64,000 nucleotides of DNA from Verrucomicrobiota bacterium (GCA_003402735.1 QQNE01000006.1:1-64000), one strand, 5' to 3'. Counted from the first letter of the stretch, positions 1 to 64,000 are shown. Numbers and translations are program-made. Notes: generated from the sequence alone by a model not told the origin.

Positions 1-2
1 CC

Positions 3-839
3 GCCATCTCCGCCTGCATCTGGCGCGGAGGAGCCAATGACGTGGCCTCGGTCGTCTGCCCGGTTCGGGTGACCAATCCGCAGGCACCGTCCGCCCTGCC
101 AACCGTGGTCGTCAAAGGCCAGAACGGGGCTCCGGTGCGCAGTGAAGTCGGCGTTCCATCGGCCTCCGCCGGTTTCGTGTTCCTCTCTTATCTGGAAGAT
201 CCGGGCGAATCCGCCAACCCAATCTCCGGCCAGAATGTGCGGTCCCGCGCCTGGCTCCAGGTGCTCGATTTCCGCAGCAGCGGCTCTCCCGTGGTGCGCG
301 ACCGGGTATCGATCCCCGGTGAACTCGCGACCGTGGCTGAGGTCGATGACCGCGGCGCCATCCTTCTGACGGTGGATCCGGGCCGGAACACTTTCCGGGC
401 CTGCGCCTATGACGGTTCCGGCGCCTTCCAGATGGACACCTGGAGCAGTCCCTCCGAAGTCAGCGCGTTCACTCCGGCCCAAGGCGCCGGGATCTTCCTG
501 GGCCGCTCGGCACCGAACGCCCAGCAGATCTCCTCCCTGAGATTCGACTCCTCATCGGGTCGTTTCCGAGTCGCTGCCTCCCTGAACCTTCCTCACGCGG
601 TGTATGAACTGGCCGCCCGCGGGAATCTGCTTCTCGCGAGCCAGTGGGGCAAGGTCTCGGTCACCCCGATTGGCGCAACTGGGACCTTCGGACGCACGGT
701 CACCCTGGATACGGACGCCAACCTCTGGATCCAACTGGCACGTTCCACAGTCCGCCCCGGACTGGGAGTCTTGCTGCCGGCCGGGGCCTACGGGGTCGAA
801 TTCCTGGTGGTTCCGCCGCCGGTCGGCACCCTCCGCTAA
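3..839 (+). CDS. C-terminal part of an unidentified, probably beta-rich protein (5' cut by window edge)
   Basis: The reading frame is open from the first bases of the window, so the real start lies upstream. A GTG at 42 is only an internal candidate. About 278 residues are visible. The sequence is rich in short beta-like stretches alternating with Gly/Ser/Asp turns and has no membrane segment or catalytic motif I can name. The spacing of hydrophobic strands is reminiscent of a beta-propeller, but no repeat is clear enough to assign one. It ends at TAA shortly before the convergent ExoD-like gene. Function unknown. Confidence 0.7.
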   Translation, partial: AISACIWRGGANDVASVVCPVRVTNPQAPSALPTVVVKGQNGAPVRSEVGVPSASAGFVFLSYLEDPGESANPISGQNVRSRAWLQVLDFRSSGSPVVRDRVSIPGELATVAEVDDRGAILLTVDPGRNTFRACAYDGSGAFQMDTWSSPSEVSAFTPAQGAGIFLGRSAPNAQQISSLRFDSSSGRFRVAASLNLPHAVYELAARGNLLLASQWGKVSVTPIGATGTFGRTVTLDTDANLWIQLARSTVRPGLGVLLPAGAYGVEFLVVPPPVGTLR

Positions 840-885
840 AACGGATTGTCAGCAAACGAGTTGTCTCCGAACCGGGGTGCGGACG

Positions 886-1587
886 TCATGGAAGATGTTC
901 CGGCCCCGGCTCAAACCATCCGCGGAAGGTCTCCGACATCCACTGCGCCGCCGCTGCTCCACCCAGCAGCAAAAAGGCGAAGAAGCTCACAGTGAGCAGA
1001 AACAAGCCGTAACCCGCAAGCGTGAGCACTCCGTCCCGGCCGATTGCGGAAATCGACAAGACCGTCACCGTGGCCGCCGGGAGCAGGTTGGTCATCGGAA
1101 TGGGAAGCGGGAGCAAGAGGAACGCGCCACAGACAAAGATGCAAAATCCGGTCAGGTGCTGCAACACGGGCGATTCCACCACAAACTCGTGCCTCGGCTT
1201 GGAAACCTTTTCCAGGCTCCGGATGATGCGGTTCGCCCCTTCGAGAAGTTTGGGAAACACACGCTGCGGGAGCCTGACCTCCAGCAATCTCTGGGGCAGC
1301 CACGGTTTGCGCCGCAACGCCAGACGCAGCCCGATCAGACTGATGACCACGCCGAACGGGGTGGACATGCCGGGGATCGCCACCGGAGTGCAAAAGGGAA
1401 TGCTGAACAGACAAAGCAAACCCAGAAACGCGCGGCCCTTCAGCAGAATCACGATCTCCCCGACGTTCACCTCCTCCCGTTCAAACTTCTCAATCAGCTG
1501 AGAGATCTGCTCCGAAAGAAGCGCCGGCTCTGGCGCCTCCGGACCTTCTTGTTCGGGGGGCGCGGGCGGGGTCACGGATGAATCCAT
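886..1587 (-). CDS. ExoD-family integral membrane protein
   Basis: A 233-residue protein matching the overall pattern of the ExoD family (exopolysaccharide synthesis protein ExoD, PF06055). It has an acidic cytoplasmic N-terminus (about residues 1-45), then hydrophobic segments around residues 50-90, 145-165 and 170-215. The first hydrophobic region carries the Pro/Gly-rich stretch PFCTPVAIPGMSTPFG typical of the family, followed by a conserved basic loop (RRKPWLP). ExoD is known from rhizobial exopolysaccharide and alkali-sensitivity phenotypes, but its biochemical role is not settled. The gene is convergent with the partial gene on its left and divergent from the nucleotidyltransferase on its right, only about 120 bases away, so the two promoters must be close together. 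Confidence 0.8.
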   Translation of the reverse strand: MDSSVTPPAPPEQEGPEAPEPALLSEQISQLIEKFEREEVNVGEIVILLKGRAFLGLLCLFSIPFCTPVAIPGMSTPFGVVISLIGLRLALRRKPWLPQRLLEVRLPQRVFPKLLEGANRIIRSLEKVSKPRHEFVVESPVLQHLTGFCIFVCGAFLLLPLPIPMTNLLPAATVTVLSISAIGRDGVLTLAGYGLFLLTVSFFAFLLLGGAAAAQWMSETFRGWFEPGPEHLP

Positions 1588-1708
1588 CGGAGGAGTGTCA
1601 GGGGAGGAGGCGGGCAGAGAGAGCCTCGGTTACTCTCATCCGCAAGGAGAACCACCGCAACCTGAGTTTGACATTTGCCCAAGGCCCGATCTCCACCTAG
1701 GGTTCGAC

Positions 1709-2446
1709 ATGACGCCGATGTCTCAGGAAGTCACCCACGCCATGATCCTGGCCGCGGGCCGCGGCACCCGGATGCTCCACCTCACCGAGGACCTACCCAA
1801 GCCGATGATCGAAGTCCGCGGTCGGCCCATCCTGGAAAGCATCGTCCGCGGCCTCCAGCAAAATGGAATCCAGCGGATCCTCATCGTCGTCGGCTATCGC
1901 AAGGAGGTGATCATCGATCATTTTGGCGACGGCCGGAATTTCGGGCTCGAGATCGACTACGTGGTTCAAGAAGTCCAGAACGGCACCGGCAAGGTGGTCG
2001 AGTTGGGCCGCCCCTTCACCGGCCCGCACCCATTTGTGCTCAGCTACGGAGACATTCTGGTGCCCGCGTCCAGCTATGCGCCGCTGGTCCGGTTGGACGG
2101 CGACGCCGCCCGGATCGCGGTGAAGGTCAACCAGGACGTCAGCAAGGGAGGCGCCGTGTTCATCAACGAGGCGGGCCTCATGACCGACCTCATTGAAAAA
2201 GGCGCTCCCGGTCAGCCGACCAGCCCGTATTACAATGCTGGAATTTACACCTTCAGCCCGGTGATCCACGACTACGTCAGCCGCCTCCGCCTTTCGCCCC
2301 GGGGCGAATATGAGCTCACCGACGCGATCCGCGAAATGGCCTATGACGGCCTCTCCGTCCGCGCCGTGGAGTTGCAGGGAGAATGGGCCGATGTCCGTGA
2401 TCCCGGCGTTGTGCAGGATCTGAATCAAACCCAACCCACCGCATGA
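1709..2446 (+). CDS. Sugar-phosphate nucleotidyltransferase-like protein
   Basis: A nucleotidyltransferase of the GlmU/RmlA-like fold, 245 residues from the ATG at 1709. The signature AAGRGTRMxxxTEDLPKPM near the N-terminus is the nucleotide-binding loop, and GDI (about residue 115) holds the metal-binding Asp. Such enzymes transfer NMP from NTP to a sugar-1-phosphate or phospho-alcohol; the substrate cannot be read from sequence. The frame stays open upstream to 1595, but the region before 1709 is Pro/Glu-rich and unlike the family, so 1709 (or ATG at 1718 or 1742) is preferred. The stop overlaps the hisC start (ATGA), so the two are translationally coupled. A role in cell-surface glycan precursors would fit the adjacent ExoD-like gene, but that is inference. 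Confidence 0.85.
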   Translation: MTPMSQEVTHAMILAAGRGTRMLHLTEDLPKPMIEVRGRPILESIVRGLQQNGIQRILIVVGYRKEVIIDHFGDGRNFGLEIDYVVQEVQNGTGKVVELGRPFTGPHPFVLSYGDILVPASSYAPLVRLDGDAARIAVKVNQDVSKGGAVFINEAGLMTDLIEKGAPGQPTSPYYNAGIYTFSPVIHDYVSRLRLSPRGEYELTDAIREMAYDGLSVRAVELQGEWADVRDPGVVQDLNQTQPTA

Positions 2447-3561
2447 ATCTGGCCACCGCGCCCTCCATTTGGGAGTTTGCCAACCCGCAGCTCCGCGACC
2501 TCGTCTCCTATGAACCTGGCAAGCCGATCGAGGATGTTGCCCGCGAACTCGGTTTGTCCCCGGAGAGCATCATCAAGCTGGCCTCAAACGAAAATCCTCT
2601 CGGTCCCTCCCCGAAAGCGATCCTCGCCATGCAGGAAGCCGCCAAATCGGTGCATCTCTATCCGGATGGCGGCGGATGGAAACTGCGCAACGCCATCGCG
2701 GCCAAGTTCGGCATCGAACGGGAGAACGTGGTCCTCGGCAACGGGTCCAACGAAATCATCGAGCTTTGCGGACACGCTTTTCTCCAACCGGGCGACAACG
2801 TCATCGCGGCCGAACACGCCTTTGTGGTCTACAAACTGATGGCCACTCTTTTCGGGGCCGAAACCGTCGAGGTCCCGGATCCCGGTTTCGTTCATGATTT
2901 GCCTGCCATGGCCGCGGCCATCAACTCGCGAACCAAGGAGGTCTTCATCGCCAACCCGAACAATCCCACCGGCACCCTGGTGGATCAGAAGGCCCTCGAC
3001 CGATTCATGGACCAAGTCCCGGACCACGTCGTCGTGGTCTTCGATGAAGCCTATTACGAATTTCTTCAGGATCCCCCGGACACCCTCAAATATCTCCGCC
3101 AGGGCCGGAACATTGTCATCCTCCGCACCTTCTCCAAGATCCAAGGTCTGGCGGGAACCCGGGTCGGCTACGGACTGGCTCCGAAAGGGCTTGCCGGCAT
3201 CCTGCAAAAATGTCGTCAACCCTTCAACGTCAACTCCATCGCGCAAGCGGGCGCCCTGGCCGGACTGGAAGACGAGGAGCATCAGCAACGCACCCGCGAA
3301 TTGACCTGGGAGGGATTGCGCTTCTACGAGAACGCCTTCAGGGAGGTGGGTCTGGAATTCGTGCCGAGCCACGCCAATTTCCTCCTCGTCCGCACCGGCG
3401 ATGGCGACCGTGTCTTTTCCGAGATGATGAAGCGCGGCATCATCCTGCGCGCCATGCGGGGCTACAAGCTGCCGGACTGGGTCCGGATCTCCGTCGGCAC
3501 CGCCGATCAGAACCAGCGCTGCATCAACGCCTTGCGCGAAGTCCTTGCCGCATCTCATTGA
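2443..3561 (+). CDS. hisC: Histidinol-phosphate aminotransferase
   Basis: A fold-type I PLP aminotransferase of 372 residues, the usual HisC length. Visible motifs are ASNENPLGPSP near residue 46 (substrate site), NPNNPTG (PLP-phosphate region), DEAYYEF (Asp contacting the pyridine ring) and TFSKIQGLAG, where Lys232 should form the Schiff base. It ends with an Arg-containing VRISVG motif that binds the substrate carboxylate or phosphate. HisC interconverts histidinol phosphate and imidazole-acetol phosphate in histidine synthesis, and many homologues also accept aromatic amino acids. Its start overlaps the preceding nucleotidyltransferase by 4 bases and its stop overlaps the mnmE start. No other his genes are present in the window. 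Confidence 0.93.
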   Translation: MNLATAPSIWEFANPQLRDLVSYEPGKPIEDVARELGLSPESIIKLASNENPLGPSPKAILAMQEAAKSVHLYPDGGGWKLRNAIAAKFGIERENVVLGNGSNEIIELCGHAFLQPGDNVIAAEHAFVVYKLMATLFGAETVEVPDPGFVHDLPAMAAAINSRTKEVFIANPNNPTGTLVDQKALDRFMDQVPDHVVVVFDEAYYEFLQDPPDTLKYLRQGRNIVILRTFSKIQGLAGTRVGYGLAPKGLAGILQKCRQPFNVNSIAQAGALAGLEDEEHQQRTRELTWEGLRFYENAFREVGLEFVPSHANFLLVRTGDGDRVFSEMMKRGIILRAMRGYKLPDWVRISVGTADQNQRCINALREVLAASH

Positions 3562-4901
3562 ACCCGGACCGGGACACCATCGCCGCCATCGCTACGCCCT
3601 CCGGTCAAGGGGCCCTGGCGATCTTGCGGCTCTCCGGTCCCCGGGCTTTCGCCCTAGCGGACGAGGTGTTCCGGGGGCCGTCCGCTCCGCCCCGCTTCCA
3701 GACGCTTGGCCGGATCCTGCGAGCGGACGGAACGGTGATCGATGAAGTCCTGCTGACCCGGTTCCCTGGACCGCACAGTTTCACCGGGGAAGACACGGTG
3801 GAGATCACCGGCCACGGGGGTCGCCTGGTCAGCCGCGCCATTCTGGATCGGTTGCTCCAGGCGGGGGCCCGGGCCGGTCGTCCGGGCGAATTCACCCAAC
3901 GCGCCTTCCTCAACGGCAAACTGGATCTGACCCAGGCGGAGGCCATCATGGATGTCATTTCCGCACAGACAGAGCTGGCTCTGCGCTGCGCCCAACGACA
4001 ACTTCAGGGAGATCTCGGGAACCGCGTGGAGCGGCTGCGCCAAGGCCTCATCTCGGTCCTGGCCCACCTCGAGGCCTGGATCGACTTTCCCGAGGAGGAC
4101 ATCGATCCCGAGACCGGGGAACAACTCAACTCCCGGATCCACTCGGTCCTCGGCGCTCTCGAAGAACTCCGCGCCACCGCCCGCCAGGGACGAATTCTCC
4201 GGGAAGGCGTGCCCACGGTGATTTGCGGCTCCCCCAACGTCGGCAAGTCCAGCCTACTGAACCTCCTGTTGGGGTTCGATCGGGCCATCGTCAGCGAAAC
4301 CGCCGGAACCACGCGGGACACGCTTGAGGAGATCATCAACCTCGAGGGCATTCCCTTGCGCCTCATCGATACCGCCGGTCTCCGGGACACGGCCGATCAA
4401 ATCGAATTGGCGGGCATGGCCCGCACCGGCAAGAGCATTCAGGAAGCGGAACTGATCCTCGAGGTTTGTGACGGGCACCTCCCGCCGGGCCCCACCGCCA
4501 TCCAAGCGCCCGGTGGCACCATTCATCTGCGGGTTCTCAACAAAGCCGACCTCGGCATCCATCCCGGATGGACTCTCGACGCGGTCACGCTGGCCCTCTC
4601 CTGCCTCACGGGCCAGGGCCTTGCGGAACTGAAAGCCGCCATGATCCGGGCGCTCACCCAGGATCCACAGGGATCCACCGATGACTGGAGCATTCACGTC
4701 AACGCCCGGCATCTCCAGGCCCTCAACACCGCTCGGGATCACCTGCGCGACGCCCTGAATCAACTCCGCGCGGGGGCCCCACCCGAACTGGCAGCCGCAG
4801 ACCTGCGCTCCGCCCTGCATCAGCTCGGCGAAATCGTGGGCAAGACCGACATCGAGGAGATCCTCGATGTCGTCTTCAGCCGGTTTTGCATCGGCAAATG
4901 A
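3558..4901 (+). CDS. mnmE: tRNA uridine-5-carboxymethylaminomethyl(34) synthesis GTPase MnmE
   Basis: MnmE, which with MnmG modifies the wobble uridine of certain tRNAs. The likely start is a TTG at 3558 embedded in the hisC stop region (TTGA). Translation from there gives the canonical opening DTIAAIATPSGQGA and 447 residues, close to the family norm of about 450. The N-terminal tetrahydrofolate-binding domain spans about residues 1-115. The inserted G domain has G1 SPNVGKS near 225, G3 DTAGLRDT near 271 and G4 NKAD near 328. The C-terminus is the invariant CIGK, whose Cys is catalytically important. The longer open frame back to 3210 runs over hisC in another frame and is not coding. Confidence 0.95.
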   Translation: MNPDRDTIAAIATPSGQGALAILRLSGPRAFALADEVFRGPSAPPRFQTLGRILRADGTVIDEVLLTRFPGPHSFTGEDTVEITGHGGRLVSRAILDRLLQAGARAGRPGEFTQRAFLNGKLDLTQAEAIMDVISAQTELALRCAQRQLQGDLGNRVERLRQGLISVLAHLEAWIDFPEEDIDPETGEQLNSRIHSVLGALEELRATARQGRILREGVPTVICGSPNVGKSSLLNLLLGFDRAIVSETAGTTRDTLEEIINLEGIPLRLIDTAGLRDTADQIELAGMARTGKSIQEAELILEVCDGHLPPGPTAIQAPGGTIHLRVLNKADLGIHPGWTLDAVTLALSCLTGQGLAELKAAMIRALTQDPQGSTDDWSIHVNARHLQALNTARDHLRDALNQLRAGAPPELAAADLRSALHQLGEIVGKTDIEEILDVVFSRFCIGK

Positions 4902-4926
4902 TCGTTGCCCGGCAGCGGGTGCCTCG

Positions 4927-7900
4927 TCAATTGGTCGGCTTGGGAGCCGGGGGCATCGCAAAGGGATCTTCCATCGCAGGAGCTCCACCGGCCGGGGCCG
5001 GAGCGGGGGCGGGAGCGGGCGGAGTCCCACCGAAAGGATCTTCCATCGCCGGGGCACCACCGGCCGGGGCCGGAGCATTGCCGGGAGCGGGCGGAGTCCC
5101 ACCGAAAGGATCCTCCATCGCCGGGGCACCACCGGCCGGGGCCGGAGCCGGGGCGGGAGTGCCAAAGGGATCTTCTGAGGTCGGCATCTGCGTTTGCACG
5201 CCGCTCCCCTGGGTCTCGGTCTTGAACGCTTCGTTCGGTTTGGAAGTTCCTTGTGGGAGAATGGTTCCGTTCGGGGAGAGCGGCACCTCCTGAGGCAAAG
5301 CTTCCTTGAGGTTGACCGGGACAGGGACCACGAAGCCCCTCAGATTGACCACTGAGGCACTTCCCAGGCCCAAACCGCCGATGTAATCCACGGTGTAGGG
5401 ACGCTCCCCTTCCGGATCACGCCACTGGGAAAAATTGAAGAAGGATCCGTCCACGTATTCGTCCTGCCGCTCGAAGACATCGATCTTGAAGACGAAGGCA
5501 TTCCCAAGGTAATCGATGTAGCCGATGGTCGGATCGATCGGGGGCGGGATCACCGGCGGTGGCGGCGGAGGAGGAGGCAGCGGCGGGAGGCCCGGGCCGG
5601 AATTGTTGTAGTAGATGCCGTAGGCACCACCTACCGCATTCACCGGAGAATAGGGCCCTTCCGGAGTAAAGGTCCCGTTGGGAATGCTTTGGGCATCGAA
5701 GGTGATGGTATGCTCAAAGTAGTTGAGATACTCATCTCCCCGGGCATCCCCGGCTTCCAACGAGACGGCGTCCCCGGAATCCGGAGGGTTCGTCAGTTCC
5801 GGATCGGTGTAGGAAAATCCGTTGAAGAGAGTCCCCACGGCAATCGCGTTGTTGGGCCGGTTGGGCATGTAGAGGCGGAGTTGGCCGCTGCCTCCGCTGG
5901 TAAAGATATCTCCCGAGGTGGTGGTCATCACGCCGCTTCCTCCCAATCGATAACTCGGCTGGGTCCGGCTGACGGCCAGGAACGTGTTGCTCCCGATGGA
6001 GTTCAGGTTCTGGTAAGCGGCATGGCCCACCGCACTCCGGGTGAAGGTGGCGTTGTTCCCGACCGATACCTGAATGTCCCCCAACCGGGTCAAGAGATTG
6101 TGGCCGATCCGGGACGTTCCCAGCGCCGCTGCTGCCGGGATCCCTCCGGGGATGCTCACCGCCAGGTTGGTCCCACCCGTCATCGTCAGGTTCCGGCCCA
6201 CCACGGACTTAATGTTCCCGCTGATGCCGATCGTCTGGCCACGATACCGCAACGCGTCGGGGAGATCGGTGACAAAACCGTGCCCCACCTGGGCGAAGCT
6301 GTTGGCTCCCCCGCGCCCTCCGAGAATCGACAGATCCCGTCCGGTCCTCACCGTGATGTCGGACTGCACGTTGGCGATGCCGTTCATGTCGAGGGCCGGA
6401 TCGTTGTCGACATCCACCACCACGTAGTTGCGGACATCGAAAACCCCGCCATGACCGATCTGGACCGGATTCAACTGGGCAGGCAATCCCAATCCATCGG
6501 CGGCCTGGGGATTGCGGTTGCGCGGTTCGGCGAAGGCGGCATCGAGGCGAAGATCACCCGCCACGTTCACATTCACCCTCCCGCCGAGACGCAACCCGCT
6601 GATGGTGTCCGCGGCCGAAAAGTAGGAGCGGTCCAAGCCATTCCCGTTGGCGAAATGCCCGATGGCGGACCACCGATACAGCGTGTCCCCGCTGCGCATC
6701 GTCAAATTCCCGAGAGCCTGGACATCGATGTTCCCCACCTTGTCGGCGACCCTATAAGACGGATGATAGAAGGCGTCGTCATTGTCACCGGCGACCTGAT
6801 CCACGTCCCAACCGCCGTGACCGATCAATGCCCAGGCGTTCTGGTTGGTGGAGGCTGCCAGAGCCGTGGTGCCGTTGTTGTTCCCGAGCTGGGCCGTGGT
6901 AAAAACACCTGGAACCAGGGGATCCGTCAGGTAACGATAATTGAAGAATCCCAGCAAACCGGAACGCTCATTGTCCATGAGGATGTTGCGACCCACGCTG
7001 ACATTGACGTTGGCCGTGTTCCCGTAGGTGTTGAGCACCAGACCGCCACTGGCGATCCCGTTGACCCCGCCGGAAAGGGTGATCGTGGGCACGCCCGCCA
7101 CCACTTCCATGGTGGCCGACCGCGCCACATCAAACCGGGTGCTGCGGTTGGTGAAGGAGAAGGAGTCGTTCCGGTCCACGTTCCCGCCGACCTGGCCCCA
7201 GGAAGCGATCCCCGAGTGACCGATTTGCGCGAACTGCCCCTGTTGCCGTCCTGCCACCACCGTGAGATCTCCGGTCTCGGCGGTCACGGTGATATCCCCC
7301 GCCTTGTAATAGAACCCGTCCTGAAAACCGCCGTGCCCGACCTTGGCGTAGGCCCGGATCGGCAACGGCAAGCCGGAGGTGCTCAACGAGTTGCCCGTGT
7401 ATTCCACGGCGGATCCGCGGATCGAGACGTTGGTTTTGGCAAACACCGTGACATCGCCGACCGCCATGCTCGAGGACTCGAGATCGGCAACCTCCGCCCC
7501 GCCGTGACCGATTTGTGAATAATCATAAAAATGGTTCCCGGCCGTCTGACTGACCCCGCCCACCAACGCGCGCACCTCGATGTCGCCGATCAGGTTCAAG
7601 CCGGTGACTTGACGGTTTGCCGTTCCCACCGCGCCGCCGCTCAGGTTGGCATCAATGGCCGTTCCCGCCAAGTTGACCATGTCCCGAGAGCCACTGTCGA
7701 ACGTGGTGGCGTTGATCCCGTAAATGCCCAAGCCGGTGTTCCAGCCACCAATGTCTCCCCGACCCACAGCCACTCCGCCGTGTCCGATCTGGGTGATCCG
7801 GCCGCTGTAAACGGACTTGTTGTCCAACGTCAGTTGCGCGCCCAGGGCATCGGTGCGGACGTCCGAACCGGGAGCAATGAATCCACCGATGCCGATGGTG

Positions 7901-10900
7901 GTGGCCGAGGTCACCGGCGTGGTCGCCAACAGAGTGACGGCGGCCGTCTGAGCGACCCCGTTGAGCGTCGAACCAGCCGGGAGTTGGGTGCCCGCAGCCA
8001 GAATGCTGCCCACGTCCGGGGTAAAGGCGGCGGTCAGGGTGTTCCCGCCCAAATCATCCGTGAAGCCGGACAACATGGTCACTCCGTTGGCCCCGGAACT
8101 CTTCACCGTCACGTTCCCCACGATGGTTTTGTCCGTGAGCCCCATGAGGGCCGGAATGCCCACCGAGGTCGGCGTGACCGGTCCCGAGGCACTGCGGCCA
8201 CGTCCCGATGAAAACGTGAGGTAATCGGCCAGCGGCACCCGGGTGTCGGTCGGGGTGGCCCCCGGCTGGGTGTTCCCGGAGTTGCCCGTGGTGCTCGCCC
8301 ACTGGGTCTGGTTGGGCGTCGCCTGAAAATTCACGTCCCAATACCCGGCGGTGCGCTGCACGTTCGGCACCGCCCCAACCGCAGCCGCCAGAGGATCGTA
8401 AGCCACGGGATAAGCTCCCCGGGCGGCGGCTGTGCCCACCTGGAGCTGACCGCTTCCGTTGAGCACCGGCACGGCAAACAATTCGCCCACCCGCCAGTTC
8501 GGATTGTCGAAGTCGGTCGGGTTGGAGAAGAGCCGGACCTGGGCATCCCCGTTCGACGGATTGTTCCAATCGTTGAGTCGCCCGCCAAATGTGTGCCCAA
8601 TGGTGGCCCACGCATAGTTCTGGCGCCCGGCCTGCAGAGTCACATCGCCTCCCGCCAGCACCTTGATGTCGCCCCGGACGGACCCGAACTGTCCGGCCCC
8701 GAGGTGGCCGATCTGGGCGTAGGCGTATTCGATTTGGTTGTTCGGCGCAGTCGCGGAACCACCGGCCGATGAAGTGAGCGCCTGACGTCCCCGCAGCAAT
8801 ACGTCGCCGCGTCCGGTCACCACATCGGCCTGGAGAATGTCCGCCGGATTGGAGGCCAGCGGATTGAAGACCACAGACTTGGTGAGGTCCGCCCCGGCGA
8901 TGACATTGATGTGGCTGTAAATTGGGGCCAATCGGCCAATCGACTGATTCACCATGCCGTTGCCGCCCCCGTTCAAGGAGTAACTGTTCAGGGTCGGCGT
9001 CAGGAGGGATTGGTTGATCCCGTTGCTGTCGTTGCCAGTGTTGAGCTGCGTCCCCGGGGCCGTATTCAAGACCGAACGCGAAGCATTCCCGGTGGTTCCG
9101 ATGCCGCCGTGACCGATCTGGACCGCGTTGTTCTCCCGTCCACCGGCCTCCATGGAAAGTCTGCCGGTCAAGAGGACATTGATATCCGCCCGGGAAGAGG
9201 CGCTCAACCCGGCCCCCATCTCCGGCCGGTTCGCCCCGACGCCCCCGGTCCTCTCCGGAGAACCGACGGCCTCGATCCGCTGCCACCACCAGTTCCCCTG
9301 GGCCTGGTTGTTGAAGTGGTTGGCGTAAGCCATGAACGTGCCCGCCACCGGACCGGTGTCGTTCACCAGCATCACCCCATCGACGATCCCATCCGGAGCC
9401 GGGGCGTTGATGTTGGTGGGATCGAACGTGCTGTTGGTCACCTGGGATCCCCCCGTGTTGTAGGCGAGCCGGTCGATCTCGAACTGCCCCACCGTGGCCA
9501 CGGCGTTGGCCCCCGGCCGGGAAAAGGTCATGACGGTGTCGACCGCCGCCGCCAACCCACTCGTCGGCTTGGAGAGGGTGATGACATCGCCGTTGATCGC
9601 TGTGACATAGGTGTGAGCCAAGATCCCCGTGCCCGTCACGATGTCTCCGACCCGGATCGCCCGGGTGGCGGGGTTGTCCGCACCGGAATCCTTCAGGGTG
9701 ATGGTGACCGGCGGCAGATCGTTCCGCCCCGTGGCGTTGGCTTCGATGGCCACGGCGAGGCGGGTGTCGATAATGAGCAACGGGTCCGTGATCCCAGTGA
9801 GTTGCCCCTGACGCACGCTCTGGACAATGTTGTTGTTGGAATTGTCGTGCAGATCCACTCCCCGACCGCCGGTCCCTGCGGCCTGGGGGACGAAGACCAC
9901 CCCGGAATCGTGGAAACCCAACTGGGTCCAGCGCTGATCGCTGTTGGTCTGCGCGGCGCTCATCAGCAGGGTGTTGGCCGCCAGGTTGGTGTTTCCGTAA
10001 CGGCTGCCGACCTCGACGTGCCGTTCCAAATCCGCGCGACCGATCAGGATTGTGCCCTCGTCACCGAACTCCTTGTTCTCAACGTAGGTCTTCCAGCTCC
10101 GCTCCACTTCGGACAAGGTCCAGCCGGGAGTGCCCGAAGGCGTCGTTCCAAACGAACCCGCGCCCGCGAGGATCGAGCCTTGGGCGATGGTGCCGTTGGT
10201 GGCGATGGTGGTGGCGGCCGTGATCGGCGTGTTCCCCAAGGTCTGGGGAGCGGTCAAAGTCACCCCGTTGAGAACCGACCCCGTCGGCAGCACCGATCCG
10301 GCCGCCAAAAAGCTGCCGATGTCCAACGACACCGCCGTGGAGACGCCGACGTCCGTGGCCCCGAAGTCACCGAGGACCACCGGGCTGATCAGGTCCGCCT
10401 CGCTCCCCTTCCAACCGGCAATCAGGTTCACCGAACCGGCTCCCGAGGTCCGGATGTGGTTGGTAATGTAGATGTTCCCGCTGGCAAACAGCCCGAGGCT
10501 GGCATTGGACGTCCACTGGATGGCGTTGTGCCGGTTGTCCGCCAATCCGATGTCCGGGACGAAAATGCTCCCGCTCTCCGTGGCCACGATCACATCCGTC
10601 TTGCCCTGGAGAATGGTGTTGAGACTGGAAACCGGGATGTTCGAGGCGCTTCCACCGATGTAAACATCTCCGGGGTCAAAGAGCACGGATCCGGATTGCC
10701 CGCTCACCGCCGCCGCGGTCACACTTCCGCGATAGAGCAGATCCTGTTTGCCAGAGACCTCGATCCGACCGCCGCGCCCCAAGGTTCCCAAGGCCTGGGC
10801 CGAGATGGCCCCGGAAAAACCGGTGGTTCCATCCGACCAAATCACCACCTGCCCGGCATTGCCCAAAGCCGAATCGGCCCGGAGATCAACCCCCTCAGCG

Positions 10901-12555
10901 ACCGTGGTCCGCCATGAATTGCGCACCGTGGAATCCGCCTTGCCTTGGAAACTGCCGCCCACGTTGGCTTGCCCGCCGCCGAACCGGCCGCTGACGTCGA
11001 TCGAAGCTCCCGGCATCAGGGAAACCTCACCGGCCTCGAGATCGATTCGTCCCCCAATCGCGCCATCGCCGATCGCCAGGATGTAGCCGGCGGCTTCGAG
11101 GTTGCGGCCCGCCTCCAACGCCACCCGGCCGCCGTCCGCCCCACTCGCGGAAATCAGCCCCCCGATCCGGGCCGAGTCCGCCGCGCTCATCTCCACCGTG
11201 CCTCCCTTGACCGCGCCGTCGGCGATCACCGAACCATTCGACCCGAGACTCAGAGAAGTGCCCGTCACGGAGACGGTTCCGCCCATCCCGGTCGCCCCAC
11301 GAGCGGTGAGGAGCCCGTCCGCCTCCACCCGGCTCGTGCCGGTCACCGAGATCATGCCTCCATTGGTCTCTCCATTGGCACCGAGCGTGCTGTTGCGGTA
11401 GACCACGACTTCGCCGCCGTTCACCTCGACACGACCTCCCGCCCCAATCACGCCGTCGGCTTGCAACATCGTTCCCTCCCCGATCGTCACCGTCTTGCCC
11501 GCAGTGCCCCCGATCTCAATGGTTCCGCCGCTCGTGCCCTTGGCCTCAACCCGGGCATTGGCGAGCAAATCCACCCCGGCGCCGGACACCGTCACGGCCC
11601 CGCCTGACCCGCTCCGTCCCGAAGCGCTCAAGATCCCACCGATCTCGATTTCTCCGGCACCGTTGGCCATCTCGATCGTTCCCCCGGACCCATCGACGTT
11701 CTCCGCCGTGATCTCTCCCTGACTGGCCACTGTCCCGGTGGCGGCCCTCAGAAAAACGCGACCGCCCTGCTGACTGGTTCCGGTGGCCCGAACCGCCCCG
11801 GGATTGTTGATGGCCAGCGCATAGGCATTTCCGTGTGCCTTCAACTCCGTCACCGCACTGCGAATCTCTCCGGTGTTGTTGACGCTGCCCTCCCCGGCAC
11901 TGACAAAGACCCGCTCATCCCCTGCCCCCTTCGCCTTGATCAGGACGCTGTTCCCGGCGGCCAAGCCCACAGTCCCCTCGAAAGCGCCCAGGACCCCGTG
12001 GTTTTCCACGGTGCGCCCGACCAGAAAAAGATCGCCACTGGCGGCCTTGATCGTGCCGAAGTTCTGCACCGCGGCCTCACTGTTTCCCTTGAGCGTGACA
12101 TCCCCGCCCCGGAGAAAATCGTCGTCGTCGATTTCCAGGGTGGAAGCGAGGAACCCACCGACATCGATCAGACCGTTGGGTCCGACCACCACCCCGTTCT
12201 GGTTGATGAGCCAGACATTCCCGTTGGCCTTGAGGATGCCATTGAGCACCGACGGGCTCGCCCCCATGACCCGGTTCAAGGCGGTGGCATTCGACCCCGG
12301 CTGGATGAACTGGGTGATCTCACCGGCACCGATGGAAAAGCTCTCCCACTCGATGATCGCCTTGCTGGATCCCTGGTTCACCGTGAGTTTGCCCAGCGCC
12401 TCCGCGATTTCCGCGTTCCCGGAGATGACCTTGCCTCCCTGCGGATTGGCAAAGGCCGGGGGCACCACGAGCGCCACGAGGCAGGAAACAAGCACACCGA
12501 CCCGCATCGATGCAGGCAGGCGATTGCGAAACAGTTCAAGAACGGATGGTTTCAT
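4927..12555 (-). CDS. Giant two-partner-secretion-type (filamentous haemagglutinin-like) exoprotein, downstream copy
   Basis: About 2542 residues. A signal peptide ending near AFA-NPQGG is followed by a TPS/haemagglutination-activity domain (about residues 25-190), with INQNGVVVGPNG and a DVGGFLAST stretch typical of TpsA proteins. The body is Gly/Thr/Asn-rich beta-helix sequence. From roughly 9.13 to 6.01 kb it carries about 13 copies of a motif centred on IGHGG, several degenerate. A module with LPxGSxLNGV occurs twice (around 10.32-10.15 and 8.02-7.86 kb). Near the C-terminus are a conserved block, a Pro-rich linker, a RQDEYVD block and a tail of GGAPAMEDPFGG repeats. The start may be ATG 12555, 12582 or 12507. 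It lies about 10-40 bases after the stop of its larger paralogue, so the two are probably co-transcribed. No TpsB partner is nearby. Expected to be secreted or surface-bound; ligand unknown. Confidence 0.88.
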   Translation of the reverse strand: MKPSVLELFRNRLPASMRVGVLVSCLVALVVPPAFANPQGGKVISGNAEIAEALGKLTVNQGSSKAIIEWESFSIGAGEITQFIQPGSNATALNRVMGASPSVLNGILKANGNVWLINQNGVVVGPNGLIDVGGFLASTLEIDDDDFLRGGDVTLKGNSEAAVQNFGTIKAASGDLFLVGRTVENHGVLGAFEGTVGLAAGNSVLIKAKGAGDERVFVSAGEGSVNNTGEIRSAVTELKAHGNAYALAINNPGAVRATGTSQQGGRVFLRAATGTVASQGEITAENVDGSGGTIEMANGAGEIEIGGILSASGRSGSGGAVTVSGAGVDLLANARVEAKGTSGGTIEIGGTAGKTVTIGEGTMLQADGVIGAGGRVEVNGGEVVVYRNSTLGANGETNGGMISVTGTSRVEADGLLTARGATGMGGTVSVTGTSLSLGSNGSVIADGAVKGGTVEMSAADSARIGGLISASGADGGRVALEAGRNLEAAGYILAIGDGAIGGRIDLEAGEVSLMPGASIDVSGRFGGGQANVGGSFQGKADSTVRNSWRTTVAEGVDLRADSALGNAGQVVIWSDGTTGFSGAISAQALGTLGRGGRIEVSGKQDLLYRGSVTAAAVSGQSGSVLFDPGDVYIGGSASNIPVSSLNTILQGKTDVIVATESGSIFVPDIGLADNRHNAIQWTSNASLGLFASGNIYITNHIRTSGAGSVNLIAGWKGSEADLISPVVLGDFGATDVGVSTAVSLDIGSFLAAGSVLPTGSVLNGVTLTAPQTLGNTPITAATTIATNGTIAQGSILAGAGSFGTTPSGTPGWTLSEVERSWKTYVENKEFGDEGTILIGRADLERHVEVGSRYGNTNLAANTLLMSAAQTNSDQRWTQLGFHDSGVVFVPQAAGTGGRGVDLHDNSNNNIVQSVRQGQLTGITDPLLIIDTRLAVAIEANATGRNDLPPVTITLKDSGADNPATRAIRVGDIVTGTGILAHTYVTAINGDVITLSKPTSGLAAAVDTVMTFSRPGANAVATVGQFEIDRLAYNTGGSQVTNSTFDPTNINAPAPDGIVDGVMLVNDTGPVAGTFMAYANHFNNQAQGNWWWQRIEAVGSPERTGGVGANRPEMGAGLSASSRADINVLLTGRLSMEAGGRENNAVQIGHGGIGTTGNASRSVLNTAPGTQLNTGNDSNGINQSLLTPTLNSYSLNGGGNGMVNQSIGRLAPIYSHINVIAGADLTKSVVFNPLASNPADILQADVVTGRGDVLLRGRQALTSSAGGSATAPNNQIEYAYAQIGHLGAGQFGSVRGDIKVLAGGDVTLQAGRQNYAWATIGHTFGGRLNDWNNPSNGDAQVRLFSNPTDFDNPNWRVGELFAVPVLNGSGQLQVGTAAARGAYPVAYDPLAAAVGAVPNVQRTAGYWDVNFQATPNQTQWASTTGNSGNTQPGATPTDTRVPLADYLTFSSGRGRSASGPVTPTSVGIPALMGLTDKTIVGNVTVKSSGANGVTMLSGFTDDLGGNTLTAAFTPDVGSILAAGTQLPAGSTLNGVAQTAAVTLLATTPVTSATTIGIGGFIAPGSDVRTDALGAQLTLDNKSVYSGRITQIGHGGVAVGRGDIGGWNTGLGIYGINATTFDSGSRDMVNLAGTAIDANLSGGAVGTANRQVTGLNLIGDIEVRALVGGVSQTAGNHFYDYSQIGHGGAEVADLESSSMAVGDVTVFAKTNVSIRGSAVEYTGNSLSTSGLPLPIRAYAKVGHGGFQDGFYYKAGDITVTAETGDLTVVAGRQQGQFAQIGHSGIASWGQVGGNVDRNDSFSFTNRSTRFDVARSATMEVVAGVPTITLSGGVNGIASGGLVLNTYGNTANVNVSVGRNILMDNERSGLLGFFNYRYLTDPLVPGVFTTAQLGNNNGTTALAASTNQNAWALIGHGGWDVDQVAGDNDDAFYHPSYRVADKVGNIDVQALGNLTMRSGDTLYRWSAIGHFANGNGLDRSYFSAADTISGLRLGGRVNVNVAGDLRLDAAFAEPRNRNPQAADGLGLPAQLNPVQIGHGGVFDVRNYVVVDVDNDPALDMNGIANVQSDITVRTGRDLSILGGRGGANSFAQVGHGFVTDLPDALRYRGQTIGISGNIKSVVGRNLTMTGGTNLAVSIPGGIPAAAALGTSRIGHNLLTRLGDIQVSVGNNATFTRSAVGHAAYQNLNSIGSNTFLAVSRTQPSYRLGGSGVMTTTSGDIFTSGGSGQLRLYMPNRPNNAIAVGTLFNGFSYTDPELTNPPDSGDAVSLEAGDARGDEYLNYFEHTITFDAQSIPNGTFTPEGPYSPVNAVGGAYGIYYNNSGPGLPPLPPPPPPPPVIPPPIDPTIGYIDYLGNAFVFKIDVFERQDEYVDGSFFNFSQWRDPEGERPYTVDYIGGLGLGSASVVNLRGFVVPVPVNLKEALPQEVPLSPNGTILPQGTSKPNEAFKTETQGSGVQTQMPTSEDPFGTPAPAPAPAGGAPAMEDPFGGTPPAPGNAPAPAGGAPAMEDPFGGTPPAPAPAPAPAGGAPAMEDPFAMPPAPKPTN
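4964..5172 (-). repeat. 72-bp tandem repeats encoding Ala/Pro-rich DPFG tail
   Basis: The end of the giant exoprotein gene contains units spaced exactly 72 bases apart (GGATC words at 4964, 5036 and 5108), then a shorter final spacing of 60 bases. Each full unit encodes 24 residues built around PAGGAPAMEDPFGG plus an Ala/Pro run. The high DNA identity between units suggests recent expansion and possible copy-number variation between strains. Confidence 0.8.
6010..9130 (-). repeat. IGHGG repeat array in the downstream exoprotein
   Basis: About 13 occurrences of a [FYVA]-x-[IV]-G-H-G-G-like motif, several degenerate (for example IGHLG, IGHTF, VGHAA). Each follows a beta-strand pattern of the form GDIxVxAGGxVxLxxG. 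On the plus strand they appear as recurring words such as CCGTGACCGATCTG. Spacing is irregular, from about 60 to 270 residues. Confidence 0.8.
7857..10323 (-). repeat. Duplicated GSxLNGV module in the downstream exoprotein (two copies, about 2.3 kb apart)
   Basis: Copy A (about 10323 to 10150) and copy B (about 8016 to 7857) encode nearly parallel sequences of roughly 55 residues: GS(F/I)LAAG, then LPxGSxLNGV, then TPxTxATTI, ending xGxIAxGS. The copies flank a large part of the protein and indicate intragenic duplication. Confidence 0.7.
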
Positions 12556-12591
12556 CACGCGTGTTCCGGAAAAATGGGACATTCGGTGCGG

Positions 12592-15500
12592 TCAGTTGCT
12601 GGGGGTGGCCGGTGTGCCAGGAGCCGGGGTGGCAGGTGGCGGGGTCATGAAGGGATCCGGAGCTCCCCCGTTCATGGCAGGGGGAGGAGTCCCGGGCGCA
12701 GGCGTTCCCGGTGCCATCGGAGCAAAGGGATCGTTTGGATCCGTTCCCATCGCAGGCGGTGCGCCGGCGGGTGGCGCAGATCCGAACGGATCCTCCGAAG
12801 GAGCGCCCATGCCAGCTCCTGGAGCGGGTGCCGGCGCGGCAGGATCCGCCGCACCGGGCTGAGCACGGCGTCGCTTCTCCTCCTCGCTCTCGGTGCCCGA
12901 GGGATCACCCAAGCCGAACGGATCGGTCCCCCCGGGGCCGGTGGCAGAAGTGGAACTCTTCCGGGGACGAGGATTCATGACGAAACCGGTCACCGGATCA
13001 TAAACCAGAACGCCGCTCTCCCAATCGGTCAGTCGCTTGAGTTCGAAGACCTGAAACGGAAGCCCTTCATTGTCAGATCCCGCCACCGGCCGGTCCTCGG
13101 GCAGAATCACGCTGCTGGCTCCCTGCTGCTGCAAGACCCAGAAACCATCTCCCGAAGAGGCCCCCCTTCTCCAGGCATCAAAGGTAAACACCGTCCGGTC
13201 CACGTTCTCGTCTTGCCGGGAATACCGATCGATCAGCAGAGGATTGTTGTTCAAGATCCCGGTCCCCGGAGCATCCCGGACAAACGAGGGAATGACCGAA
13301 GGCCCCGGGCCTGGGGGAACCACCGGGGGCACCACCGGAGGCACCACCGGCGGGGAGGCGGCTTCCGCGTAGTAAATCATGTAGCGGCTCCCGTAAGGTT
13401 GCGGAACTCCGGGGAACGCCCCCTGCGGCGTGAAACTTCCCACGGGGAGACCGGCGGCACTCAGGGTCATCGTGAATTCCGTGGCCTGACGCTCATCGCC
13501 CAACAGGTCTCCGCCCACTCCGCTGGTCGGTTCCGTGCTCCCGCGCAGGGTCGGATACACGATTCCCGTCGGGTTCGGGTTGTCGTTCTCCGGATCCACA
13601 TAGCCCACGCCATTGATCAGCGTGCCGAAGGTCCGGGTCGCATCCAGGCCCGCCAGGGTGGCTTGTCGGCCCTGCATGAAGTTGCTGTCCACCAGTCCCA
13701 GGGTGACGCCGCGGGTGGATCCATTCCCCCGCCCAAACGCCCGGTCCGGCATGTAAACCCGCACCTGATCGCCACTGGCCGAACCCGAGTTGAAACTGGT
13801 CGGCAAAACGGTCTGGTTCCCTCCACCCGGGATGGCCGTGCCATCGCCGATGACCGTTTCGTAGTTGGAAACGGACCAATTCGAATACAACCGTCCGATC
13901 CCCTCGGCATTCGGATTGCGGCGGCTCACCGCGATGTAGGTGCTCGAGCTGTTGGCGTAAGAGGCGTTCGGAGCCAGCACCGGATCCACGTGCCCGATCT
14001 GCAACCCGGCCGCCCAGAGATCGGTCCCGGTGGCGACGGAGATGTTCCCGCTGCGAAGACCACGACCCTCGGTCGGAAGCGGCGGAGTCAGGGAAGTCGG
14101 CAGGATGAAAAAATCTCCGTGACCGATCTTGGAATAGGCGCCAATGGCGCGGCTCGGGTCTGTGGTCAACGTCGGAGGAACGCCGACGGATCCGCGCTGA
14201 TACGTCGTGCGGGTCAACGTGGAGCTGGGGGAAAGTCCTCCGGCCACCAGATTGCCCCAAGCCTGCACCTTGATGTCTCCCACCAACATCGTGGTCGGGC
14301 TCACCCGCGGACCGCCGTGCCCGATCTGGGCGAAGGAATACGTGCCCTGGGCCGGGTTCCGTTGCCGGGAGAGCGCCCCCAGGATGGTCCCGTAAGCCGC
14401 GTCAGAAATTTCGTCATCCTCCCGATACTCCGCCGGGGTCAACAGGATGTCGCGCCCCGAACGCACCGTGATGTCCCCTTGGTGCCCGCCACGAGGAACG
14501 ATGGTGACATCGGCCGAAATCGTGGCCAACGCGCCACTGCCAATCATGGCCTGAGCCGAGGAAGCGCCTCCCCCGGTCAGGACAATGTCACGAACCGCGG
14601 TGGCCAGGATCGCTCCGTTGGAGCTTTCCGAACGGGTGCTGTCCGCCGCGCTGGCCGCGCGGGAGGAGAACATGTGGCCGACCTGAGCGAAGCTGCCGGC
14701 GTTCGATGCGGGAAACCCGCCATTGTTCACGCCGCTGTTGGCGAAGAAATCGCCGCCCTCCAGCAGCAGGTCATTCCCGGAATTGACGGTCACGTCCCCG
14801 GTCACCGTGATCGGCCCGGTGCGGACCTGATAGCCTCCATGGCCGATCATGGCAAAGTTGTAGAAACCGTCCCCGCCCAGGAGGTTCACGTTTCCTCCGG
14901 TCATCGGAACCCCGCCCACGGTCTGCCCGGAGTTCACCGTGATGTTCCCCTGCCAACGTTCGATGCCCTGGTTGGCTCCGGCTCCGGTTCCTCCCAACAG
15001 GCTGCCGCCGTGCCCAATCTGCGCCACCGAAGCCCCGTCCGTGTAGAGCGTGGTCGGGTAAAAGACCGAGGTGGACGGCTGGAACGGAGCCAGTGAGAAG
15101 GCCGGGTCCCCATCGAGCTGGCTGTCCCGTCCGGCCCGACGGTCCGCGATCAACCCCATCCGCCGCAGGGCGGCCTCGTTCACCGCATCCGCCGTGGTCA
15201 ACCCGACAAGAGTTCCCTGCGGCAATCCGACGGCCAACTCCTCGGCCCTCAGCGCATTGTCCAGGGCGGTGACCACGGCCGCGTTGTTGTTCGGATTGAT
15301 CCGAAAATCGTCAACGCCGCTGTCGGGCTTGTAAAACATCGCCAGCGGGTGCCGCACCAGAGCATTCGCCCCGGTCACCCCGTCGTCATCGGTGTCGTAG
15401 AGCGGAGCGTCTCCTCCCCTGAGCAACAAATCACGTCCCGCCCCCATGTTGACCGTCACGTTCCCAGAGAAACTGGACCCGGCGTCCAACCCCAAAGCCA

Positions 15501-18500
15501 CGGCGGTCCCGGAAAATTCGCGTCCGCCGTGCCCGATGCGCGCCGAGTCATTGAAGAGAATGCCGCCCAGCAGACTCGCGTTTCCACCAGTCACCGTCAC
15601 ATTGATATCCCCCTGCAATCCGGCGGCCGCAGTCGGGTTCCCAATCCGGGCATCGATGTTGGAACCTCCGTGACCGATCTGGGCAAACCGCCCCAGAATT
15701 CCATCGCCCACCGGATCCCCGGCCGTGGAAAGCGAAATGGCGCTGGTCTGAATCCCACCCAGCAAAGCGAGCCCCTGACCCGTCAAGGCGCTCACCCCTC
15801 CCGCACTGACCGTCACGTTCCCCAAGATGGTGGCCACCTCAAAAGACTGATCCGTCCGCATCGGAGTCGACCCGGTCCCACCCAGGTTCCGGCCAAACAC
15901 CCCGTTTTGCAGAAAACTGCCAAACACTGGGTCGTTCAGCGTGTTGATGGTCGGTTGCGTGGCATCCGTCGCCACGTTGTCGAGAAACAGGGTGGGCCCC
16001 ACGGTGGCCACGTTGGTGTCCTCAAAATCGTAACCGCCGTGCCCCACCATGGCGAACGCGGCGGCCCGCGAACCGGCCAGGATGCTGACCCCACCAGTCG
16101 CGCTTGCGACATTGATGGAACCGCTGAACGTGGTGTTTCGGTTCAAGGCATTGTTGTTGATCGTGGAGGAATCGCGTCCGCCGTGACCGATCATGGCAAA
16201 GGCAGTGGTGCCCCGTCCCCCCTGCAAGGTGACATCGCCCAGGGTCTGGACGTTGATGTTCCCGGAGACCAGGGCCCCGTTCGCCGAAGCCATTCCCCCG
16301 TGCCCGATCATCACATAGTTCTCCCGGCTGTCCGGAGCCGTTTGCGCCGAAACGGTCCGGGCGTTGCGGGCAAACGTGTAGGTTCCCGAGGGAGCCGCCT
16401 GGAAATTGGAGGAAATCCGGAAGCGGCGCTCACCCAGAATCTCGGTCACCACCGCCGTGCCATTCCCGGTCGTCACCCCGATCCCGGGCCCCGTGATGGA
16501 CGAACCGACCCCGATGTTCAAGGCCGTCAACGTGTCGTTGGCATTCAGATCGATGACGTTGGATCCCACCGTGGAGGCCGGCACCCGGTCCGCAGCTGTC
16601 ACGGTGGAAATGCTTCCCTCCGTGGCGATGGTGACGTTCTGTCCCGAGATGATCTGCTGCGCGAAGTCGCTGGCCAACATGCGAAGCTGACCTCGGCGGG
16701 AGGTCACCGAAATGTCCCCCTGATGCCCCGCGTTGGGCAGGAAACCCTCCATCTGGCTCTCGCTCCCGCCGTGACCGATCTGAACAAACCCGCGCACCGC
16801 GGATTGCGGGACGGTGGTCAGCGAAGTGCCGGTGGTGCTCCTCGGCAAGGGCGAGTTGGCTTGCCCATAGGGATTGGTCTCCAAATTGCGACGCTGCGCC
16901 GCCGTCAAGAGGACGCTGCCGCCGGCATCGACCGTGATCGCCCCGCTCCATCCCCGGGCAAAGTTCACCGGGGTGTTCAAGGTGTTGATGAACTCGGCAA
17001 ACTCGGGGTTCACCGTGGCTGAAAAGACCGGGGTATTGATATTCGTGGGGGTCCCGTTGATGTAAGAACTCGGGTCGGTCGAGCCCGGCGGTGCCACCCC
17101 GAGTTGAGTGAAGAGGTAACTGGTGTTGCCACCGGTCACCCCGTCGAACACCGTGGAGATGTCCGCCCCGTTGAGCCGAATCGGAACCACGTTCTGCGCG
17201 CCGAAGGCCGGACCAGTGGTCGGGGTCTGAAAGAGGACCCGGATCGATCCGTCAGGCCCCGGAGTTACCAGAAACGAATTGCTGTTTGCCACCCCTGTCG
17301 ATGCCTCCAGCGCGGTGTCGATGTCGGCAATCGCGGTGACCATCGGCGTGGTGGAACTGACGTTGATGGCCGGGGTGGTGTAAGTCGTGGTGCCGACCGT
17401 GTAATCCAGAACAAATCCCGGAGCCGCCGGAAGATTGAAGGATTGCACCTCGTTGCGGCCCACGCCCGCCTGCTCCTGAATCGGATCCCTCGCCGATCCG
17501 TTCGGGTTCAGGAAGAAGAGGTTCGCGTCGTTGGCCACCCGCGCCTGCAAGCCTCCGGTTCCCACAACGCCAACGCTGTTCAGCACGCGGTTGAAGGTGA
17601 CGAACCGTTCCCCGACATTCGCGCCGATCCCGCGCTCCACCCCCGTGATTTGGTAAACGCCCGTCTGGTTCTCAAAACCAAACCGATCACCAATCTGCGG
17701 CTGGTTCGCCAAGGTGCTGTTGCCGAACGTGTAGGCCCCAGAGGCGGCGGCGGAGAGCGAGTTGGACAGGGTCAACGTCTGTCCCGCGATGCCGGTGATC
17801 GTGGTCCCCGGAAGGATGCCGGTTCCCCGCACCGGACTGCCCACCGCGAGGGTGAGATTGGCCGGGGTGTCGGTCCCCTGAAGCGTCAAGGTGTTGGTGG
17901 CGGCGGCCCCAGTCGGATTCGTGGTCGTCACGGCGCTCGACCCCGCGAACGTGTAGTTCCCCGCCGCGGCAGCCGTCAGGTTGTTGGAAAGGATGAGCGT
18001 TTGAGGACCGCTGAACCCGGTGATGATGGTGCCGTTCGGGATCCCGGTGCCTCCCACCTCACTCCCAATCCCGAGGAACAGGTTTCGCGCCGTCTCGGAC
18101 CCCTGCAACGCCAGCGTGTTCTGGCCACTGGCCCCGACCGGCGTCAAGGTGGTCACGGAACGGTCTCCCGGGTTGTCCAGGTTCAGACGGGTCGTGGCCG
18201 CCTCGTTGGTCAGGAAGGTCACCCCGGTGGGAGCCGCGGTGGTCAACTGCGAGATCTCAATTTGGGTCGGTGAAACAATCCGAGTCACGACCGAACCTGC
18301 CGGGACGTTGGTGCCCGACACCGTCGTTCCCAAAGCGATGTTCAACGAAGTCACCGTATCGGTCCCGGTCAGGTTGAGAAGCCGGAAGTTCGTTCCGTCC
18401 CGGGTCACCGTCGCCACCGGATTGATCACGTCCACCTGCCAACCGGACGGGGCATCGAGATGCTCCAACCGCCCCGCGAGGAGTTGCGTGTTGGTGAGTG

Positions 18501-21500
18501 CGGAAAGTTTGGTCTGCTGCCTCACCCCTGCGCTGGTGAACATGACCAAGCTTTCCACCGAGTTGCTGGTCATCCCGGTGACCCGTTGATCGCCGGACAT
18601 CGGGTTGTCGCCACGCACCGTGTGTTCGGAGTTCCGTCCGCCGTGACCGACCATCGCAAAATTGTCGGCCCCGGTGTCGCCTTCACCCGCCCCTCCGCTC
18701 AGGGCGGAGTTGGCGTCGAACGCATCCCAACCACCCGTGGACTCCATCCGCACATCCCCAACCGAAACAATCGAGATGGCTCCGCTCGCATCGGCCCGGG
18801 CCTCGATCCCGCCATGCCCGATCATCACGAAATTGCGCACCCCGGCCATGCCTCGCTCGTTCTGCCCGCTCAGCAAAGGATCCGCCCCGTCGAGGTGATT
18901 GACATTCTTCTGGCCTGCATAAGCGTCGACCAACCCACCGAGGTTCAGGGAAATGTCCCCGACAAACGCGCCGTAGGTGTCGGACACCCCATCCCCGTTC
19001 ATGTCATTGCCCTTGACGGCGTCGAACGGGCTGTCGAGGAAGTCGTCCGTGGCATAAATCCGGTAGCCTCCATGCCCGATCTGGGCAAACGCCTCGGTGT
19101 TGCGGAACCCGGCGCGCTGGATGAGGTTGCCACTGGCCGTGACCGTGATGTTCCCGAGGATATCTCCCGCCACAAAGTCGCGGTTCCACTCCCGCACTCC
19201 GCGCACGAACGCTGTGGCACCCACATCAAAGTTCGCGATCCCCCCGTGCCCGATCTTGGCGAAGGCGTTCGACTGCCCGCCGTAAAGCGAAACGTTGCCT
19301 CCGCCCGCGTTCACGATGATGTTCCCGTTGGCTCCACCGGTGCTGAAAATGCCGCCGTGACCAATCTGCACGTAGGCCTCGGTGCCCAAGTTGGAAACCG
19401 GTGTCCCCGCGCTGCTCACCTCCACCATCTGGCGGGTCAGCGAGATGGCTCCGTCCGTGGCAACCACCGAGATGTTCCCATCCGCGCCCGGCACCGCATC
19501 ATAACTCCATCCGCCGTGCTGGCCGGCCGTAAACAAGCCACCGTGACCGATCTGGGCGTAGGCCCGACCGCGCCCGCCCGCCTGCAAGGTGACGCTGCCC
19601 TGGGCCAGGACCGAGATGTTTCCGGCGTGGCCAAGTTTACCCGTGGTCCGAGGCACGTAGGCACCGGTCGCATCGCGCCTCAGCAGCAATCCCAGCGCGG
19701 TGTTGTAAGCACCTCCCAAATCCTCGCCGTCCGTCACCGCCTGCCTCAACTCATCGATCGTGGTGATCTCGTCCCCGATCACGGATCGGCTGTTGAAATC
19801 CGTGGGCAGCGCGAAGGTATGATCCGAATTGAAGCCACCGTGACCGATCTGGAAGAAATTGCGGGTCACGGTATCGGTCGCGGTCCCCGTCGGCACACTC
19901 TGATTGATCTGGGTGCCGAGCGCCACGATGTCCCCCACGGTGGCGGTGACGTTGATGTTCCCGGCGTGCTCGCCCCGCACGTTAATGCCGCCGTGACCGA
20001 TCTGAATGAAATTGTCCGCCAGCGCGTTCACCGCCGTCAGTGACCCATTCACCCGATAGGTCATTCCCGAAGCGGTGACGCCGATATTCCCGTAGGTGTT
20101 GACCCGGACGTCCACCCCGTCGGCCTTGCCGCCGTGGCCGATCTTGAACCAGCCGTTGTTGGTCCCGCCCGATTGCGCGAGAATCCCGCCGACCACGTTC
20201 ACCGTGATGTCACCCGTCAAGACGCGATCCTGAACCCCGGTCGTGGCCGAAACCATCCGACCTCCGTGCCCGATCTGGACATAGCGCCAGTCGGTCCCCG
20301 GCAGCACCGCGTTGTTCGCCACCAGATTCCCCTTGGCATACAAATTGATGGCCCCGCTCACCCCGCCGCCGTCGGTCCCGTTGTGAAACCAGCCGATCTG
20401 GGTGTATTCGTTCGTCAGATCCCCCGGTGCCATGACGATGTCCTTGGCGAACAGATTGGTCTGGCCACGACTGCTCGCGATGTTCACCGAATGCGCCCCG
20501 TTCGGATTCAACTCGATGGCCCCGCTCATCCCGTAGTTCCCGTAAGTCCCGGCCAGGATGTCCGCCGCCGCGATCGGGCTGAGCGAAGGAGGCGTCCCAC
20601 CCCCGAGAGCCTGGTTGCTTCCCCCCACCGTTGGATAACCAGCGGTGCTGAACAATGACGAGCCCGTGCCGGTCCCGTCCCAACCCGCCACCAGGTTGAT
20701 GTTCCCCGTTCCACGATTCAAAATCCGGGTCGGCCCCACCGGGTCCGTGGCGACATTCGGAGCAATCGTGATGTTGTTGTGCGCGAACAACGAAAGCGAA
20801 TACCCACTGGCGGCCTCCATGTTCACGTTGGACTCGACCACGATGTTCCCCTCGTCCGTTCCGCTCCCGCCCGTGTGCACCACGACATTCCCCGCATTCC
20901 AGGCGCTGACCAGCGCGTCGGCATTGATCTCACCGGGGTTCACCGCCCCCTGCGAAATCCGCACGTTCACCGGATCCAACAACAGGGTGCCCCCCGCCAA
21001 ATCCACCGTCCCCGCAAAGGTCAGCTGTTTCTTGCCCGAAACCTCCACAAACCCTCCGCGCTGGCCGCCGACCACCGAGAGCTCACCGCGATAGAGCGTG
21101 TCTCCGTCCGCCCACAGGGAAATCGCCCCGCCCGCTCCGCTTCCGCCGCTCGCGTCCAACCTCGCGCCGGAGGCCACGGTGGTGGTCATCGCGTTGCGCA
21201 GACTGGCATCCCGTCCGCCAAAACCTCCACCGGCAAAGATCGCGCCGCCGTTCACCGCGCCGGACGCATCCACCAGCGCCGTCGGAGCCATTTCCACTTC
21301 GCTGCCTGTCAGGCGAAGCGTGCCTCCGGAACCGGCGCCACCCTCCGCCTTGACCGCTCCTTCCAACAGAAGTTTTCCGGCCGCCTCCAGGCTCGCCATC
21401 CCGCCGGCACTCGTCCCAGAAACCACAATCTCCCCGGGCACACCCAACCCGGCGCTCCCGCCCTCGATCCGGACGCTGCCGCCCGTCCCTTGGCTGCTGG

Positions 21501-22590
21501 CCGCAGAAATCAACCCGTCGTTGCGCACCTCACCGGTGGCGACCATCTCCACCTTGCCCCCGTTTCCAACGGCCGATGAGGCATCGACCACCGCGCCGGC
21601 TCCCACGTTCACGCCTTGGGTCGCCATCTTCAGGGACCCCACCACAATTTCACCGCCCCCGTCAGCCGTGCCGCGAGCCGTGGTGGAACCGGTGAGACGC
21701 GCCGTCCCCTCCGTTGCGATCTCCACCTTCCCTCCCCGGATGCCGTCGACGTTCACGGTGCCCGCCTGTTCCACCCCGGCGCCCCCCTGGGCCACGAGCC
21801 GAACCCGACCACCCGACTTTTCCACCGTCTGCGCCCGCGCAATCCCGTTGTTCTGGACCGCCATGGCGAAAACGTTGTTGTTCCGGGCCATCAAGGCCAC
21901 GTCCGCCGCGACCACCTCACCGTTGTTGAGGACATGCCCGTGACCGACCTGTCCCGACAAAAACACGTTCCCCTCCGACCCCTGCTTGATGAGGACTTCG
22001 TTGTCCGCCGCCAAAACCACCCGGCCATCCAGGGCCCCGATGAAGCCATGGTTCTCCACCCGCTGCGCCATCACGTAAACATCCCCGCCCGCCGCACGAA
22101 TGGTGCCGTGGTTGACGATCGCCTGCTGGCTCGCCCCGCCGAACCGAAGGTCTCCGCCGCGGAGAAAATCCTCATCGGAAATGTCCAGGGTGGACAAAAT
22201 CAACCCGCCCACGTCGATGCGCGCGCCCGGTCCAACCAAAATCCCGTTCGGGTTGATCACCCACACATTCCCGTTCGCGAGCAGTTGCCCCATGATCTCG
22301 CTCCGGGCGGAGCCGGTGACCCGGTTCAATACCGAAGCCGACGCCCCCGGCTGAATGAACTGCGTGATCTCCCCGGCCCGGATCGAGAAATCATCCCAAT
22401 GAATGATCCCGTTCTTCGACGCCTGGGTGATTTTCAGCGTGCTCCCCAGGTCTTCAATCTTGAAGGAACCATTGATCACAATCTCACCGGACGGGTTGGC
22501 CTGCACCGCTCGAGGCAATCCCGCGAACAAGATCACCAGCGCCACCATCACAAGGGCCCGGATAAAGGTTTGGAGATGCAGAAATTTCAT
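12592..22590 (-). CDS. Giant two-partner-secretion-type (filamentous haemagglutinin-like) exoprotein, upstream copy
   Basis: About 3332 residues from the ATG at 22590; the longer frame begins at a TTG and is less likely. A clear signal peptide (hydrophobic core ALVMVALVILFAGL, cleavage near QA-NPSG) precedes a TPS domain (to about residue 190) with INPNGILVGP, the canonical NPNG motif, and RIDVGGLILSTLDIS. The beta-helical body has roughly 22 IGHGG-type motifs between 20.3 and 14.0 kb. A segment of about 620 residues (18.64 to 16.78 kb) lacks IGHGG and carries VGSxVxGTGI repeats instead. The C-terminus repeats the layout of the neighbour: a GDExxxxEF block ending in YMIYY, a VVPPVVPP linker, SRQDENVDRTVFTF, then a Pro/Ala tail with DPFG-type motifs. 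It is first of the two tandem paralogues; 213 bases separate it from the upstream propeller gene, leaving room for its own promoter. Confidence 0.88.
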   Translation of the reverse strand: MKFLHLQTFIRALVMVALVILFAGLPRAVQANPSGEIVINGSFKIEDLGSTLKITQASKNGIIHWDDFSIRAGEITQFIQPGASASVLNRVTGSARSEIMGQLLANGNVWVINPNGILVGPGARIDVGGLILSTLDISDEDFLRGGDLRFGGASQQAIVNHGTIRAAGGDVYVMAQRVENHGFIGALDGRVVLAADNEVLIKQGSEGNVFLSGQVGHGHVLNNGEVVAADVALMARNNNVFAMAVQNNGIARAQTVEKSGGRVRLVAQGGAGVEQAGTVNVDGIRGGKVEIATEGTARLTGSTTARGTADGGGEIVVGSLKMATQGVNVGAGAVVDASSAVGNGGKVEMVATGEVRNDGLISAASSQGTGGSVRIEGGSAGLGVPGEIVVSGTSAGGMASLEAAGKLLLEGAVKAEGGAGSGGTLRLTGSEVEMAPTALVDASGAVNGGAIFAGGGFGGRDASLRNAMTTTVASGARLDASGGSGAGGAISLWADGDTLYRGELSVVGGQRGGFVEVSGKKQLTFAGTVDLAGGTLLLDPVNVRISQGAVNPGEINADALVSAWNAGNVVVHTGGSGTDEGNIVVESNVNMEAASGYSLSLFAHNNITIAPNVATDPVGPTRILNRGTGNINLVAGWDGTGTGSSLFSTAGYPTVGGSNQALGGGTPPSLSPIAAADILAGTYGNYGMSGAIELNPNGAHSVNIASSRGQTNLFAKDIVMAPGDLTNEYTQIGWFHNGTDGGGVSGAINLYAKGNLVANNAVLPGTDWRYVQIGHGGRMVSATTGVQDRVLTGDITVNVVGGILAQSGGTNNGWFKIGHGGKADGVDVRVNTYGNIGVTASGMTYRVNGSLTAVNALADNFIQIGHGGINVRGEHAGNINVTATVGDIVALGTQINQSVPTGTATDTVTRNFFQIGHGGFNSDHTFALPTDFNSRSVIGDEITTIDELRQAVTDGEDLGGAYNTALGLLLRRDATGAYVPRTTGKLGHAGNISVLAQGSVTLQAGGRGRAYAQIGHGGLFTAGQHGGWSYDAVPGADGNISVVATDGAISLTRQMVEVSSAGTPVSNLGTEAYVQIGHGGIFSTGGANGNIIVNAGGGNVSLYGGQSNAFAKIGHGGIANFDVGATAFVRGVREWNRDFVAGDILGNITVTASGNLIQRAGFRNTEAFAQIGHGGYRIYATDDFLDSPFDAVKGNDMNGDGVSDTYGAFVGDISLNLGGLVDAYAGQKNVNHLDGADPLLSGQNERGMAGVRNFVMIGHGGIEARADASGAISIVSVGDVRMESTGGWDAFDANSALSGGAGEGDTGADNFAMVGHGGRNSEHTVRGDNPMSGDQRVTGMTSNSVESLVMFTSAGVRQQTKLSALTNTQLLAGRLEHLDAPSGWQVDVINPVATVTRDGTNFRLLNLTGTDTVTSLNIALGTTVSGTNVPAGSVVTRIVSPTQIEISQLTTAAPTGVTFLTNEAATTRLNLDNPGDRSVTTLTPVGASGQNTLALQGSETARNLFLGIGSEVGGTGIPNGTIITGFSGPQTLILSNNLTAAAAGNYTFAGSSAVTTTNPTGAAATNTLTLQGTDTPANLTLAVGSPVRGTGILPGTTITGIAGQTLTLSNSLSAAASGAYTFGNSTLANQPQIGDRFGFENQTGVYQITGVERGIGANVGERFVTFNRVLNSVGVVGTGGLQARVANDANLFFLNPNGSARDPIQEQAGVGRNEVQSFNLPAAPGFVLDYTVGTTTYTTPAINVSSTTPMVTAIADIDTALEASTGVANSNSFLVTPGPDGSIRVLFQTPTTGPAFGAQNVVPIRLNGADISTVFDGVTGGNTSYLFTQLGVAPPGSTDPSSYINGTPTNINTPVFSATVNPEFAEFINTLNTPVNFARGWSGAITVDAGGSVLLTAAQRRNLETNPYGQANSPLPRSTTGTSLTTVPQSAVRGFVQIGHGGSESQMEGFLPNAGHQGDISVTSRRGQLRMLASDFAQQIISGQNVTIATEGSISTVTAADRVPASTVGSNVIDLNANDTLTALNIGVGSSITGPGIGVTTGNGTAVVTEILGERRFRISSNFQAAPSGTYTFARNARTVSAQTAPDSRENYVMIGHGGMASANGALVSGNINVQTLGDVTLQGGRGTTAFAMIGHGGRDSSTINNNALNRNTTFSGSINVASATGGVSILAGSRAAAFAMVGHGGYDFEDTNVATVGPTLFLDNVATDATQPTINTLNDPVFGSFLQNGVFGRNLGGTGSTPMRTDQSFEVATILGNVTVSAGGVSALTGQGLALLGGIQTSAISLSTAGDPVGDGILGRFAQIGHGGSNIDARIGNPTAAAGLQGDINVTVTGGNASLLGGILFNDSARIGHGGREFSGTAVALGLDAGSSFSGNVTVNMGAGRDLLLRGGDAPLYDTDDDGVTGANALVRHPLAMFYKPDSGVDDFRINPNNNAAVVTALDNALRAEELAVGLPQGTLVGLTTADAVNEAALRRMGLIADRRAGRDSQLDGDPAFSLAPFQPSTSVFYPTTLYTDGASVAQIGHGGSLLGGTGAGANQGIERWQGNITVNSGQTVGGVPMTGGNVNLLGGDGFYNFAMIGHGGYQVRTGPITVTGDVTVNSGNDLLLEGGDFFANSGVNNGGFPASNAGSFAQVGHMFSSRAASAADSTRSESSNGAILATAVRDIVLTGGGASSAQAMIGSGALATISADVTIVPRGGHQGDITVRSGRDILLTPAEYREDDEISDAAYGTILGALSRQRNPAQGTYSFAQIGHGGPRVSPTTMLVGDIKVQAWGNLVAGGLSPSSTLTRTTYQRGSVGVPPTLTTDPSRAIGAYSKIGHGDFFILPTSLTPPLPTEGRGLRSGNISVATGTDLWAAGLQIGHVDPVLAPNASYANSSSTYIAVSRRNPNAEGIGRLYSNWSVSNYETVIGDGTAIPGGGNQTVLPTSFNSGSASGDQVRVYMPDRAFGRGNGSTRGVTLGLVDSNFMQGRQATLAGLDATRTFGTLINGVGYVDPENDNPNPTGIVYPTLRGSTEPTSGVGGDLLGDERQATEFTMTLSAAGLPVGSFTPQGAFPGVPQPYGSRYMIYYAEAASPPVVPPVVPPVVPPGPGPSVIPSFVRDAPGTGILNNNPLLIDRYSRQDENVDRTVFTFDAWRRGASSGDGFWVLQQQGASSVILPEDRPVAGSDNEGLPFQVFELKRLTDWESGVLVYDPVTGFVMNPRPRKSSTSATGPGGTDPFGLGDPSGTESEEEKRRRAQPGAADPAAPAPAPGAGMGAPSEDPFGSAPPAGAPPAMGTDPNDPFAPMAPGTPAPGTPPPAMNGGAPDPFMTPPPATPAPGTPATPSN
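13990..20290 (-). repeat. IGHGG repeat array in the upstream exoprotein
   Basis: By eye about 22 copies of [FY]-[AV]-x-[IV]-G-H-G-G, for example FAQIGHGG, FAMIGHGG and YVQIGHGG, plus degenerate ones (IGSGA, IGWFH). Each sits at the end of a strand-rich unit of the type GNIxVxAxGxVxLxGG. Spacing is mostly 40-130 residues. The array is interrupted between about 18.64 and 16.78 kb. Confidence 0.85.
16365..18375 (-). repeat. VGSxVxGTGI repeats inside the upstream exoprotein
   Basis: Three near-consecutive units of about 60 residues (around 18375-18200, 18125-17935 and 17890-17700), with a fourth, more diverged, at about 16545-16365. The shared pattern is LxLxGTDTxxNLxLxVGS, then VxGTGIxxGTxIT, then a short hydrophobic strand and AAxSGxYTF. 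A related single unit occurs in the neighbouring exoprotein at about 9700-9510. Confidence 0.75.
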
Positions 22591-22803
22591 AAAATTCAAC
22601 CAAAAGTGGGCACAAACGCCGAAACTTCTCAAAATGCCGTATTGCCTTCAGCAGATCCAGCACACTTTGTCAAAAGACCTTGTGAAGCAAAAGCGGAATC
22701 CTCTTCGAAACGACGATACTTTTGAAGTTTTGTCGCCGATGGCCGAAGCGTGACCACAATTCCAACGGAAATCTCCTCCGCTCTCGCCGAAATTGGCGAT
22801 CCG

Positions 22804-23952
22804 TCAAGGCCGGGCTCGAGCGGCCCGAAAGGCGTAAACGCTCCCATCCTGAGCCCCGATGATCAGGTGCCCATCCGCCACCGCCGGCGAGGAATTGATC
22901 CGAGCTCCCACATCGTAGGACCAAATCTCTTTCCCATCCGCCCGGTTCAACGCATAAATCCGCCCATCGTCCGACCCAGCATAAACGGTCTCGGGCCCGA
23001 TGACCGGCGAACTGTCGATCCCCTTCCTCGCCAGAAATTCCCAAACGACCCTCCCTGTCCCCAAATCCAAGGCCCGGATCTTTTTGTCGCGCCCCGCCGC
23101 GATCACCATGGCGGCATCCACCGCCGGCGAGGCGACGAATTCTACCGCCTCATTCGGGACCGCCCACTTCCGCTCCCCCTTCTCCAAATCGAAGGCCAGA
23201 ATCTCACCGGCATAGTGCGCCACATACGCCACTTTGTCCCGCACCGCGCAGGAGTTGGCCATGTAGGCCCCGACGGGAATCGAGCGAACCAGTTCCCCGG
23301 TCTCGGCATCAATCAACCGCAAGACCTCGTCGCACCCGCCAAAAATCACCAGCCCATTGGCCGCATCCACCGATGGCGCCCCCTTGATGTAATTTCCGGT
23401 CTCCACCGTCCATGCCTTCTGCCCGGTCACCGCATCCACCGCGTGCAGGAAAAAGTCGTCACTCCCCACCAAGATGAGTTCCCGACCCGCCTTCGTGAGG
23501 TAACGATTCACCCCGCCGGCGATGGCATCACCGGTCTCGTATTGCCAGACTTGCTCTCCCGTCGCCACGCGGAGGGCGCGCAAAAAACCGTCGGTCTCTC
23601 CGAAGAAAACGAGTTCACCGTTCACGCATGCCGGTCCCTCCACTCCGAGCTTGGTCTGAAACGCCCAGACCAGTTTCCCTGTGGCCAAATCCAGACAGAG
23701 AAACTTGCCCCCCAAAACTCCAACGAACACCCGTCCTCCCGAGATCACGGGAGTGGCGGGAATCGGCGAATCCCCCTCAAACACCCAGGCCAGCTCCAGA
23801 GGCGGACGCAGCACATCCTGGGTCACCCCGGACATGTTGGAATCGCCACGAAACAGGGGCCACTGGTCCGCCGGCGGAGCCGCCGCAAGGGGCAAGGCCA
23901 ACACCCAGATCCCGAGGACCCACTGAACCGGAAAACAGAAACTGAAACCCAT
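22804..23952 (-). CDS. Secreted PQQ-like (BamB-type) beta-propeller protein
   Basis: 382 residues with an N-terminal signal sequence ending in LALPLAAAPPADQ. It is followed by repeated blades of the type VxGGxVFVGxxDGxLxALDxxTGxxxWxF, the PQQ-like repeat pattern shared by BamB and quinoproteins. It opens with DQWPLFRGDSNMSGV, a start common to planctomycete and verrucomicrobial PQQ-repeat proteins. At least seven blades can be followed. No cytochrome c motif or additional catalytic domain is present, so a binding or scaffold role is more likely than a dehydrogenase. It lies 60 bases after the preceding secreted protein gene and just upstream of the giant exoproteins. Confidence 0.85.
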   Translation of the reverse strand: MGFSFCFPVQWVLGIWVLALPLAAAPPADQWPLFRGDSNMSGVTQDVLRPPLELAWVFEGDSPIPATPVISGGRVFVGVLGGKFLCLDLATGKLVWAFQTKLGVEGPACVNGELVFFGETDGFLRALRVATGEQVWQYETGDAIAGGVNRYLTKAGRELILVGSDDFFLHAVDAVTGQKAWTVETGNYIKGAPSVDAANGLVIFGGCDEVLRLIDAETGELVRSIPVGAYMANSCAVRDKVAYVAHYAGEILAFDLEKGERKWAVPNEAVEFVASPAVDAAMVIAAGRDKKIRALDLGTGRVVWEFLARKGIDSSPVIGPETVYAGSDDGRIYALNRADGKEIWSYDVGARINSSPAVADGHLIIGAQDGSVYAFRAARARP

Positions 23953-24012
23953 CCTGTCACCCCTTTCCGTGGAAACAGGGAGGCTGGACCGGCAGATTGA
24001 CCCGACTCAACC

Positions 24013-25017
24013 TCAGGGAGCCCCGGCCAACGTCTCCGGCTGCAACAACATCAAGACGCGGTTGCGGCTGGACGAATCAATCTCCCGGGCCGGCTTGATG
24101 GCGGGGATTGGCAACAACTGCTCAGAGGGAAGAGGTTGTTCTTTCAACTCCACTGGCCGCTCCCTGGCCTCCCCCTCCTTCGGCCCTTCGTCCCCAGCCC
24201 CGGCACTCGCCAAAAGCGAGAGCGCCGACACCCGCGACTCCGCCTCTGATTTATCGACAGGACGCGGCGCCGCTGCCTTGTCAGTCCCGGAGACCGCCAG
24301 CAAAGCCATGAGCTCGATGCTCTCGCGGTCCGGACCCACCTTCGGCTCCGCCGACTCGACCTTTGTCCGATTCGACTCCGCCACGCTGCTGGCAGGCACC
24401 TTCCCTGCTCCCTCCATGGCCCCCAGTTTCTCGGTCACCTTGGCCACAAGCCAACTGGTCCGATGCTCCGTCAGCGGGTTCGGAGCATACTCCGTTTTCC
24501 CGGTCCGGGCAGACCCAGGCACCGGAACCGGCGCCACCGGAATCACCGGCTGAATGTTGGGATGCGCCAGAAGCGACAACGAATCCGCCGACGGATTCAT
24601 CACCGCATCATCGCTCTCCTCAATCTGCATCGGCCCAAGCCTCATCACAATCCCAGACACAAGCTTGCGCAGATCCGCCCCGCTCGGGCGAGATCCCTCA
24701 CGGCGCCCACCCTGCGCCCCGCGGACCGTCACCTCCGGCAACTCGCCCGTTGCCCCCGCTTTCGTCGCCACACGGGCCGACGTGGTCGGACGACCAAAGG
24801 CGCTCGCGAGCTTGGAAAACAGATTTTCCGGAGCGGGCGCGGGCGCGGCCACCACCCGCTTTTTTGGAGCGGACGTTGGACCCGATGCCCTCAGACGGGC
24901 CTCGGCTTCCTTGATCGCCGCCTCTGCGTCATTTCCCCGGGCAAATGCAACCCCAGGGAAGGGCCCCAGCGCAAGGGACAGCACGAGGCCAATGCCAAAA
25001 ACGGACGTTGTCTTCAT
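24013..25017 (-). CDS. Secreted Ala/Pro-rich protein of unknown function (third of a secreted trio)
   Basis: 334 residues from the ATG at 25017, with a signal peptide (GLVLSLALGPFPGVAFA) and then a low-complexity, mostly charged, Ala/Pro/Glu-rich body. Short Leu-Ala motifs recur (LMALLAVSG, LSLLASAG, LSLLAHPN) and resemble short stretches in the two genes upstream. No enzymatic domain is visible, and the SH3-like block of the other two proteins is absent. It is 72 bases downstream of the second trio member and probably part of the same transcript, although an AT-rich stretch before the start could hold a promoter. Function not known. Confidence 0.75.
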   Translation of the reverse strand: MKTTSVFGIGLVLSLALGPFPGVAFARGNDAEAAIKEAEARLRASGPTSAPKKRVVAAPAPAPENLFSKLASAFGRPTTSARVATKAGATGELPEVTVRGAQGGRREGSRPSGADLRKLVSGIVMRLGPMQIEESDDAVMNPSADSLSLLAHPNIQPVIPVAPVPVPGSARTGKTEYAPNPLTEHRTSWLVAKVTEKLGAMEGAGKVPASSVAESNRTKVESAEPKVGPDRESIELMALLAVSGTDKAAAPRPVDKSEAESRVSALSLLASAGAGDEGPKEGEARERPVELKEQPLPSEQLLPIPAIKPAREIDSSSRNRVLMLLQPETLAGAP

Positions 25018-25089
25018 GATAGGTCGATCACTAATACACTTGTACGTGCTATCAACCAACCCAAAAATGAAACTTTTGCTAGATATCTT

Positions 25090-26220
25090 TTATCCAGAAG
25101 TTTTTCGCCGCCCTTGCACGGGTTCCCCCTCCACTTTCCCTCCTTCTGGACCCTTCTCGCCCCCCGCTCTTGCAGGCTCCCCCGCACCTCCGCTCGGCTC
25201 GCTGAGAACCGGCACCGTCCTCGAATCGAGATCCATCAAGCCCATGGACATTCCGTTCCCGTCCGGGCCCGCCGCCGAGGAGGTCTCCATGGCCAGAAAC
25301 TGTTGGACTTCATGCTCCGTCGCGGCCCGCAAATACCGGTTCCGCATCACTCCCATCAGGCCGGTGTCCAACTGGAGCCAGGCCCACTCCTTGCCGCGGT
25401 CCTTGACGCGCCCCACCCGGTCCCCCTCCAACTCAATCAAAATCGTCTGGTCCGGCAACTCGTCGAACGCATGGAAAGGTCCCCGAAAAACCACCGCCAC
25501 GTATTCAGGGCCCGGTGGCGCATCCGATGCCCCCACGGAATCGGTCCCGGACCGGAGCGTTCCCGCCGAGGCCGGAACGTTTCCGCTGGCTTTGCCGCCC
25601 CCGAAAAGAAACCTCCTGAGCGGCGCAGCGGTTCGTCCCCGCGACTCCGCTTGCCGCGATGCGGCGACTTCCTCCGGCCGTTCCTCCGAAGGTTTGCCCG
25701 CGGCGGATTTGGCGACCGCGGCCGGTTCGTCCGCACCTTCCTGACTGGCCTCGAGCAAAGCCAAAAGCACCGGGCTCGGAGCCCCCGGTCGAGGGTTCAT
25801 GCTGGTTCCGGAAAAGGCTCGCAGCTGGTCCAATTCATAAGACAAGTCCGCAGCAGAGGTCAGCCGCCCCTCCACCAATGTATTGGGAATCCACGGTTTT
25901 TTCGGCGGGTCCGAGACCGTCTCCGGAGCCGGTTCAGTTCCCGTCGTTGCGCTGGTTGCCTGGGCTTTGGAAGGAGAAAACCATTGGGCCGGGACCACCA
26001 GCACCCGCACCGTGCCTTTGCCCACCACTCCACAGGCCGCCGCCATCCGGCCAAACAACTGGTACACCACCGCCTCCTCACCCTGGCTGGAAGATTCCAC
26101 CGGGGCGGTCTCCGCAAGGGAGAGGGATGCCACCGCCAAGACGACCGCCATGAGCCAGGCAGGCCCGGCGGCGCCCAACCCTCCCGGACTCGGGAGACAA
26201 CCGGTTCCGTGACGGTTCAT
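25090..26220 (-). CDS. Secreted protein with SH3-like domain, second of the trio
   Basis: 376 residues with an N-terminal hydrophobic segment (WLMAVVLAVASLSLAETA) acting as signal or anchor. The first part (VVYQLFGRMAAACGVVG) is followed by a long Ala/Pro/Glu-rich linker. Around residues 240-315 a compact domain contains KEWAWLQLDTGLMGV, the WxxLxxGxxGxV pattern of bacterial SH3-like folds. This domain is clearly homologous to one in the preceding gene. Its ATG overlaps the stop of that gene (ATGA), so the two are translationally coupled. Bacterial SH3-like domains usually bind peptides or peptidoglycan; the actual ligand is not known. Confidence 0.75.
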   Translation of the reverse strand: MNRHGTGCLPSPGGLGAAGPAWLMAVVLAVASLSLAETAPVESSSQGEEAVVYQLFGRMAAACGVVGKGTVRVLVVPAQWFSPSKAQATSATTGTEPAPETVSDPPKKPWIPNTLVEGRLTSAADLSYELDQLRAFSGTSMNPRPGAPSPVLLALLEASQEGADEPAAVAKSAAGKPSEERPEEVAASRQAESRGRTAAPLRRFLFGGGKASGNVPASAGTLRSGTDSVGASDAPPGPEYVAVVFRGPFHAFDELPDQTILIELEGDRVGRVKDRGKEWAWLQLDTGLMGVMRNRYLRAATEHEVQQFLAMETSSAAGPDGNGMSMGLMDLDSRTVPVLSEPSGGAGEPARAGGEKGPEGGKVEGEPVQGRRKTSG

Positions 26221-27977
26221 GGAAGAATGGGAACGGGACTGGGCACTGCGAGGGCACCCGCTGGACCCGATCCTTGCAACGGAATGGACTGTGGACCCGA
26301 AGTCCGCGGCGCCGCGCCGGAGGCCGGAATTCCCGGCGTCGGTTCCTCTTTGGCAGAGGCCTCACCCTCCGGAGCGGTCGTCATGGCCGGCTCGGAGGCG
26401 AACAACGGGTTCTCCATCGCGTCCCCGCGTTTCGGCATTTCCGACGGAAGCTCCGGCAACTCGACTTCCAGATAGCGAACTTCCCGGCCACCGTTCCCGG
26501 ACTTGGAGCCGCTCTTGGATTCCGCGGCAAGAAAGGTGACCACCTCGCCCACCGCCGCGGGACGGAGATGACGCTTCTTCACGAGCCCCATCAAACCCGA
26601 GTCCAACTGCATCCACGCCCACTCTTCGCCCTCGCCGTGTTTGCGCCCCACAGTTCCCGATTCCAGTTCCATCGAATGCGTCTCGCCCGGTCCGGTATCC
26701 ACCACGTGAAAGGGTGCTTTCGATGTTTTGATGACGAAATAACCCGCAGATTCCGGTGCCGGGGGCGCGGCTTTGTCCACCGGCGGTTTGGCCTCCGCTT
26801 TGCGTTCTGGTTTCGCTTCCGGTTTTGCTTCCGGCTTCGACTTGGCTGACAGACTCGCGACTTCCGGTGGCCGCGCCTCCGCCGGGGCGGCCTTGAGAGC
26901 CTCCGCCCGCACCGTGGAAAGCCACTGACCAATCCCGTTAAGAAACGCCTCGCGCTCCGGCCCGGGCCCTTTCGCCTCGGGCATCTTCTCACTTGGCGGA
27001 GGCTCCACGGTTGGAGCTTCCACCAAACTGGTCTCCGCCGCCGCCGGCTTGCGCTTCTCAGGCGGTCGGTCCGATTTCGCCGGTCCCGGGGGCTCTGACT
27101 CGGAAAGCTCCGGCCCCGTCGAAGCCATCAAGGCCGCCTCCAACCCTTTGCCTGAAAGAAATCCCAAAAGACGTCGCTTGGTTTCCCCACCAGGCTTGGG
27201 CGAGGGAATTTCTTCCATCACCGCCACCACGTCCTCCGCCGGAGAGACTTCCGTAGAGGAGGCCACCACCGGCGCCGGAACCGCCGCTGGTGCCGGAGCA
27301 CTGGGGGCTGGTTTGGGGGCCTGAACCGGAGCGGTCACAGGGGCCACCTCCGCTTTGGCTTTCGGCTGCACATTTGCCTTGGTCCCGGGCCTTGCCGCCA
27401 ACACAGCCGCCTCGCCCCGGGTCGAATTCTTGGGAGGTGGCGCTGCCGCGGACTTGACTGTCCCACCAGTCGGCTCCACTTCCGCCCCCAGAGAAACTGC
27501 CCGGCCTTCCCCCGGCGCCTTTTCCCGGCCATTCCCGACCCCCAGAAAAGCCAGCCGAATCGTTCGGTTCCGATCGGGTTCGGGTTTCGCTTGGGGTTTT
27601 GCTTCGGGTGCAGGGCTCCCCGACGCCGGACGGGCCTCGGTCCGAGCCACCTTGCTCGCCGCCTGCTGCGGATTCTGAGCCGCCTGCCACTGCTCGAGAG
27701 GGACCAATCCTTGCGGGGTCACCACCTGGAACCGAAACGGCTCCGGCGTCGGTTCCAACGCGCGGGACTTCAACGCGGCCGACGGAAGAGGCTTCGGCGG
27801 AGCGAGATCCCGAGGGGTCGGCTCATACCGCGCCGCCTCCTTGGCCTCTTTCATGCGCCGGACCCGCTCAAGAGCCGCGTCCTCCATCCGCTTCGCCTCG
27901 GAATACGCCTGCCCCTGGGCACACAACATCCCGGTGGAGACGAGCAAACAGAGAAAAACCAGCCGGGGCACGGACAT
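26217..27977 (-). CDS. Secreted protein with SH3-like domain, first of the trio
   Basis: 586 residues with signal peptide VFLCLLVSTGMLCAQ, then a charged helical stretch (EAKRMEDAALERVRRMKEA) and a very long Ala/Pro/Lys/Glu-rich region (about residues 90-400) likely to be extended or disordered. A globular domain at about 410-480 contains EEWAWMQLDSGLMGL and matches the domain of the next gene over about 70 residues (PFHVVD versus PFHAFD, LELESG versus IELEGD, KRHLRPA versus NRYLRAA). The stop overlaps the next start. Composition suggests a periplasm-spanning or surface-extending linker carrying a binding domain. No known family recognised beyond the SH3-like resemblance. Confidence 0.75.
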   Translation of the reverse strand: MSVPRLVFLCLLVSTGMLCAQGQAYSEAKRMEDAALERVRRMKEAKEAARYEPTPRDLAPPKPLPSAALKSRALEPTPEPFRFQVVTPQGLVPLEQWQAAQNPQQAASKVARTEARPASGSPAPEAKPQAKPEPDRNRTIRLAFLGVGNGREKAPGEGRAVSLGAEVEPTGGTVKSAAAPPPKNSTRGEAAVLAARPGTKANVQPKAKAEVAPVTAPVQAPKPAPSAPAPAAVPAPVVASSTEVSPAEDVVAVMEEIPSPKPGGETKRRLLGFLSGKGLEAALMASTGPELSESEPPGPAKSDRPPEKRKPAAAETSLVEAPTVEPPPSEKMPEAKGPGPEREAFLNGIGQWLSTVRAEALKAAPAEARPPEVASLSAKSKPEAKPEAKPERKAEAKPPVDKAAPPAPESAGYFVIKTSKAPFHVVDTGPGETHSMELESGTVGRKHGEGEEWAWMQLDSGLMGLVKKRHLRPAAVGEVVTFLAAESKSGSKSGNGGREVRYLEVELPELPSEMPKRGDAMENPLFASEPAMTTAPEGEASAKEEPTPGIPASGAAPRTSGPQSIPLQGSGPAGALAVPSPVPILP

Positions 27978-28046
27978 CAGGAGCCACTTTATAGTGACTT
28001 CTTCTCAAAACTCCAGCACGAAAGTCCGATGAATCCGGAGGTATTT

Positions 28047-29267
28047 TTAAAGCGCCGCCTGATAAAGGTCGGCCATTCCCTCCGCGTCGAGAGCCACCGG
28101 ATTGTATTGGGCGGTCCATTGCTTGGCCGCCTCAGCCGCCAGGATCGGGATGGACGCGGCGTCCAATCCCACCGCCCCCGCCCGACCAGGCAACTCCGCA
28201 AGGGACAGCAATGCCTGCAGGCGCTGCTCAAGCCCCGGGCAAAGCCGGTCATACATGGCGTTCGCCTCCGGATTCTGGCGGTTCCGGGACACGACATGCG
28301 GCAACATGAGACCGACCGCCACGCCGTGGATCGTTCCATAATGCGCCGTCAACGGATTCGCGGTGGAATGAGCGGCTCCCAACATGCTGTTCTCGATCGC
28401 GGTCCCGGCGAACGCCGCACCGAGCAGCATCCGGGCCCGCGCCTCCAAGTCTCCAGGTTCCCGCAACACCGCTTCAAAACCCCGGTTCAACAGGTGAAAC
28501 GCCACCCGCGAATACTGGGCCGAAATCTCCGTCCGCTTTTTGCAAACGGCGGTCTCCACCGCGTGCGCCAGGGCATCGATCCCCGTGCAGGCGGTCACCC
28601 CTCGCGGCTTGGTCAACGTCAACTCCGGGTCCAGGATGGCCACCGCCGCCGCCGCTTTTTTGTCGCCACACGCCATCTTCTGGTGCGTCTCCTCATCCGC
28701 AATCAGGGCGAAGGATTGGCATTCCGAGCCCGTCCCCGCCGTTGTGGGAATGGCAATGAACGGAAGCATCGGGCGCTGGGCCTTGTTCACCCCCCAGTAA
28801 TCCCGCATTTCTCCCCCGTTGGTCAGAATGAAATTGCAGCCCTTCGCCGTATCCAGGCTCGACCCGCCCCCGAGCCCCATGATCAGATCAATCGCCCCCT
28901 CTCGCGCCGCTTCCACGGCCAGGGCAACGTCCCGAGTCGTCGGATTCTCCCGGACCCGGTCAAAGACCACCGCTTCCAAACCGGCCCGCCGCAACGAATC
29001 GATGGCCCGATCCTCATGACCGGCCGACCGGATTCCCGGGTCGGTCACCAACAACACGCGGGTGCCTCCCAACCGGGCAGCCTCCTTCCCCGCCTGTAGA
29101 AGTGCCCCGGGAGCGAACAACACCTTTCCGCCCGGCACATGGCGGAACTCCATCACCTCCCGAGACACCTCGAACCCGAGGTCCGAGCAGAGCGACTGGA
29201 CGGTCAGTCCCGAAGACGACCGTCCTCCACCAAACCAGCGGCGCCACAAATCACGCAATTTGTTCAA
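28047..29267 (-). CDS. Iron-containing alcohol dehydrogenase
   Basis: A group III (Fe-type) NAD(P)-dependent alcohol dehydrogenase. It has the nucleotide-binding motif GLGGGSSLDTAKG near residue 132, then IPTTAGTGSE, GIDALAHAVE and a His-rich metal-site region (AAHSTANP, HYGTIHGVAVGLMLPHV). Length 406 fits a family of about 380-400 with a short N-terminal extension. The frame begins at a TTG at 29267 overlapping the end of the preceding acyl-reductase gene by 17 bases; an internal start is possible because the first 35 residues are not typical. In this operon it would reduce the aldehyde from the preceding enzyme to an alcohol; that direction is inference. Confidence 0.88.
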   Translation of the reverse strand: MNKLRDLWRRWFGGGRSSSGLTVQSLCSDLGFEVSREVMEFRHVPGGKVLFAPGALLQAGKEAARLGGTRVLLVTDPGIRSAGHEDRAIDSLRRAGLEAVVFDRVRENPTTRDVALAVEAAREGAIDLIMGLGGGSSLDTAKGCNFILTNGGEMRDYWGVNKAQRPMLPFIAIPTTAGTGSECQSFALIADEETHQKMACGDKKAAAAVAILDPELTLTKPRGVTACTGIDALAHAVETAVCKKRTEISAQYSRVAFHLLNRGFEAVLREPGDLEARARMLLGAAFAGTAIENSMLGAAHSTANPLTAHYGTIHGVAVGLMLPHVVSRNRQNPEANAMYDRLCPGLEQRLQALLSLAELPGRAGAVGLDAASIPILAAEAAKQWTAQYNPVALDAEGMADLYQAAL

Positions 29268-30690
29268 TCTGGAAGGAGCGCCTTGCGTAGAGAAACTCGA
29301 AGAGATTCCCCTCGTGCGGTTGGTCCCATTTCAAATGATTGGTGGGGACATTGCCGATGTTGAGTCGGTCGATGGTCGGGCAGGCAAACAACTGATTGAT
29401 GAAGCCCAGGTCCCTGGTGATGGCCGTCACCACCAACGACTTCCCGAGATGCGGGACCATGTCGGCCTGGGGCGACTCAATCACACTGGCAAAGGGAAAG
29501 AGGAACTCACGGATGGCGAGCGGGTGCTGCCAACCCGGGACCCGGACAATCGTCGGCAAGAGGTAGTTCATGCCATCCCTCGACTGAAACCGCTTCCGCC
29601 CCTGACGCAACGACTCCGAAACATCCCAGGCCCCGTCCTTCAGGCCGGACTCGATGGCACCATCGATCATGCTGGCAAACTTCGGGTTGGCAAAGCCCGA
29701 CAACTTGGCGTTCGGATCATCCTGAGCCAGCGGCTCGATCGCCAAAAGTTTCTCGGCCACGGCCTTGGCGATCTCGTCCCCATACTTGGGAACCACAATC
29801 ACCGAGACATTGATGCAGCTGCGCCCGGAATTGGCACTCACCGACTCCACAATGGTATCGATGTATTTCGGCCAATTCTCGATCTCGTCCTCGCCGATGA
29901 GGATCTTGGAATAACCGGTCCCGTGCACCTCAACCCTGGGGTCGTGTTCGTACTCCTTGACGGTGTCGTCTCCCCCAAACAGCATGACCCGTCCCGTGCG
30001 ACGGATGATCGCACCGGACCCATCGTGCTGGGTCGGATAAAAGCTGAAAGCCTCAGGCGGCGCCCCCGCCTTCTTTAGGGCCTCGATCAGGCGCATGGGC
30101 GTCCAAGGCTCTTCGCGTCCCGGCTTGAGCAGGACCGGAATCTTGAGGGCAATCGAGGGCACCCAGAGCGCGTTGACCGCCGGGGAATTGCTCGGAAGCA
30201 CCACCCCGAGACAATCTGTCACCGCCGCAAAGCTCACCGGAGAGCCGTTCTGATCGCCATACCCCTTGTCCAACACGGACAGGTCCAGCCCACGCGTCAA
30301 TCCTTTGAGAATCACGTCCGTCTGCACCAAAACTCCGTGCAGCCGCTTCATGTTCATCCGGATCAACGAATGCGGCAAACCGCTGGTCATCGCCAACTGC
30401 CGCACGTAATCCTCCGGCGACTGCAGATCTCCCCGGCTGCCGACCGGCAAGGTATCGGTCAGGAACAGATCCGCCGCCACCTTGCAGATGCGCACCAAAT
30501 CCTCGCACCGAAACTTCTGTAAGGCGTCCCGGGCCTCACCGATGTGCAGAAGATCGTGCTTGATCATGTCCGCGCAGGCGAAACTGACCTCGCAGGCAGG
30601 CGCGGTGCCGGCCACGTTGGAGACGGTTTGGACATCCAGACTCTCGTAAGGAATCCCCCGGCGGAGGATGGGAATGTGCGGCACGCTCAT
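29251..30690 (-). CDS. LuxC/EhpG-like acyl reductase (aldehyde dehydrogenase superfamily)
   Basis: 479 residues from the ATG at 30690. The fold is aldehyde dehydrogenase-like, but the sequence resembles the acyl-CoA/acyl reductase branch (LuxC and the phenazine-pathway protein EhpG) more than oxidative ALDHs. The catalytic Cys is probably Cys292 in NSGRSCINVS, near the active Cys position of LuxC. Further family-like features are VLPSNSPAVNALWVPSIALK and VKPGREEPW-like residues (LLKPGREEPWTP). LuxC-type enzymes take an activated acyl group onto Cys and reduce it to an aldehyde with NADPH. The start lies one base after the stop of the adenylating-enzyme gene, and the end overlaps the alcohol dehydrogenase frame. 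Confidence 0.8.
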   Translation of the reverse strand: MSVPHIPILRRGIPYESLDVQTVSNVAGTAPACEVSFACADMIKHDLLHIGEARDALQKFRCEDLVRICKVAADLFLTDTLPVGSRGDLQSPEDYVRQLAMTSGLPHSLIRMNMKRLHGVLVQTDVILKGLTRGLDLSVLDKGYGDQNGSPVSFAAVTDCLGVVLPSNSPAVNALWVPSIALKIPVLLKPGREEPWTPMRLIEALKKAGAPPEAFSFYPTQHDGSGAIIRRTGRVMLFGGDDTVKEYEHDPRVEVHGTGYSKILIGEDEIENWPKYIDTIVESVSANSGRSCINVSVIVVPKYGDEIAKAVAEKLLAIEPLAQDDPNAKLSGFANPKFASMIDGAIESGLKDGAWDVSESLRQGRKRFQSRDGMNYLLPTIVRVPGWQHPLAIREFLFPFASVIESPQADMVPHLGKSLVVTAITRDLGFINQLFACPTIDRLNIGNVPTNHLKWDQPHEGNLFEFLYARRSFQIEQIA

Positions 30691-30691
30691 A

Positions 30692-31873
30692 TCAATAAAC
30701 CCCCTCGATGATCTTGTTCTCCAGAAATCCAAACGGGCGGACATCGCCCACTCCGTCCCAAGGAAACTTCGCGTGAGGCGGGCGGCGAATCGCCTCGTCC
30801 CGCTCCAGAAACCGCGGCATGAAAAATTCCTTGGTCAGGGTGGTCAACTCGACCCGCCCATACTGACCGTAGTCCATCGTCTTCTCGGTCTTGTCAGGAT
30901 CGACAATCCGCAGAATGGCGCGAGGTTGAGGCGCCCAATAGGTCACGGAATAATTGTTCTGGGCCAACTCCTCCGGCACACTCATAGCCAACCCCATCAA
31001 GGTGTTGCCATAGGTCGGAACAAATTGGGCCTTGTTCTCCAGCACCTCCACTTGCAGGAAGCGAACATACTCGGGCGTCATCGAAGTGCCCCCGCAGAAG
31101 CAACCCTTCAGTCCCTGACTTGGCACCGAAATCCGCTCGCCCAACGACGCCAACAATTTCGGAGTCGTGAAAATGCAGGCGATGTCCCGGTGCTTGATGA
31201 TCTCGACCGCCTGCGAAATGACGTGGGCCTGATACCGCTCCACCTCATCATACTGCTTGCGGCTGATCAATCGCTTCACCCAACGAGGATCCAGATCCAC
31301 GTGATAACAAGATCCGCCCCGGTAATTCGCCAGGTGCTCCACCGCCAACCGCAACCGGCGCGGTCCAGTCGGCCCCACCATGATCCAGTTGCTCCCTCGC
31401 GGAAAGAACTCGTCGCTCAGGTTGTCGCCAAACTGCTCGTAATCGTGCTTGTAATCGTCCCAACCAACCCGCTGCTTCGGCAACCCGGTGGTCCCTCCCG
31501 TCTCGAACACGTTGAACGGACGTCCTCCCATTCCCTTGGGCACAAAACGCTCGTTCTTCTCGTCCCGAAGCCACTCGTCCTGGAAATGATCGAACTTCAC
31601 CAAGTCATGGTGCGTCTTGATCTCCTGACGCGGATCCCAACCCGCCTTGGCTTTCCAATCCAGCCAGAACGGGCAACCCGTCTCCGGAGAGAAGTGCCAC
31701 TCGATGATCTCTCGAAGGTGAGCGTCGAGCTGCTCGTTGGCGGCGGCGGGAGTGAGGGGCGGATTCGCGGTGGACACGGCGTTTTTCGGGGGTTGAGGTT
31801 GCGCTGACGCGGGGACAGAGACCGCACCGCCGACGGCGGCTGCTCCGGGATTCTTTCTTCCAAAACCTAACAT
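30692..31873 (-). CDS. EhpF-like adenylate-forming enzyme (ANL superfamily)
   Basis: 393 residues from the ATG at 31873. After a Pro/Ala-rich N-terminus (about 45 residues) comes an ANL-type adenylation core. The P-loop is ETGGTTGLPK near residue 124, with later YGNTLMGLA and a GDVRPFGFLEN motif near the end. It most resembles PaaK/EhpF-type proteins, often annotated as phenazine biosynthesis-like. EhpF activates a carboxylate as acyl-adenylate in Pantoea D-alanylgriseoluteic acid synthesis. The usual mobile C-terminal lid of about 100 residues seems very short or absent, which is unusual for ANL enzymes that form thioesters. Substrate unknown. First gene of a tight three-gene operon. The frame further upstream overlaps the propeller gene and is not used. 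Confidence 0.78.
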   Translation of the reverse strand: MLGFGRKNPGAAAVGGAVSVPASAQPQPPKNAVSTANPPLTPAAANEQLDAHLREIIEWHFSPETGCPFWLDWKAKAGWDPRQEIKTHHDLVKFDHFQDEWLRDEKNERFVPKGMGGRPFNVFETGGTTGLPKQRVGWDDYKHDYEQFGDNLSDEFFPRGSNWIMVGPTGPRRLRLAVEHLANYRGGSCYHVDLDPRWVKRLISRKQYDEVERYQAHVISQAVEIIKHRDIACIFTTPKLLASLGERISVPSQGLKGCFCGGTSMTPEYVRFLQVEVLENKAQFVPTYGNTLMGLAMSVPEELAQNNYSVTYWAPQPRAILRIVDPDKTEKTMDYGQYGRVELTTLTKEFFMPRFLERDEAIRRPPHAKFPWDGVGDVRPFGFLENKIIEGVY

Positions 31874-32000
31874 GGATTGAGTGGGTGCGGGGGGACCGAT
31901 TTGGCGATCCCCTCGGGTGAACGGTTTGTTTACGGTTTGGAGCCCCTCACCGGTTTCGCCATCCTTCAGGATTTGTGGCGGGAGGCTCCGCGCTCCGGTC

Positions 32001-33596
32001 TCACTTCTTCGCCGCAAACGCGTAAAGATGCGTCTGGGTGGTGACGTAGAGAGTTCCGTTGGCAACGACAGGGCTCGAATAGATCGGGTCGGGAAAGTCC
32101 ACGGTGCTGAGCACCTCCTGATCCTTGATCTTGCCGTCATGATTCGCGTCCGCGCTGGCGGAGGCTTTGATCACTATCAACTCGCCATCCTCAGTCCCAA
32201 GGTAGACACGTCCATCCACCACCAGGCTCGAGCCCCAAATGTGGCTGAACGTGTCGTGTTCCCAAACCAGTTTGCCGGTCTTCGCATCCACACAGTGGAG
32301 CTTGCCGGAATAATCAGCGATGAAAACCAACCCGTCATCTGTGACCGAGGGTGTGGAAATCGTGCGCTTGATCCCATCATAGGTCCAAAGCGCTCCCGCG
32401 GGGGCCGCGGACGCTCCCTTGGAATCCGCCGAGATGCAGCTCAACAGCCCGACCCCCTCACCATGCTCCGGATCCTGCCCGATCGCCGCATAAATCTTGC
32501 CGTCATGATAGACCGCCGAGGCGATGTATTCGCTCGGGCCCGGATAGGTGGCGTATTTGATCGGCTCGTTGGACTGGTTGAAACGATATTCCTTCTTGTT
32601 CCCGTCGTATCGGAAGATCTCCTGGAGAACGTCGAACCCCTCCTTGTCCTTCACCGTTTCCGGATTGAATCCATACACAAACCCGTCCCCGGCGCCGAAA
32701 ATCACCATCGGCTTTCCATTGTGATTCGCAAAGGTCGGCGACGACCAGTTGCAGTGCATGATCCGTTCGCCAATTCCCGCGCCTTCCTCACCCACCAGCT
32801 TGCCGGTCGCCTTGTCGATCGACACCAGACACGGAGCCAGAGGAGCCGGAATGTTCAGGTGCGACCAATCCACGCCGTTCGACGTCGTGACATAGAGATT
32901 CTTTTCATCCATGACCACCGAGGAACTGGTGACGTTGTGAGGAAACACCCCAAGTTCGCCACGCATGTCAAATCCCCAGACGATGTCCGCATCCTGCTTG
33001 CCGGCGGGAGTTTCCTTGCCGTTGCCCACGCCGTCCAATCCTCCAGCCTGGTATTTCGCCTCGTCCTGGTAGGGACCGTCGTTGCCGTCCGCCATCCCAT
33101 CCAGGTCCAGGGCCAGGACTTCGCCGCGGTTGGTCACCACGTAGCCCACCCCCGCTTTGGCATCAATCGTCACCGACGAACAGATCCCGAGGAATTCCCA
33201 GTCGGACACCTTGCCAGCTCCCAACTTCGGCGTCGTCAACTGCCACTGAAAGGCTCCCGTCTTTTCATCGAACGACATCACCACCCCGCGGTCCCCGGTC
33301 ACGGCCGCGTTGCGGGGCTCATTGTTGTTCGTGCCCACCAACACGCGCCCGGCGGCGATGGTGGGGGTTCCGTAAGTCTGGGAACCCAGCTTCGCCACCC
33401 ACTTCAGGTTGGTGCCGGCCGCCGCCATCTCCTCCACCGTCGCCCCTTCACCCGCCTTGATCTCGACAGGAATACCGGGCTCCTTGGAAACCATGTTCTT
33501 GTGGGAGGTTCCTCCCCATTGCGGCCAATCAGCGGCCCAGCTTGGGGACGGAACCACGCCGGCAACGGCGAGCAGGGAAATCGTGAGTTTCTTCAT
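32001..33596 (-). CDS. Secreted PQQ-like beta-propeller protein
   Basis: 531 residues from the ATG at 33596, with signal peptide LTISLLAVAGVVPSPSWA. The mature protein opens with DWPQWGGTSHKNMVS and continues through PQQ-like blades (for example LHCVDAKTGKLVWEHDTF, VYLGTEDGELIVIKA). Near the end a short acidic insert DANHDGKIKD looks like a Ca-binding EF-hand/dockerin-style loop between blades. No cytochrome motif. Such proteins are abundant in Verrucomicrobiota and Planctomycetota, usually without a known function. It follows the larger propeller gene by about 30 bases, suggesting an operon of two. Confidence 0.87.
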   Translation of the reverse strand: MKKLTISLLAVAGVVPSPSWAADWPQWGGTSHKNMVSKEPGIPVEIKAGEGATVEEMAAAGTNLKWVAKLGSQTYGTPTIAAGRVLVGTNNNEPRNAAVTGDRGVVMSFDEKTGAFQWQLTTPKLGAGKVSDWEFLGICSSVTIDAKAGVGYVVTNRGEVLALDLDGMADGNDGPYQDEAKYQAGGLDGVGNGKETPAGKQDADIVWGFDMRGELGVFPHNVTSSSVVMDEKNLYVTTSNGVDWSHLNIPAPLAPCLVSIDKATGKLVGEEGAGIGERIMHCNWSSPTFANHNGKPMVIFGAGDGFVYGFNPETVKDKEGFDVLQEIFRYDGNKKEYRFNQSNEPIKYATYPGPSEYIASAVYHDGKIYAAIGQDPEHGEGVGLLSCISADSKGASAAPAGALWTYDGIKRTISTPSVTDDGLVFIADYSGKLHCVDAKTGKLVWEHDTFSHIWGSSLVVDGRVYLGTEDGELIVIKASASADANHDGKIKDQEVLSTVDFPDPIYSSPVVANGTLYVTTQTHLYAFAAKK

Positions 33597-33627
33597 AATG
33601 CAACGATTGGAAAGTGAGGAGTTCAGT

Positions 33628-35934
33628 TCAGCGGTTCGGCGTGGCTTTGATGTTGTCGATGTAGACACTCTTTTGACTTTGCGGGGAAAACCCAAAAATG
33701 CCAGGAGCCCCCTTCTTGTGGGCGTTTTTGTGGGTGAACTCGATCGTCCACGCGTCCGGCTCGGCAGACTCACGCCCCCAAGCTTTGCCGCGAACCACAC
33801 CCGATCCGTCCGGGTTCACATCGACCCGAAGTTTCAGGGTATACCACTGGTTCGCGGTCACCGGAAACGGCACACTGTGCTTGACCCGCTCGTGGTTCGA
33901 ACTGATCTCCAACAGGTTCGAGTTCCCCACCAGCGACAGATTGTATCGCTGATTGATCAGCCCCACGCTCGATTTGATGCGTCGGTTTCCGTCCGTCATC
34001 ACATCGGCCTGCATCGTGTAATTCGATGAATCCGGGTGCCCAAAGAAGGAAAGCGACCGCATGAAGAGAATGTTGTCGAGCGTCTTGGCCAGCACCTTGC
34101 TCCCATTCACCTCGCGCACTTCCCACTTCAGCCGCGCCCCGATCCAGGGCAGCGGCGGGTAGGCGAACTTCACCCCGTCCACCGGATGATCCACCGAGAG
34201 TTGATACTTCTCAAAGTCCTCGGTGAACGGAAGCGGTGCCACCACCCGGCCCCGGACCATCCCCGAAATGCCATCCTCGGTGCCCTTGAAGATCCCGGCA
34301 GATTGTTTCGCCCCAGGACCCGCCGCAATCTCGGTCCCTTCCACTTTGGCATCCAAAACCGCCTTCACCTTGGCGGTCGGAGGAATGAATGATTCCCACT
34401 TTGCGACACCCGCCGAACCGAGCACATTTCCATTCGCATCCACCTTGGAAAGATGCAGGGCCAACTTGTCGCCGGGCTCCATCAAGACATCGCTCGGCAC
34501 GACCCGGATCGAGGCCGGAGCCCCCGCCACCACCGCTTCCTCTGCCGGCACAGAATCATAACTGATGCCCTCATTGCGGATCCGGAAAGCATACAGCTTC
34601 TGCATGGTGTGCACATACAGGATGCCGTTGGAAAGCGAGGGTGAACCGTGGCAATTGCCCTCCAATTCAATGCGGTGAAGCGTCTCCGGACCGGCATCCG
34701 TCGGCTTGATCACATAGAGCAAACCTTGGTTCATGGTGATGTAGAGCAATCCATCGGCGTAGAGGGGCGACGCCAAAATCTGGTCCGTTCCAAGCTTGGT
34801 GGTCCAGAGGATCTTCCCGTTGCTCGCGTCCACACTATGCAGCTCTCCGTTCATGGTGACCTGGTAGAGCCGGTCCCCGACAATCACCGGAGAACTGCCA
34901 AACATCTCAAGGTTGTTGCGCCACCATTCGTTGGAAATCTTGGGCGCACCACCCTGCCCCTCCTCCACTTCGCCGCCCGCTTTGGCGTCATCCGCCGGGA
35001 GCTTCAGAGCCACCATCCGGCCGGTCTCGGTGGAATCGACGTTCTCCGTCCCATGAATGCAGATCACCTTGTCCCCATGGTGAATCACCGGAGAGGCATT
35101 GAGACCGCCAACCGTCACCTGAAAACGCCACAAGGGCTTGCCGTCGGCCACGTTGAGCGCCGCCAGATTGCCGCACCCCAGACCCACATACATCACCCGG
35201 CGACCGTTCCGAGTCGTGAGGTAAGGCGTCGAAAAGGAGGTGTCTTTCAGGTAGGGATCCCCCACCCCGGGGCTCGATGCCCACACCAAGTCTCCCGTCT
35301 TTTTGTCGAAGGCAAAAAACCGGTCGCGCGCCGGACCGTCAGCCCCCCAATAGGCAGTGACGGCACGGGTGATGACCAAGTCCCCATCGATGACACAGGC
35401 CCCGGCCCGACCGTTGGGAAAGGTCAGACGACCAAAGCGCTCCATCATCGAAATCTCCCAGAGCAGGTTCCCGTCCCGGTCATGGCAATTGAAGATCCCG
35501 TAGGTGGTGTGCAGGTAGATGTTCCCGGTCTCCGGATCCACCACCGGCGCACCCACCGAATACCGGTCATACACCGTGTCCGAAATGAAATCATTGAAGC
35601 TCCGCTCCCAGAGCACTTTCCCGGTCGCGGCGTCGGTCGCCATCAGCACCTCTTGCAAATCCGGTCCCTGGCCGCGGTATCCCCAGGCATACAGACGCCC
35701 GTCATGAATCACCGGCGTGCCCCGGCCCGCCAATTCCACCTCCCAAACCGCCTTCGGCTCGAAGACCGGCTTTTTGTAATGCTCCAGGCTCACCCCGCTC
35801 TGCAACGGACCGCGCCACCGCACCCAATCCCCCGGCTTTTCCGCCGCTGAAAGGGTGAAACCAAAGGGAACCAGGAGCGCAGCAACAAGGAATCGGATCA
35901 TCGTGAAAAAGCGGGAAAGTTTGGAGTTTGTCAT
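33628..35934 (-). CDS. Secreted PQQ-like beta-propeller protein with C-terminal lectin/LamG-like domain
   Basis: 768 residues from the ATG at 35934; an ATG at 35901 gives a shorter signal peptide. The signal core is FLVAALLVPFGFTLSAA. Residues up to about 520 form PQQ-like blades (DWVRWRGPLQSG at the start, GKVLWERSF, LLWEISMMERFG, GKILWTTKLGTDQIL). After a linker, the last 200 residues begin FTEDFEKYQL and look like a concanavalin/LamG-type jelly roll (NYTMQADVMTDGNRR, QWYTLKLRVDV, YIDNIKA near the end). That module usually binds carbohydrate or other polymers. First gene of the long minus-strand block and divergent from the TIM-barrel gene. Confidence 0.87.
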   Translation of the reverse strand: MTNSKLSRFFTMIRFLVAALLVPFGFTLSAAEKPGDWVRWRGPLQSGVSLEHYKKPVFEPKAVWEVELAGRGTPVIHDGRLYAWGYRGQGPDLQEVLMATDAATGKVLWERSFNDFISDTVYDRYSVGAPVVDPETGNIYLHTTYGIFNCHDRDGNLLWEISMMERFGRLTFPNGRAGACVIDGDLVITRAVTAYWGADGPARDRFFAFDKKTGDLVWASSPGVGDPYLKDTSFSTPYLTTRNGRRVMYVGLGCGNLAALNVADGKPLWRFQVTVGGLNASPVIHHGDKVICIHGTENVDSTETGRMVALKLPADDAKAGGEVEEGQGGAPKISNEWWRNNLEMFGSSPVIVGDRLYQVTMNGELHSVDASNGKILWTTKLGTDQILASPLYADGLLYITMNQGLLYVIKPTDAGPETLHRIELEGNCHGSPSLSNGILYVHTMQKLYAFRIRNEGISYDSVPAEEAVVAGAPASIRVVPSDVLMEPGDKLALHLSKVDANGNVLGSAGVAKWESFIPPTAKVKAVLDAKVEGTEIAAGPGAKQSAGIFKGTEDGISGMVRGRVVAPLPFTEDFEKYQLSVDHPVDGVKFAYPPLPWIGARLKWEVREVNGSKVLAKTLDNILFMRSLSFFGHPDSSNYTMQADVMTDGNRRIKSSVGLINQRYNLSLVGNSNLLEISSNHERVKHSVPFPVTANQWYTLKLRVDVNPDGSGVVRGKAWGRESAEPDAWTIEFTHKNAHKKGAPGIFGFSPQSQKSVYIDNIKATPNR

Positions 35935-36068
35935 GAGGGGTTTCCGGCGCAATGCCCCCGTTGGACATGGCGCTGCGAAGTCCCGGTGCCCGACCGACTT
36001 TTTTGTTGGACCCGCGCCAGTCAAGCCGCTACCGGGACCTGTCCCACTGTTTTCTTTTCTCAAGAGCG

Positions 36069-36902
36069 ATGCCTCTCCTCCTCTTCAAGCCGTTGCGCGG
36101 TCACCAGGGCCCCCTCGAAGACGCCATCCAAAGCGCCCGCCCCTCAGGATTCGATGGCCTCCAGGCCGCGCCCCCATCCGCACCGGAGCAACGACTCCTC
36201 CTCCACGAACACCTCCAAGAAGCCGGGCTCGCCTTTGTCGGCGACATCTCCACCGGCGAGACTTCGTCGCCCGCCCCCTCCATCCCACCCAACCAACACC
36301 TCCTCGAGCTGCGTTCCGCCATCGAGTGCTGCCTCGATCTTTCTCCCCTGCTCATCAACGTCCGCACCGGGTCCGATGCTTGGCCGCTCGCCTTGCAAAT
36401 CGATTTCTTCGAGAAGGTCCTGCGAATGGAGACGGAATACGGAGTCGATATCGCCCTGGAGACCAGCCGAGGTCGATCCTTTTTCCATCCTTGGATCGCC
36501 CGGGAAATCGTGAAACAACTCCCGGATCTCAAGATTGCCTGCAACTTTGCCCAATGGTGTTGCGTCGCGGGACGCTTGGTCCTGGACGACGATCCACGCC
36601 TGCTCCGGGAACTTGCTCAGAATTGCTGGCATCTCCACGCTTCCGTCGGCTTCTCGGAAGGACCCCAAGTTCCCGACCCACGCCTCCCGGAACACGCCGC
36701 AACCCTCGAATCTCATCTCAAGTGGTGGGAGACCGTCTGGCACGCCCAGACCCAGCGCGGTCTTGAGGCCGTCACCATGCAACCCGCATTTCAGCCGGAC
36801 CATCGTTTCCCCCAAAAGGATGCCACTGAAATCAACCGTTGGATGGCCCGGACCCTCCGCGAACGGTTCACTTCCTGGGAACACGCCCTTCCCCCTCGCT
36901 GA
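36069..36902 (+). CDS. TIM-barrel protein resembling sugar-phosphate isomerases/epimerases
   Basis: 277 residues from the ATG at 36069. The pattern fits the xylose-isomerase-like/AP-endonuclease-2 TIM-barrel group: strands ending in acidic or His residues such as VDIALETSRGR, LKIACNFAQW and CWHLHASVGFSEGPQVPDPR. A role in sugar catabolism is plausible, but metal ligands are not complete enough by eye to assign a substrate. The upstream extension (to 35952) overlaps the start of the divergent propeller gene and is not needed. It is followed after 48 bases by purD on the same strand. Confidence 0.7.
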   Translation: MPLLLFKPLRGHQGPLEDAIQSARPSGFDGLQAAPPSAPEQRLLLHEHLQEAGLAFVGDISTGETSSPAPSIPPNQHLLELRSAIECCLDLSPLLINVRTGSDAWPLALQIDFFEKVLRMETEYGVDIALETSRGRSFFHPWIAREIVKQLPDLKIACNFAQWCCVAGRLVLDDDPRLLRELAQNCWHLHASVGFSEGPQVPDPRLPEHAATLESHLKWWETVWHAQTQRGLEAVTMQPAFQPDHRFPQKDATEINRWMARTLRERFTSWEHALPPR

Positions 36903-36950
36903 ATCCAAGATTGCACGTTGAGCGATCCGCTTCTTGCGCTACATCTCGGC

Positions 36951-38210
36951 ATGCGAATTCTGGTGGTAGGCAAAGGAGGGCGGGAGCACGCCCTGGTGAC
37001 CGCACTTCATGAGTCCCCTTCCGGGACCGAACTGTTTGCCTTCCCCGGAAGCGACGCCATCCACACCCTGGCCCGCCCGGTCACGGCCGACAGCCTGGCC
37101 AGCTTGGCCAGCTTCATGCAGCGCGAGCGCATCGACCTCTGCGTCGCCGGCGAAGAGAGCTATCTCATCAAGGACGAAGGTCTCGCCAGCGCCTGCGCCG
37201 CCATCGGCGTCCCCTGCTGGGGCCCACCCAAAGAGTCCGCCCAACTCGAAGCGAGCAAGGAATTCGCCAAGCAATTCATGCTCCGTCACGGCATCCCCAC
37301 CGCCAGCTATCAGCGCGCCACCACGTATGAAGAGGCCCGCAACGCCATCACCCATTTCCCCACAGTCCTGAAGTTCGACGGTTTGGCCGCCGGCAAAGGC
37401 GTGGCCATCTGCCACGATTCCGCCACGGCGGAGGCTTTCCTTCGCGAAGTCTTCCTCGAACGCCGCTTCGGCCCGGGCGACCTGCTCGTGGAAGAGTGTC
37501 TCTTCGGCCCGGAAATCTCCATTTTTGCCGCCGTCTCCGGCGCCGATTACCAGATCCTTGCACCCGCACGCGACTACAAACGGATCCGCGACAACGATGA
37601 GGGCCCCAACACCGGCGGCATGGGGGCCGTCTCCTGCCGTGAGGGATTGATCTCTCCGGAATTGCTCGCGGAAATCGAGCGCGATGTCGTCGCTCCCACC
37701 ATTCAAGGACTGCAAGCGGACGGACTGCCCTATCAAGGTTTCCTATATTTCGGACTGATGCTCACGGACGCAGGCCCGAAAGTGCTCGAATACAACTGCC
37801 GCTTCGGCGACCCGGAAGCGCAAGCTGTCCTGCCACTCATCCAGGGCGACCTCGCCCGCTACATCGAAAGCGGTGCCCGCGGCAAACTGGAGAAAAATCT
37901 GATCCGCTTTTCACCGGACTGGAGCGTTTGTGTGATTCTCGCCTCCGCCGGTTATCCTGACCAAATCAAAACCGGCGACCTCATCCAGGGCCTGGAGGCC
38001 GCCTCGAACGTGCGCATCTACCACGCAGGCACGCGCCGGAACGACGCCGGAAACTACCTCACTCAAGGGGGCCGCGTCTTGGCCGTGGTCGCCCAAGCCC
38101 CCACCCGGGAGGCTGCGGTCGCCAAAGCCCACTCCGAAGCGGCCAAGATCCGGTTCGAAGGCTGTCAGCGCCGTACCGATATCGGTCGCCTCCACTTCGA
38201 GACCCCCTGA
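36951..38210 (+). CDS. purD: Phosphoribosylamine--glycine ligase
   Basis: GAR synthetase, the second step of purine synthesis, joining glycine to phosphoribosylamine with ATP. The start at 36951 gives MRILVVGKGGREHAL, the typical N-terminus. Family signatures are VLKFDGLAAGKGV (ATP-grasp), EECLFGPEISIFA, and DNDEGPNTGGMGAVS near residue 215, the PurD hallmark. It ends in a C-terminal rudiment domain. 419 residues is the normal length. No other pur genes are present. It converges on the CysJ-like gene about 100 bases away; I see no strong terminator there. Confidence 0.95.
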   Translation: MRILVVGKGGREHALVTALHESPSGTELFAFPGSDAIHTLARPVTADSLASLASFMQRERIDLCVAGEESYLIKDEGLASACAAIGVPCWGPPKESAQLEASKEFAKQFMLRHGIPTASYQRATTYEEARNAITHFPTVLKFDGLAAGKGVAICHDSATAEAFLREVFLERRFGPGDLLVEECLFGPEISIFAAVSGADYQILAPARDYKRIRDNDEGPNTGGMGAVSCREGLISPELLAEIERDVVAPTIQGLQADGLPYQGFLYFGLMLTDAGPKVLEYNCRFGDPEAQAVLPLIQGDLARYIESGARGKLEKNLIRFSPDWSVCVILASAGYPDQIKTGDLIQGLEAASNVRIYHAGTRRNDAGNYLTQGGRVLAVVAQAPTREAAVAKAHSEAAKIRFEGCQRRTDIGRLHFETP

Positions 38211-38309
38211 GAGCCTGTTTCCACCCTCCAACGCCTCATCGCTTTCCCAAAACAAAGGCATTCGCGGCGTCTTTCAAGGGGCTCCTCACCCAACCGCGGC
38301 CCGCCCCGA

Positions 38310-40151
38310 TCAGTAGACGTCCCGAAGATAACGCTTGGTCTGACGCATCCCCTCGACATAGGCCTCAGCGTCACCCCGGCTCTTTTGTCCGCACTTCTCC
38401 ACGATGCGGATCAACATCTCGTGGACATCTCCAGCCATCCGGCTGGCATCGCCACAGACATAGAAGAAAGCCCCCTCCTCAAGCCAACGCCACAACTCCT
38501 CCGCACGCTCTTCCATGCGGTTCTGGACATAGATCTTGCGCTTCTGGTCCCGCGAAAAAGCCACATCAAGGCGCGTCAACAGACCGTCCTTGAGATATTC
38601 CTGCCATTCCACCTGATAGAGGAAATCCAGGGTGAAACGCTGGTCGCCAAAGAAGAGCCAGTTCCGCCCTTTGGCTCCCACCGCCTGACGCTCTTGCAGA
38701 AAGGCACGAAACGGCGCCACCCCGGTCCCCGGGCCCACCATGACAATCGGCGTATCCCCATCCGCGGGGAGTTTGAAATTCTTGTTGGCCGTCGTGTAGA
38801 CAGGAACCGTTTCGCCCACTTTCACCCGGTCCGCCAGATAGGTGGAAGCCACCCCAACCCGGTCCCGCCCATGCGTCTGATACCGAACCGCCGCCACGGT
38901 GAGATGCACCTCGTCCGGATGCGCCCGCAAACTCGAGGCAATCGAGTAGAGACGGGGAGGCATCTTGCGGAGCAAGGCCAGAAAATCGGCTGCCGGAAGC
39001 CCCTGAACCGGGAAATCAATCAACAGGTCAACCACCTGCCTCCCATGAAGATATTCACGGAACGCGTCCCCATCCGCCAACAATTGGGAGAGCTTGCCCG
39101 ACTTGGCAATCTCATTATATTTCCCCGCCAGATTCTTGGTCAGACTGGTGCAGTCATAGTGCAACTGGAGGGCAGTCGCCAACTCACAGGCAACTCCATC
39201 CACCACCACACTCGATCGCTCAAACTTGCCGGCCGACAAAATCGCCTCCACGTCCTCAGAGCGATTCACCGGCACCACCGCCAACGAGTCCCCCGGCTCA
39301 TACGCCATCCCGGATCCCTCCAAGAGAAACTCGTGATGCCACACCTCTTTGCCGGATCCTCGCCCGCTCAACAAAATCTTTTCCTTCACAGGTGAGGGAA
39401 ACGGATTCTTCTTCCCGTAGACCGGAAGCGACACCACCTCACCACTCACCGCAGTGGAAACAACCGAGGCCTGGACCCCGGCGGAGCGTTTTTGCAACTC
39501 GCCAAGCACCCCCTCCAACCACCGGGCGAACGGCGCCTCGTAATCGGTGTCGCAATCGATCCGATCAAAAAAACGCTCCGCCCCCAATTCCTCGAGCCGG
39601 CGGTCGAAGTCTTTGCCGGTCTGGCAAAATTTGTCGTAGCTCGTGTCCCCGAGCCCGCACACCGCAAAGGATACCCCGGCGAACGATGGGGCCGAGGGCG
39701 ACATCAGAGCCGCATGAAGCGCCACCGCATTGTCCGGCGGATCACCGTCCCCCCAAGTGCTGGTGATGACGAGCAGACGCTTTTCCTTGGACAGTTCTGC
39801 GACCCCCCGCTCTGCCATGTCGATGACCGTGGCCTTGAAACCCCGCTTGGTCGCCTCTTTGCGGGCCATCTGGGCCAAGCCTTCTGCGTTCCCGGATTCG
39901 CTGCCGTAAAGGATCGCCAAGCTCGGCAGGCCCGCGGGCACCGCACCTACCGAAGGCAGCGCGACCGGCACCGCGGCGACGGTGTGTTCCAGCGTGACGG
40001 CCGGAGCCAAACCGGGCTGTTGCAAGGCGGCTTGCACCCCTGCGACGAACCCTGTCAGCCAAGTCAGCTGAGACGGCGTGATCGTGGGCAGAAGACGATT
40101 CAGCGCCAAGCGCTGCTCTTCGGTGAACGGAGCGGAATCAGGAATCTGCAT
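38310..40151 (-). CDS. CysJ-like sulfite reductase flavoprotein (flavodoxin-FAD-NADPH reductase)
   Basis: 613 residues from the ATG at 40151. A short N-terminal segment (about 95 residues) includes TPSQLTWLTGFVAGVQAAL, as seen before the flavodoxin domain of CysJ. The FMN flavodoxin domain has YGSESGNAE and STWGDGDPPDNA. The FAD-binding part has RLYSIASS, followed by GVASTYLADR. The NADPH domain carries MVGPGTGVAPFRAF, and the C-terminus ends in RYLRDVY with the terminal aromatic residue that stacks on FAD. The known role of this family is to feed electrons from NADPH to sulfite reductase (CysI). CysI is not in the window, but cysK lies 12 kb away. Other diflavin reductases are possible. Confidence 0.87.
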   Translation of the reverse strand: MQIPDSAPFTEEQRLALNRLLPTITPSQLTWLTGFVAGVQAALQQPGLAPAVTLEHTVAAVPVALPSVGAVPAGLPSLAILYGSESGNAEGLAQMARKEATKRGFKATVIDMAERGVAELSKEKRLLVITSTWGDGDPPDNAVALHAALMSPSAPSFAGVSFAVCGLGDTSYDKFCQTGKDFDRRLEELGAERFFDRIDCDTDYEAPFARWLEGVLGELQKRSAGVQASVVSTAVSGEVVSLPVYGKKNPFPSPVKEKILLSGRGSGKEVWHHEFLLEGSGMAYEPGDSLAVVPVNRSEDVEAILSAGKFERSSVVVDGVACELATALQLHYDCTSLTKNLAGKYNEIAKSGKLSQLLADGDAFREYLHGRQVVDLLIDFPVQGLPAADFLALLRKMPPRLYSIASSLRAHPDEVHLTVAAVRYQTHGRDRVGVASTYLADRVKVGETVPVYTTANKNFKLPADGDTPIVMVGPGTGVAPFRAFLQERQAVGAKGRNWLFFGDQRFTLDFLYQVEWQEYLKDGLLTRLDVAFSRDQKRKIYVQNRMEERAEELWRWLEEGAFFYVCGDASRMAGDVHEMLIRIVEKCGQKSRGDAEAYVEGMRQTKRYLRDVY

Positions 40152-40278
40152 CGTGAATGCCGGAAGCGTTTGCCAATTAGGAGAAAAAGGAATCAACCGA
40201 AAACGATACGAGCGCGCAAGTCCCGAAGGAACCACGCGCCCGCATCTGAAACCGAATCATGAAGCCTTCCCGCGATCC

Positions 40279-40315
40279 AGACGGATCCGGGCGGCGAACC
40301 GGGATCAGGCCGTCT
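40279..40315 (-). terminator. Stable hairpin at the end of rplQ, possible terminator
   Basis: AGACG GATCC pairs with GGATC AGGC CGTCT (arms 40279-40288 and 40302-40315, with a 4-base bulge). It includes the rplQ stop codon at 40305. It lacks a T-run on the minus strand, so it may be an RNA-stability element or a weak terminator rather than a classical one. Confidence 0.35.
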
Positions 40316-40700
40316 CCTCGGTCTGATCCGAACTTGGCGCTCCCGGAAGATCCACCCATTGGATGATGGCCATCGGAGCCGCATCGCTGCGGCGGAAGCC
40401 AAGCTTGGTGATCCGGGTGTAGCCCCCCTGACGACCCGCAGCCGCCGGCACAACCTGCTCAAACAACTGTTTGACCGGGGACTTCTGCCGGAGAAAGGCC
40501 ACCGCCGTGCGGCGCGCGTGCAGAGTGTCTTTGCGGGCCAGGGTCACCAGCTTCTCCGCCACGGGCCTGAGCGCTTTGGCCTTGGCCAGGGTGGTTCGTA
40601 TGCTGCCGTGCTCAATCAGGCTGCAGGCCATATTGGCCAGCAATGCCCGGCGATGGGATGCGGTCCGCTGAAGCTTTGCGGTTTTCTGCCGGTGTCTCAT
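40305..40700 (-). CDS. rplQ: 50S ribosomal protein L17
   Basis: 131 residues beginning MRHRQKTAKLQRTASHRRAL, a close match to the universal L17 start. Conserved stretches follow (LANMACSLIEHGSIRTT, AKALRPVAEKLVTLA, YTRITKLGFRRSDAAPMAIIQWV). The C-terminus is slightly extended. It is the standard downstream partner of rpoA, 40 bases away, and almost certainly co-transcribed with it. Confidence 0.97.
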   Translation of the reverse strand: MRHRQKTAKLQRTASHRRALLANMACSLIEHGSIRTTLAKAKALRPVAEKLVTLARKDTLHARRTAVAFLRQKSPVKQLFEQVVPAAAGRQGGYTRITKLGFRRSDAAPMAIIQWVDLPGAPSSDQTEETA

Positions 40701-40740
40701 GGAATGTTCAGTTCAGGTTTGCTAGTCGGAGACCCTAGGC

Positions 40741-41823
40741 TCAGTCGTCGGAATTGCCAAGGTTCAAATCAATGAGATCAGTGAGCCCACCCCCGCGCGG
40801 TTTCAAATCCCCCAACAACGGAGCCGGATACGGAGAGTCCATCAGATGCGGATCGATCTGCATCCCCAGGGAGAGCCCCAACTCGGAAAGTTTCTCTTTG
40901 ATCTCGTTCAACGATTTCTTGCCGAAGTTGCGATATTTCAGCATCTCCGCCTCGCTCTTCATCGCCAGTTGTCCCACCGACGTGATGTTGGCATTGTTGA
41001 GGCAGTTCGCGGCCCGCACCGAAAGCTCGATCTCGTTCACGCTCATGTTGAGCAACTTCTTCAACTCCGCGTTCTCCTCGCTCTCCGCCGGAGCCTCCGA
41101 CTCAAAGTGGATCAGCGAATCGTCGTAATTCACGAACACATCGAGGTGGTGACGAAGAATGGCCGACGACTGCAACAACGCATCGGACGGATCGATCCGT
41201 CCATCCGTCCAGACGTGCAACACCAGCTTGTTGTAATCCGTGCGCTGCCCCACCCGTGTGTATTCCACCGCATACTTGACCCGCTGCACCGGCGAAAAGA
41301 TGGAATCGATGGCAATCACCCCAATCGGCATCTCTGCATACTTGTTGTCGTCACTGGTGTTGAAGCCGCGTCCCACGCGCACTTCCAGATCCGCCTCGAA
41401 CTTGGTCTTGCGATCCAAGGTGCAGATCAACTGATCCTTGTTGACCACCTCATACTGAGAGGATTCCTGGATATCAGCCGCCGTCACCGGACCCTCACGA
41501 TCCACCGAAATGCTCAAGGTCGCCGGTTCCTTGCGGTCGAAATGCCGAAACCTCACCTTCTTCAAGTTGAGGATGATATCAGTCACGTCCTCAACCACCC
41601 CGGGAAGCGAAGTGAACTCATGATCCGCACCCGTGATCCGCACCGAAGTGATCGCCGCTCCCTCCAAGGAGGCGAGCAGAACCCGGCGCAATGAGTTCCC
41701 AATGGTATGACCGTAACCGTTCTCGAACGGCTCAGCGGTGAAACAAGCATAGGTTTCGGTCGCCGTTTCCTCGTCTTTCACGAGGTGCTTCGGCATTTCA
41801 AAACGAGCAAGATTGGTCGGCAT
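40741..41823 (-). CDS. rpoA: DNA-directed RNA polymerase alpha subunit
   Basis: 360 residues. The N-terminal assembly domain includes NGYGHTIGNSLRRVLLASLEGAAI, and the region around residues 165-230 contains RVKYAVEYTRVGQRTDYNKL. A flexible acidic linker (about 230-265) leads to the C-terminal domain for UP elements and activators (SVRAANCLNNANI, then KYRNFGKKSLNEIKEKL). The tail after this domain is a little longer than in E. coli. Order rpoA-rplQ is normal, but the usual rpsM-rpsK-rpsD genes do not lie upstream here: a 340-base gap and a divergent gene do. Confidence 0.97.
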   Translation of the reverse strand: MPTNLARFEMPKHLVKDEETATETYACFTAEPFENGYGHTIGNSLRRVLLASLEGAAITSVRITGADHEFTSLPGVVEDVTDIILNLKKVRFRHFDRKEPATLSISVDREGPVTAADIQESSQYEVVNKDQLICTLDRKTKFEADLEVRVGRGFNTSDDNKYAEMPIGVIAIDSIFSPVQRVKYAVEYTRVGQRTDYNKLVLHVWTDGRIDPSDALLQSSAILRHHLDVFVNYDDSLIHFESEAPAESEENAELKKLLNMSVNEIELSVRAANCLNNANITSVGQLAMKSEAEMLKYRNFGKKSLNEIKEKLSELGLSLGMQIDPHLMDSPYPAPLLGDLKPRGGGLTDLIDLNLGNSDD

Positions 41824-42163
41824 AGGATTCTAAGAAACCGGGTTTCCTCCGGGGGGAGTCCCTTTGGATCAGGCACTTGACGGCCCGTCCAACCCCAGAG
41901 ACCAACGGCATTGTTCAAAACAACTCCTTACAGGCGGGGTGGGACCTACGTCGTCTTTCTGGCTTTTGTCAAAGAAAAATTTGGCAGAGCCACCACGGCA
42001 CGATCCGCTCCGCCCGCTCCCGTGCCCAACCCGTCTCATCTTCAATATTTTGCGACCCAGGCCATTTCGCAATTCACTGTTTTTAATTTATTTTCCATGA
42101 TATCTATTGTCATAACAGCAGTTTCCCATTGACTTTGGTTTCTTTATAGCGGAAAGGCGCGGC
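41824..42163. promoter_or_regulatory. Divergent intergenic region between rpoA and the winged-helix gene
   Basis: 340 bases without a gene. The right half (about 42046-42125) is strikingly AT-rich against the high-GC background, as expected for a promoter. On the minus strand a perfect TTGACA lies at 41972-41967, with a weak TAGGTC at -10 distance (41948-41943), a candidate rpoA promoter with a leader of roughly 110 bases. The plus-strand gene has a GGAAAGG ribosome-binding sequence at 42151-42157. No convincing plus-strand -35/-10 pair stands out. Confidence 0.45.
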
Positions 42164-42637
42164 ATGAACACAAGCGATATCACGCTAATTGAAAAACAAA
42201 TTACCGCACTGGAGAAGCAACTCAGTGCTCTGCATTCCCAACGCCTGGCTGTCCTGGAACAACAGGTGCGCGAAGCCCAAAGCCGGATCCAGGCCCTCAC
42301 CGGCACCACCCGCCGCATCTCTTCCCCTGCGGAATCCCCCTCCGCTCGGGCCGCAACTCCTACCCAACCCACCACGGCCCGCGTCGCCCCACGAGTCGCG
42401 CGCGTCAAGTCCGTCAAAGTCGGCGCCAAGAAGAAGCGCACCCGGATGCCCTCTGATCTGGTGAATGACAAGATCATGAACACGATCAAGGAAGCCAACA
42501 GCGAAGGTCTCTCACAGAAGGAGATCAGCGTCCGTTCCGGCGTAAATTACCAGACCACCGCCAAGAAACTCCGGGAGCTCCCTGGCATCGTCAAGAAAGG
42601 TTCCGGCAAGGAAGCCCGCTACACCTTCAAGGGCTGA
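42164..42637 (+). CDS. Coiled-coil plus winged-helix putative DNA-binding protein
   Basis: 157 residues in three parts. A coiled coil at about residues 8-45 (heptads through LIEKQITALEKQLSALHSQR) leads into a Ser/Ala/Pro/Thr linker with a very basic patch (VKVGAKKKRTRMP near residue 90). A C-terminal winged helix-turn-helix at about 97-157 includes GLSQKEISVRSGVNYQTTAK, with the helix-turn-helix in SQKEISVRSGVNYQ. The layout suggests a dimeric regulator or nucleoid-associated protein. It is divergent from rpoA and followed by a strong terminator, so it is a single-gene unit. Family not recognised. Confidence 0.82.
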   Translation: MNTSDITLIEKQITALEKQLSALHSQRLAVLEQQVREAQSRIQALTGTTRRISSPAESPSARAATPTQPTTARVAPRVARVKSVKVGAKKKRTRMPSDLVNDKIMNTIKEANSEGLSQKEISVRSGVNYQTTAKKLRELPGIVKKGSGKEARYTFKG

Positions 42638-42662
42638 TCGCCCCACCCGTTTGATCCAAAAG

Positions 42663-42693
42663 AAAAAGGGAGCTCACAAAGCTCCCTTTTTTT
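42663..42693 (+). terminator. Rho-independent terminator
   Basis: A perfect 12-bp stem AAAAAGGGAGCT/AGCTCCCTTTTT with loop CACAA, ending in seven Ts, 25 bases after the winged-helix gene. The A-tract on the left also gives a T-run on the minus strand, so it probably works for both this gene and the convergent gene ending at 42774. Confidence 0.92.
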
Positions 42694-42773
42694 ATCTGGA
42701 TTTGAGATTCACAAGATTTCCGCAGGGCCGCGTTTTTCGTTGGTCACTGAACTCGTCAGCGCCCGCCCCGCGC

Positions 42774-44717
42774 CTATGGCTGCGTCACCGGAGCCTGCTC
42801 CGGCAAGGATTTGTCCACCAACCTCTTGATGCCTGCGGCCGCATAACTGCTGGCGGGATACATCTGCCGGGACTTCAGATACCACGCCAAACCGGCACCG
42901 GTCTGCCCACGATCCTCCAGCTCCTCCGCCCGCTTCAAGGCGCTCACGAAGGAAGCCACTTCCGTGGCGTAATCGGAACGCGCCTTGCTGAGGGGCGGAT
43001 CGTCAGGAAACTCCTTGAAAGCCTCCTCAACGGTCTCCCAAGCGCCATAAGTGTTCCCGACCTCGGCCAGTTTGCGGGCCTGTTGAATGGAGATGTCGAT
43101 CGTCGTGATGTTGGTGATGATCTCGTTCAGTGCTTCCTGGCGCTTCGGATCATCCACCACGGCGGCGATGTAACGACCCTTGTCCGTATTGATCTGGCGG
43201 AAACTGCGCGTGGCGATGAGGCGATCCAGATCGTTGATGGTCTGGATTTGGCGGTTGCCCTGCTTGGCCATGGAATCGAACGCCGTCTTCAATTCGGGAT
43301 TGGTGGGCCAGATCTGGGTGGCGGCGGCGATGTTCTCCTTGTAAGCCTGTTCATTGCCGCGCAGGCCCTCATTGATGGCCGTCTGGACGTGCATGTTGCT
43401 GGTGAGACGGGCCGTATTGATGGCGGCCAGCGGTTTGGAATGATCAAAGTCCTGCGCCAAACCGCGCATGGCATTCACCTTCTCTTCAGCCAACGCGTAA
43501 TCCTTGACCTCAAGAGAGGAGAGCATCTGGTTGTAAGCCCGAACGAATTCCAGGATGGATTGCTTCTTCTCGAGCTCCACGGTCTGCACCGGCGGCAGGA
43601 ACTCGCCAAGAACAAAAGCCTCCATCAACCGTTTGCTGGCACTGGCACGCTCCCCTTTTTCAATGAGGAAGTTGAAGGCCTCGATCGCTTGCGCGGTGTC
43701 CTGAATCGCCTCATTGGCTAGACTGTCCAAAGAAGTCACGGTGGGATCGAATCCCGCCACGTCCTTGAACATGTTGGAGGCGTCCGATCCCTCTTTGAAC
43801 TGAAGACGACCTCCGCCATCGTTATAGAACTCGGTGTAGATCCTGGCCGCGGCAATGACGTGCTCAAACCGGCGCTGCACGAAAAACTGGACCATCAATC
43901 CCTGGAACTCCAGCTTGCTCTCCAACTCGGATACCGCCATGACCCCCTCATTGGCGGTGATCTTTGCCTGAATCTCCGCGTAGCGCGTCGCGTATTCCCC
44001 GGCGGCGCTGAGACGCCCCACCATGTCCTCGGCACGATCCGCCTGCGGTTGCGCCGCAGCGCCGCCCGCCCCCTGGGAGCTGTTCCCCGGCCGCAACATG
44101 TTGGGTCGGCTGGATAGCTCCGCGTTCCGCACCGTGTCCGATCTCACCCGACGCAGCCGTTCGTTGGCCATCTCCAGCTCACGCCCCTGTTTGCGCGCCA
44201 GCCAGATTCTGTAAACGGCATTGGCAATCGATTCCGACATCCTGCCGTCCTGACGAAAGGTGGAGGCCTTTTCCAACAAAGCCACCGCTCCGTTCAGGTC
44301 GACCCGCCCCCCTTTGGCCTTGTTGTGAGGCGAGAGCGTCTGCCTGATGAGTTCCATGGTGCTGCGATACGCCTGATCCTCCTTGTCGTTGGCAGGCGGC
44401 GCGTTCAGGTATTTCTCGAAACGAGCGTTGAAAATGCGGTTGTCATTGATGTCCCACATCTGTCCCTCGAACATCAGCGTTTCACTCGAGGGATCGAAGA
44501 GGGGCAGCACATTTCCCATCAGGGGATCGCTCCCCTTGGAGGAGTTGGCTGATGAAGAAGTGGAGGTGGAAGTCGATGGCGAACCGGTGCTGGAGGATCC
44601 GGGAGAGGCACCTGATGGAGTGGCCGTTCCGGTCGATTGCGGCGTGAAAACCTGGGCCCAAGCCGCAGAGGGGATCCCCTGCAGACAGATCAAAAGAAGC
44701 AATCTCGAAATGTTCAT
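42774..44717 (-). CDS. Large secreted helical protein of unknown function, TPR-like
   Basis: 647 residues from the ATG at 44717, with signal peptide RLLLLICLQGIPSAAWAQ. A GAGGAG sequence about 13 bases upstream supports this start. A Ser/Thr/Gly-rich linker (about residues 22-60) precedes a long alpha-helical body with helix pairs resembling tetratricopeptide repeats (for example LNGAVALLEKASTFRQDGRM, AYKENIAAATQIWPTNPELK, YGAWETVEEAFKEFPDDPPL). The last part (AGLAWYLKSRQMYPASSYAA) is also TPR-like. Likely a periplasmic assembly or scaffold protein. It follows the membrane-anchored small protein gene by 17 bases, so the two form an operon. Confidence 0.8.
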   Translation of the reverse strand: MNISRLLLLICLQGIPSAAWAQVFTPQSTGTATPSGASPGSSSTGSPSTSTSTSSSANSSKGSDPLMGNVLPLFDPSSETLMFEGQMWDINDNRIFNARFEKYLNAPPANDKEDQAYRSTMELIRQTLSPHNKAKGGRVDLNGAVALLEKASTFRQDGRMSESIANAVYRIWLARKQGRELEMANERLRRVRSDTVRNAELSSRPNMLRPGNSSQGAGGAAAQPQADRAEDMVGRLSAAGEYATRYAEIQAKITANEGVMAVSELESKLEFQGLMVQFFVQRRFEHVIAAARIYTEFYNDGGGRLQFKEGSDASNMFKDVAGFDPTVTSLDSLANEAIQDTAQAIEAFNFLIEKGERASASKRLMEAFVLGEFLPPVQTVELEKKQSILEFVRAYNQMLSSLEVKDYALAEEKVNAMRGLAQDFDHSKPLAAINTARLTSNMHVQTAINEGLRGNEQAYKENIAAATQIWPTNPELKTAFDSMAKQGNRQIQTINDLDRLIATRSFRQINTDKGRYIAAVVDDPKRQEALNEIITNITTIDISIQQARKLAEVGNTYGAWETVEEAFKEFPDDPPLSKARSDYATEVASFVSALKRAEELEDRGQTGAGLAWYLKSRQMYPASSYAAAGIKRLVDKSLPEQAPVTQP

Positions 44718-44734
44718 GATGAAAGGGAAACTCC

Positions 44735-45172
44735 TCACTTGGGACGAACGTCCCGTGCGACCAACAATCCGTTGTCCCCGACTTCAGCGACAAAGGTCAG
44801 GTCGGTATTTTTTTCGATGCTCACGTGGCTGAAATCTTGCGGAACCAAAATCGGCACAGGCGATCCTTCGGACGTTCCGTCCACGTGAAGACTGATCAGC
44901 CTCCCCCGGTCCCGCGTCCAACGCAGCTGTTCCTCCACCGTCCCGTCGACCCGGTAGGTGTTTCCCCGCAGGGAATTGGCATTGTCCAAGTAGTCGCGCA
45001 AACTGAACTCGGTCGCGGCCGCCGCGCGCACGGATCGGCGCGGAGATCCGCCATCGCCGAGCAACAAAAAGGCGACCACCGCGCCGACGAGGAGGATGAA
45101 GAGCAGGCCTCCCACCAATCCCAGGATCTGGTTGGTGTTGGCTCCTGACGAATGGCGAGATCGGCGAGGCAT
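44735..45172 (-). CDS. Small membrane-anchored protein with a possible OB-like domain
   Basis: 145 residues from the ATG at 45172. A basic N-terminus (MPRRSRHSS) and one transmembrane helix (GLVGGLLFILLVGAVVAFLLL) precede an exported domain of about 90 residues, made of short strands (NTYRVDGTVEEQLRW, RLISLHVDG, VPILVPQDF, LTFVAEVGDNGLLVARDV). The layout of anchor plus small beta barrel recalls CcmE, but the haem-binding His motif of CcmE is missing and no other ccm genes are near. Function unknown; probably works with the large helical protein encoded immediately downstream. Confidence 0.75.
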   Translation of the reverse strand: MPRRSRHSSGANTNQILGLVGGLLFILLVGAVVAFLLLGDGGSPRRSVRAAAATEFSLRDYLDNANSLRGNTYRVDGTVEEQLRWTRDRGRLISLHVDGTSEGSPVPILVPQDFSHVSIEKNTDLTFVAEVGDNGLLVARDVRPK

Positions 45173-45252
45173 GAGGAAATCTGGGCAAAGACGCGTCTGG
45201 TGATCAGTATAGGACAAACCGCGGTTTTCGGAAACGAATATTCCGCGTCACC

Positions 45253-46965
45253 TCAATGACTCCACCGGGAACGCGCCGCGCCGGCAAACGACAGGATGAC
45301 GCCAAATACCAAGTGGATCGTGAGGACCAGGAAACAGAGCCCCGCCGGCCGGAGACTCGCTTCCGTCACCGTATCGACCGCGGCAAAGAACCGATCCTCC
45401 AATGACCTGACAATGCCCGACCAACTCCAATACGCGGAGATAAAGGGCTGGATCAAGGGTTCAACCGCCGAGGGGAGCGCCAGGACCGCGCCCGAAAGGG
45501 GCAACTGGAATCCCACCAGATAAATGCTGAGCAACGACGCCTGGTCAGGGGACCCCATGGCCGCGGAGATTCCGAGACAAACCGCGGTCATGGCGGCATT
45601 CACCAAGATCAAGAGCCCGGCATGCACCAAGGGAGCGGCCGGCACCTGCGCGAAGATGTTCACAAAGAGATACATCCAGACGGATTGCACCGTCACCAGG
45701 ACCGCCAGGAACAAGAGTTTGCTGCCCAGATAACTGCTGATCCGGAGCCCGCCCAACTTTTCCTTTTCAAAGATCAATCGCTCCGCGGCGATCTCCCGCG
45801 CGGAGTTGTTGGAGCCCATCAAAGCCAAAAGAACCACCTGAAACATCACCAAGCCCGAAAGCAAACCACCAACCTCCGCCCGGTTCTCCGCGATCTGGAT
45901 CTTCTCCTTCATCTCCTGCTCGAGCCCGGGGGCGCGGTTTTCCGACGCCCGCTTCAGGCTCGGAACGCCATCCAAGGCAAAGAGCACCACCACCGCCGGA
46001 AAAATCAGAAGCATCGCGACCTGCAACAACAGTTGCGTCCGGTCCCGGAAAAAAATCGTCCACCGGCGTCCCAACAATACAAAAAGCTGGGTGAAAAAGT
46101 CAGGCCGGCCCGCCCGCTTGGCCGATGCCTCATCGCCTGCGGCGGGCTGAGGTGCCGGAGCCGCGAAGCCGGGCATCGCTGCATAATACGCTTCCCGGTG
46201 CTTTTGCCAGGATTGCGCCCACTGCTCCGGCTCCCGCGTGGCCAGCGAGGGATAGACCTCCTCGGCCAGGGCCACCCCGAAATAGTGGGCCAGCGTCGAG
46301 GGCGGTCCGTGATACACCACGCGGCCGGCATACAGCACCAGCACCGAATCGTAGAGGTCGAGGTGGCCCAGACTGTGCGTGACGCTGGCCACAATCCGGT
46401 CCCCCGATTTGGAGAGCCGGTGCAGCAGATTCACAATCTCACTCTCGCTCTTGGGATCCAACCCGCTGGTGACCTCGTCACAAAGCAGCAACCGGGGAGC
46501 GGTCGCCATCTCCAACGCCAGTCCCAACCGGCGCTTCTGCCCGCCCGACAGCACCGCCACCCGACGCTCCCGGATGGCGTCGAGCCCGACTTCCTCAATG
46601 ATGCGGTCCGCAATCTGTTCCACCTCCGCCTGGGACCGGGTCTTCAACCGAAGTTGGATCGCGTTGTCGATGCTCTCCTCCACCGTGAGTTCGTCGAACG
46701 CGATGCTGAACTGCGGCACATAACCGAACTCGTCCGGTTGCAGATCGCCGTCCTCCGAGAGGTTGCGCCCGTCCCAATGAAGATCACCGCCTGACTCGAC
46801 ATTGATCCCCGCGATGGTCTTGAGCAGGGTGGATTTGCCGCACCCGGAAGGCCCCACGATGGCCACAAAGTGTCCGGACGGGATTTTGACCGAGATGTTC
46901 TGCAGCAACGGAATGTCCGCCCCGTCTTTTCTGATGGTGAACTGAAGATCGCGAATTTCGAGCAC
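45253..46965 (-). CDS. ABCG-like ABC transporter (fused ATPase and permease)
   Basis: 570 residues starting at a GTG. The ATPase domain (about 1-230) has Walker A GPSGCGKSTLL near residue 38, signature LSGGQKRRLGLALE near 142 and Walker B LLLCDEVTSGLD near 162. After a linker the C-terminal ABC-2 type permease (about 290-570) has an extended hydrophilic loop and about six hydrophobic segments (LLLQVAMLLIFPAVVVLFAL, LFLAVLVTVQSVWMYLFVNI). ATPase-first fusion with one permease is the ABCG/half-transporter arrangement, so it should work as a dimer, exporting a lipid or hydrophobic compound. Substrate unknown. Divergent from the AsmA-like gene. Confidence 0.9.
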   Translation of the reverse strand: MLEIRDLQFTIRKDGADIPLLQNISVKIPSGHFVAIVGPSGCGKSTLLKTIAGINVESGGDLHWDGRNLSEDGDLQPDEFGYVPQFSIAFDELTVEESIDNAIQLRLKTRSQAEVEQIADRIIEEVGLDAIRERRVAVLSGGQKRRLGLALEMATAPRLLLCDEVTSGLDPKSESEIVNLLHRLSKSGDRIVASVTHSLGHLDLYDSVLVLYAGRVVYHGPPSTLAHYFGVALAEEVYPSLATREPEQWAQSWQKHREAYYAAMPGFAAPAPQPAAGDEASAKRAGRPDFFTQLFVLLGRRWTIFFRDRTQLLLQVAMLLIFPAVVVLFALDGVPSLKRASENRAPGLEQEMKEKIQIAENRAEVGGLLSGLVMFQVVLLALMGSNNSAREIAAERLIFEKEKLGGLRISSYLGSKLLFLAVLVTVQSVWMYLFVNIFAQVPAAPLVHAGLLILVNAAMTAVCLGISAAMGSPDQASLLSIYLVGFQLPLSGAVLALPSAVEPLIQPFISAYWSWSGIVRSLEDRFFAAVDTVTEASLRPAGLCFLVLTIHLVFGVILSFAGAARSRWSH

Positions 46966-47061
46966 GGTGAGAGAAAAAACTGGTTAATGGCGGATATCTC
47001 TCATCTTTAGAAAACAATCCAGCATTCGGCTAGAAAAACCTCGCGATCTTTGGCAAGATCA

Positions 47062-47075
47062 GGGAACGCATTCCC
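47062..47075 (+). promoter_or_regulatory. Short perfect inverted repeat overlapping the ribosome-binding region
   Basis: GGGAA CGCA TTCCC lies 2 bases upstream of the ATG at 47078 and includes the only Shine-Dalgarno-like purines (AGGGAA). It could be an operator or a hairpin limiting translation of the AsmA-like gene. A 5-bp stem may also occur by chance. Confidence 0.3.
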
Positions 47076-47077
47076 AA

Positions 47078-48571
47078 ATGAGCAGAAGATCCCGCAACAA
47101 AACCCGCAACGGCGTGAACCTGAGCACTGCCATCGGCCGAGGTGCACTCATCGGCGGGGCCTTGTTCGTCCTCTCCCTGGCGGTCGGCGTCTTCGCCCTG
47201 CTCTCTTACGCCAAGGGCTATCTTCGCAGCGCCGCGTTCCGCGACAAAGTTTCCAGCGAAATTTCCCGCGCTCTCAAGGCGGATGCCAAGGTCGACTCGG
47301 TTCGTTGGGAGGGCTCTTCCGCCTACACGGATCGATTCCGCGCCACCGGGTATCAGGACGCCTCTTTTGCTCTGGCCGAACTCTCCGGCTTTCGCGCAGA
47401 GCTGGATCTCAGGTCCGCCCAGTTGCGGCGCGGTGTCTGGAAGATCCCGGAGATCCTCATCAACCAAGCCGATCTCGATTTCTCAGCCCAGGAGAAACGT
47501 CCTCAGACGTTTCCGGTCAGCGCAAAAACGGTCCCGGACAGCACGGACGCAGCCTCACCCAAGCCCAAGAGCGGTTCCGGACTGATCCGCAGCCTCATTC
47601 CAGACCGCGTCGAGATCGATTCCGTCAGGATCAGCAATCTCAACCTGCTTTGGACCGAGGGCAAGGGGCCCAAGTCCGAGGCCATCGGGATGCAGGCTTT
47701 GATCACCCCCACGCCGTCCATGGACGCCTTCAAGGTGGAGATCCGCCGCGGTTCCGTCCGACGCCCCGGTCAGGAGAAGGTCGAGGTGGACCGCATCGAT
47801 CTCCACCTCAAGAACGGCGACGTCTTCCTGTCCGAAGCCTTGCTCCGCACGACGAGCGGCGCCGAAATCCGGGTGGAGGGAGATATCACCAAGGGTGGAC
47901 AGGGCAAGCCTGGCTCCGTCCTGCTGCGCGCCAACATCGATCACTTGCAAGCACAAGACGTGGTGGCGGATGCCTGGACCCAGAGGGTGCGGGGCGATCT
48001 GCGGGTCACGGCAAAAATCGAAGGGGATCCAGCGCACCCCGATCAACTCTCCCAGACCGGCACGATCACTTTGGACAAGGGAATGCTGGAAGCTTTCCCC
48101 GTCCTGGAAACGCTTGCCACTTACACCGGGAGCGAACGCTTCCGGCGCCTCGCCTTGCGCGATGGCGCGAGCGCGCAATTCAAGCGGATCGGCAACCGCA
48201 CGGTGGTGGAGAATATCGATATCCAGTCCGATGGCTTGGCGCGCCTGACCGGCAACCTTCTGGTGGACGGCAAGGCATTGTCAGGAAAACTGCGGCTCGG
48301 GGTGATCCCGGGCAGCGCCAGCTGGCTTCCCGGGGCAGAGCAAACGGTGTTCCTCCTGACGGAAAACGGCTACATTTGGACGGATATCAATCTGTCAGGA
48401 ACCGTCGACGCGCCCCAGAACGACTTGGTGCCCAAACTCGCCGCCGCCGGAGTGAAGACGGCCATCGAAACCATGCAGAGCCCGGCGGCCATCAAAGAGT
48501 CCGTGGAGGGCGCAGTGAAAGGCGCGGTCGGGGTGGGCCGGGATCTCCTCAACGGATTTTTGGGCCGCTGA
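47078..48571 (+). CDS. AsmA-like inner-membrane-anchored protein
   Basis: 497 residues with a basic N-terminus and one transmembrane helix (GALIGGALFVLSLAVGVFALLSYA, about residues 25-48). A long beta-rich periplasmic domain follows. The stretches RVEIDSVRISNLNLLW, LRTTSGAEIRVEGDITKGG and the C-terminal LRLGVIPGSASWLPG, LSGTVDAPQNDLVPK with amphipathic ending resemble AsmA/TamB-type proteins, which form bridging grooves for lipid transport between membranes. The match is by architecture, not a hallmark motif. Divergent from the ABCG-like gene, 112 bases away, which may hint at a shared envelope role. Confidence 0.75.
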   Translation: MSRRSRNKTRNGVNLSTAIGRGALIGGALFVLSLAVGVFALLSYAKGYLRSAAFRDKVSSEISRALKADAKVDSVRWEGSSAYTDRFRATGYQDASFALAELSGFRAELDLRSAQLRRGVWKIPEILINQADLDFSAQEKRPQTFPVSAKTVPDSTDAASPKPKSGSGLIRSLIPDRVEIDSVRISNLNLLWTEGKGPKSEAIGMQALITPTPSMDAFKVEIRRGSVRRPGQEKVEVDRIDLHLKNGDVFLSEALLRTTSGAEIRVEGDITKGGQGKPGSVLLRANIDHLQAQDVVADAWTQRVRGDLRVTAKIEGDPAHPDQLSQTGTITLDKGMLEAFPVLETLATYTGSERFRRLALRDGASAQFKRIGNRTVVENIDIQSDGLARLTGNLLVDGKALSGKLRLGVIPGSASWLPGAEQTVFLLTENGYIWTDINLSGTVDAPQNDLVPKLAAAGVKTAIETMQSPAAIKESVEGAVKGAVGVGRDLLNGFLGR

Positions 48572-48577
48572 ACGTCG

Positions 48578-48634
48578 GTCGAAATCCTTCGAGGACTTGC
48601 GTCCGAAGGGTAGGACTTCGCGGAGGATTTCGAC
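48578..48634. repeat. Inverted repeat between convergent genes
   Basis: GTCGAAATCCT at 48578-48588 pairs with AGGATTTCGAC at 48624-48634 (11 perfect base pairs). The loop holds a second hairpin (TTCGAGGAC/GTCCGAA with one bulge). It lies just after the AsmA-like stop and before the end of the convergent gene at 48670. No T-tract follows, so it may be a REP-like element or RNA-stabilising structure rather than a simple terminator. Confidence 0.6.
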
Positions 48635-48669
48635 AGGCGCCCGTTCACCGGTCTACGCCTCGCCCCAAA

Positions 48670-49221
48670 TCACAAGCTCAAGGTCTGGGCCGGGCCATCG
48701 CCCCCCTCATCGATCCACTTTCGCGTGATGTGATTGAAGATGGCATCGAGCTGGCTTTTTTGGGACAGGTTGAACTCCACCGTCTTGGCGTGGGTGGTGT
48801 CAGGATAGTGTTTCACCACTTGCCGACCATCCTCACCGGTCCGCTTTTCCGCCAGTTCGGAGAGTTTTTGCGCCCGGTTGTTGATGATCTGCACCGCGTT
48901 CAGCGGATTGTTCTCGGTGAGGCTTTCCAGATAGTAGAACCGGGCCACAACCCCTCCCGTGGTATCGACAGTGACCTCGTCGACCTTGCCTCCGCCATCG
49001 ATGACGAACTGGGCCCGGCTGACCGAAACGATCCTGGAATACGGGATCACGAAGCGGCTCTCCTTATAACTGATGGATAAAAATCCCCGCCACCCCTCCG
49101 GCACGGCGTTGGCATTGTTGGTGTTGGAGTTGGTGTTAGAGGAGGGCGAATTTTGCGCCGCGAGCGGCATCAAACCACAAAGAAGAAGGAAGCAGGAGAT
49201 CAGGCAAGGTTGGGTTTTCAT
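48670..49221 (-). CDS. Small secreted protein of unknown function
   Basis: 183 residues from the ATG at 49221, with signal peptide CLISCFLLLCGLMPLAAQ. A short Asn/Ser/Thr tract follows, then a beta-rich region (WRGFLSISYKESRFVIPYSR) and a helical C-terminal half (AVQIINNRAQKLSELAEKR). The longer frame to 49389 overlaps the divergent rppH and begins without a signal sequence, so it is rejected. No family recognised. Exported, probably periplasmic. Confidence 0.72.
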   Translation of the reverse strand: MKTQPCLISCFLLLCGLMPLAAQNSPSSNTNSNTNNANAVPEGWRGFLSISYKESRFVIPYSRIVSVSRAQFVIDGGGKVDEVTVDTTGGVVARFYYLESLTENNPLNAVQIINNRAQKLSELAEKRTGEDGRQVVKHYPDTTHAKTVEFNLSQKSQLDAIFNHITRKWIDEGGDGPAQTLSL

Positions 49222-49387
49222 GGCAGAAAGAATCCGTAAGGTGAACACCGCATTCGGGCAATTGTCGCGAAAGGATTGCGGCATGTCCAGAAGTTCGCTC
49301 GCCAGTGACAGGCGAATCGCTCCCGCCAGCCCCGGTTTCCTCACGTGATCAAGTTGACGCTGCCCCAGCGAATGGTTTTTTGTCGCC

Positions 49388-49855
49388 ATGCGTCTCTATC
49401 GTCCGAACATCGCCGCCATCCTTCAGGACGAGCACGGGAGAATCCTGGTGGCCGAACGAATCGGCGTCCGCGGGGCCTGGCAGTTTCCTCAAGGCGGCGT
49501 CGATGAAGGTGAGGAGATGATCGATGCCCTGAAACGCGAGGTTCGTGAGGAACTCGGCTTGTCGGAGACCTGCTACCAGCCGCTTCATTCCCGGAGCGGC
49601 TACCGCTACGACTTCCCGCCCCATCACCGGCGCCGGGGCGTTTGGGACGGGCAGGAGCAAACCTATGTATTGTGCCGTTTTTCGGGCTCGGACGCGGACA
49701 TCGATCTGGAACAAGACGACGCCGAATTTGCCGCCTTCCGCTGGATTTTGCCCGACGAATTCCAGCTGGACTGGGTGCCTGGATTCAAACGGGAGGTCTA
49801 TCGCCAAGTCTTCCGGGACTTCTTTGGCATCGATCTCGGTCGGGAGGGATCGTGA
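49388..49855 (+). CDS. rppH: RNA pyrophosphohydrolase (Nudix), RppH-like
   Basis: 155 residues. It begins MRLYRPNIAAILQDEHGRIL, like RppH, and WQFPQGGVDEGE leads into the Nudix box at about residues 37-59 (GGVDEGEEMIDALKREVREE), whose Glu residues bind Mg. The later FRW and GFKREVYRQVF are also RppH-like. The family removes pyrophosphate from triphosphorylated mRNA 5' ends (starting decay) or hydrolyses dinucleoside polyphosphates. Its stop is overlapped by the GTG start of the next gene (GTGA), so they are coupled. Confidence 0.9.
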   Translation: MRLYRPNIAAILQDEHGRILVAERIGVRGAWQFPQGGVDEGEEMIDALKREVREELGLSETCYQPLHSRSGYRYDFPPHHRRRGVWDGQEQTYVLCRFSGSDADIDLEQDDAEFAAFRWILPDEFQLDWVPGFKREVYRQVFRDFFGIDLGREGS

Positions 49856-51690
49856 ACGAACATCTCCGGGCATGGCTGCGTCGGGCCTGGACGGCGCTCG
49901 CCGCCTTTCTGCGGGGCCGAAGGATCGATCCGCTGCCGTTGCTCGGGGACTTGCGCGGATACGGGCGGGGCAAGTTCCGCTCTGATTTTCGGGCAGCCGT
50001 GAACGTGGCGCTGCTGGCGCTGCCGCAGGGAATGGCTTACGCCGTGATTGCCGATGTCCCGATCTACTTCGGCATCACTTGCAGCGCCATCGCCTCCCTG
50101 GTGGCGGCCCCGTTCGCCGGCTCCCGGCACACCATCCTGGGACCGACCAACGGCACCGCCCTGATGATTTTTGGCTTCTACGCCACGTTCCAGGATCCCT
50201 CCGCCAAGCTCGTCCTCCTCCCCCTGCTGGTCTTCCTCGTGGGCCTGATCCTCGTGGTCGGGGCCTATCTCCGGGTCGCGGATCTCATCCAATACATCAG
50301 TCGAAGCGTCGTCGTCGGTTATATCACTGGCGCCGCTGTCCTCATCGTGACCAACCAGTTGCGTCAGGTTCTCGGAGTCGATTTGCCCCCGGGAGACCCT
50401 CGTCCGCGAACCTGTTTCGGCTTGCTGGCGGACCTCGCGCGCTCGTTGCCCTCTTGCCAGTGGGAGACGCTGCTGCTGAGCGCGGTCACTGCGACGGTTT
50501 TCTTGCTGACCCGCCGCTGCAGACCAGGCTGGCCCGTTTTCGCGATCAGCCTCGCCCTGGCCAGCGCCTTCCAAGGCGGGCTCCGCGGGTTTCATTTCCA
50601 GGTGGAAACTTTTGAAGCCTTCAACCTGGCCAATTTGCGCCCGTCCATCCCTCCCTTCCCGGGCGGAATTTTCAACTCCATCAGCCTCCTGTTCGGAATC
50701 TCCATCTCCGTCGCGTTCCTCGCCGCCATGGAAAACAGCGTGATCTCCAAGACCCTGGCCAGCCGCAGCGGAGACCATCCCGACCAGAATCAGGATCTGT
50801 TGAGTCTCGGGATCGCCAATCTCGTTGCCTCCTTCTTCCAATCTCTCCCCGCCTCAGGATCGCTCACCCGCTCCCAGTTGAACTACTCCAGCGGCGCGGA
50901 AACCCGCCTGGCCGGAGTTTTCAGCGGGCTGCTCTGCCTCACCGGAGCCCTTCTCCTCGCCCTGCCCGGCGTCCAGATCATCACCTGGATTCCAAAGTGC
51001 GCCCTGGCGACTCTTGTGATCTGCATCGCCAGTTCACTGGTCCACGTCCGCCAGATCCGCATCTGCCTGGCGGCGACGCGTTCGGACGCCGCAGTGACGC
51101 TGTCCACGTTTCTCGCCACGTTGGTCCTGCCATTTCACCAGGCGGTGTTCCTGGGTGTCTCCATCTCCATCATGCTCTACCTGCGCAAGGCCAGCCGCCC
51201 CGAACTGGTGGAATATCATTTCACCGATGAAGGAGAGATGCACGAATCCATCGACGGATCCCGCCAACACCCGCTCATCTCCTTGATCCACGTGGAGGGA
51301 GAACTCTTCTTCGGCGCGGCGGAACTGCTCCGCGGAGAGATCCAACGTTCCTGCGCGGACCCCAACCTGAAGGTCATCATCCTGCGGATGCGGAACGCCC
51401 ACCGACTCGATGCCACCAGCGTGATGGCCTTGGAAGACTTGGCGCGCTTCCTCCACGCGTCCGGGCGACATCTGATTCTGAGCGGCACCACGCCCGAAGT
51501 CGTCGGCATCCTGACCCGCTCACGCACCCTGGAAACCATCGGCCGATCCAACGTGTTTTCCCATGATCCAAGGAAGCCCAACTGGTCCACCAGGGAAGCC
51601 CTGCATCACGCCCGAAGCCTGATCGGCGGAGACGAGGCCGAGGTGCGGATTTTCTTCGATCCCTCCGCCAAACGCCCGGGCCGGGAATGA
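49852..51690 (+). CDS. SulP-family anion transporter with STAS domain
   Basis: 612 residues from the GTG at 49852, preceded by GGGAGGGA and overlapping the rppH stop by 4 bases. A hydrophobic transporter part (about 40-450) starts with the family-like ALPQGMAYAVIADVPIYFG and contains ILGPTNGTALMIFG and many membrane helices. A cytoplasmic STAS domain (about 470-580) includes VIILRMRNAHRLDATSVMAL. SulP proteins move sulfate, bicarbonate or other anions, usually with H+ or Na+; the substrate cannot be decided here. The Ser normally phosphorylated in anti-sigma antagonist STAS domains is in a DATS context, as in several SulP proteins. Confidence 0.92.
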   Translation: MNEHLRAWLRRAWTALAAFLRGRRIDPLPLLGDLRGYGRGKFRSDFRAAVNVALLALPQGMAYAVIADVPIYFGITCSAIASLVAAPFAGSRHTILGPTNGTALMIFGFYATFQDPSAKLVLLPLLVFLVGLILVVGAYLRVADLIQYISRSVVVGYITGAAVLIVTNQLRQVLGVDLPPGDPRPRTCFGLLADLARSLPSCQWETLLLSAVTATVFLLTRRCRPGWPVFAISLALASAFQGGLRGFHFQVETFEAFNLANLRPSIPPFPGGIFNSISLLFGISISVAFLAAMENSVISKTLASRSGDHPDQNQDLLSLGIANLVASFFQSLPASGSLTRSQLNYSSGAETRLAGVFSGLLCLTGALLLALPGVQIITWIPKCALATLVICIASSLVHVRQIRICLAATRSDAAVTLSTFLATLVLPFHQAVFLGVSISIMLYLRKASRPELVEYHFTDEGEMHESIDGSRQHPLISLIHVEGELFFGAAELLRGEIQRSCADPNLKVIILRMRNAHRLDATSVMALEDLARFLHASGRHLILSGTTPEVVGILTRSRTLETIGRSNVFSHDPRKPNWSTREALHHARSLIGGDEAEVRIFFDPSAKRPGRE

Positions 51691-51747
51691 GAACCGTGGC
51701 AAACGGAACTCAGGAACCCATCCGTCGGTCCGCGTTGTGCGCGTGAC

Positions 51748-52689
51748 TCACTTGGAGGGAGCGGCAGGAGCTGGCGCTGGCGCTGGAACCGGGGTCGGAG
51801 CTGGAGCTGCAGTCGGAGCTGGCGCCGGAGTCGGCTTGGCGGCTGCGGCCGGCTTTTCTGGAGCCTTTTCCGCTGGCTTTGCTGCGGGAGGAGCTGGCGC
51901 CGGGGTCGGAACTGGCGTCGGCGCCGGCTTGGCGGCTGCGGCCGGCTTTTCTGGAGCCTTTTCCGCTGGCTTTGCTGCGGGAGGAGCTGGCGAGGCCGGG
52001 GCTGCCGATTTGGGCAGGACGGGGGCGGGCGTTTTCGCCTTGGCTTCCGCGAGTTTGAGTGCCTGCAGACGGTCCGAGACGTCGCGGCTCCAGGGATTCA
52101 CGGGAAAATTGGCCTGGATTGGCTCGTAAATTGTCTTGGCCTTCACCAGATCCCCTTCCCGATAGGCGAGATCACCGAGTTGCAATTGGGCCAGAGCGGC
52201 CAGGTCCGAACTGGAGGGGAGTTGGTTCAGAAAATCCCGGGCTTTGGCCAAATCGTTGGCATTGGCGGCCAAACGGGCCAGCGCCAGGGTGGCCTGATCC
52301 ACCAGGGGATGCTGGGGATGCTTCTCCCGAAGCTCCACCAGGGCGGCCCGCGCCTCGTCGATCTTCCCCTCCTCCTCGAGCAAGGCAGACTTCCGCAACA
52401 AGGCGTTGCCGGCCACGGTCGAGCCGGGATATTCCGCGATGAGGGAGTCGAAATCACTCACCGAAGCCGCCTTGGAAAAGGCCTGAGCCGTCTCCAAACT
52501 GGTGGCTTCCCGCATGCCGTTGAACCAGATGCCAGCGCTGACGGCCACGACCACGGCGGTGATTCCGCCGAAAATGGCGACCTTGTGTTCTTGAACGAAC
52601 GTTTCCAGCGGGGACGGTCCGAGGGCGGCGGCCAAGGGGTCATGGGCTGCGGTTTCCTCTGGGGTGGATGGGACGGGTGCGTTGGCCAT
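51748..52689 (-). CDS. YfgM-like membrane-anchored TPR protein with Ala/Pro/Lys-rich tail
   Basis: 313 residues from the ATG at 52689. A cytoplasmic N-terminus and one transmembrane helix (HKVAIFGGITAVVVAVSAGIWF, about 35-57) precede a TPR region (about 65-205) with units like AGNALLRKSALLEEEGKIDE and AALAQLQLGDLAYREGDLVK. The order of anchor then TPR matches YfgM/TPR_21 proteins, which work as periplasmic chaperone partners. The final 100 residues are Ala/Pro/Lys repeats with a 31-residue period, probably extended or cell-wall spanning. Convergent with the SulP gene; next to cysK on the same strand. Confidence 0.8.
   Translation of the reverse strand: MANAPVPSTPEETAAHDPLAAALGPSPLETFVQEHKVAIFGGITAVVVAVSAGIWFNGMREATSLETAQAFSKAASVSDFDSLIAEYPGSTVAGNALLRKSALLEEEGKIDEARAALVELREKHPQHPLVDQATLALARLAANANDLAKARDFLNQLPSSSDLAALAQLQLGDLAYREGDLVKAKTIYEPIQANFPVNPWSRDVSDRLQALKLAEAKAKTPAPVLPKSAAPASPAPPAAKPAEKAPEKPAAAAKPAPTPVPTPAPAPPAAKPAEKAPEKPAAAAKPTPAPAPTAAPAPTPVPAPAPAPAAPSK
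51833..51992 (-). repeat. 67-bp exact direct repeat in the TPR-protein tail
   Basis: Positions 51833-51899 and 51926-51992 are identical over 67 bases, with a period of 93 bases (31 codons). They encode PAPPAAKPAEKAPEKPAAAA-type sequence. The absence of silent differences suggests a recent duplication. Confidence 0.9.
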
Positions 52690-52760
52690 GTGGCGGAGGG
52701 GATGAAAGTGCGAAATTGGACCCGAATCAGGCTTGGTCAAGCGGCGGGACCGTCATTCCT

Positions 52761-53723
52761 TCAACCGCCGACTTGCTGGCGAGCTTCCTCGGCAAGGGCG
52801 GTGCTGAGGTAGCGTTCCCCGGTGGAACAGGCCACCGTGACGATCAGCTTGCCCTTGTTCTCGGGCCGGGAAGCCACCTTGATGGCGGCGGCGACGTTGG
52901 CTCCGCTGCTGATTCCCACCAGGATCCCCTCCTCCTTGGCGATCCTCCGGGCCATCGCGAAAGCCTCGTCATTGGTGATCTTGATGCACTCGTCCACCAC
53001 TTCAAGGTGCAGGTTGGACGGGACGAACCCGGCACCCGTTCCCTGGATTTTGTGGGGCCCGGGAACGACCGGTTCCCCGGCCATGGTTTGGGTGATGACA
53101 GGCGAATCCGCCGGTTCCACGGCGATGGTCTTGAAACCGGGCCGGCGCGCCTTGATGACTTCCGAACATCCGGTGAGCGTTCCACCCGTGCCCACCGCGG
53201 CCACGAGGATGTCGACTTTTCCGTCTGTGTCCGCCCAAATCTCCTCCGCCGTGGTGCGGCGATGAATCTCCGGATTGGCTTCGTTGTTGAACTGCTGCGG
53301 CATCCAGGCACCGGGGGTTTCCGCGACAATCTCCTCGGCGCGGGAGATCGCCCCCTTCATCCCCTTGGCCCCTGGAGTCAGCTCCAACTTGGCGCCGAGC
53401 ATGGCCAGGAGAGTCCGGCGCTCCAGACTCATGGTCTCAGGCATGGTCAGGATAAGGGAATATCCTTTGGAAGCGGCCACAAAGGCCAGGGCGATTCCGG
53501 TGTTGCCGCTGGTCGGCTCCACAATCGTGGTTCCCGGCTTGAGGATCCCGCGCCGCTCGGCGTCCTCGATCATCGCCATCCCGATACGGTCCTTCACGCT
53601 GCCCAGGGGATTGAAGAACTCGCACTTCAACGCAATGGTGGCCTCCAAGCCGGCTGTCACCTTGTTGAGTTTGACCAAGGGAGTGCGGCCAACGGTCTCG
53701 ACGATGTTGTTGAAAAGGGGCAT
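52761..53723 (-). CDS. cysK: Cysteine synthase A (O-acetylserine sulfhydrylase)
   Basis: 320 residues, a fold-type II PLP enzyme joining sulfide to O-acetylserine. Lys44 in NPLGSVKDR should bind [15 protein letters not shown] is the substrate-binding loop and VGTGGTLTG the phosphate-binding loop, with the PLP-binding Ser in GISSGAN nearer the C-terminus. Length and motifs match CysK rather than cystathionine beta-synthase. No cysE is adjacent. It reads towards the TPR-protein gene and diverges from the pterin dehydratase gene, with a 145-base gap between them. Confidence 0.95.
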
Positions 53724-53819
53724 GACGGACGGGTTTGAAAAATTCGGAGATGTGTCATAACCTCGGGACGACCGGAAAACAAGCGGCGAGTCATCGGGCC
53801 CCGACTATTTTCGGACAGA

Positions 53820-53849
53820 TTGACATTTACCGCTTGCGTTTCCTAACAC
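53820..53849 (+). promoter_or_regulatory. Possible sigma-70-type promoter of the pterin dehydratase gene
   Basis: A perfect TTGACA at 53820-53825 is followed 18 bases later by TAACAC (53844-53849), a weak -10. The ATG at 53869 is about 20 bases downstream, so the leader would be very short. The -35 is good, the -10 poor. Confidence 0.35.
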
Positions 53850-53868
53850 TTGCTCCAATGGAAGCGTC

Positions 53869-54153
53869 ATGGAAAACCTGATCCCCGAGGAAGAATTGGA
53901 ACAGTGGATGAAAAAGATCCCGGAATGGGACCTTGAAGATGATTGCATCTGCCGCAGTTTCGAATTCGACTCCTACATGGAGGGGATCGATTTCGTCAAC
54001 GGAATCGCTGAGATCGCCGAAGAAGCGGATCATCACCCTGACCTTGAAGTCAGTTACGGAATGGTCGATGTCACCCTCACCACCCACGACCTCAAGGGAC
54101 TGACCGAACAAGATTTTCTTCTCGCCCAGAAGATTGATCAGATGTTCAGCTGA
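53869..54153 (+). CDS. phhB: 4a-hydroxytetrahydrobiopterin dehydratase (PCD/DCoH)
   Basis: 94 residues, the normal size. The active-site pattern is intact: EEADHHPDLEVSY with His55 and His56, then His73 in TTHDLKGLTEQD. PCD dehydrates 4a-hydroxy-tetrahydropterin formed by aromatic amino acid hydroxylases, allowing cofactor recycling; some bacterial homologues serve in molybdopterin metabolism. No phenylalanine hydroxylase is in the window. A single-gene unit, convergent with ppsA only 14 bases later. Confidence 0.93.
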   Translation: MENLIPEEELEQWMKKIPEWDLEDDCICRSFEFDSYMEGIDFVNGIAEIAEEADHHPDLEVSYGMVDVTLTTHDLKGLTEQDFLLAQKIDQMFS

Positions 54154-54167
54154 GAAACCCCTCCTGA

Positions 54168-56579
54168 TCAAGCCTCACCCCGCTCCGTTTCCAGGATCGC
54201 CAACGTCGTCTTGAGGACCGTGTCGGGGTTCAGCGAGATGCTGTCGATCCCGGCTTCCACCAAGAACTGGGCGAACTCCGGATAGTCGCTCGGAGCCTGA
54301 CCGCAGATCCCAATCTTGCGTCCCCGCTCCCGGCAAGTGCGGATCACCGACGCAATCATCGTTTTGACCGCCGCATTCCGCTCATCGAAGATCGGGGCCA
54401 CGATTTCACTGTCCCGATCCACTCCGAGAATCAGCTGGGTCAAATCGTTCGAACCGATGCTGAAGCCGTCGAAGATATCGGCAAATTCCGAGGCGAGGAT
54501 CACGTTGCTGGGAATCTCGCACATCACATAGATCTCCAGACCGTTCTCACCGCGGCGCAGCCCGTGCCTCGCCATTTCCTCCTGCACCCGGATGCCTTCT
54601 TCGACCGTGCGGCAGAAGGGAATCATGACTTTCAGGTTTCTCAATCCCATCTCTTCGCGCACCCGGCGAACCGCCTGACATTCCAACGCAAAACCGTCCC
54701 GGTAACGCGGATGACAATAGCGCGAGGCCCCACGAAACCCGATCATCGGATTTTCCTCCACGGGCTCATACCCGCGCCCACCGATCAGATTGGCATATTC
54801 GTTGGACTTGAAATCACTCAGCCGGAGGATGACGTCCTTGGGATAAAAGGCCGCCGCCAGCATCGCGACGCCCCGGGACAACCGATCCACAAAAAAGGCT
54901 GCCTTGTCAGGATACCCGACGGTCAGGCGTTCGATTTCGGCCCGTGCAACCGGATCCTCCAGTTTGTGAAAATCGAGCAATGCCAGAGGATGAACCTTGA
55001 TGGAGGTGTTGATGATGAACTCCATCCGGGCCAGCCCAACACCGTCGTTTGGCAAGAACGAGAGGGCGAAGGCCTGCTCCGGATTGGCCAGGTTGAGCAT
55101 CACTTTGGTGCGAGGCCTGACCAAATCCTTGATGTTGGTCTGCTCCACGGCAAAGGCCAACCCACCGTCGTAGACAAATCCGGTGTCTCCCTCGGCGCAG
55201 GAAACGGTGACCATCTGACCCTCCTTGAGCATCTCCGTCCCGTGCTCCGTGCCGACGATGGCCGGCAAACCCAATTCGCGGCTGACAATGGCGGCATGAC
55301 AGGTACGCCCCCCTCGATTCGTCACGATCGCCGAAGCCTTTTTCATCACCGGCTCCCAATCCGGATCGGTCTTGTCCGCCACCAGAATCTCCCCGTCCCG
55401 AAATTCACGGAGGAATTCCACGCTCTTCACGATCCGCACCGGTCCGCTGGCAATCTTTTCGCCCACACTGCGCCCCGTGACCAGCACCGGACTGCGCTCT
55501 TTCAGACGAAACGTCTGGATCACATCCCGGCTCCGGCCGGATTGCACGGTCTCGGGCCGTGCCTGAACAATGAAAAGTTCCCCGGTGCGTCCGTCGCGGG
55601 CCCACTCGATATCCATCGGGACACGATGCCCCCGCTTCTGGGAATAATGCTCCTCGATGACACAAGCCCAACGGGCCAGTTGCAGAATGGAGTCGTCGTC
55701 CAACGCAAAGCGTGCCCGATCCCCGGGAGAAACCGGGACATTCCGCACCATCCGGCTCCCGCCCGAGTCGTAGATCAGCTTGAACTCTTTGGAACCAAGC
55801 CTCTTCTGCAGAATCGGATTGAACCCCTGAAGCAGAGTCGGCTTGAAGACACAGTATTCGTCGGGGTTGACCGAGCCCAACACCACGTTCTCTCCAAGCC
55901 CGTAAGAGGCATTGACCAGCACCGCATCCGGAAAACCGGTTTCCGTATCGATCGTGAACATCACTCCGGCCGAGCCGAGATCGGAACGCACCATCCGCTG
56001 CACGCCAATTGACAGAGCGATTTGCGATTGGTCATACCCCCGGTCGGCTCGGTAGGAAAGGGCGCGATCCGTGAACAGCGAGGCAAACGAGCGGCGGCAG
56101 TGTTCCAGGAGGGCTCCATCCCCCTGAACATTGAGATAGGTTTCCTGCTGACCCGCAAAGCTCGCATCTGGCAAATCTTCGGCGGTCGCGCTGCTGCGCA
56201 CCGCCACATCGAGCGGCGTCCCGGCCTCTCCGCTCAAGGAATGGTAAGCCGCGAGAATCTCCCGCTCGAGATCCGGCGGCAACGCGGTGGCCAGGATGGC
56301 ATGACGCACCTCCCGGCCGCGGCGCTGCAGGTTGTCCATGTCCCGGGTGTCGAGCCCGGACAAAATCTGCCGAATGCGCCCTTCCAACCCGGTCACCCGC
56401 ATGAAGTGGCGATATCCCTCCGCCGTCACCGCGAATCCGTCCGGGACCCGCACGCCCCGGGCGGAAAGCTCGCGGATCATTTCGCCAAGGGAGGCATTCT
56501 TGCCCCCGACCGACGGAATGTCCTCGATGCAGATTTCACGAAACCAACGGATGAAACTGGGAACGGAAGGCTGACTCAT
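54168..56579 (-). CDS. ppsA: Phosphoenolpyruvate synthase
   Basis: 803 residues from the ATG at 56579. Domain order is the standard one. The N-terminal ATP-binding domain has SVGGKNASLGEMIREL and SSATAEDLPDASFAGQQETY. The swivelling domain has TNRGGRTCHAAIVSREL, with the phosphorylated His near residue 427. The C-terminal PEP/pyruvate TIM barrel has EENPMIGFRGASRY, GSNDLTQLILGVDRDS and ICGQAPSD. The enzyme makes PEP from pyruvate and ATP, giving AMP and phosphate, for gluconeogenesis. Its ATG overlaps the stop of the upstream universal stress gene (ATGA), an unusual coupling of a metabolic enzyme to a stress protein. Further upstream in-frame sequence overlaps that gene and is not used. Confidence 0.95.
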   Translation of the reverse strand: MSQPSVPSFIRWFREICIEDIPSVGGKNASLGEMIRELSARGVRVPDGFAVTAEGYRHFMRVTGLEGRIRQILSGLDTRDMDNLQRRGREVRHAILATALPPDLEREILAAYHSLSGEAGTPLDVAVRSSATAEDLPDASFAGQQETYLNVQGDGALLEHCRRSFASLFTDRALSYRADRGYDQSQIALSIGVQRMVRSDLGSAGVMFTIDTETGFPDAVLVNASYGLGENVVLGSVNPDEYCVFKPTLLQGFNPILQKRLGSKEFKLIYDSGGSRMVRNVPVSPGDRARFALDDDSILQLARWACVIEEHYSQKRGHRVPMDIEWARDGRTGELFIVQARPETVQSGRSRDVIQTFRLKERSPVLVTGRSVGEKIASGPVRIVKSVEFLREFRDGEILVADKTDPDWEPVMKKASAIVTNRGGRTCHAAIVSRELGLPAIVGTEHGTEMLKEGQMVTVSCAEGDTGFVYDGGLAFAVEQTNIKDLVRPRTKVMLNLANPEQAFALSFLPNDGVGLARMEFIINTSIKVHPLALLDFHKLEDPVARAEIERLTVGYPDKAAFFVDRLSRGVAMLAAAFYPKDVILRLSDFKSNEYANLIGGRGYEPVEENPMIGFRGASRYCHPRYRDGFALECQAVRRVREEMGLRNLKVMIPFCRTVEEGIRVQEEMARHGLRRGENGLEIYVMCEIPSNVILASEFADIFDGFSIGSNDLTQLILGVDRDSEIVAPIFDERNAAVKTMIASVIRTCRERGRKIGICGQAPSDYPEFAQFLVEAGIDSISLNPDTVLKTTLAILETERGEA

Positions 56580-57907
56580 GGCAACGGAGGAGGAACGAGA
56601 AGCACTGGCTTGTGGGCTTTCGAGAGCACGCCAAGAACCGTGGAACCGAGAAGAGCTCCGGCCTTGGACACGCCTCTCGTTTCCAGACAAATCAAGTCGG
56701 CGCCCATTCTTTCTGCCAAGTCACACACCGTCCCCGCCACCTCATCGTTCACCATCACTTCCGAAGTGAGCCGCACCCCCGGAATGTTTGTGCAACTTTC
56801 CGGCAATTCCCGAAACTTGCGCTCCGCCTCCTCGCGATCCCGGACCGTCTCCAGGCAATGATCAAAATAGACCGCGGAAGCGACGAGCGGGTTGAGGCCC
56901 CGCTTCGGTTCCGGGCAGACATGAACCAGGTGGACGCGCCCCCCGTCGGGCAACAACGCCAACGCAGTCCGCACCGCGTCCGGCCAGTTCTCTGCAAACT
57001 TCGTGGCCAAGAGAATGCGCTCGACACGGGGAAGGCTGGTCCCAGCTTCCGTCCCGGACGGAGCGACCGCCTCCGCCGGAACGCAGAGGACGTTGTGATG
57101 AGCGTGGGTCAGAACCCCGCGCGAGAAGGACGGCGCCTTGAGCCGCTCCCAGCCCTGCCGCTGATGACTCCCCACCACCAACAAATTCACTTTCCGTTCC
57201 CCAGCAATATCCAAAAAAGCCGCCACTGCATCGCCCGGCTGATCCCTAACATGCACCTGGACCGGGGCTTCCCCGATCGTCTCCCGGAGACGCTCCCAAA
57301 TGTCCCGTTGCCGGGTCTCGGGATCTCCCGCGTAATCCGCCGACCGACCGGTGCCGATCGAAGCCGCCTCAATCTGCAAGCCACCCAAGGCTTTGAGCGA
57401 TGCCAACTCGGTCAGGGCCGCGCCGGCCGACACGGTCCGATCCACCGCGCAGAGCAGGCGCAAGTCGGAACCGGTCCGCAGCCAGGAGAGCAAGGCATCC
57501 GGTTCACGAACCACCAACGTGGGGACTGGGGCCCGCTCGGCAACTCTCTCCGCCACGCTGCCGATCAGCCAACGCTCGGCCCGTCCGCGGCCCGTCGAAC
57601 CGATCACCAGCAACTCGGGCCTTTCAAACACGGCCGAAGCCACGATTTCCTGATAGGGAATGCCGCTCCGGGGCTCGAGACGAATTTCGAGCTCCCCGCC
57701 TCCGCGCAACCGATCCGCCTCTTTTTCGAGCTGACGGCGGATCATTCCCTCATCGCTCAACGGGACAATCACCTCGCCCGCCGGAATCCAATCGCTGGCG
57801 CAGTGAAGCAGCCGCAGGGGCACGTTCAGCCTTTGGGCCAGCGCAGCGGCAACGTCAGCCGCAGCTCCAGATGCAGCTGAGAAATCGGTGGGACAGAGAA
57901 TGGACAT
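56576..57907 (-). CDS. Universal stress protein with three tandem Usp domains
   Basis: 443 residues. Three Usp units can be followed. Unit 1 covers about 1-135 (start ILCPTDFSAAS; ATP-loop-like VIGSTGRGRAERWLIGSV). Unit 2 covers about 148-283 (RLLCAVDRTVSAGAA; VVGSHQRQGWERL). Unit 3 covers about 290-440 (RILLATKFAENWPDAV; ETRGVSKAGALLGSTV). The GxxGxGx9GS(T/V) ATP-binding loop is best preserved in unit 1; units 2 and 3 are altered and may not bind ATP. One or two Usp domains are usual, so three in one chain is less common. Co-transcribed with ppsA. Confidence 0.87.
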   Translation of the reverse strand: MSILCPTDFSAASGAAADVAAALAQRLNVPLRLLHCASDWIPAGEVIVPLSDEGMIRRQLEKEADRLRGGGELEIRLEPRSGIPYQEIVASAVFERPELLVIGSTGRGRAERWLIGSVAERVAERAPVPTLVVREPDALLSWLRTGSDLRLLCAVDRTVSAGAALTELASLKALGGLQIEAASIGTGRSADYAGDPETRQRDIWERLRETIGEAPVQVHVRDQPGDAVAAFLDIAGERKVNLLVVGSHQRQGWERLKAPSFSRGVLTHAHHNVLCVPAEAVAPSGTEAGTSLPRVERILLATKFAENWPDAVRTALALLPDGGRVHLVHVCPEPKRGLNPLVASAVYFDHCLETVRDREEAERKFRELPESCTNIPGVRLTSEVMVNDEVAGTVCDLAERMGADLICLETRGVSKAGALLGSTVLGVLSKAHKPVLLVPPPLP

Positions 57908-57983
57908 CGGCGTAGGAAAAAAGCCAGCCGGAGGGCGGAAGCGGGGGTGCTTGCCAACCCTCCGGACTGGACAGTGTGCTCAC

Positions 57984-58466
57984 TTACTGAACCTTGACCT
58001 CAATCGCCTTCGGTTTGGCTTTCTCATCCTTGGGAAGATGAACCAGCAGCAAACCATCCTTGAACTCCGCAGCCACCTTGCTGGAATCGATGCCTTCGGG
58101 AATGGCGAACCGACGTTGGAAGCTGCCAAAGGAGCGCTCGATCCGATGATAGCGCTTCCCTTTCTCTTCCTTCTCCGCACGGCGCTCTCCGGAAATGGTG
58201 AGCGTGTGGTTCTCGACGTTGATCTTGACGTCTTCTTTCTTCAGTTCGGGAAGCTCAGCTTTCACCAGATATTCTTTGTCGTCTTCACTGACGTCCACAG
58301 CCGGAGCCCATTGAACGGCGGCCATGGTCTCTTCCTCGTCGGAACCAGAGAGCAACAGCTGGCGGCCAAAGAGCTTTTCCATGTCTCTTTCCATCCGCCC
58401 GAAAATGGTCTCTGGGTCCCACATGGTTGAACGGAATGGCCGGAATTTGGATAGCATAGAACTCAT
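57984..58466 (-). CDS. Small heat-shock protein (Hsp20/alpha-crystallin family)
   Basis: 160 residues. A short N-terminal arm (MWDPETIFGRMERDMEKLFG) precedes the alpha-crystallin domain (about 50-150) with VDVSEDDKEYLVKAELPELK and the signature FKDGLLLVHLPK near the end. An unusually basic C-terminal end (EKAKPKAIEVKVQ) contains the I-E-V form of the I-x-I anchor. It is an ATP-independent holdase that keeps unfolding proteins soluble. It lies 76 bases before the Usp gene on the same strand, and it may share regulation with that gene and ppsA. Confidence 0.93.
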   Translation of the reverse strand: MSSMLSKFRPFRSTMWDPETIFGRMERDMEKLFGRQLLLSGSDEEETMAAVQWAPAVDVSEDDKEYLVKAELPELKKEDVKINVENHTLTISGERRAEKEEKGKRYHRIERSFGSFQRRFAIPEGIDSSKVAAEFKDGLLLVHLPKDEKAKPKAIEVKVQ

Positions 58467-58601
58467 TGTTTTGGGATGTTTTTCGGTGACCTCTTAAGAT
58501 TCCGGGCAACGCGGTCACCATTGAACGCCAACCCGGATGGAATACCGACAGCTTCCTTCCACGGAGAGAAACTGTCTTCGCCGATCTTGGCCTATCCTCG
58601 C

Positions 58602-59270
58602 CTAATGTTGGCCACCAATGTCCGGGATGCTTTCCAACCACTTCCGGAACCAGTCCGCCGAGACCCGCGCCACCTCTTCCAGCGCCCCCGGCTCCGTGAA
58701 AAGATGGGTCGCTCCCTCCACCACGTGGAACTCTTTGGGAGCGCGCAATTGGTGGAAGGCTCTCCGGTTCAGTTCGAGAACAACCTTGTCGCGAGCCCCC
58801 ACAATCAACAAGACCGGAGAGACCACCCCGAGCAGCGCCTCCCCGGCCAAATCGGGACGTCCCCCTCGCGAAACCACCGCCGCAATCCGCCCGCCGAGCG
58901 CGGCCGCCGCCATCAATGCAGCTCCACCCCCCGTGCTCGCCCCGAAAAGCCCGAACCGCTTTCCCCTCCCCTCCGGTTCCCCGGCCAACCACTCGACTGC
59001 ATCCGTGAGGCGCTCCGCGAGGAGTTCCATATCAAACCGCCAGGCGGCCCCACCGAGATCCTGTGCCTCCTCTTCGGCAGTGAGCAGATCAAACAACAAG
59101 GTCCCAACGCCAGCCTCCTGGATCAATCGAGCCACGAAACGGTTGCGCGGGCTGTGTCGGCTGCTCCCGCTTCCGTGGGCGAACAGGACAATCCCAGTGG
59201 CCCCTGTCGGAACCGAAAGCTCCCCCGGCAGAACGGCACTTCCGACCGCCATCACCACGTCGCGCTTCAT
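58602..59270 (-). CDS. Alpha/beta hydrolase, dienelactone-hydrolase-like
   Basis: 222 residues. The nucleophile is probably Ser112 in FGASTGGGA, with an Asp in VGARDKVV and a His in EGATHLFTE, giving the Ser-Asp-His order of the fold. An oxyanion region FAHGSGSSRHSPRNR lies near the start. The Gly-Ser-Gly and Ser-Arg-His pattern is typical of a small hydrolase group often found next to phosphoribosyltransferase and stress genes; substrate unknown. On the same strand as hsp20, 135 bases upstream of it. Confidence 0.85.
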   Translation of the reverse strand: MKRDVVMAVGSAVLPGELSVPTGATGIVLFAHGSGSSRHSPRNRFVARLIQEAGVGTLLFDLLTAEEEAQDLGGAAWRFDMELLAERLTDAVEWLAGEPEGRGKRFGLFGASTGGGAALMAAAALGGRIAAVVSRGGRPDLAGEALLGVVSPVLLIVGARDKVVLELNRRAFHQLRAPKEFHVVEGATHLFTEPGALEEVARVSADWFRKWLESIPDIGGQH

Positions 59271-59326
59271 CCTCTCTTCCTACCGCACCACGCCAATCCG
59301 CGCCATGCGGAAACTCCCGTAGCTTG

Positions 59327-60670
59327 TCAGGAGAGCACCTCGCGGGGCACAGAGCCATGGACATCGGTCAGTCGATAATCCCGGCCTGCATAGCGGTAAA
59401 CCAGACGCTCGTGATCGATCCCCAGCAGATGAAGCAGCGTGGCGTGAACGTCATGAATGTGCATCTTGCCGACGGCGGCCTTGAACCCAAAATCATCCGT
59501 GGCACCGTAAGCGGTTCCTCCCCGGGCTCCGCCGCCCGCCAGCCACATGCAGAATCCATGCGGGTTGTGATCCCGGCCGTTTCCATTCTCGCTCACCGGC
59601 GTCCGACCGAATTCGCCTCCCCAAACGACCAGAGTTTCCTCGAGCAGGCCGCGCTGCTTCAAGTCCGACAAAAGAGCGGCGATCGGAAGATCGATGTCCG
59701 CGGCGAGTTTCCGCGTCTGCTCGTCATGCTTGGAATGGGTGTCCCAGGGTTGGCCGTTGCCGTAATATACCTGAACGAACCGCACTCCGCGCTCCACCAA
59801 CCGCCGGGCCAGGAGACAGCCATTTGAGAAATGGCTGGTCCCATAGCGCTCCCGCACCCTCTCCGGTTCCCGGGAAAGATCGAAGGCATCGCTGGCGGCG
59901 GACTGCATCCGGAACGCTGTTTCCATGGTCTGGATGCGGCCATTCAGGGAGAGATCAGCTCCGCCCCGCGCCTCCAGATGCCCCTGGTTGAGTTCGCGGA
60001 GCAGATCGAGTTGACGACGCTGCTCGCCCGCGTCCAGCCGCTCGTTGCGCAGCCACGGAATCAGCTGTTTGGGATCCGTCTGTGAATGATTGATATACAG
60101 ACCCTGATGCTGGGCCGGAAGAAATGCACTGCTCCACAATACCGAAAACCGCACGGGCCTCCCCGGACAAAGCACAACATAAGATGGCAGATTCTCGTTT
60201 TCACTGCCCAAACCATAACTGAGCCAGGAACCCATGCTCGGAACCCGTTCCGTCATGGTGCCGTTGTTCATCAGAAGCAGGGCCGGCCCATGATTCGGGT
60301 TGTCCGTGTGACAGGCCCGCAACACACACAGATCGTCTGCATGAGCGGCCAAACGAGGCAGCAGTTCACTGATTTCCAGACCGCTCTCTCCGTGTCGACC
60401 ATAGCCGTAGGGCGATGCCAGCAACCCTCCCGTCGGCCGCTCTGTGCGCAGGTCGGCTCCGGAAGGTCTCTGGCCGGTGTATTTGGTCAGCAAAGGTTTC
60501 GGCTCAAAAAAGTCCGGCCCGAACGGCCCGCCGTTCATGAACAAATGGATGACGCGCTTGGCCCGCCCGGGAAAATGCATCCGCGCCGCGTCTCCGAAGG
60601 CCGCCGACAATCCGATGGCCCCCAAACCTCCCCCCATCCGAGCGATGGCCTCCCTGCGCAAAATGCTCAT
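59327..60670 (-). CDS. DUF1501 domain protein
   Basis: 447 residues. An N-terminal twin-Arg-like leader (LRREAIARMGGGLGAIGLSAAFG) suggests Tat or Sec export. The body belongs to DUF1501, a sulfatase/alkaline-phosphatase-like fold: RVIHLFMNGGPFGPDFFEPKP at the start, NHGPALLLMNNG, then VQVYYGNGQPWDTHSKHDEQ and LVVWGGEFGRTPVSENGNGRDHNPHGF with the metal-site His/Asp cluster. These genes are highly expanded in Planctomycetota and Verrucomicrobiota and nearly always follow a DUF1549/DUF1553 gene, as here (6-base gap). Exact function is unknown; polysaccharide-related roles have been suggested. Confidence 0.93.
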   Translation of the reverse strand: MSILRREAIARMGGGLGAIGLSAAFGDAARMHFPGRAKRVIHLFMNGGPFGPDFFEPKPLLTKYTGQRPSGADLRTERPTGGLLASPYGYGRHGESGLEISELLPRLAAHADDLCVLRACHTDNPNHGPALLLMNNGTMTERVPSMGSWLSYGLGSENENLPSYVVLCPGRPVRFSVLWSSAFLPAQHQGLYINHSQTDPKQLIPWLRNERLDAGEQRRQLDLLRELNQGHLEARGGADLSLNGRIQTMETAFRMQSAASDAFDLSREPERVRERYGTSHFSNGCLLARRLVERGVRFVQVYYGNGQPWDTHSKHDEQTRKLAADIDLPIAALLSDLKQRGLLEETLVVWGGEFGRTPVSENGNGRDHNPHGFCMWLAGGGARGGTAYGATDDFGFKAAVGKMHIHDVHATLLHLLGIDHERLVYRYAGRDYRLTDVHGSVPREVLS

Positions 60671-60676
60671 GATTCG

Positions 60677-62593
60677 TCAGTCGATGAATTGCAGTTCATT
60701 GGACACCAACAGCACCTGGGCGAGTCCGGCCCAGGAAGCCGCTTCGCTCTCCCGTCCCCGGAGATAGGTTTCCGCGGCCCGTTTCTCCCAGGGCTCCGGA
60801 GGTCGTTGGAACAATCTTTGATAGCCCGCCTCCAACCCCGCTTCCCTGAGCCAGGCCCCCAGAACATCCGCCTGTTTCAGGATGAAAGGAGAGTTCAGGG
60901 CGAAAAGTCCCTGCAGTGGCGTCATGGTCTCGGTCCGCCACGGACTGTGCGCCCCGGGATCCGGAACATCGTGAAGTCGCAACATCGCGTCCATGTCCTG
61001 CCGGTTGGACGCGCAGTACAAGGACCGCCGCACGTTGTCGAGCGAACCGGCCGACAACGCCGGACCTCCGACCGTCAGATCGAGTTTTCCCGCTCCGGCA
61101 AGCAGGGAATCGCGCCAGGCCTCCCAGTCGAGACGCCGCCGGGGCGCGCGTGCCAGCATACGATTGGCGGGATCGCGAGCCTCGGATTCTGAAGAAATGG
61201 AACTCTGTCTCCAGGTCGCCGAATGGAGAATCTCACGGTGGAGCCACTTGATGGACCAACCGTTCTGCACGAACCGGAAAGCCAGGTCATCGAGCAGTTC
61301 CGGATGGCTCGGAGGATCCCCCAAACGGCCAAACTCACTGGGAGTGTCCACGATGCCGCGCCCAAAGTGCTGTTTCCAGACCCGATTGACGATGACCCGA
61401 GCCGTGAGCGCCGACGCCTCCTCAGTCAGCGCCCGGGCCAGATCGAGCCGACCGCTTCCGGTGCTCAAACGCCGCGGGCGCCCCTCAGGCCCCGGAAAAA
61501 CGGAGAGAAAGCGACGCTCCACGACCGGTCCCAGATCGTTCGGATTCCCGCGCTTTTGCAGTTCCAAATCCCGCGCCATCCCCATCCGGTAATCCAGTTT
61601 GGTCCCGTGCGACTTGTCGTTGGCCACCACAAAGAGGGCAGCGTCCTCCACGGCGTTGGCCATCGGCAGATTGTAGTGCGGGGTGCCTCGTTTGATTTCC
61701 TCGATCTCCCGTTGCACGGCGGTCACCCGATCCGCCATGTCCTTGGGCTTGGCCTTTTTCAGCTCCGTGATCCGTTTCTCACGGCCCGCCACCTCCGCCC
61801 GAGCCTTGGCCACCGGAGCCCAGGTGGCCTCGTCCACGATCGGACGCTCGGACAACTTGACCGAGGCAAAAACTCCGGCCAGCGCGTAGTAATCCTCCGC
61901 CGGAATCGGGTCCGATTTGTGGTCGTGACACCGAGCGCAGGCAATCGTCAGCCCCAGAAAGGTGCGCCCGATGGCATCGACGTGCTCCTCCCACTCATCC
62001 GCCACCGTGGTTTTGATGATTTCGGGCGGGAGTTGGAGTTCCTTGAAATACGTCGGACTGAGTCCCAAAAATCCGAGGGCAACCCGGTCCCGGGGACCGC
62101 ACTCGGGAAGAAAATCCGCGGCCAACTGACGAAGAACGAACTGGTCGTATGGCAAGTCCTGATTGAAGGCCTGCACCACCCAATCCCGATAGAGATAGGC
62201 ATACTTGGTGGATTCCAGCCAATCCGGGTTCAGGTCCACATACCGAGCCAAATCGAGCCAGTGCCGACCCCAGCGTTCCCCGTAATGAGGACTGGCCAGA
62301 AGCGCTTCGACCGTCGTCTCCCCTGTTCCCCCCCCTGGAGGGAGACCGGTGAGGGCAAACGACAACCGACGCCGCAAGGTGCGCGCGTCCGCCTCCGGAG
62401 CCGGTTGCAACCCTGCCGCCTCGATCCGGGCCAAAACGAACCAATCGATCCGCGTCCGAGGCCAGGCGGAATCTTGGACCCGCGGCAATTCCGCCGGTTT
62501 CAGGGGCTGGAGGGACCACAACGGCTCCTCGGCCGCCCCTACGGAGGACCAGATCAACGCCAAGGGAATGGTCAGAATCCAGAATCGCTTCAC
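60677..62593 (-). CDS. DUF1549/DUF1553 (PSCyt2/PSD1) domain protein
   Basis: 638 residues starting at a GTG, with signal peptide FWILTIPLALIWSSVGA. DUF1549 (about residues 45-245) has RIDWFVLARIEAAGLQP, HYGERWGRHWLDLARY and a single CARCHDHK motif like a c-type haem site. A short helical middle part (KRITELKKAKPKDMADRV) leads to DUF1553 at about 395-620 (NRVWKQHFGRGIVDTPSEFG, SAGSLDNVRRSLYCASNRQD). The N-terminal PSCyt1 cytochrome domain of many relatives is absent. The purine-rich AGGGGAGG overlaps the GTG start, and an in-frame stop lies just upstream, so the exact start is uncertain. In an operon with the DUF1501 gene. Confidence 0.92.
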   Translation of the reverse strand: MKRFWILTIPLALIWSSVGAAEEPLWSLQPLKPAELPRVQDSAWPRTRIDWFVLARIEAAGLQPAPEADARTLRRRLSFALTGLPPGGGTGETTVEALLASPHYGERWGRHWLDLARYVDLNPDWLESTKYAYLYRDWVVQAFNQDLPYDQFVLRQLAADFLPECGPRDRVALGFLGLSPTYFKELQLPPEIIKTTVADEWEEHVDAIGRTFLGLTIACARCHDHKSDPIPAEDYYALAGVFASVKLSERPIVDEATWAPVAKARAEVAGREKRITELKKAKPKDMADRVTAVQREIEEIKRGTPHYNLPMANAVEDAALFVVANDKSHGTKLDYRMGMARDLELQKRGNPNDLGPVVERRFLSVFPGPEGRPRRLSTGSGRLDLARALTEEASALTARVIVNRVWKQHFGRGIVDTPSEFGRLGDPPSHPELLDDLAFRFVQNGWSIKWLHREILHSATWRQSSISSESEARDPANRMLARAPRRRLDWEAWRDSLLAGAGKLDLTVGGPALSAGSLDNVRRSLYCASNRQDMDAMLRLHDVPDPGAHSPWRTETMTPLQGLFALNSPFILKQADVLGAWLREAGLEAGYQRLFQRPPEPWEKRAAETYLRGRESEAASWAGLAQVLLVSNELQFID

Positions 62594-62714
62594 CTCCCCT
62601 ATAACCGGAGAATCGGTTGAACCCTTTCAGGAATCGCACCCTTCCGCCCGAACTTCCGTTGACCCGGGTGCTGGACCTCGCTAGGGTGCAGGGGCGTCCC
62701 TTTTCATCCTTCCC

Positions 62715-64000
62715 ATGAAATGCTCACGGAAAACCCTGCTGTTCCTCTTCGCCACGGTGTTGTCGGTGGGTGCGTTGGTCTGGATCTTGAGCGGGACATT
62801 CTCACAGGGCAACCGCTTCGGAGGAAAGCGGGAGATCGAGGTCGCCCTCCTGGGAAGGGCCAAGGGGCATTTCATGGATCTGCACTCGATCTGCCTGCAA
62901 CTTCTCTTCGATGAACTGAATCATCGGGGAATCAACGGCGGGGCCAGCCGTCTCGTGCTGCGCAGCTTCGACTTGAGAACCCTGCAAGGAAATCACGGTG
63001 ATACCCCGCCCTACGAGGCCATCCTGCGTGAAAATCCCAATATTTCGGTCATTCTCGACAACACCTGGGGAAGCGATCTCCAAAAGTCCCGGGATGTCAT
63101 CCTCAAGAAACGCATCCCGGTGATCTCGCTGAACGCGGACCGGACGGCGGACTTCGGTTCCTCCGTTCTCTTCCTCGGCAGCCAAAACATGGTGCCTTCC
63201 AAGATCGCCAGTTTCATCGATCAGGCCCTCCTCGCGAAGACCGCGCCAACACCACCCACGGAGGCGCCCCCGCTCCCGCTTGTGCCGCCCTCTCCGCCCC
63301 CGTCCCGTCCGATGCTCCTGTTTCTCACGGAAGAGGGCTACGGGCTCGATCCATCCCAGTCCGGCAACCCAGTCTCCCTCTACGAAAGCGAACTGGCCAA
63401 GCGGAACATCCCCGTCGAAGCCAGGATTTCGTTCTCGGAGCAGAAATACGACAACCCCGCGGAGCAGAAACGAGTCACCGAAGAGGTGTTGCGAGCCCTC
63501 AAGGAGGCGGGTCAGCGCGAAGTGGTGGTGGTGGTCAATGCCCACAAACAGTGGGGCTCACGGCTGGTGGCGAGGTTCGAAGAATTTGCCTCCAACAACC
63601 GGGACCGGAGCATCCGGGTGATCGGGCACGATTCCATGTTCAATCAGAGCATCCACGACAGCGTCCGCGAGGCCTCGACCGACGACGAGTCTATGAATTT
63701 CGAGATGGTGCTCATGAAGGCCCCCAACCCCGAATTCTCAACCCACACCTTTGCCCTCTACCGGAATGTGGTCGATACGCATGGCGGCGGGTTTGAAGAT
63801 TATCCGAAGGAGGTGGCGTCCATCTTCGTCCGGCGTTGCGCGGTGGCCGCTGAACTGGTGCGCCACAGTCTCCGGGATTTCGATCTTCTGGACCGTCAGG
63901 CCGAGGGATCGAGTTGGAACGCCAAGTCCCGGATCGAGAAGGATCGATCCCTCCTCACGGACCAGTTCGCCGGACTCGTCGCCCCGTTTCCCGCGGCTCC
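62715..64000 (+). CDS. Membrane-anchored or secreted protein resembling type I periplasmic binding proteins (3' cut)
   Basis: At least 428 residues are read from the ATG at 62715 and the frame is still open at the window end. An N-terminal hydrophobic helix (TLLFLFATVLSVGALVWIL) is followed by a domain beginning EIEVALLGRAKGHFMDLH. It has the alternating beta-strand/helix rhythm of the type I periplasmic-binding fold (YEAILRENPNISVILDNTW, DVILKKRIPVISLNADR). A Pro-rich hinge (about residues 180-200) leads to a second alpha/beta lobe (PMLLFLTEEGYG, REVVVVVNAHKQWGSRLVARF). The C-terminal part is helical. It may be a sensor's extracytoplasmic domain; what follows is outside the window. Confidence 0.75.
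   Translation, partial: MKCSRKTLLFLFATVLSVGALVWILSGTFSQGNRFGGKREIEVALLGRAKGHFMDLHSICLQLLFDELNHRGINGGASRLVLRSFDLRTLQGNHGDTPPYEAILRENPNISVILDNTWGSDLQKSRDVILKKRIPVISLNADRTADFGSSVLFLGSQNMVPSKIASFIDQALLAKTAPTPPTEAPPLPLVPPSPPPSRPMLLFLTEEGYGLDPSQSGNPVSLYESELAKRNIPVEARISFSEQKYDNPAEQKRVTEEVLRALKEAGQREVVVVVNAHKQWGSRLVARFEEFASNNRDRSIRVIGHDSMFNQSIHDSVREASTDDESMNFEMVLMKAPNPEFSTHTFALYRNVVDTHGGGFEDYPKEVASIFVRRCAVAAELVRHSLRDFDLLDRQAEGSSWNAKSRIEKDRSLLTDQFAGLVAPFPAA

Follow-up and report, generated by a model that had tools for sequence, protein, structure and literature searches.

A once-per-coil GHGG motif in giant two-partner-secretion exoproteins of Verrucomicrobiota, probably forming an inward polar ladder in a predicted beta-helix

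Results

Two tandem exoprotein genes

The window, a stretch of 64,000 nt from a Verrucomicrobiota genome (QQNE01000006.1:1-64000; genome G000 below), carries on its minus strand two adjacent genes for large exoproteins. The first, P0001 (12592..22632), is a TpsA-type giant of 3346 aa when read from a TTG, although translation more likely starts at the ATG of residue 15 (about position 22590). The second, P0002 (4927..12582, 2551 aa), follows 9 bp after it. Both possess a TPS secretion domain that scores above the PF05860 cut-off and also matches TIGR01901 (P0001, 21754..22503, E 5e-27; P0002, 11707..12447, E 1e-27), and in both the N-terminus, read by eye from the translations, is hydrophobic and ends in A-x-A, a candidate Sec signal peptide. 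BLASTP aligns the two proteins at 35% identity over 727 columns (5e-90), and they have in common an N-terminal body, GH repeats, a C-terminal module and a Pro/EDPF-rich tail; judged by these sequences they are tandem paralogues. The C-terminal module reads RQDExVDxxxFxFxxWR in both, and the Pro/Ala-rich tails after it (window 12592-12880 and 4927-5240) hold repeated (E)DPFG units, possibly a surface anchor or a C-terminal signal.

P0001 contains 24 [IVL]GH motifs. One, a VGH at residue 229, falls within the TPS domain and is unrelated; the other 23 lie in the body (residues 787-2879), where 19 of them read exactly GHGG. They form two blocks: residues 770-1345 (18598..20325) with 11 motifs, ten of them GHGG, and residues 1941-2890 (13963..16812) with 12, nine of them GHGG and the degenerate ones GHMF, GHGD and GHVD. 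Between the blocks sits an insertion (residues 1346-1940; 16813..18597), and no GH motif occurs between residues 1328 and 1952. The insertion, as read from the sequence, has repeats of its own of about 65 aa (...GTGIPNGTIITGF...), in about three copies following the pattern NTLxLQGTxTxxNLxLxxGSxVxGTGIxPGTxITG...LTLSNxLxAAAxGxYTF; its sole Pfam match is weak (PF21430, E 0.015), and P0002 contains a piece that resembles it. The GH block of P0002 is more degenerate (residues 1156-2189; 6016..9117), with 13 [IVL]GH at residues 1156-2185 and exact GHGG in six.

Motif counts and spacing

The copies span window positions 6016-20274. The original prediction had placed about 22 and about 13 copies between 6010 and 20290, and both its counts and its span are essentially right. 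To set these counts against chance expectation we shuffled each protein 2000 times with its composition preserved. For [IVL]GHGG, P0001 shows 19 against a shuffled mean of 0.03 (maximum 2) and P0002 six against 0.02 (maximum 1); for [IVL]GH the corresponding values are 24 against 1.4 (maximum 6) and 13 against 0.8 (maximum 5). The motif comes at the end of a strand-rich stretch, typically G-[DN]-I-x-V-x-A-x-G-x-[VL]-x-L-x-[GA]-G-x5-[FY]-A-x-I-G-H-G-G, as had been noted earlier, but it does so usually rather than always. Distances from copy to copy are irregular in the window proteins (26-624 residues) because of long insertions, while the unit is far more regular in relatives, with a mode of 37 residues and mostly 36-46.

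The same genome encodes two more giant TPS exoproteins, L007 (G000:C38) and L008 (G000:C82), which measure 3773 and 3866 aa and contain zero [IVL]GH, hence the motif is no by-product of being a TPS exoprotein.

The repeats are clearly homologous and their copy number varies greatly between proteins, as would be expected if the motif were a sequence quirk spread by recent tandem duplication and free of structural or functional constraint. Adjacent units are, however, only about 28% identical, and yet G-H-G-G is strongly conserved over 2664 distinct copies. Every motif His is also conserved between species: in two same-genus orthologues per protein the motif His is unchanged in 46 of 46 and 26 of 26 cases, against overall identities of 77% and 79%. 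The divergence of the units refutes spread by recent duplication without constraint, and we give this explanation hardly any credence.

Predicted fold and register of the motif

AlphaFold2 models were made for a regular 245-aa stretch of the relative L051 (44 sequences) and for residues 730-1345 of P0001 (50 sequences). The L051 model has pLDDT 95.4, pTM 0.92 and three strands per unit. Its best solved neighbours by VIA are tapirin (Z 11.8, 138 aligned) and MpAFP (Z 9.1, 127 aligned), right-handed beta-helices whose alignments cover roughly half of the 245 residues. With some half of each unit covered in this way, one unit of about 38 residues would correspond to one coil, with a core of about 20 residues plus loops. 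Two coils per unit, as the period might suggest (37 = 2 x 18.5), are ruled out by the three strands per unit and by the same half-length alignments. A beta-propeller, considered on account of the roughly 40-aa unit and a weak match to the designed Cake4, is ruled out by the AlphaFold2 and VIA results together with the up to about 90 copies per chain.

The P0001 model reached pTM 0.83 with a mean pLDDT of 77, above 90 in the core and poor in the loops, and is thus only moderate outside the core. Its best VIA match is the TPS adhesin EtpA (8cpk), with Z 16.5 and 255 residues superposed at an rmsd of 3.4 A; the left-handed helices of LpxA and GlmU superpose no better than about 12 A. For neither model did Foldseek return a match at E below 0.001, and the fold is therefore assigned from the VIA Z-scores and the TPS context. 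From these models we predict the exoprotein body to be a right-handed parallel beta-helix.

DSSP was used to place the motif in the models. At all ten GHGG modelled in P0001 the preceding strand stops at the aliphatic residue, G-H forms a break and G-G opens the following element. A degenerate copy, GHAG at residue 1000, departs from this pattern. The same register is seen at the seven motifs of the L051 relative, where each unit has one corner motif. Since strand end, G-H break and G-G start are shared by the modelled GHGG copies, the motif is in these models a corner, held in register. Structure prediction, which had been proposed as a check on the motif, returned beta-helices. In these models GHGG comes after the same strand of each coil, which supports the idea that the His residues occupy one and the same corner from coil to coil.

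Probable export through TpsB

Two TpsB (ShlB) genes are present in G000, on contigs other than that of the exoproteins and thus unlinked to them, and in relatives G012, G014, G024, G035 and G053 a TpsB gene adjoins the repeat gene. Among 57 relatives TpsB was found in 18 of 18 repeat-positive genomes versus 12 of 39 others (Fisher p 3e-7), and within the family in 17 of 17 versus 5 of 19 (p 3e-6); it should be noted that these p-values are inflated by relatedness and that the co-occurrence is partly phylogenetic. On the sequence evidence we assign P0001 and P0002 to the two-partner-secretion exoproteins (type Vb), with a new type of coil and no new secretion system. The exoprotein would pass through the TpsB pore and fold one coil after another, giving a fibre that is secreted or stays at the surface. 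Considering TPS export and the long predicted beta-helical fibre, such a protein would most likely act in adhesion, in a matrix or as a surface coat.

Residues at the histidine position

Aligned to an HMM, about 3200 units show I-V-A, I-L/F-G and A-I-H at the inward positions of the three strands, so that the His takes the third of the inward places in its own strand. To obtain the spectrum of residues at this position we held the other seven positions fixed, giving 2387 distinct copies: H 78.5%, N 12.0%, L 2.1%, Q 1.9%, S 1.6% and A 1.1%. A charged residue (Asp, Glu, Lys or Arg) occupies it in five of the 2387 (0.2%), and no Cys was seen. Adjacent Asn-Asn units number 97, versus 43 in shuffled data with a maximum of 61. 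Neighbouring units share 28% identity whether they are HH, HN or NN pairs, so the clustering of Asn does not come from recent duplication, though it may alternatively reflect regional composition. The relative L063 (4419 aa, read from about position 4997 on the plus strand) has 42 units, of which 35 carry Gln (YAQLGQGG), four Asn and three His, and by its sequence it is a natural H-to-Q variant.

These data bear directly on the proposal that the corner histidines form an outward-facing array for binding metal ions or an anionic polymer. Such an array would agree with the register of the corner, with the very strong conservation of the His and with the presence of more than 80 copies in some relatives. 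Against it, His is exchanged for Asn, Gln, Leu, Ser and Ala, hardly ever for a charged residue, and L063 has replaced nearly all of its His by Gln. Acidic residues of the adjoining loop do not behave as co-ligands either, as they co-occur in 8.9% of cases against 8.9% expected. We therefore regard a metal or ligand array as unlikely, and the surface for metal or ligand binding suggested in the original prediction is not supported: the substitutes seem to fit a buried ladder, and the loop acids are independent. From the pattern of substitution, a polar ladder in the interior is more likely than a metal or ligand site on the outside. The same statistical independence of the acidic positions rules out a loop calcium site (DxDGDxSGD) resembling those of RTX or EF-hand proteins.

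Another possibility is that function resides in the Tyr-Gln stripe on the outward side of this strand, a flat repeated surface serving polysaccharide binding or lateral packing, with the His as mere structural backing. Positions -5 and -3 should point outward by alternation and are highly conserved (Y/F 81% and Q 72% in the profile), with charged residues at just 0.5% and 3%. The best structural neighbours of the L051 model, tapirin and MpAFP, are of interest in this respect, as flat beta-helix faces serve cellulose binding in the former and ice binding in the latter. On the other hand the conserved residues may lie under long loops and hence be structural too. The stripe is an alternative candidate binding face in view of its conservation, but that it is the functional face with the His as backing seems doubtful to us.

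A probable inward ladder of His and Asn

We consider it probable that GHGG is a once-per-coil corner, and that its His forms an inward polar ladder in a TPS beta-helix exoprotein. Each unit of about 38 residues (GDITVxAxGDIxLxGG...YAQIGHGG) would make one coil of three short strands, with the strand [YF]-A-x-[IVL] running into the corner G-H-G-G, where the glycines would permit the turn, and with long variable loops leaving the coil at other places. The His, or the Asn or Gln in its place, would most likely point inward and stack on the equivalent residue of the neighbouring coils. The inward direction is suggested by strand alternation and substitution statistics, and in the P0001 model DSSP ends the strand before the His, which makes the alternation across the corner uncertain. 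His, Asn and Gln are the uncharged residues whose side chains can stack and form hydrogen bonds in a ladder, and we infer such bonding between coils here. The polar ladder would then zip the coils in register in the manner of the asparagine ladders of alginate lyases. In the window proteins the ladder would be interrupted by insertions, given the irregular spacing.

An argument against a ladder and nothing more is that His is a costly choice where Asn would do. Further, we speculate that the His column might act beyond glue, for example as a pH switch whose protonation would loosen the coils, or as a proton or metal wire, but we hold this to be very unlikely. If true, it would be a functional His column of tens of in-register steps (up to about 90 in relatives), about 4.8 A apart, along a secreted fibre. 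The findings make a question testable, namely what a polar ladder contributes to the folding and pH stability of a beta-helix that is secreted unfolded via TpsB.

Comparison with known systems

Like the TpsA exoproteins FHA, EtpA and HMW1 (PF05860), the present proteins have an N-terminal TPS domain, a long predicted beta-helical body and TpsB in the genome. Unlike them, the body is built of the GHGG coil of about 38 aa, which no Pfam or NCBIfam model describes, and the TpsB genes of G000 are unlinked. In the asparagine ladder of the PL6 alginate lyases, of which a 10-step example was called the longest reported in 2019 (PMC6879350), one very conserved polar residue likewise recurs at the same turn of successive coils, and His and Asn exchange in the repeat studied here. 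Differences are that the residue here is mainly His in a G-H-G-G corner, that up to about 90 steps occur and that there is no sequence relation; a natural His/Asn/Gln ladder of this kind would far exceed the ten steps.

A short motif once per coil at the strand-turn transition is also known from the Chlamydia Pmp repeats GGA(I,L,V) and FxxN, whose conserved side chains are predicted to point inward in a structural role (PMC11166332). The Pmp proteins, however, are autotransporters (type Va) with F and N instead of H and another motif and period, and PF02415, the Pmp repeat, has no match in P0001, P0002 or 44 relative segments. The RTX beta-helix of MpAFP (3p4g) resembles the present models as a parallel beta-helix, with a structural match of Z 14.8 for P0001 in addition to the Z 9.1 for L051. 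MpAFP is described as Ca2+-dependent, whereas no acidic site pattern is seen here, and it gave no sequence match in the PDB search.

Spread of the repeat

With a profile of 12 window units the repeat was found in 18 of the 57 relatives, 17 of these belonging to the same family, and the highest copy number was 93 [IVLM]GH in one incomplete chain. Scanning 84,980 species yielded 64 loci, of which 51 are labelled Verrucomicrobiota and 13 otherwise (Alpha- and Gammaproteobacteria, Anaerolineae, Armatimonadetes, Theseobacter and Planctomycetaceae), where the labels are those of the MAG records, taken as given, and may include contamination. The profile search proposed earlier for the taxonomic spread of the motif thus shows a repeat that is mostly of Verrucomicrobiota, with other phyla scattered. 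All ten relatives that were checked for a TPS domain had one, among them loci with the labels Gammaproteobacteria, Alphaproteobacteria, Armatimonadetes and Anaerolineae. No relatives of the repeat were found among viruses in IMG/VR or plasmids in PLSDB. A phylum-wide profile search matched nothing outside the own genome, which is no evidence of absence as few members of the own family were sampled and few candidates per genome were scored.

No Pfam, NCBIfam or PDB sequence model covers the unit, matches being sub-threshold or by chance. The literature searched returned only unrelated papers for an IGHGG or GHGG repeat, and nothing on the GHGG repeat among work on TPS in Verrucomicrobia, in line with the original prediction, which knew of no described function for it. 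The GHGG repeat appears as a widespread beta-helix coil from which many uncultured Verrucomicrobiota, and scattered members of other phyla, build the bodies of their giant exoproteins, and as it is absent from the family libraries searched, a repeat model would let annotators recognise such proteins.

Neighbouring genes

Upstream of the exoprotein genes, at window 24013-27977 on the minus strand, lie three consecutive ORFs (348, 376 and 586 aa) without Pfam or NCBIfam match. Beside the exoproteins, at 28047-36063 and also on the minus strand, is a cluster of genes for Fe-dependent alcohol dehydrogenase, aldehyde-dehydrogenase-like, AMP-binding and PQQ beta-propeller proteins. From weak matches we would guess the aldehyde-dehydrogenase-like protein to be LuxC-like and the AMP-binding protein LuxE-like.
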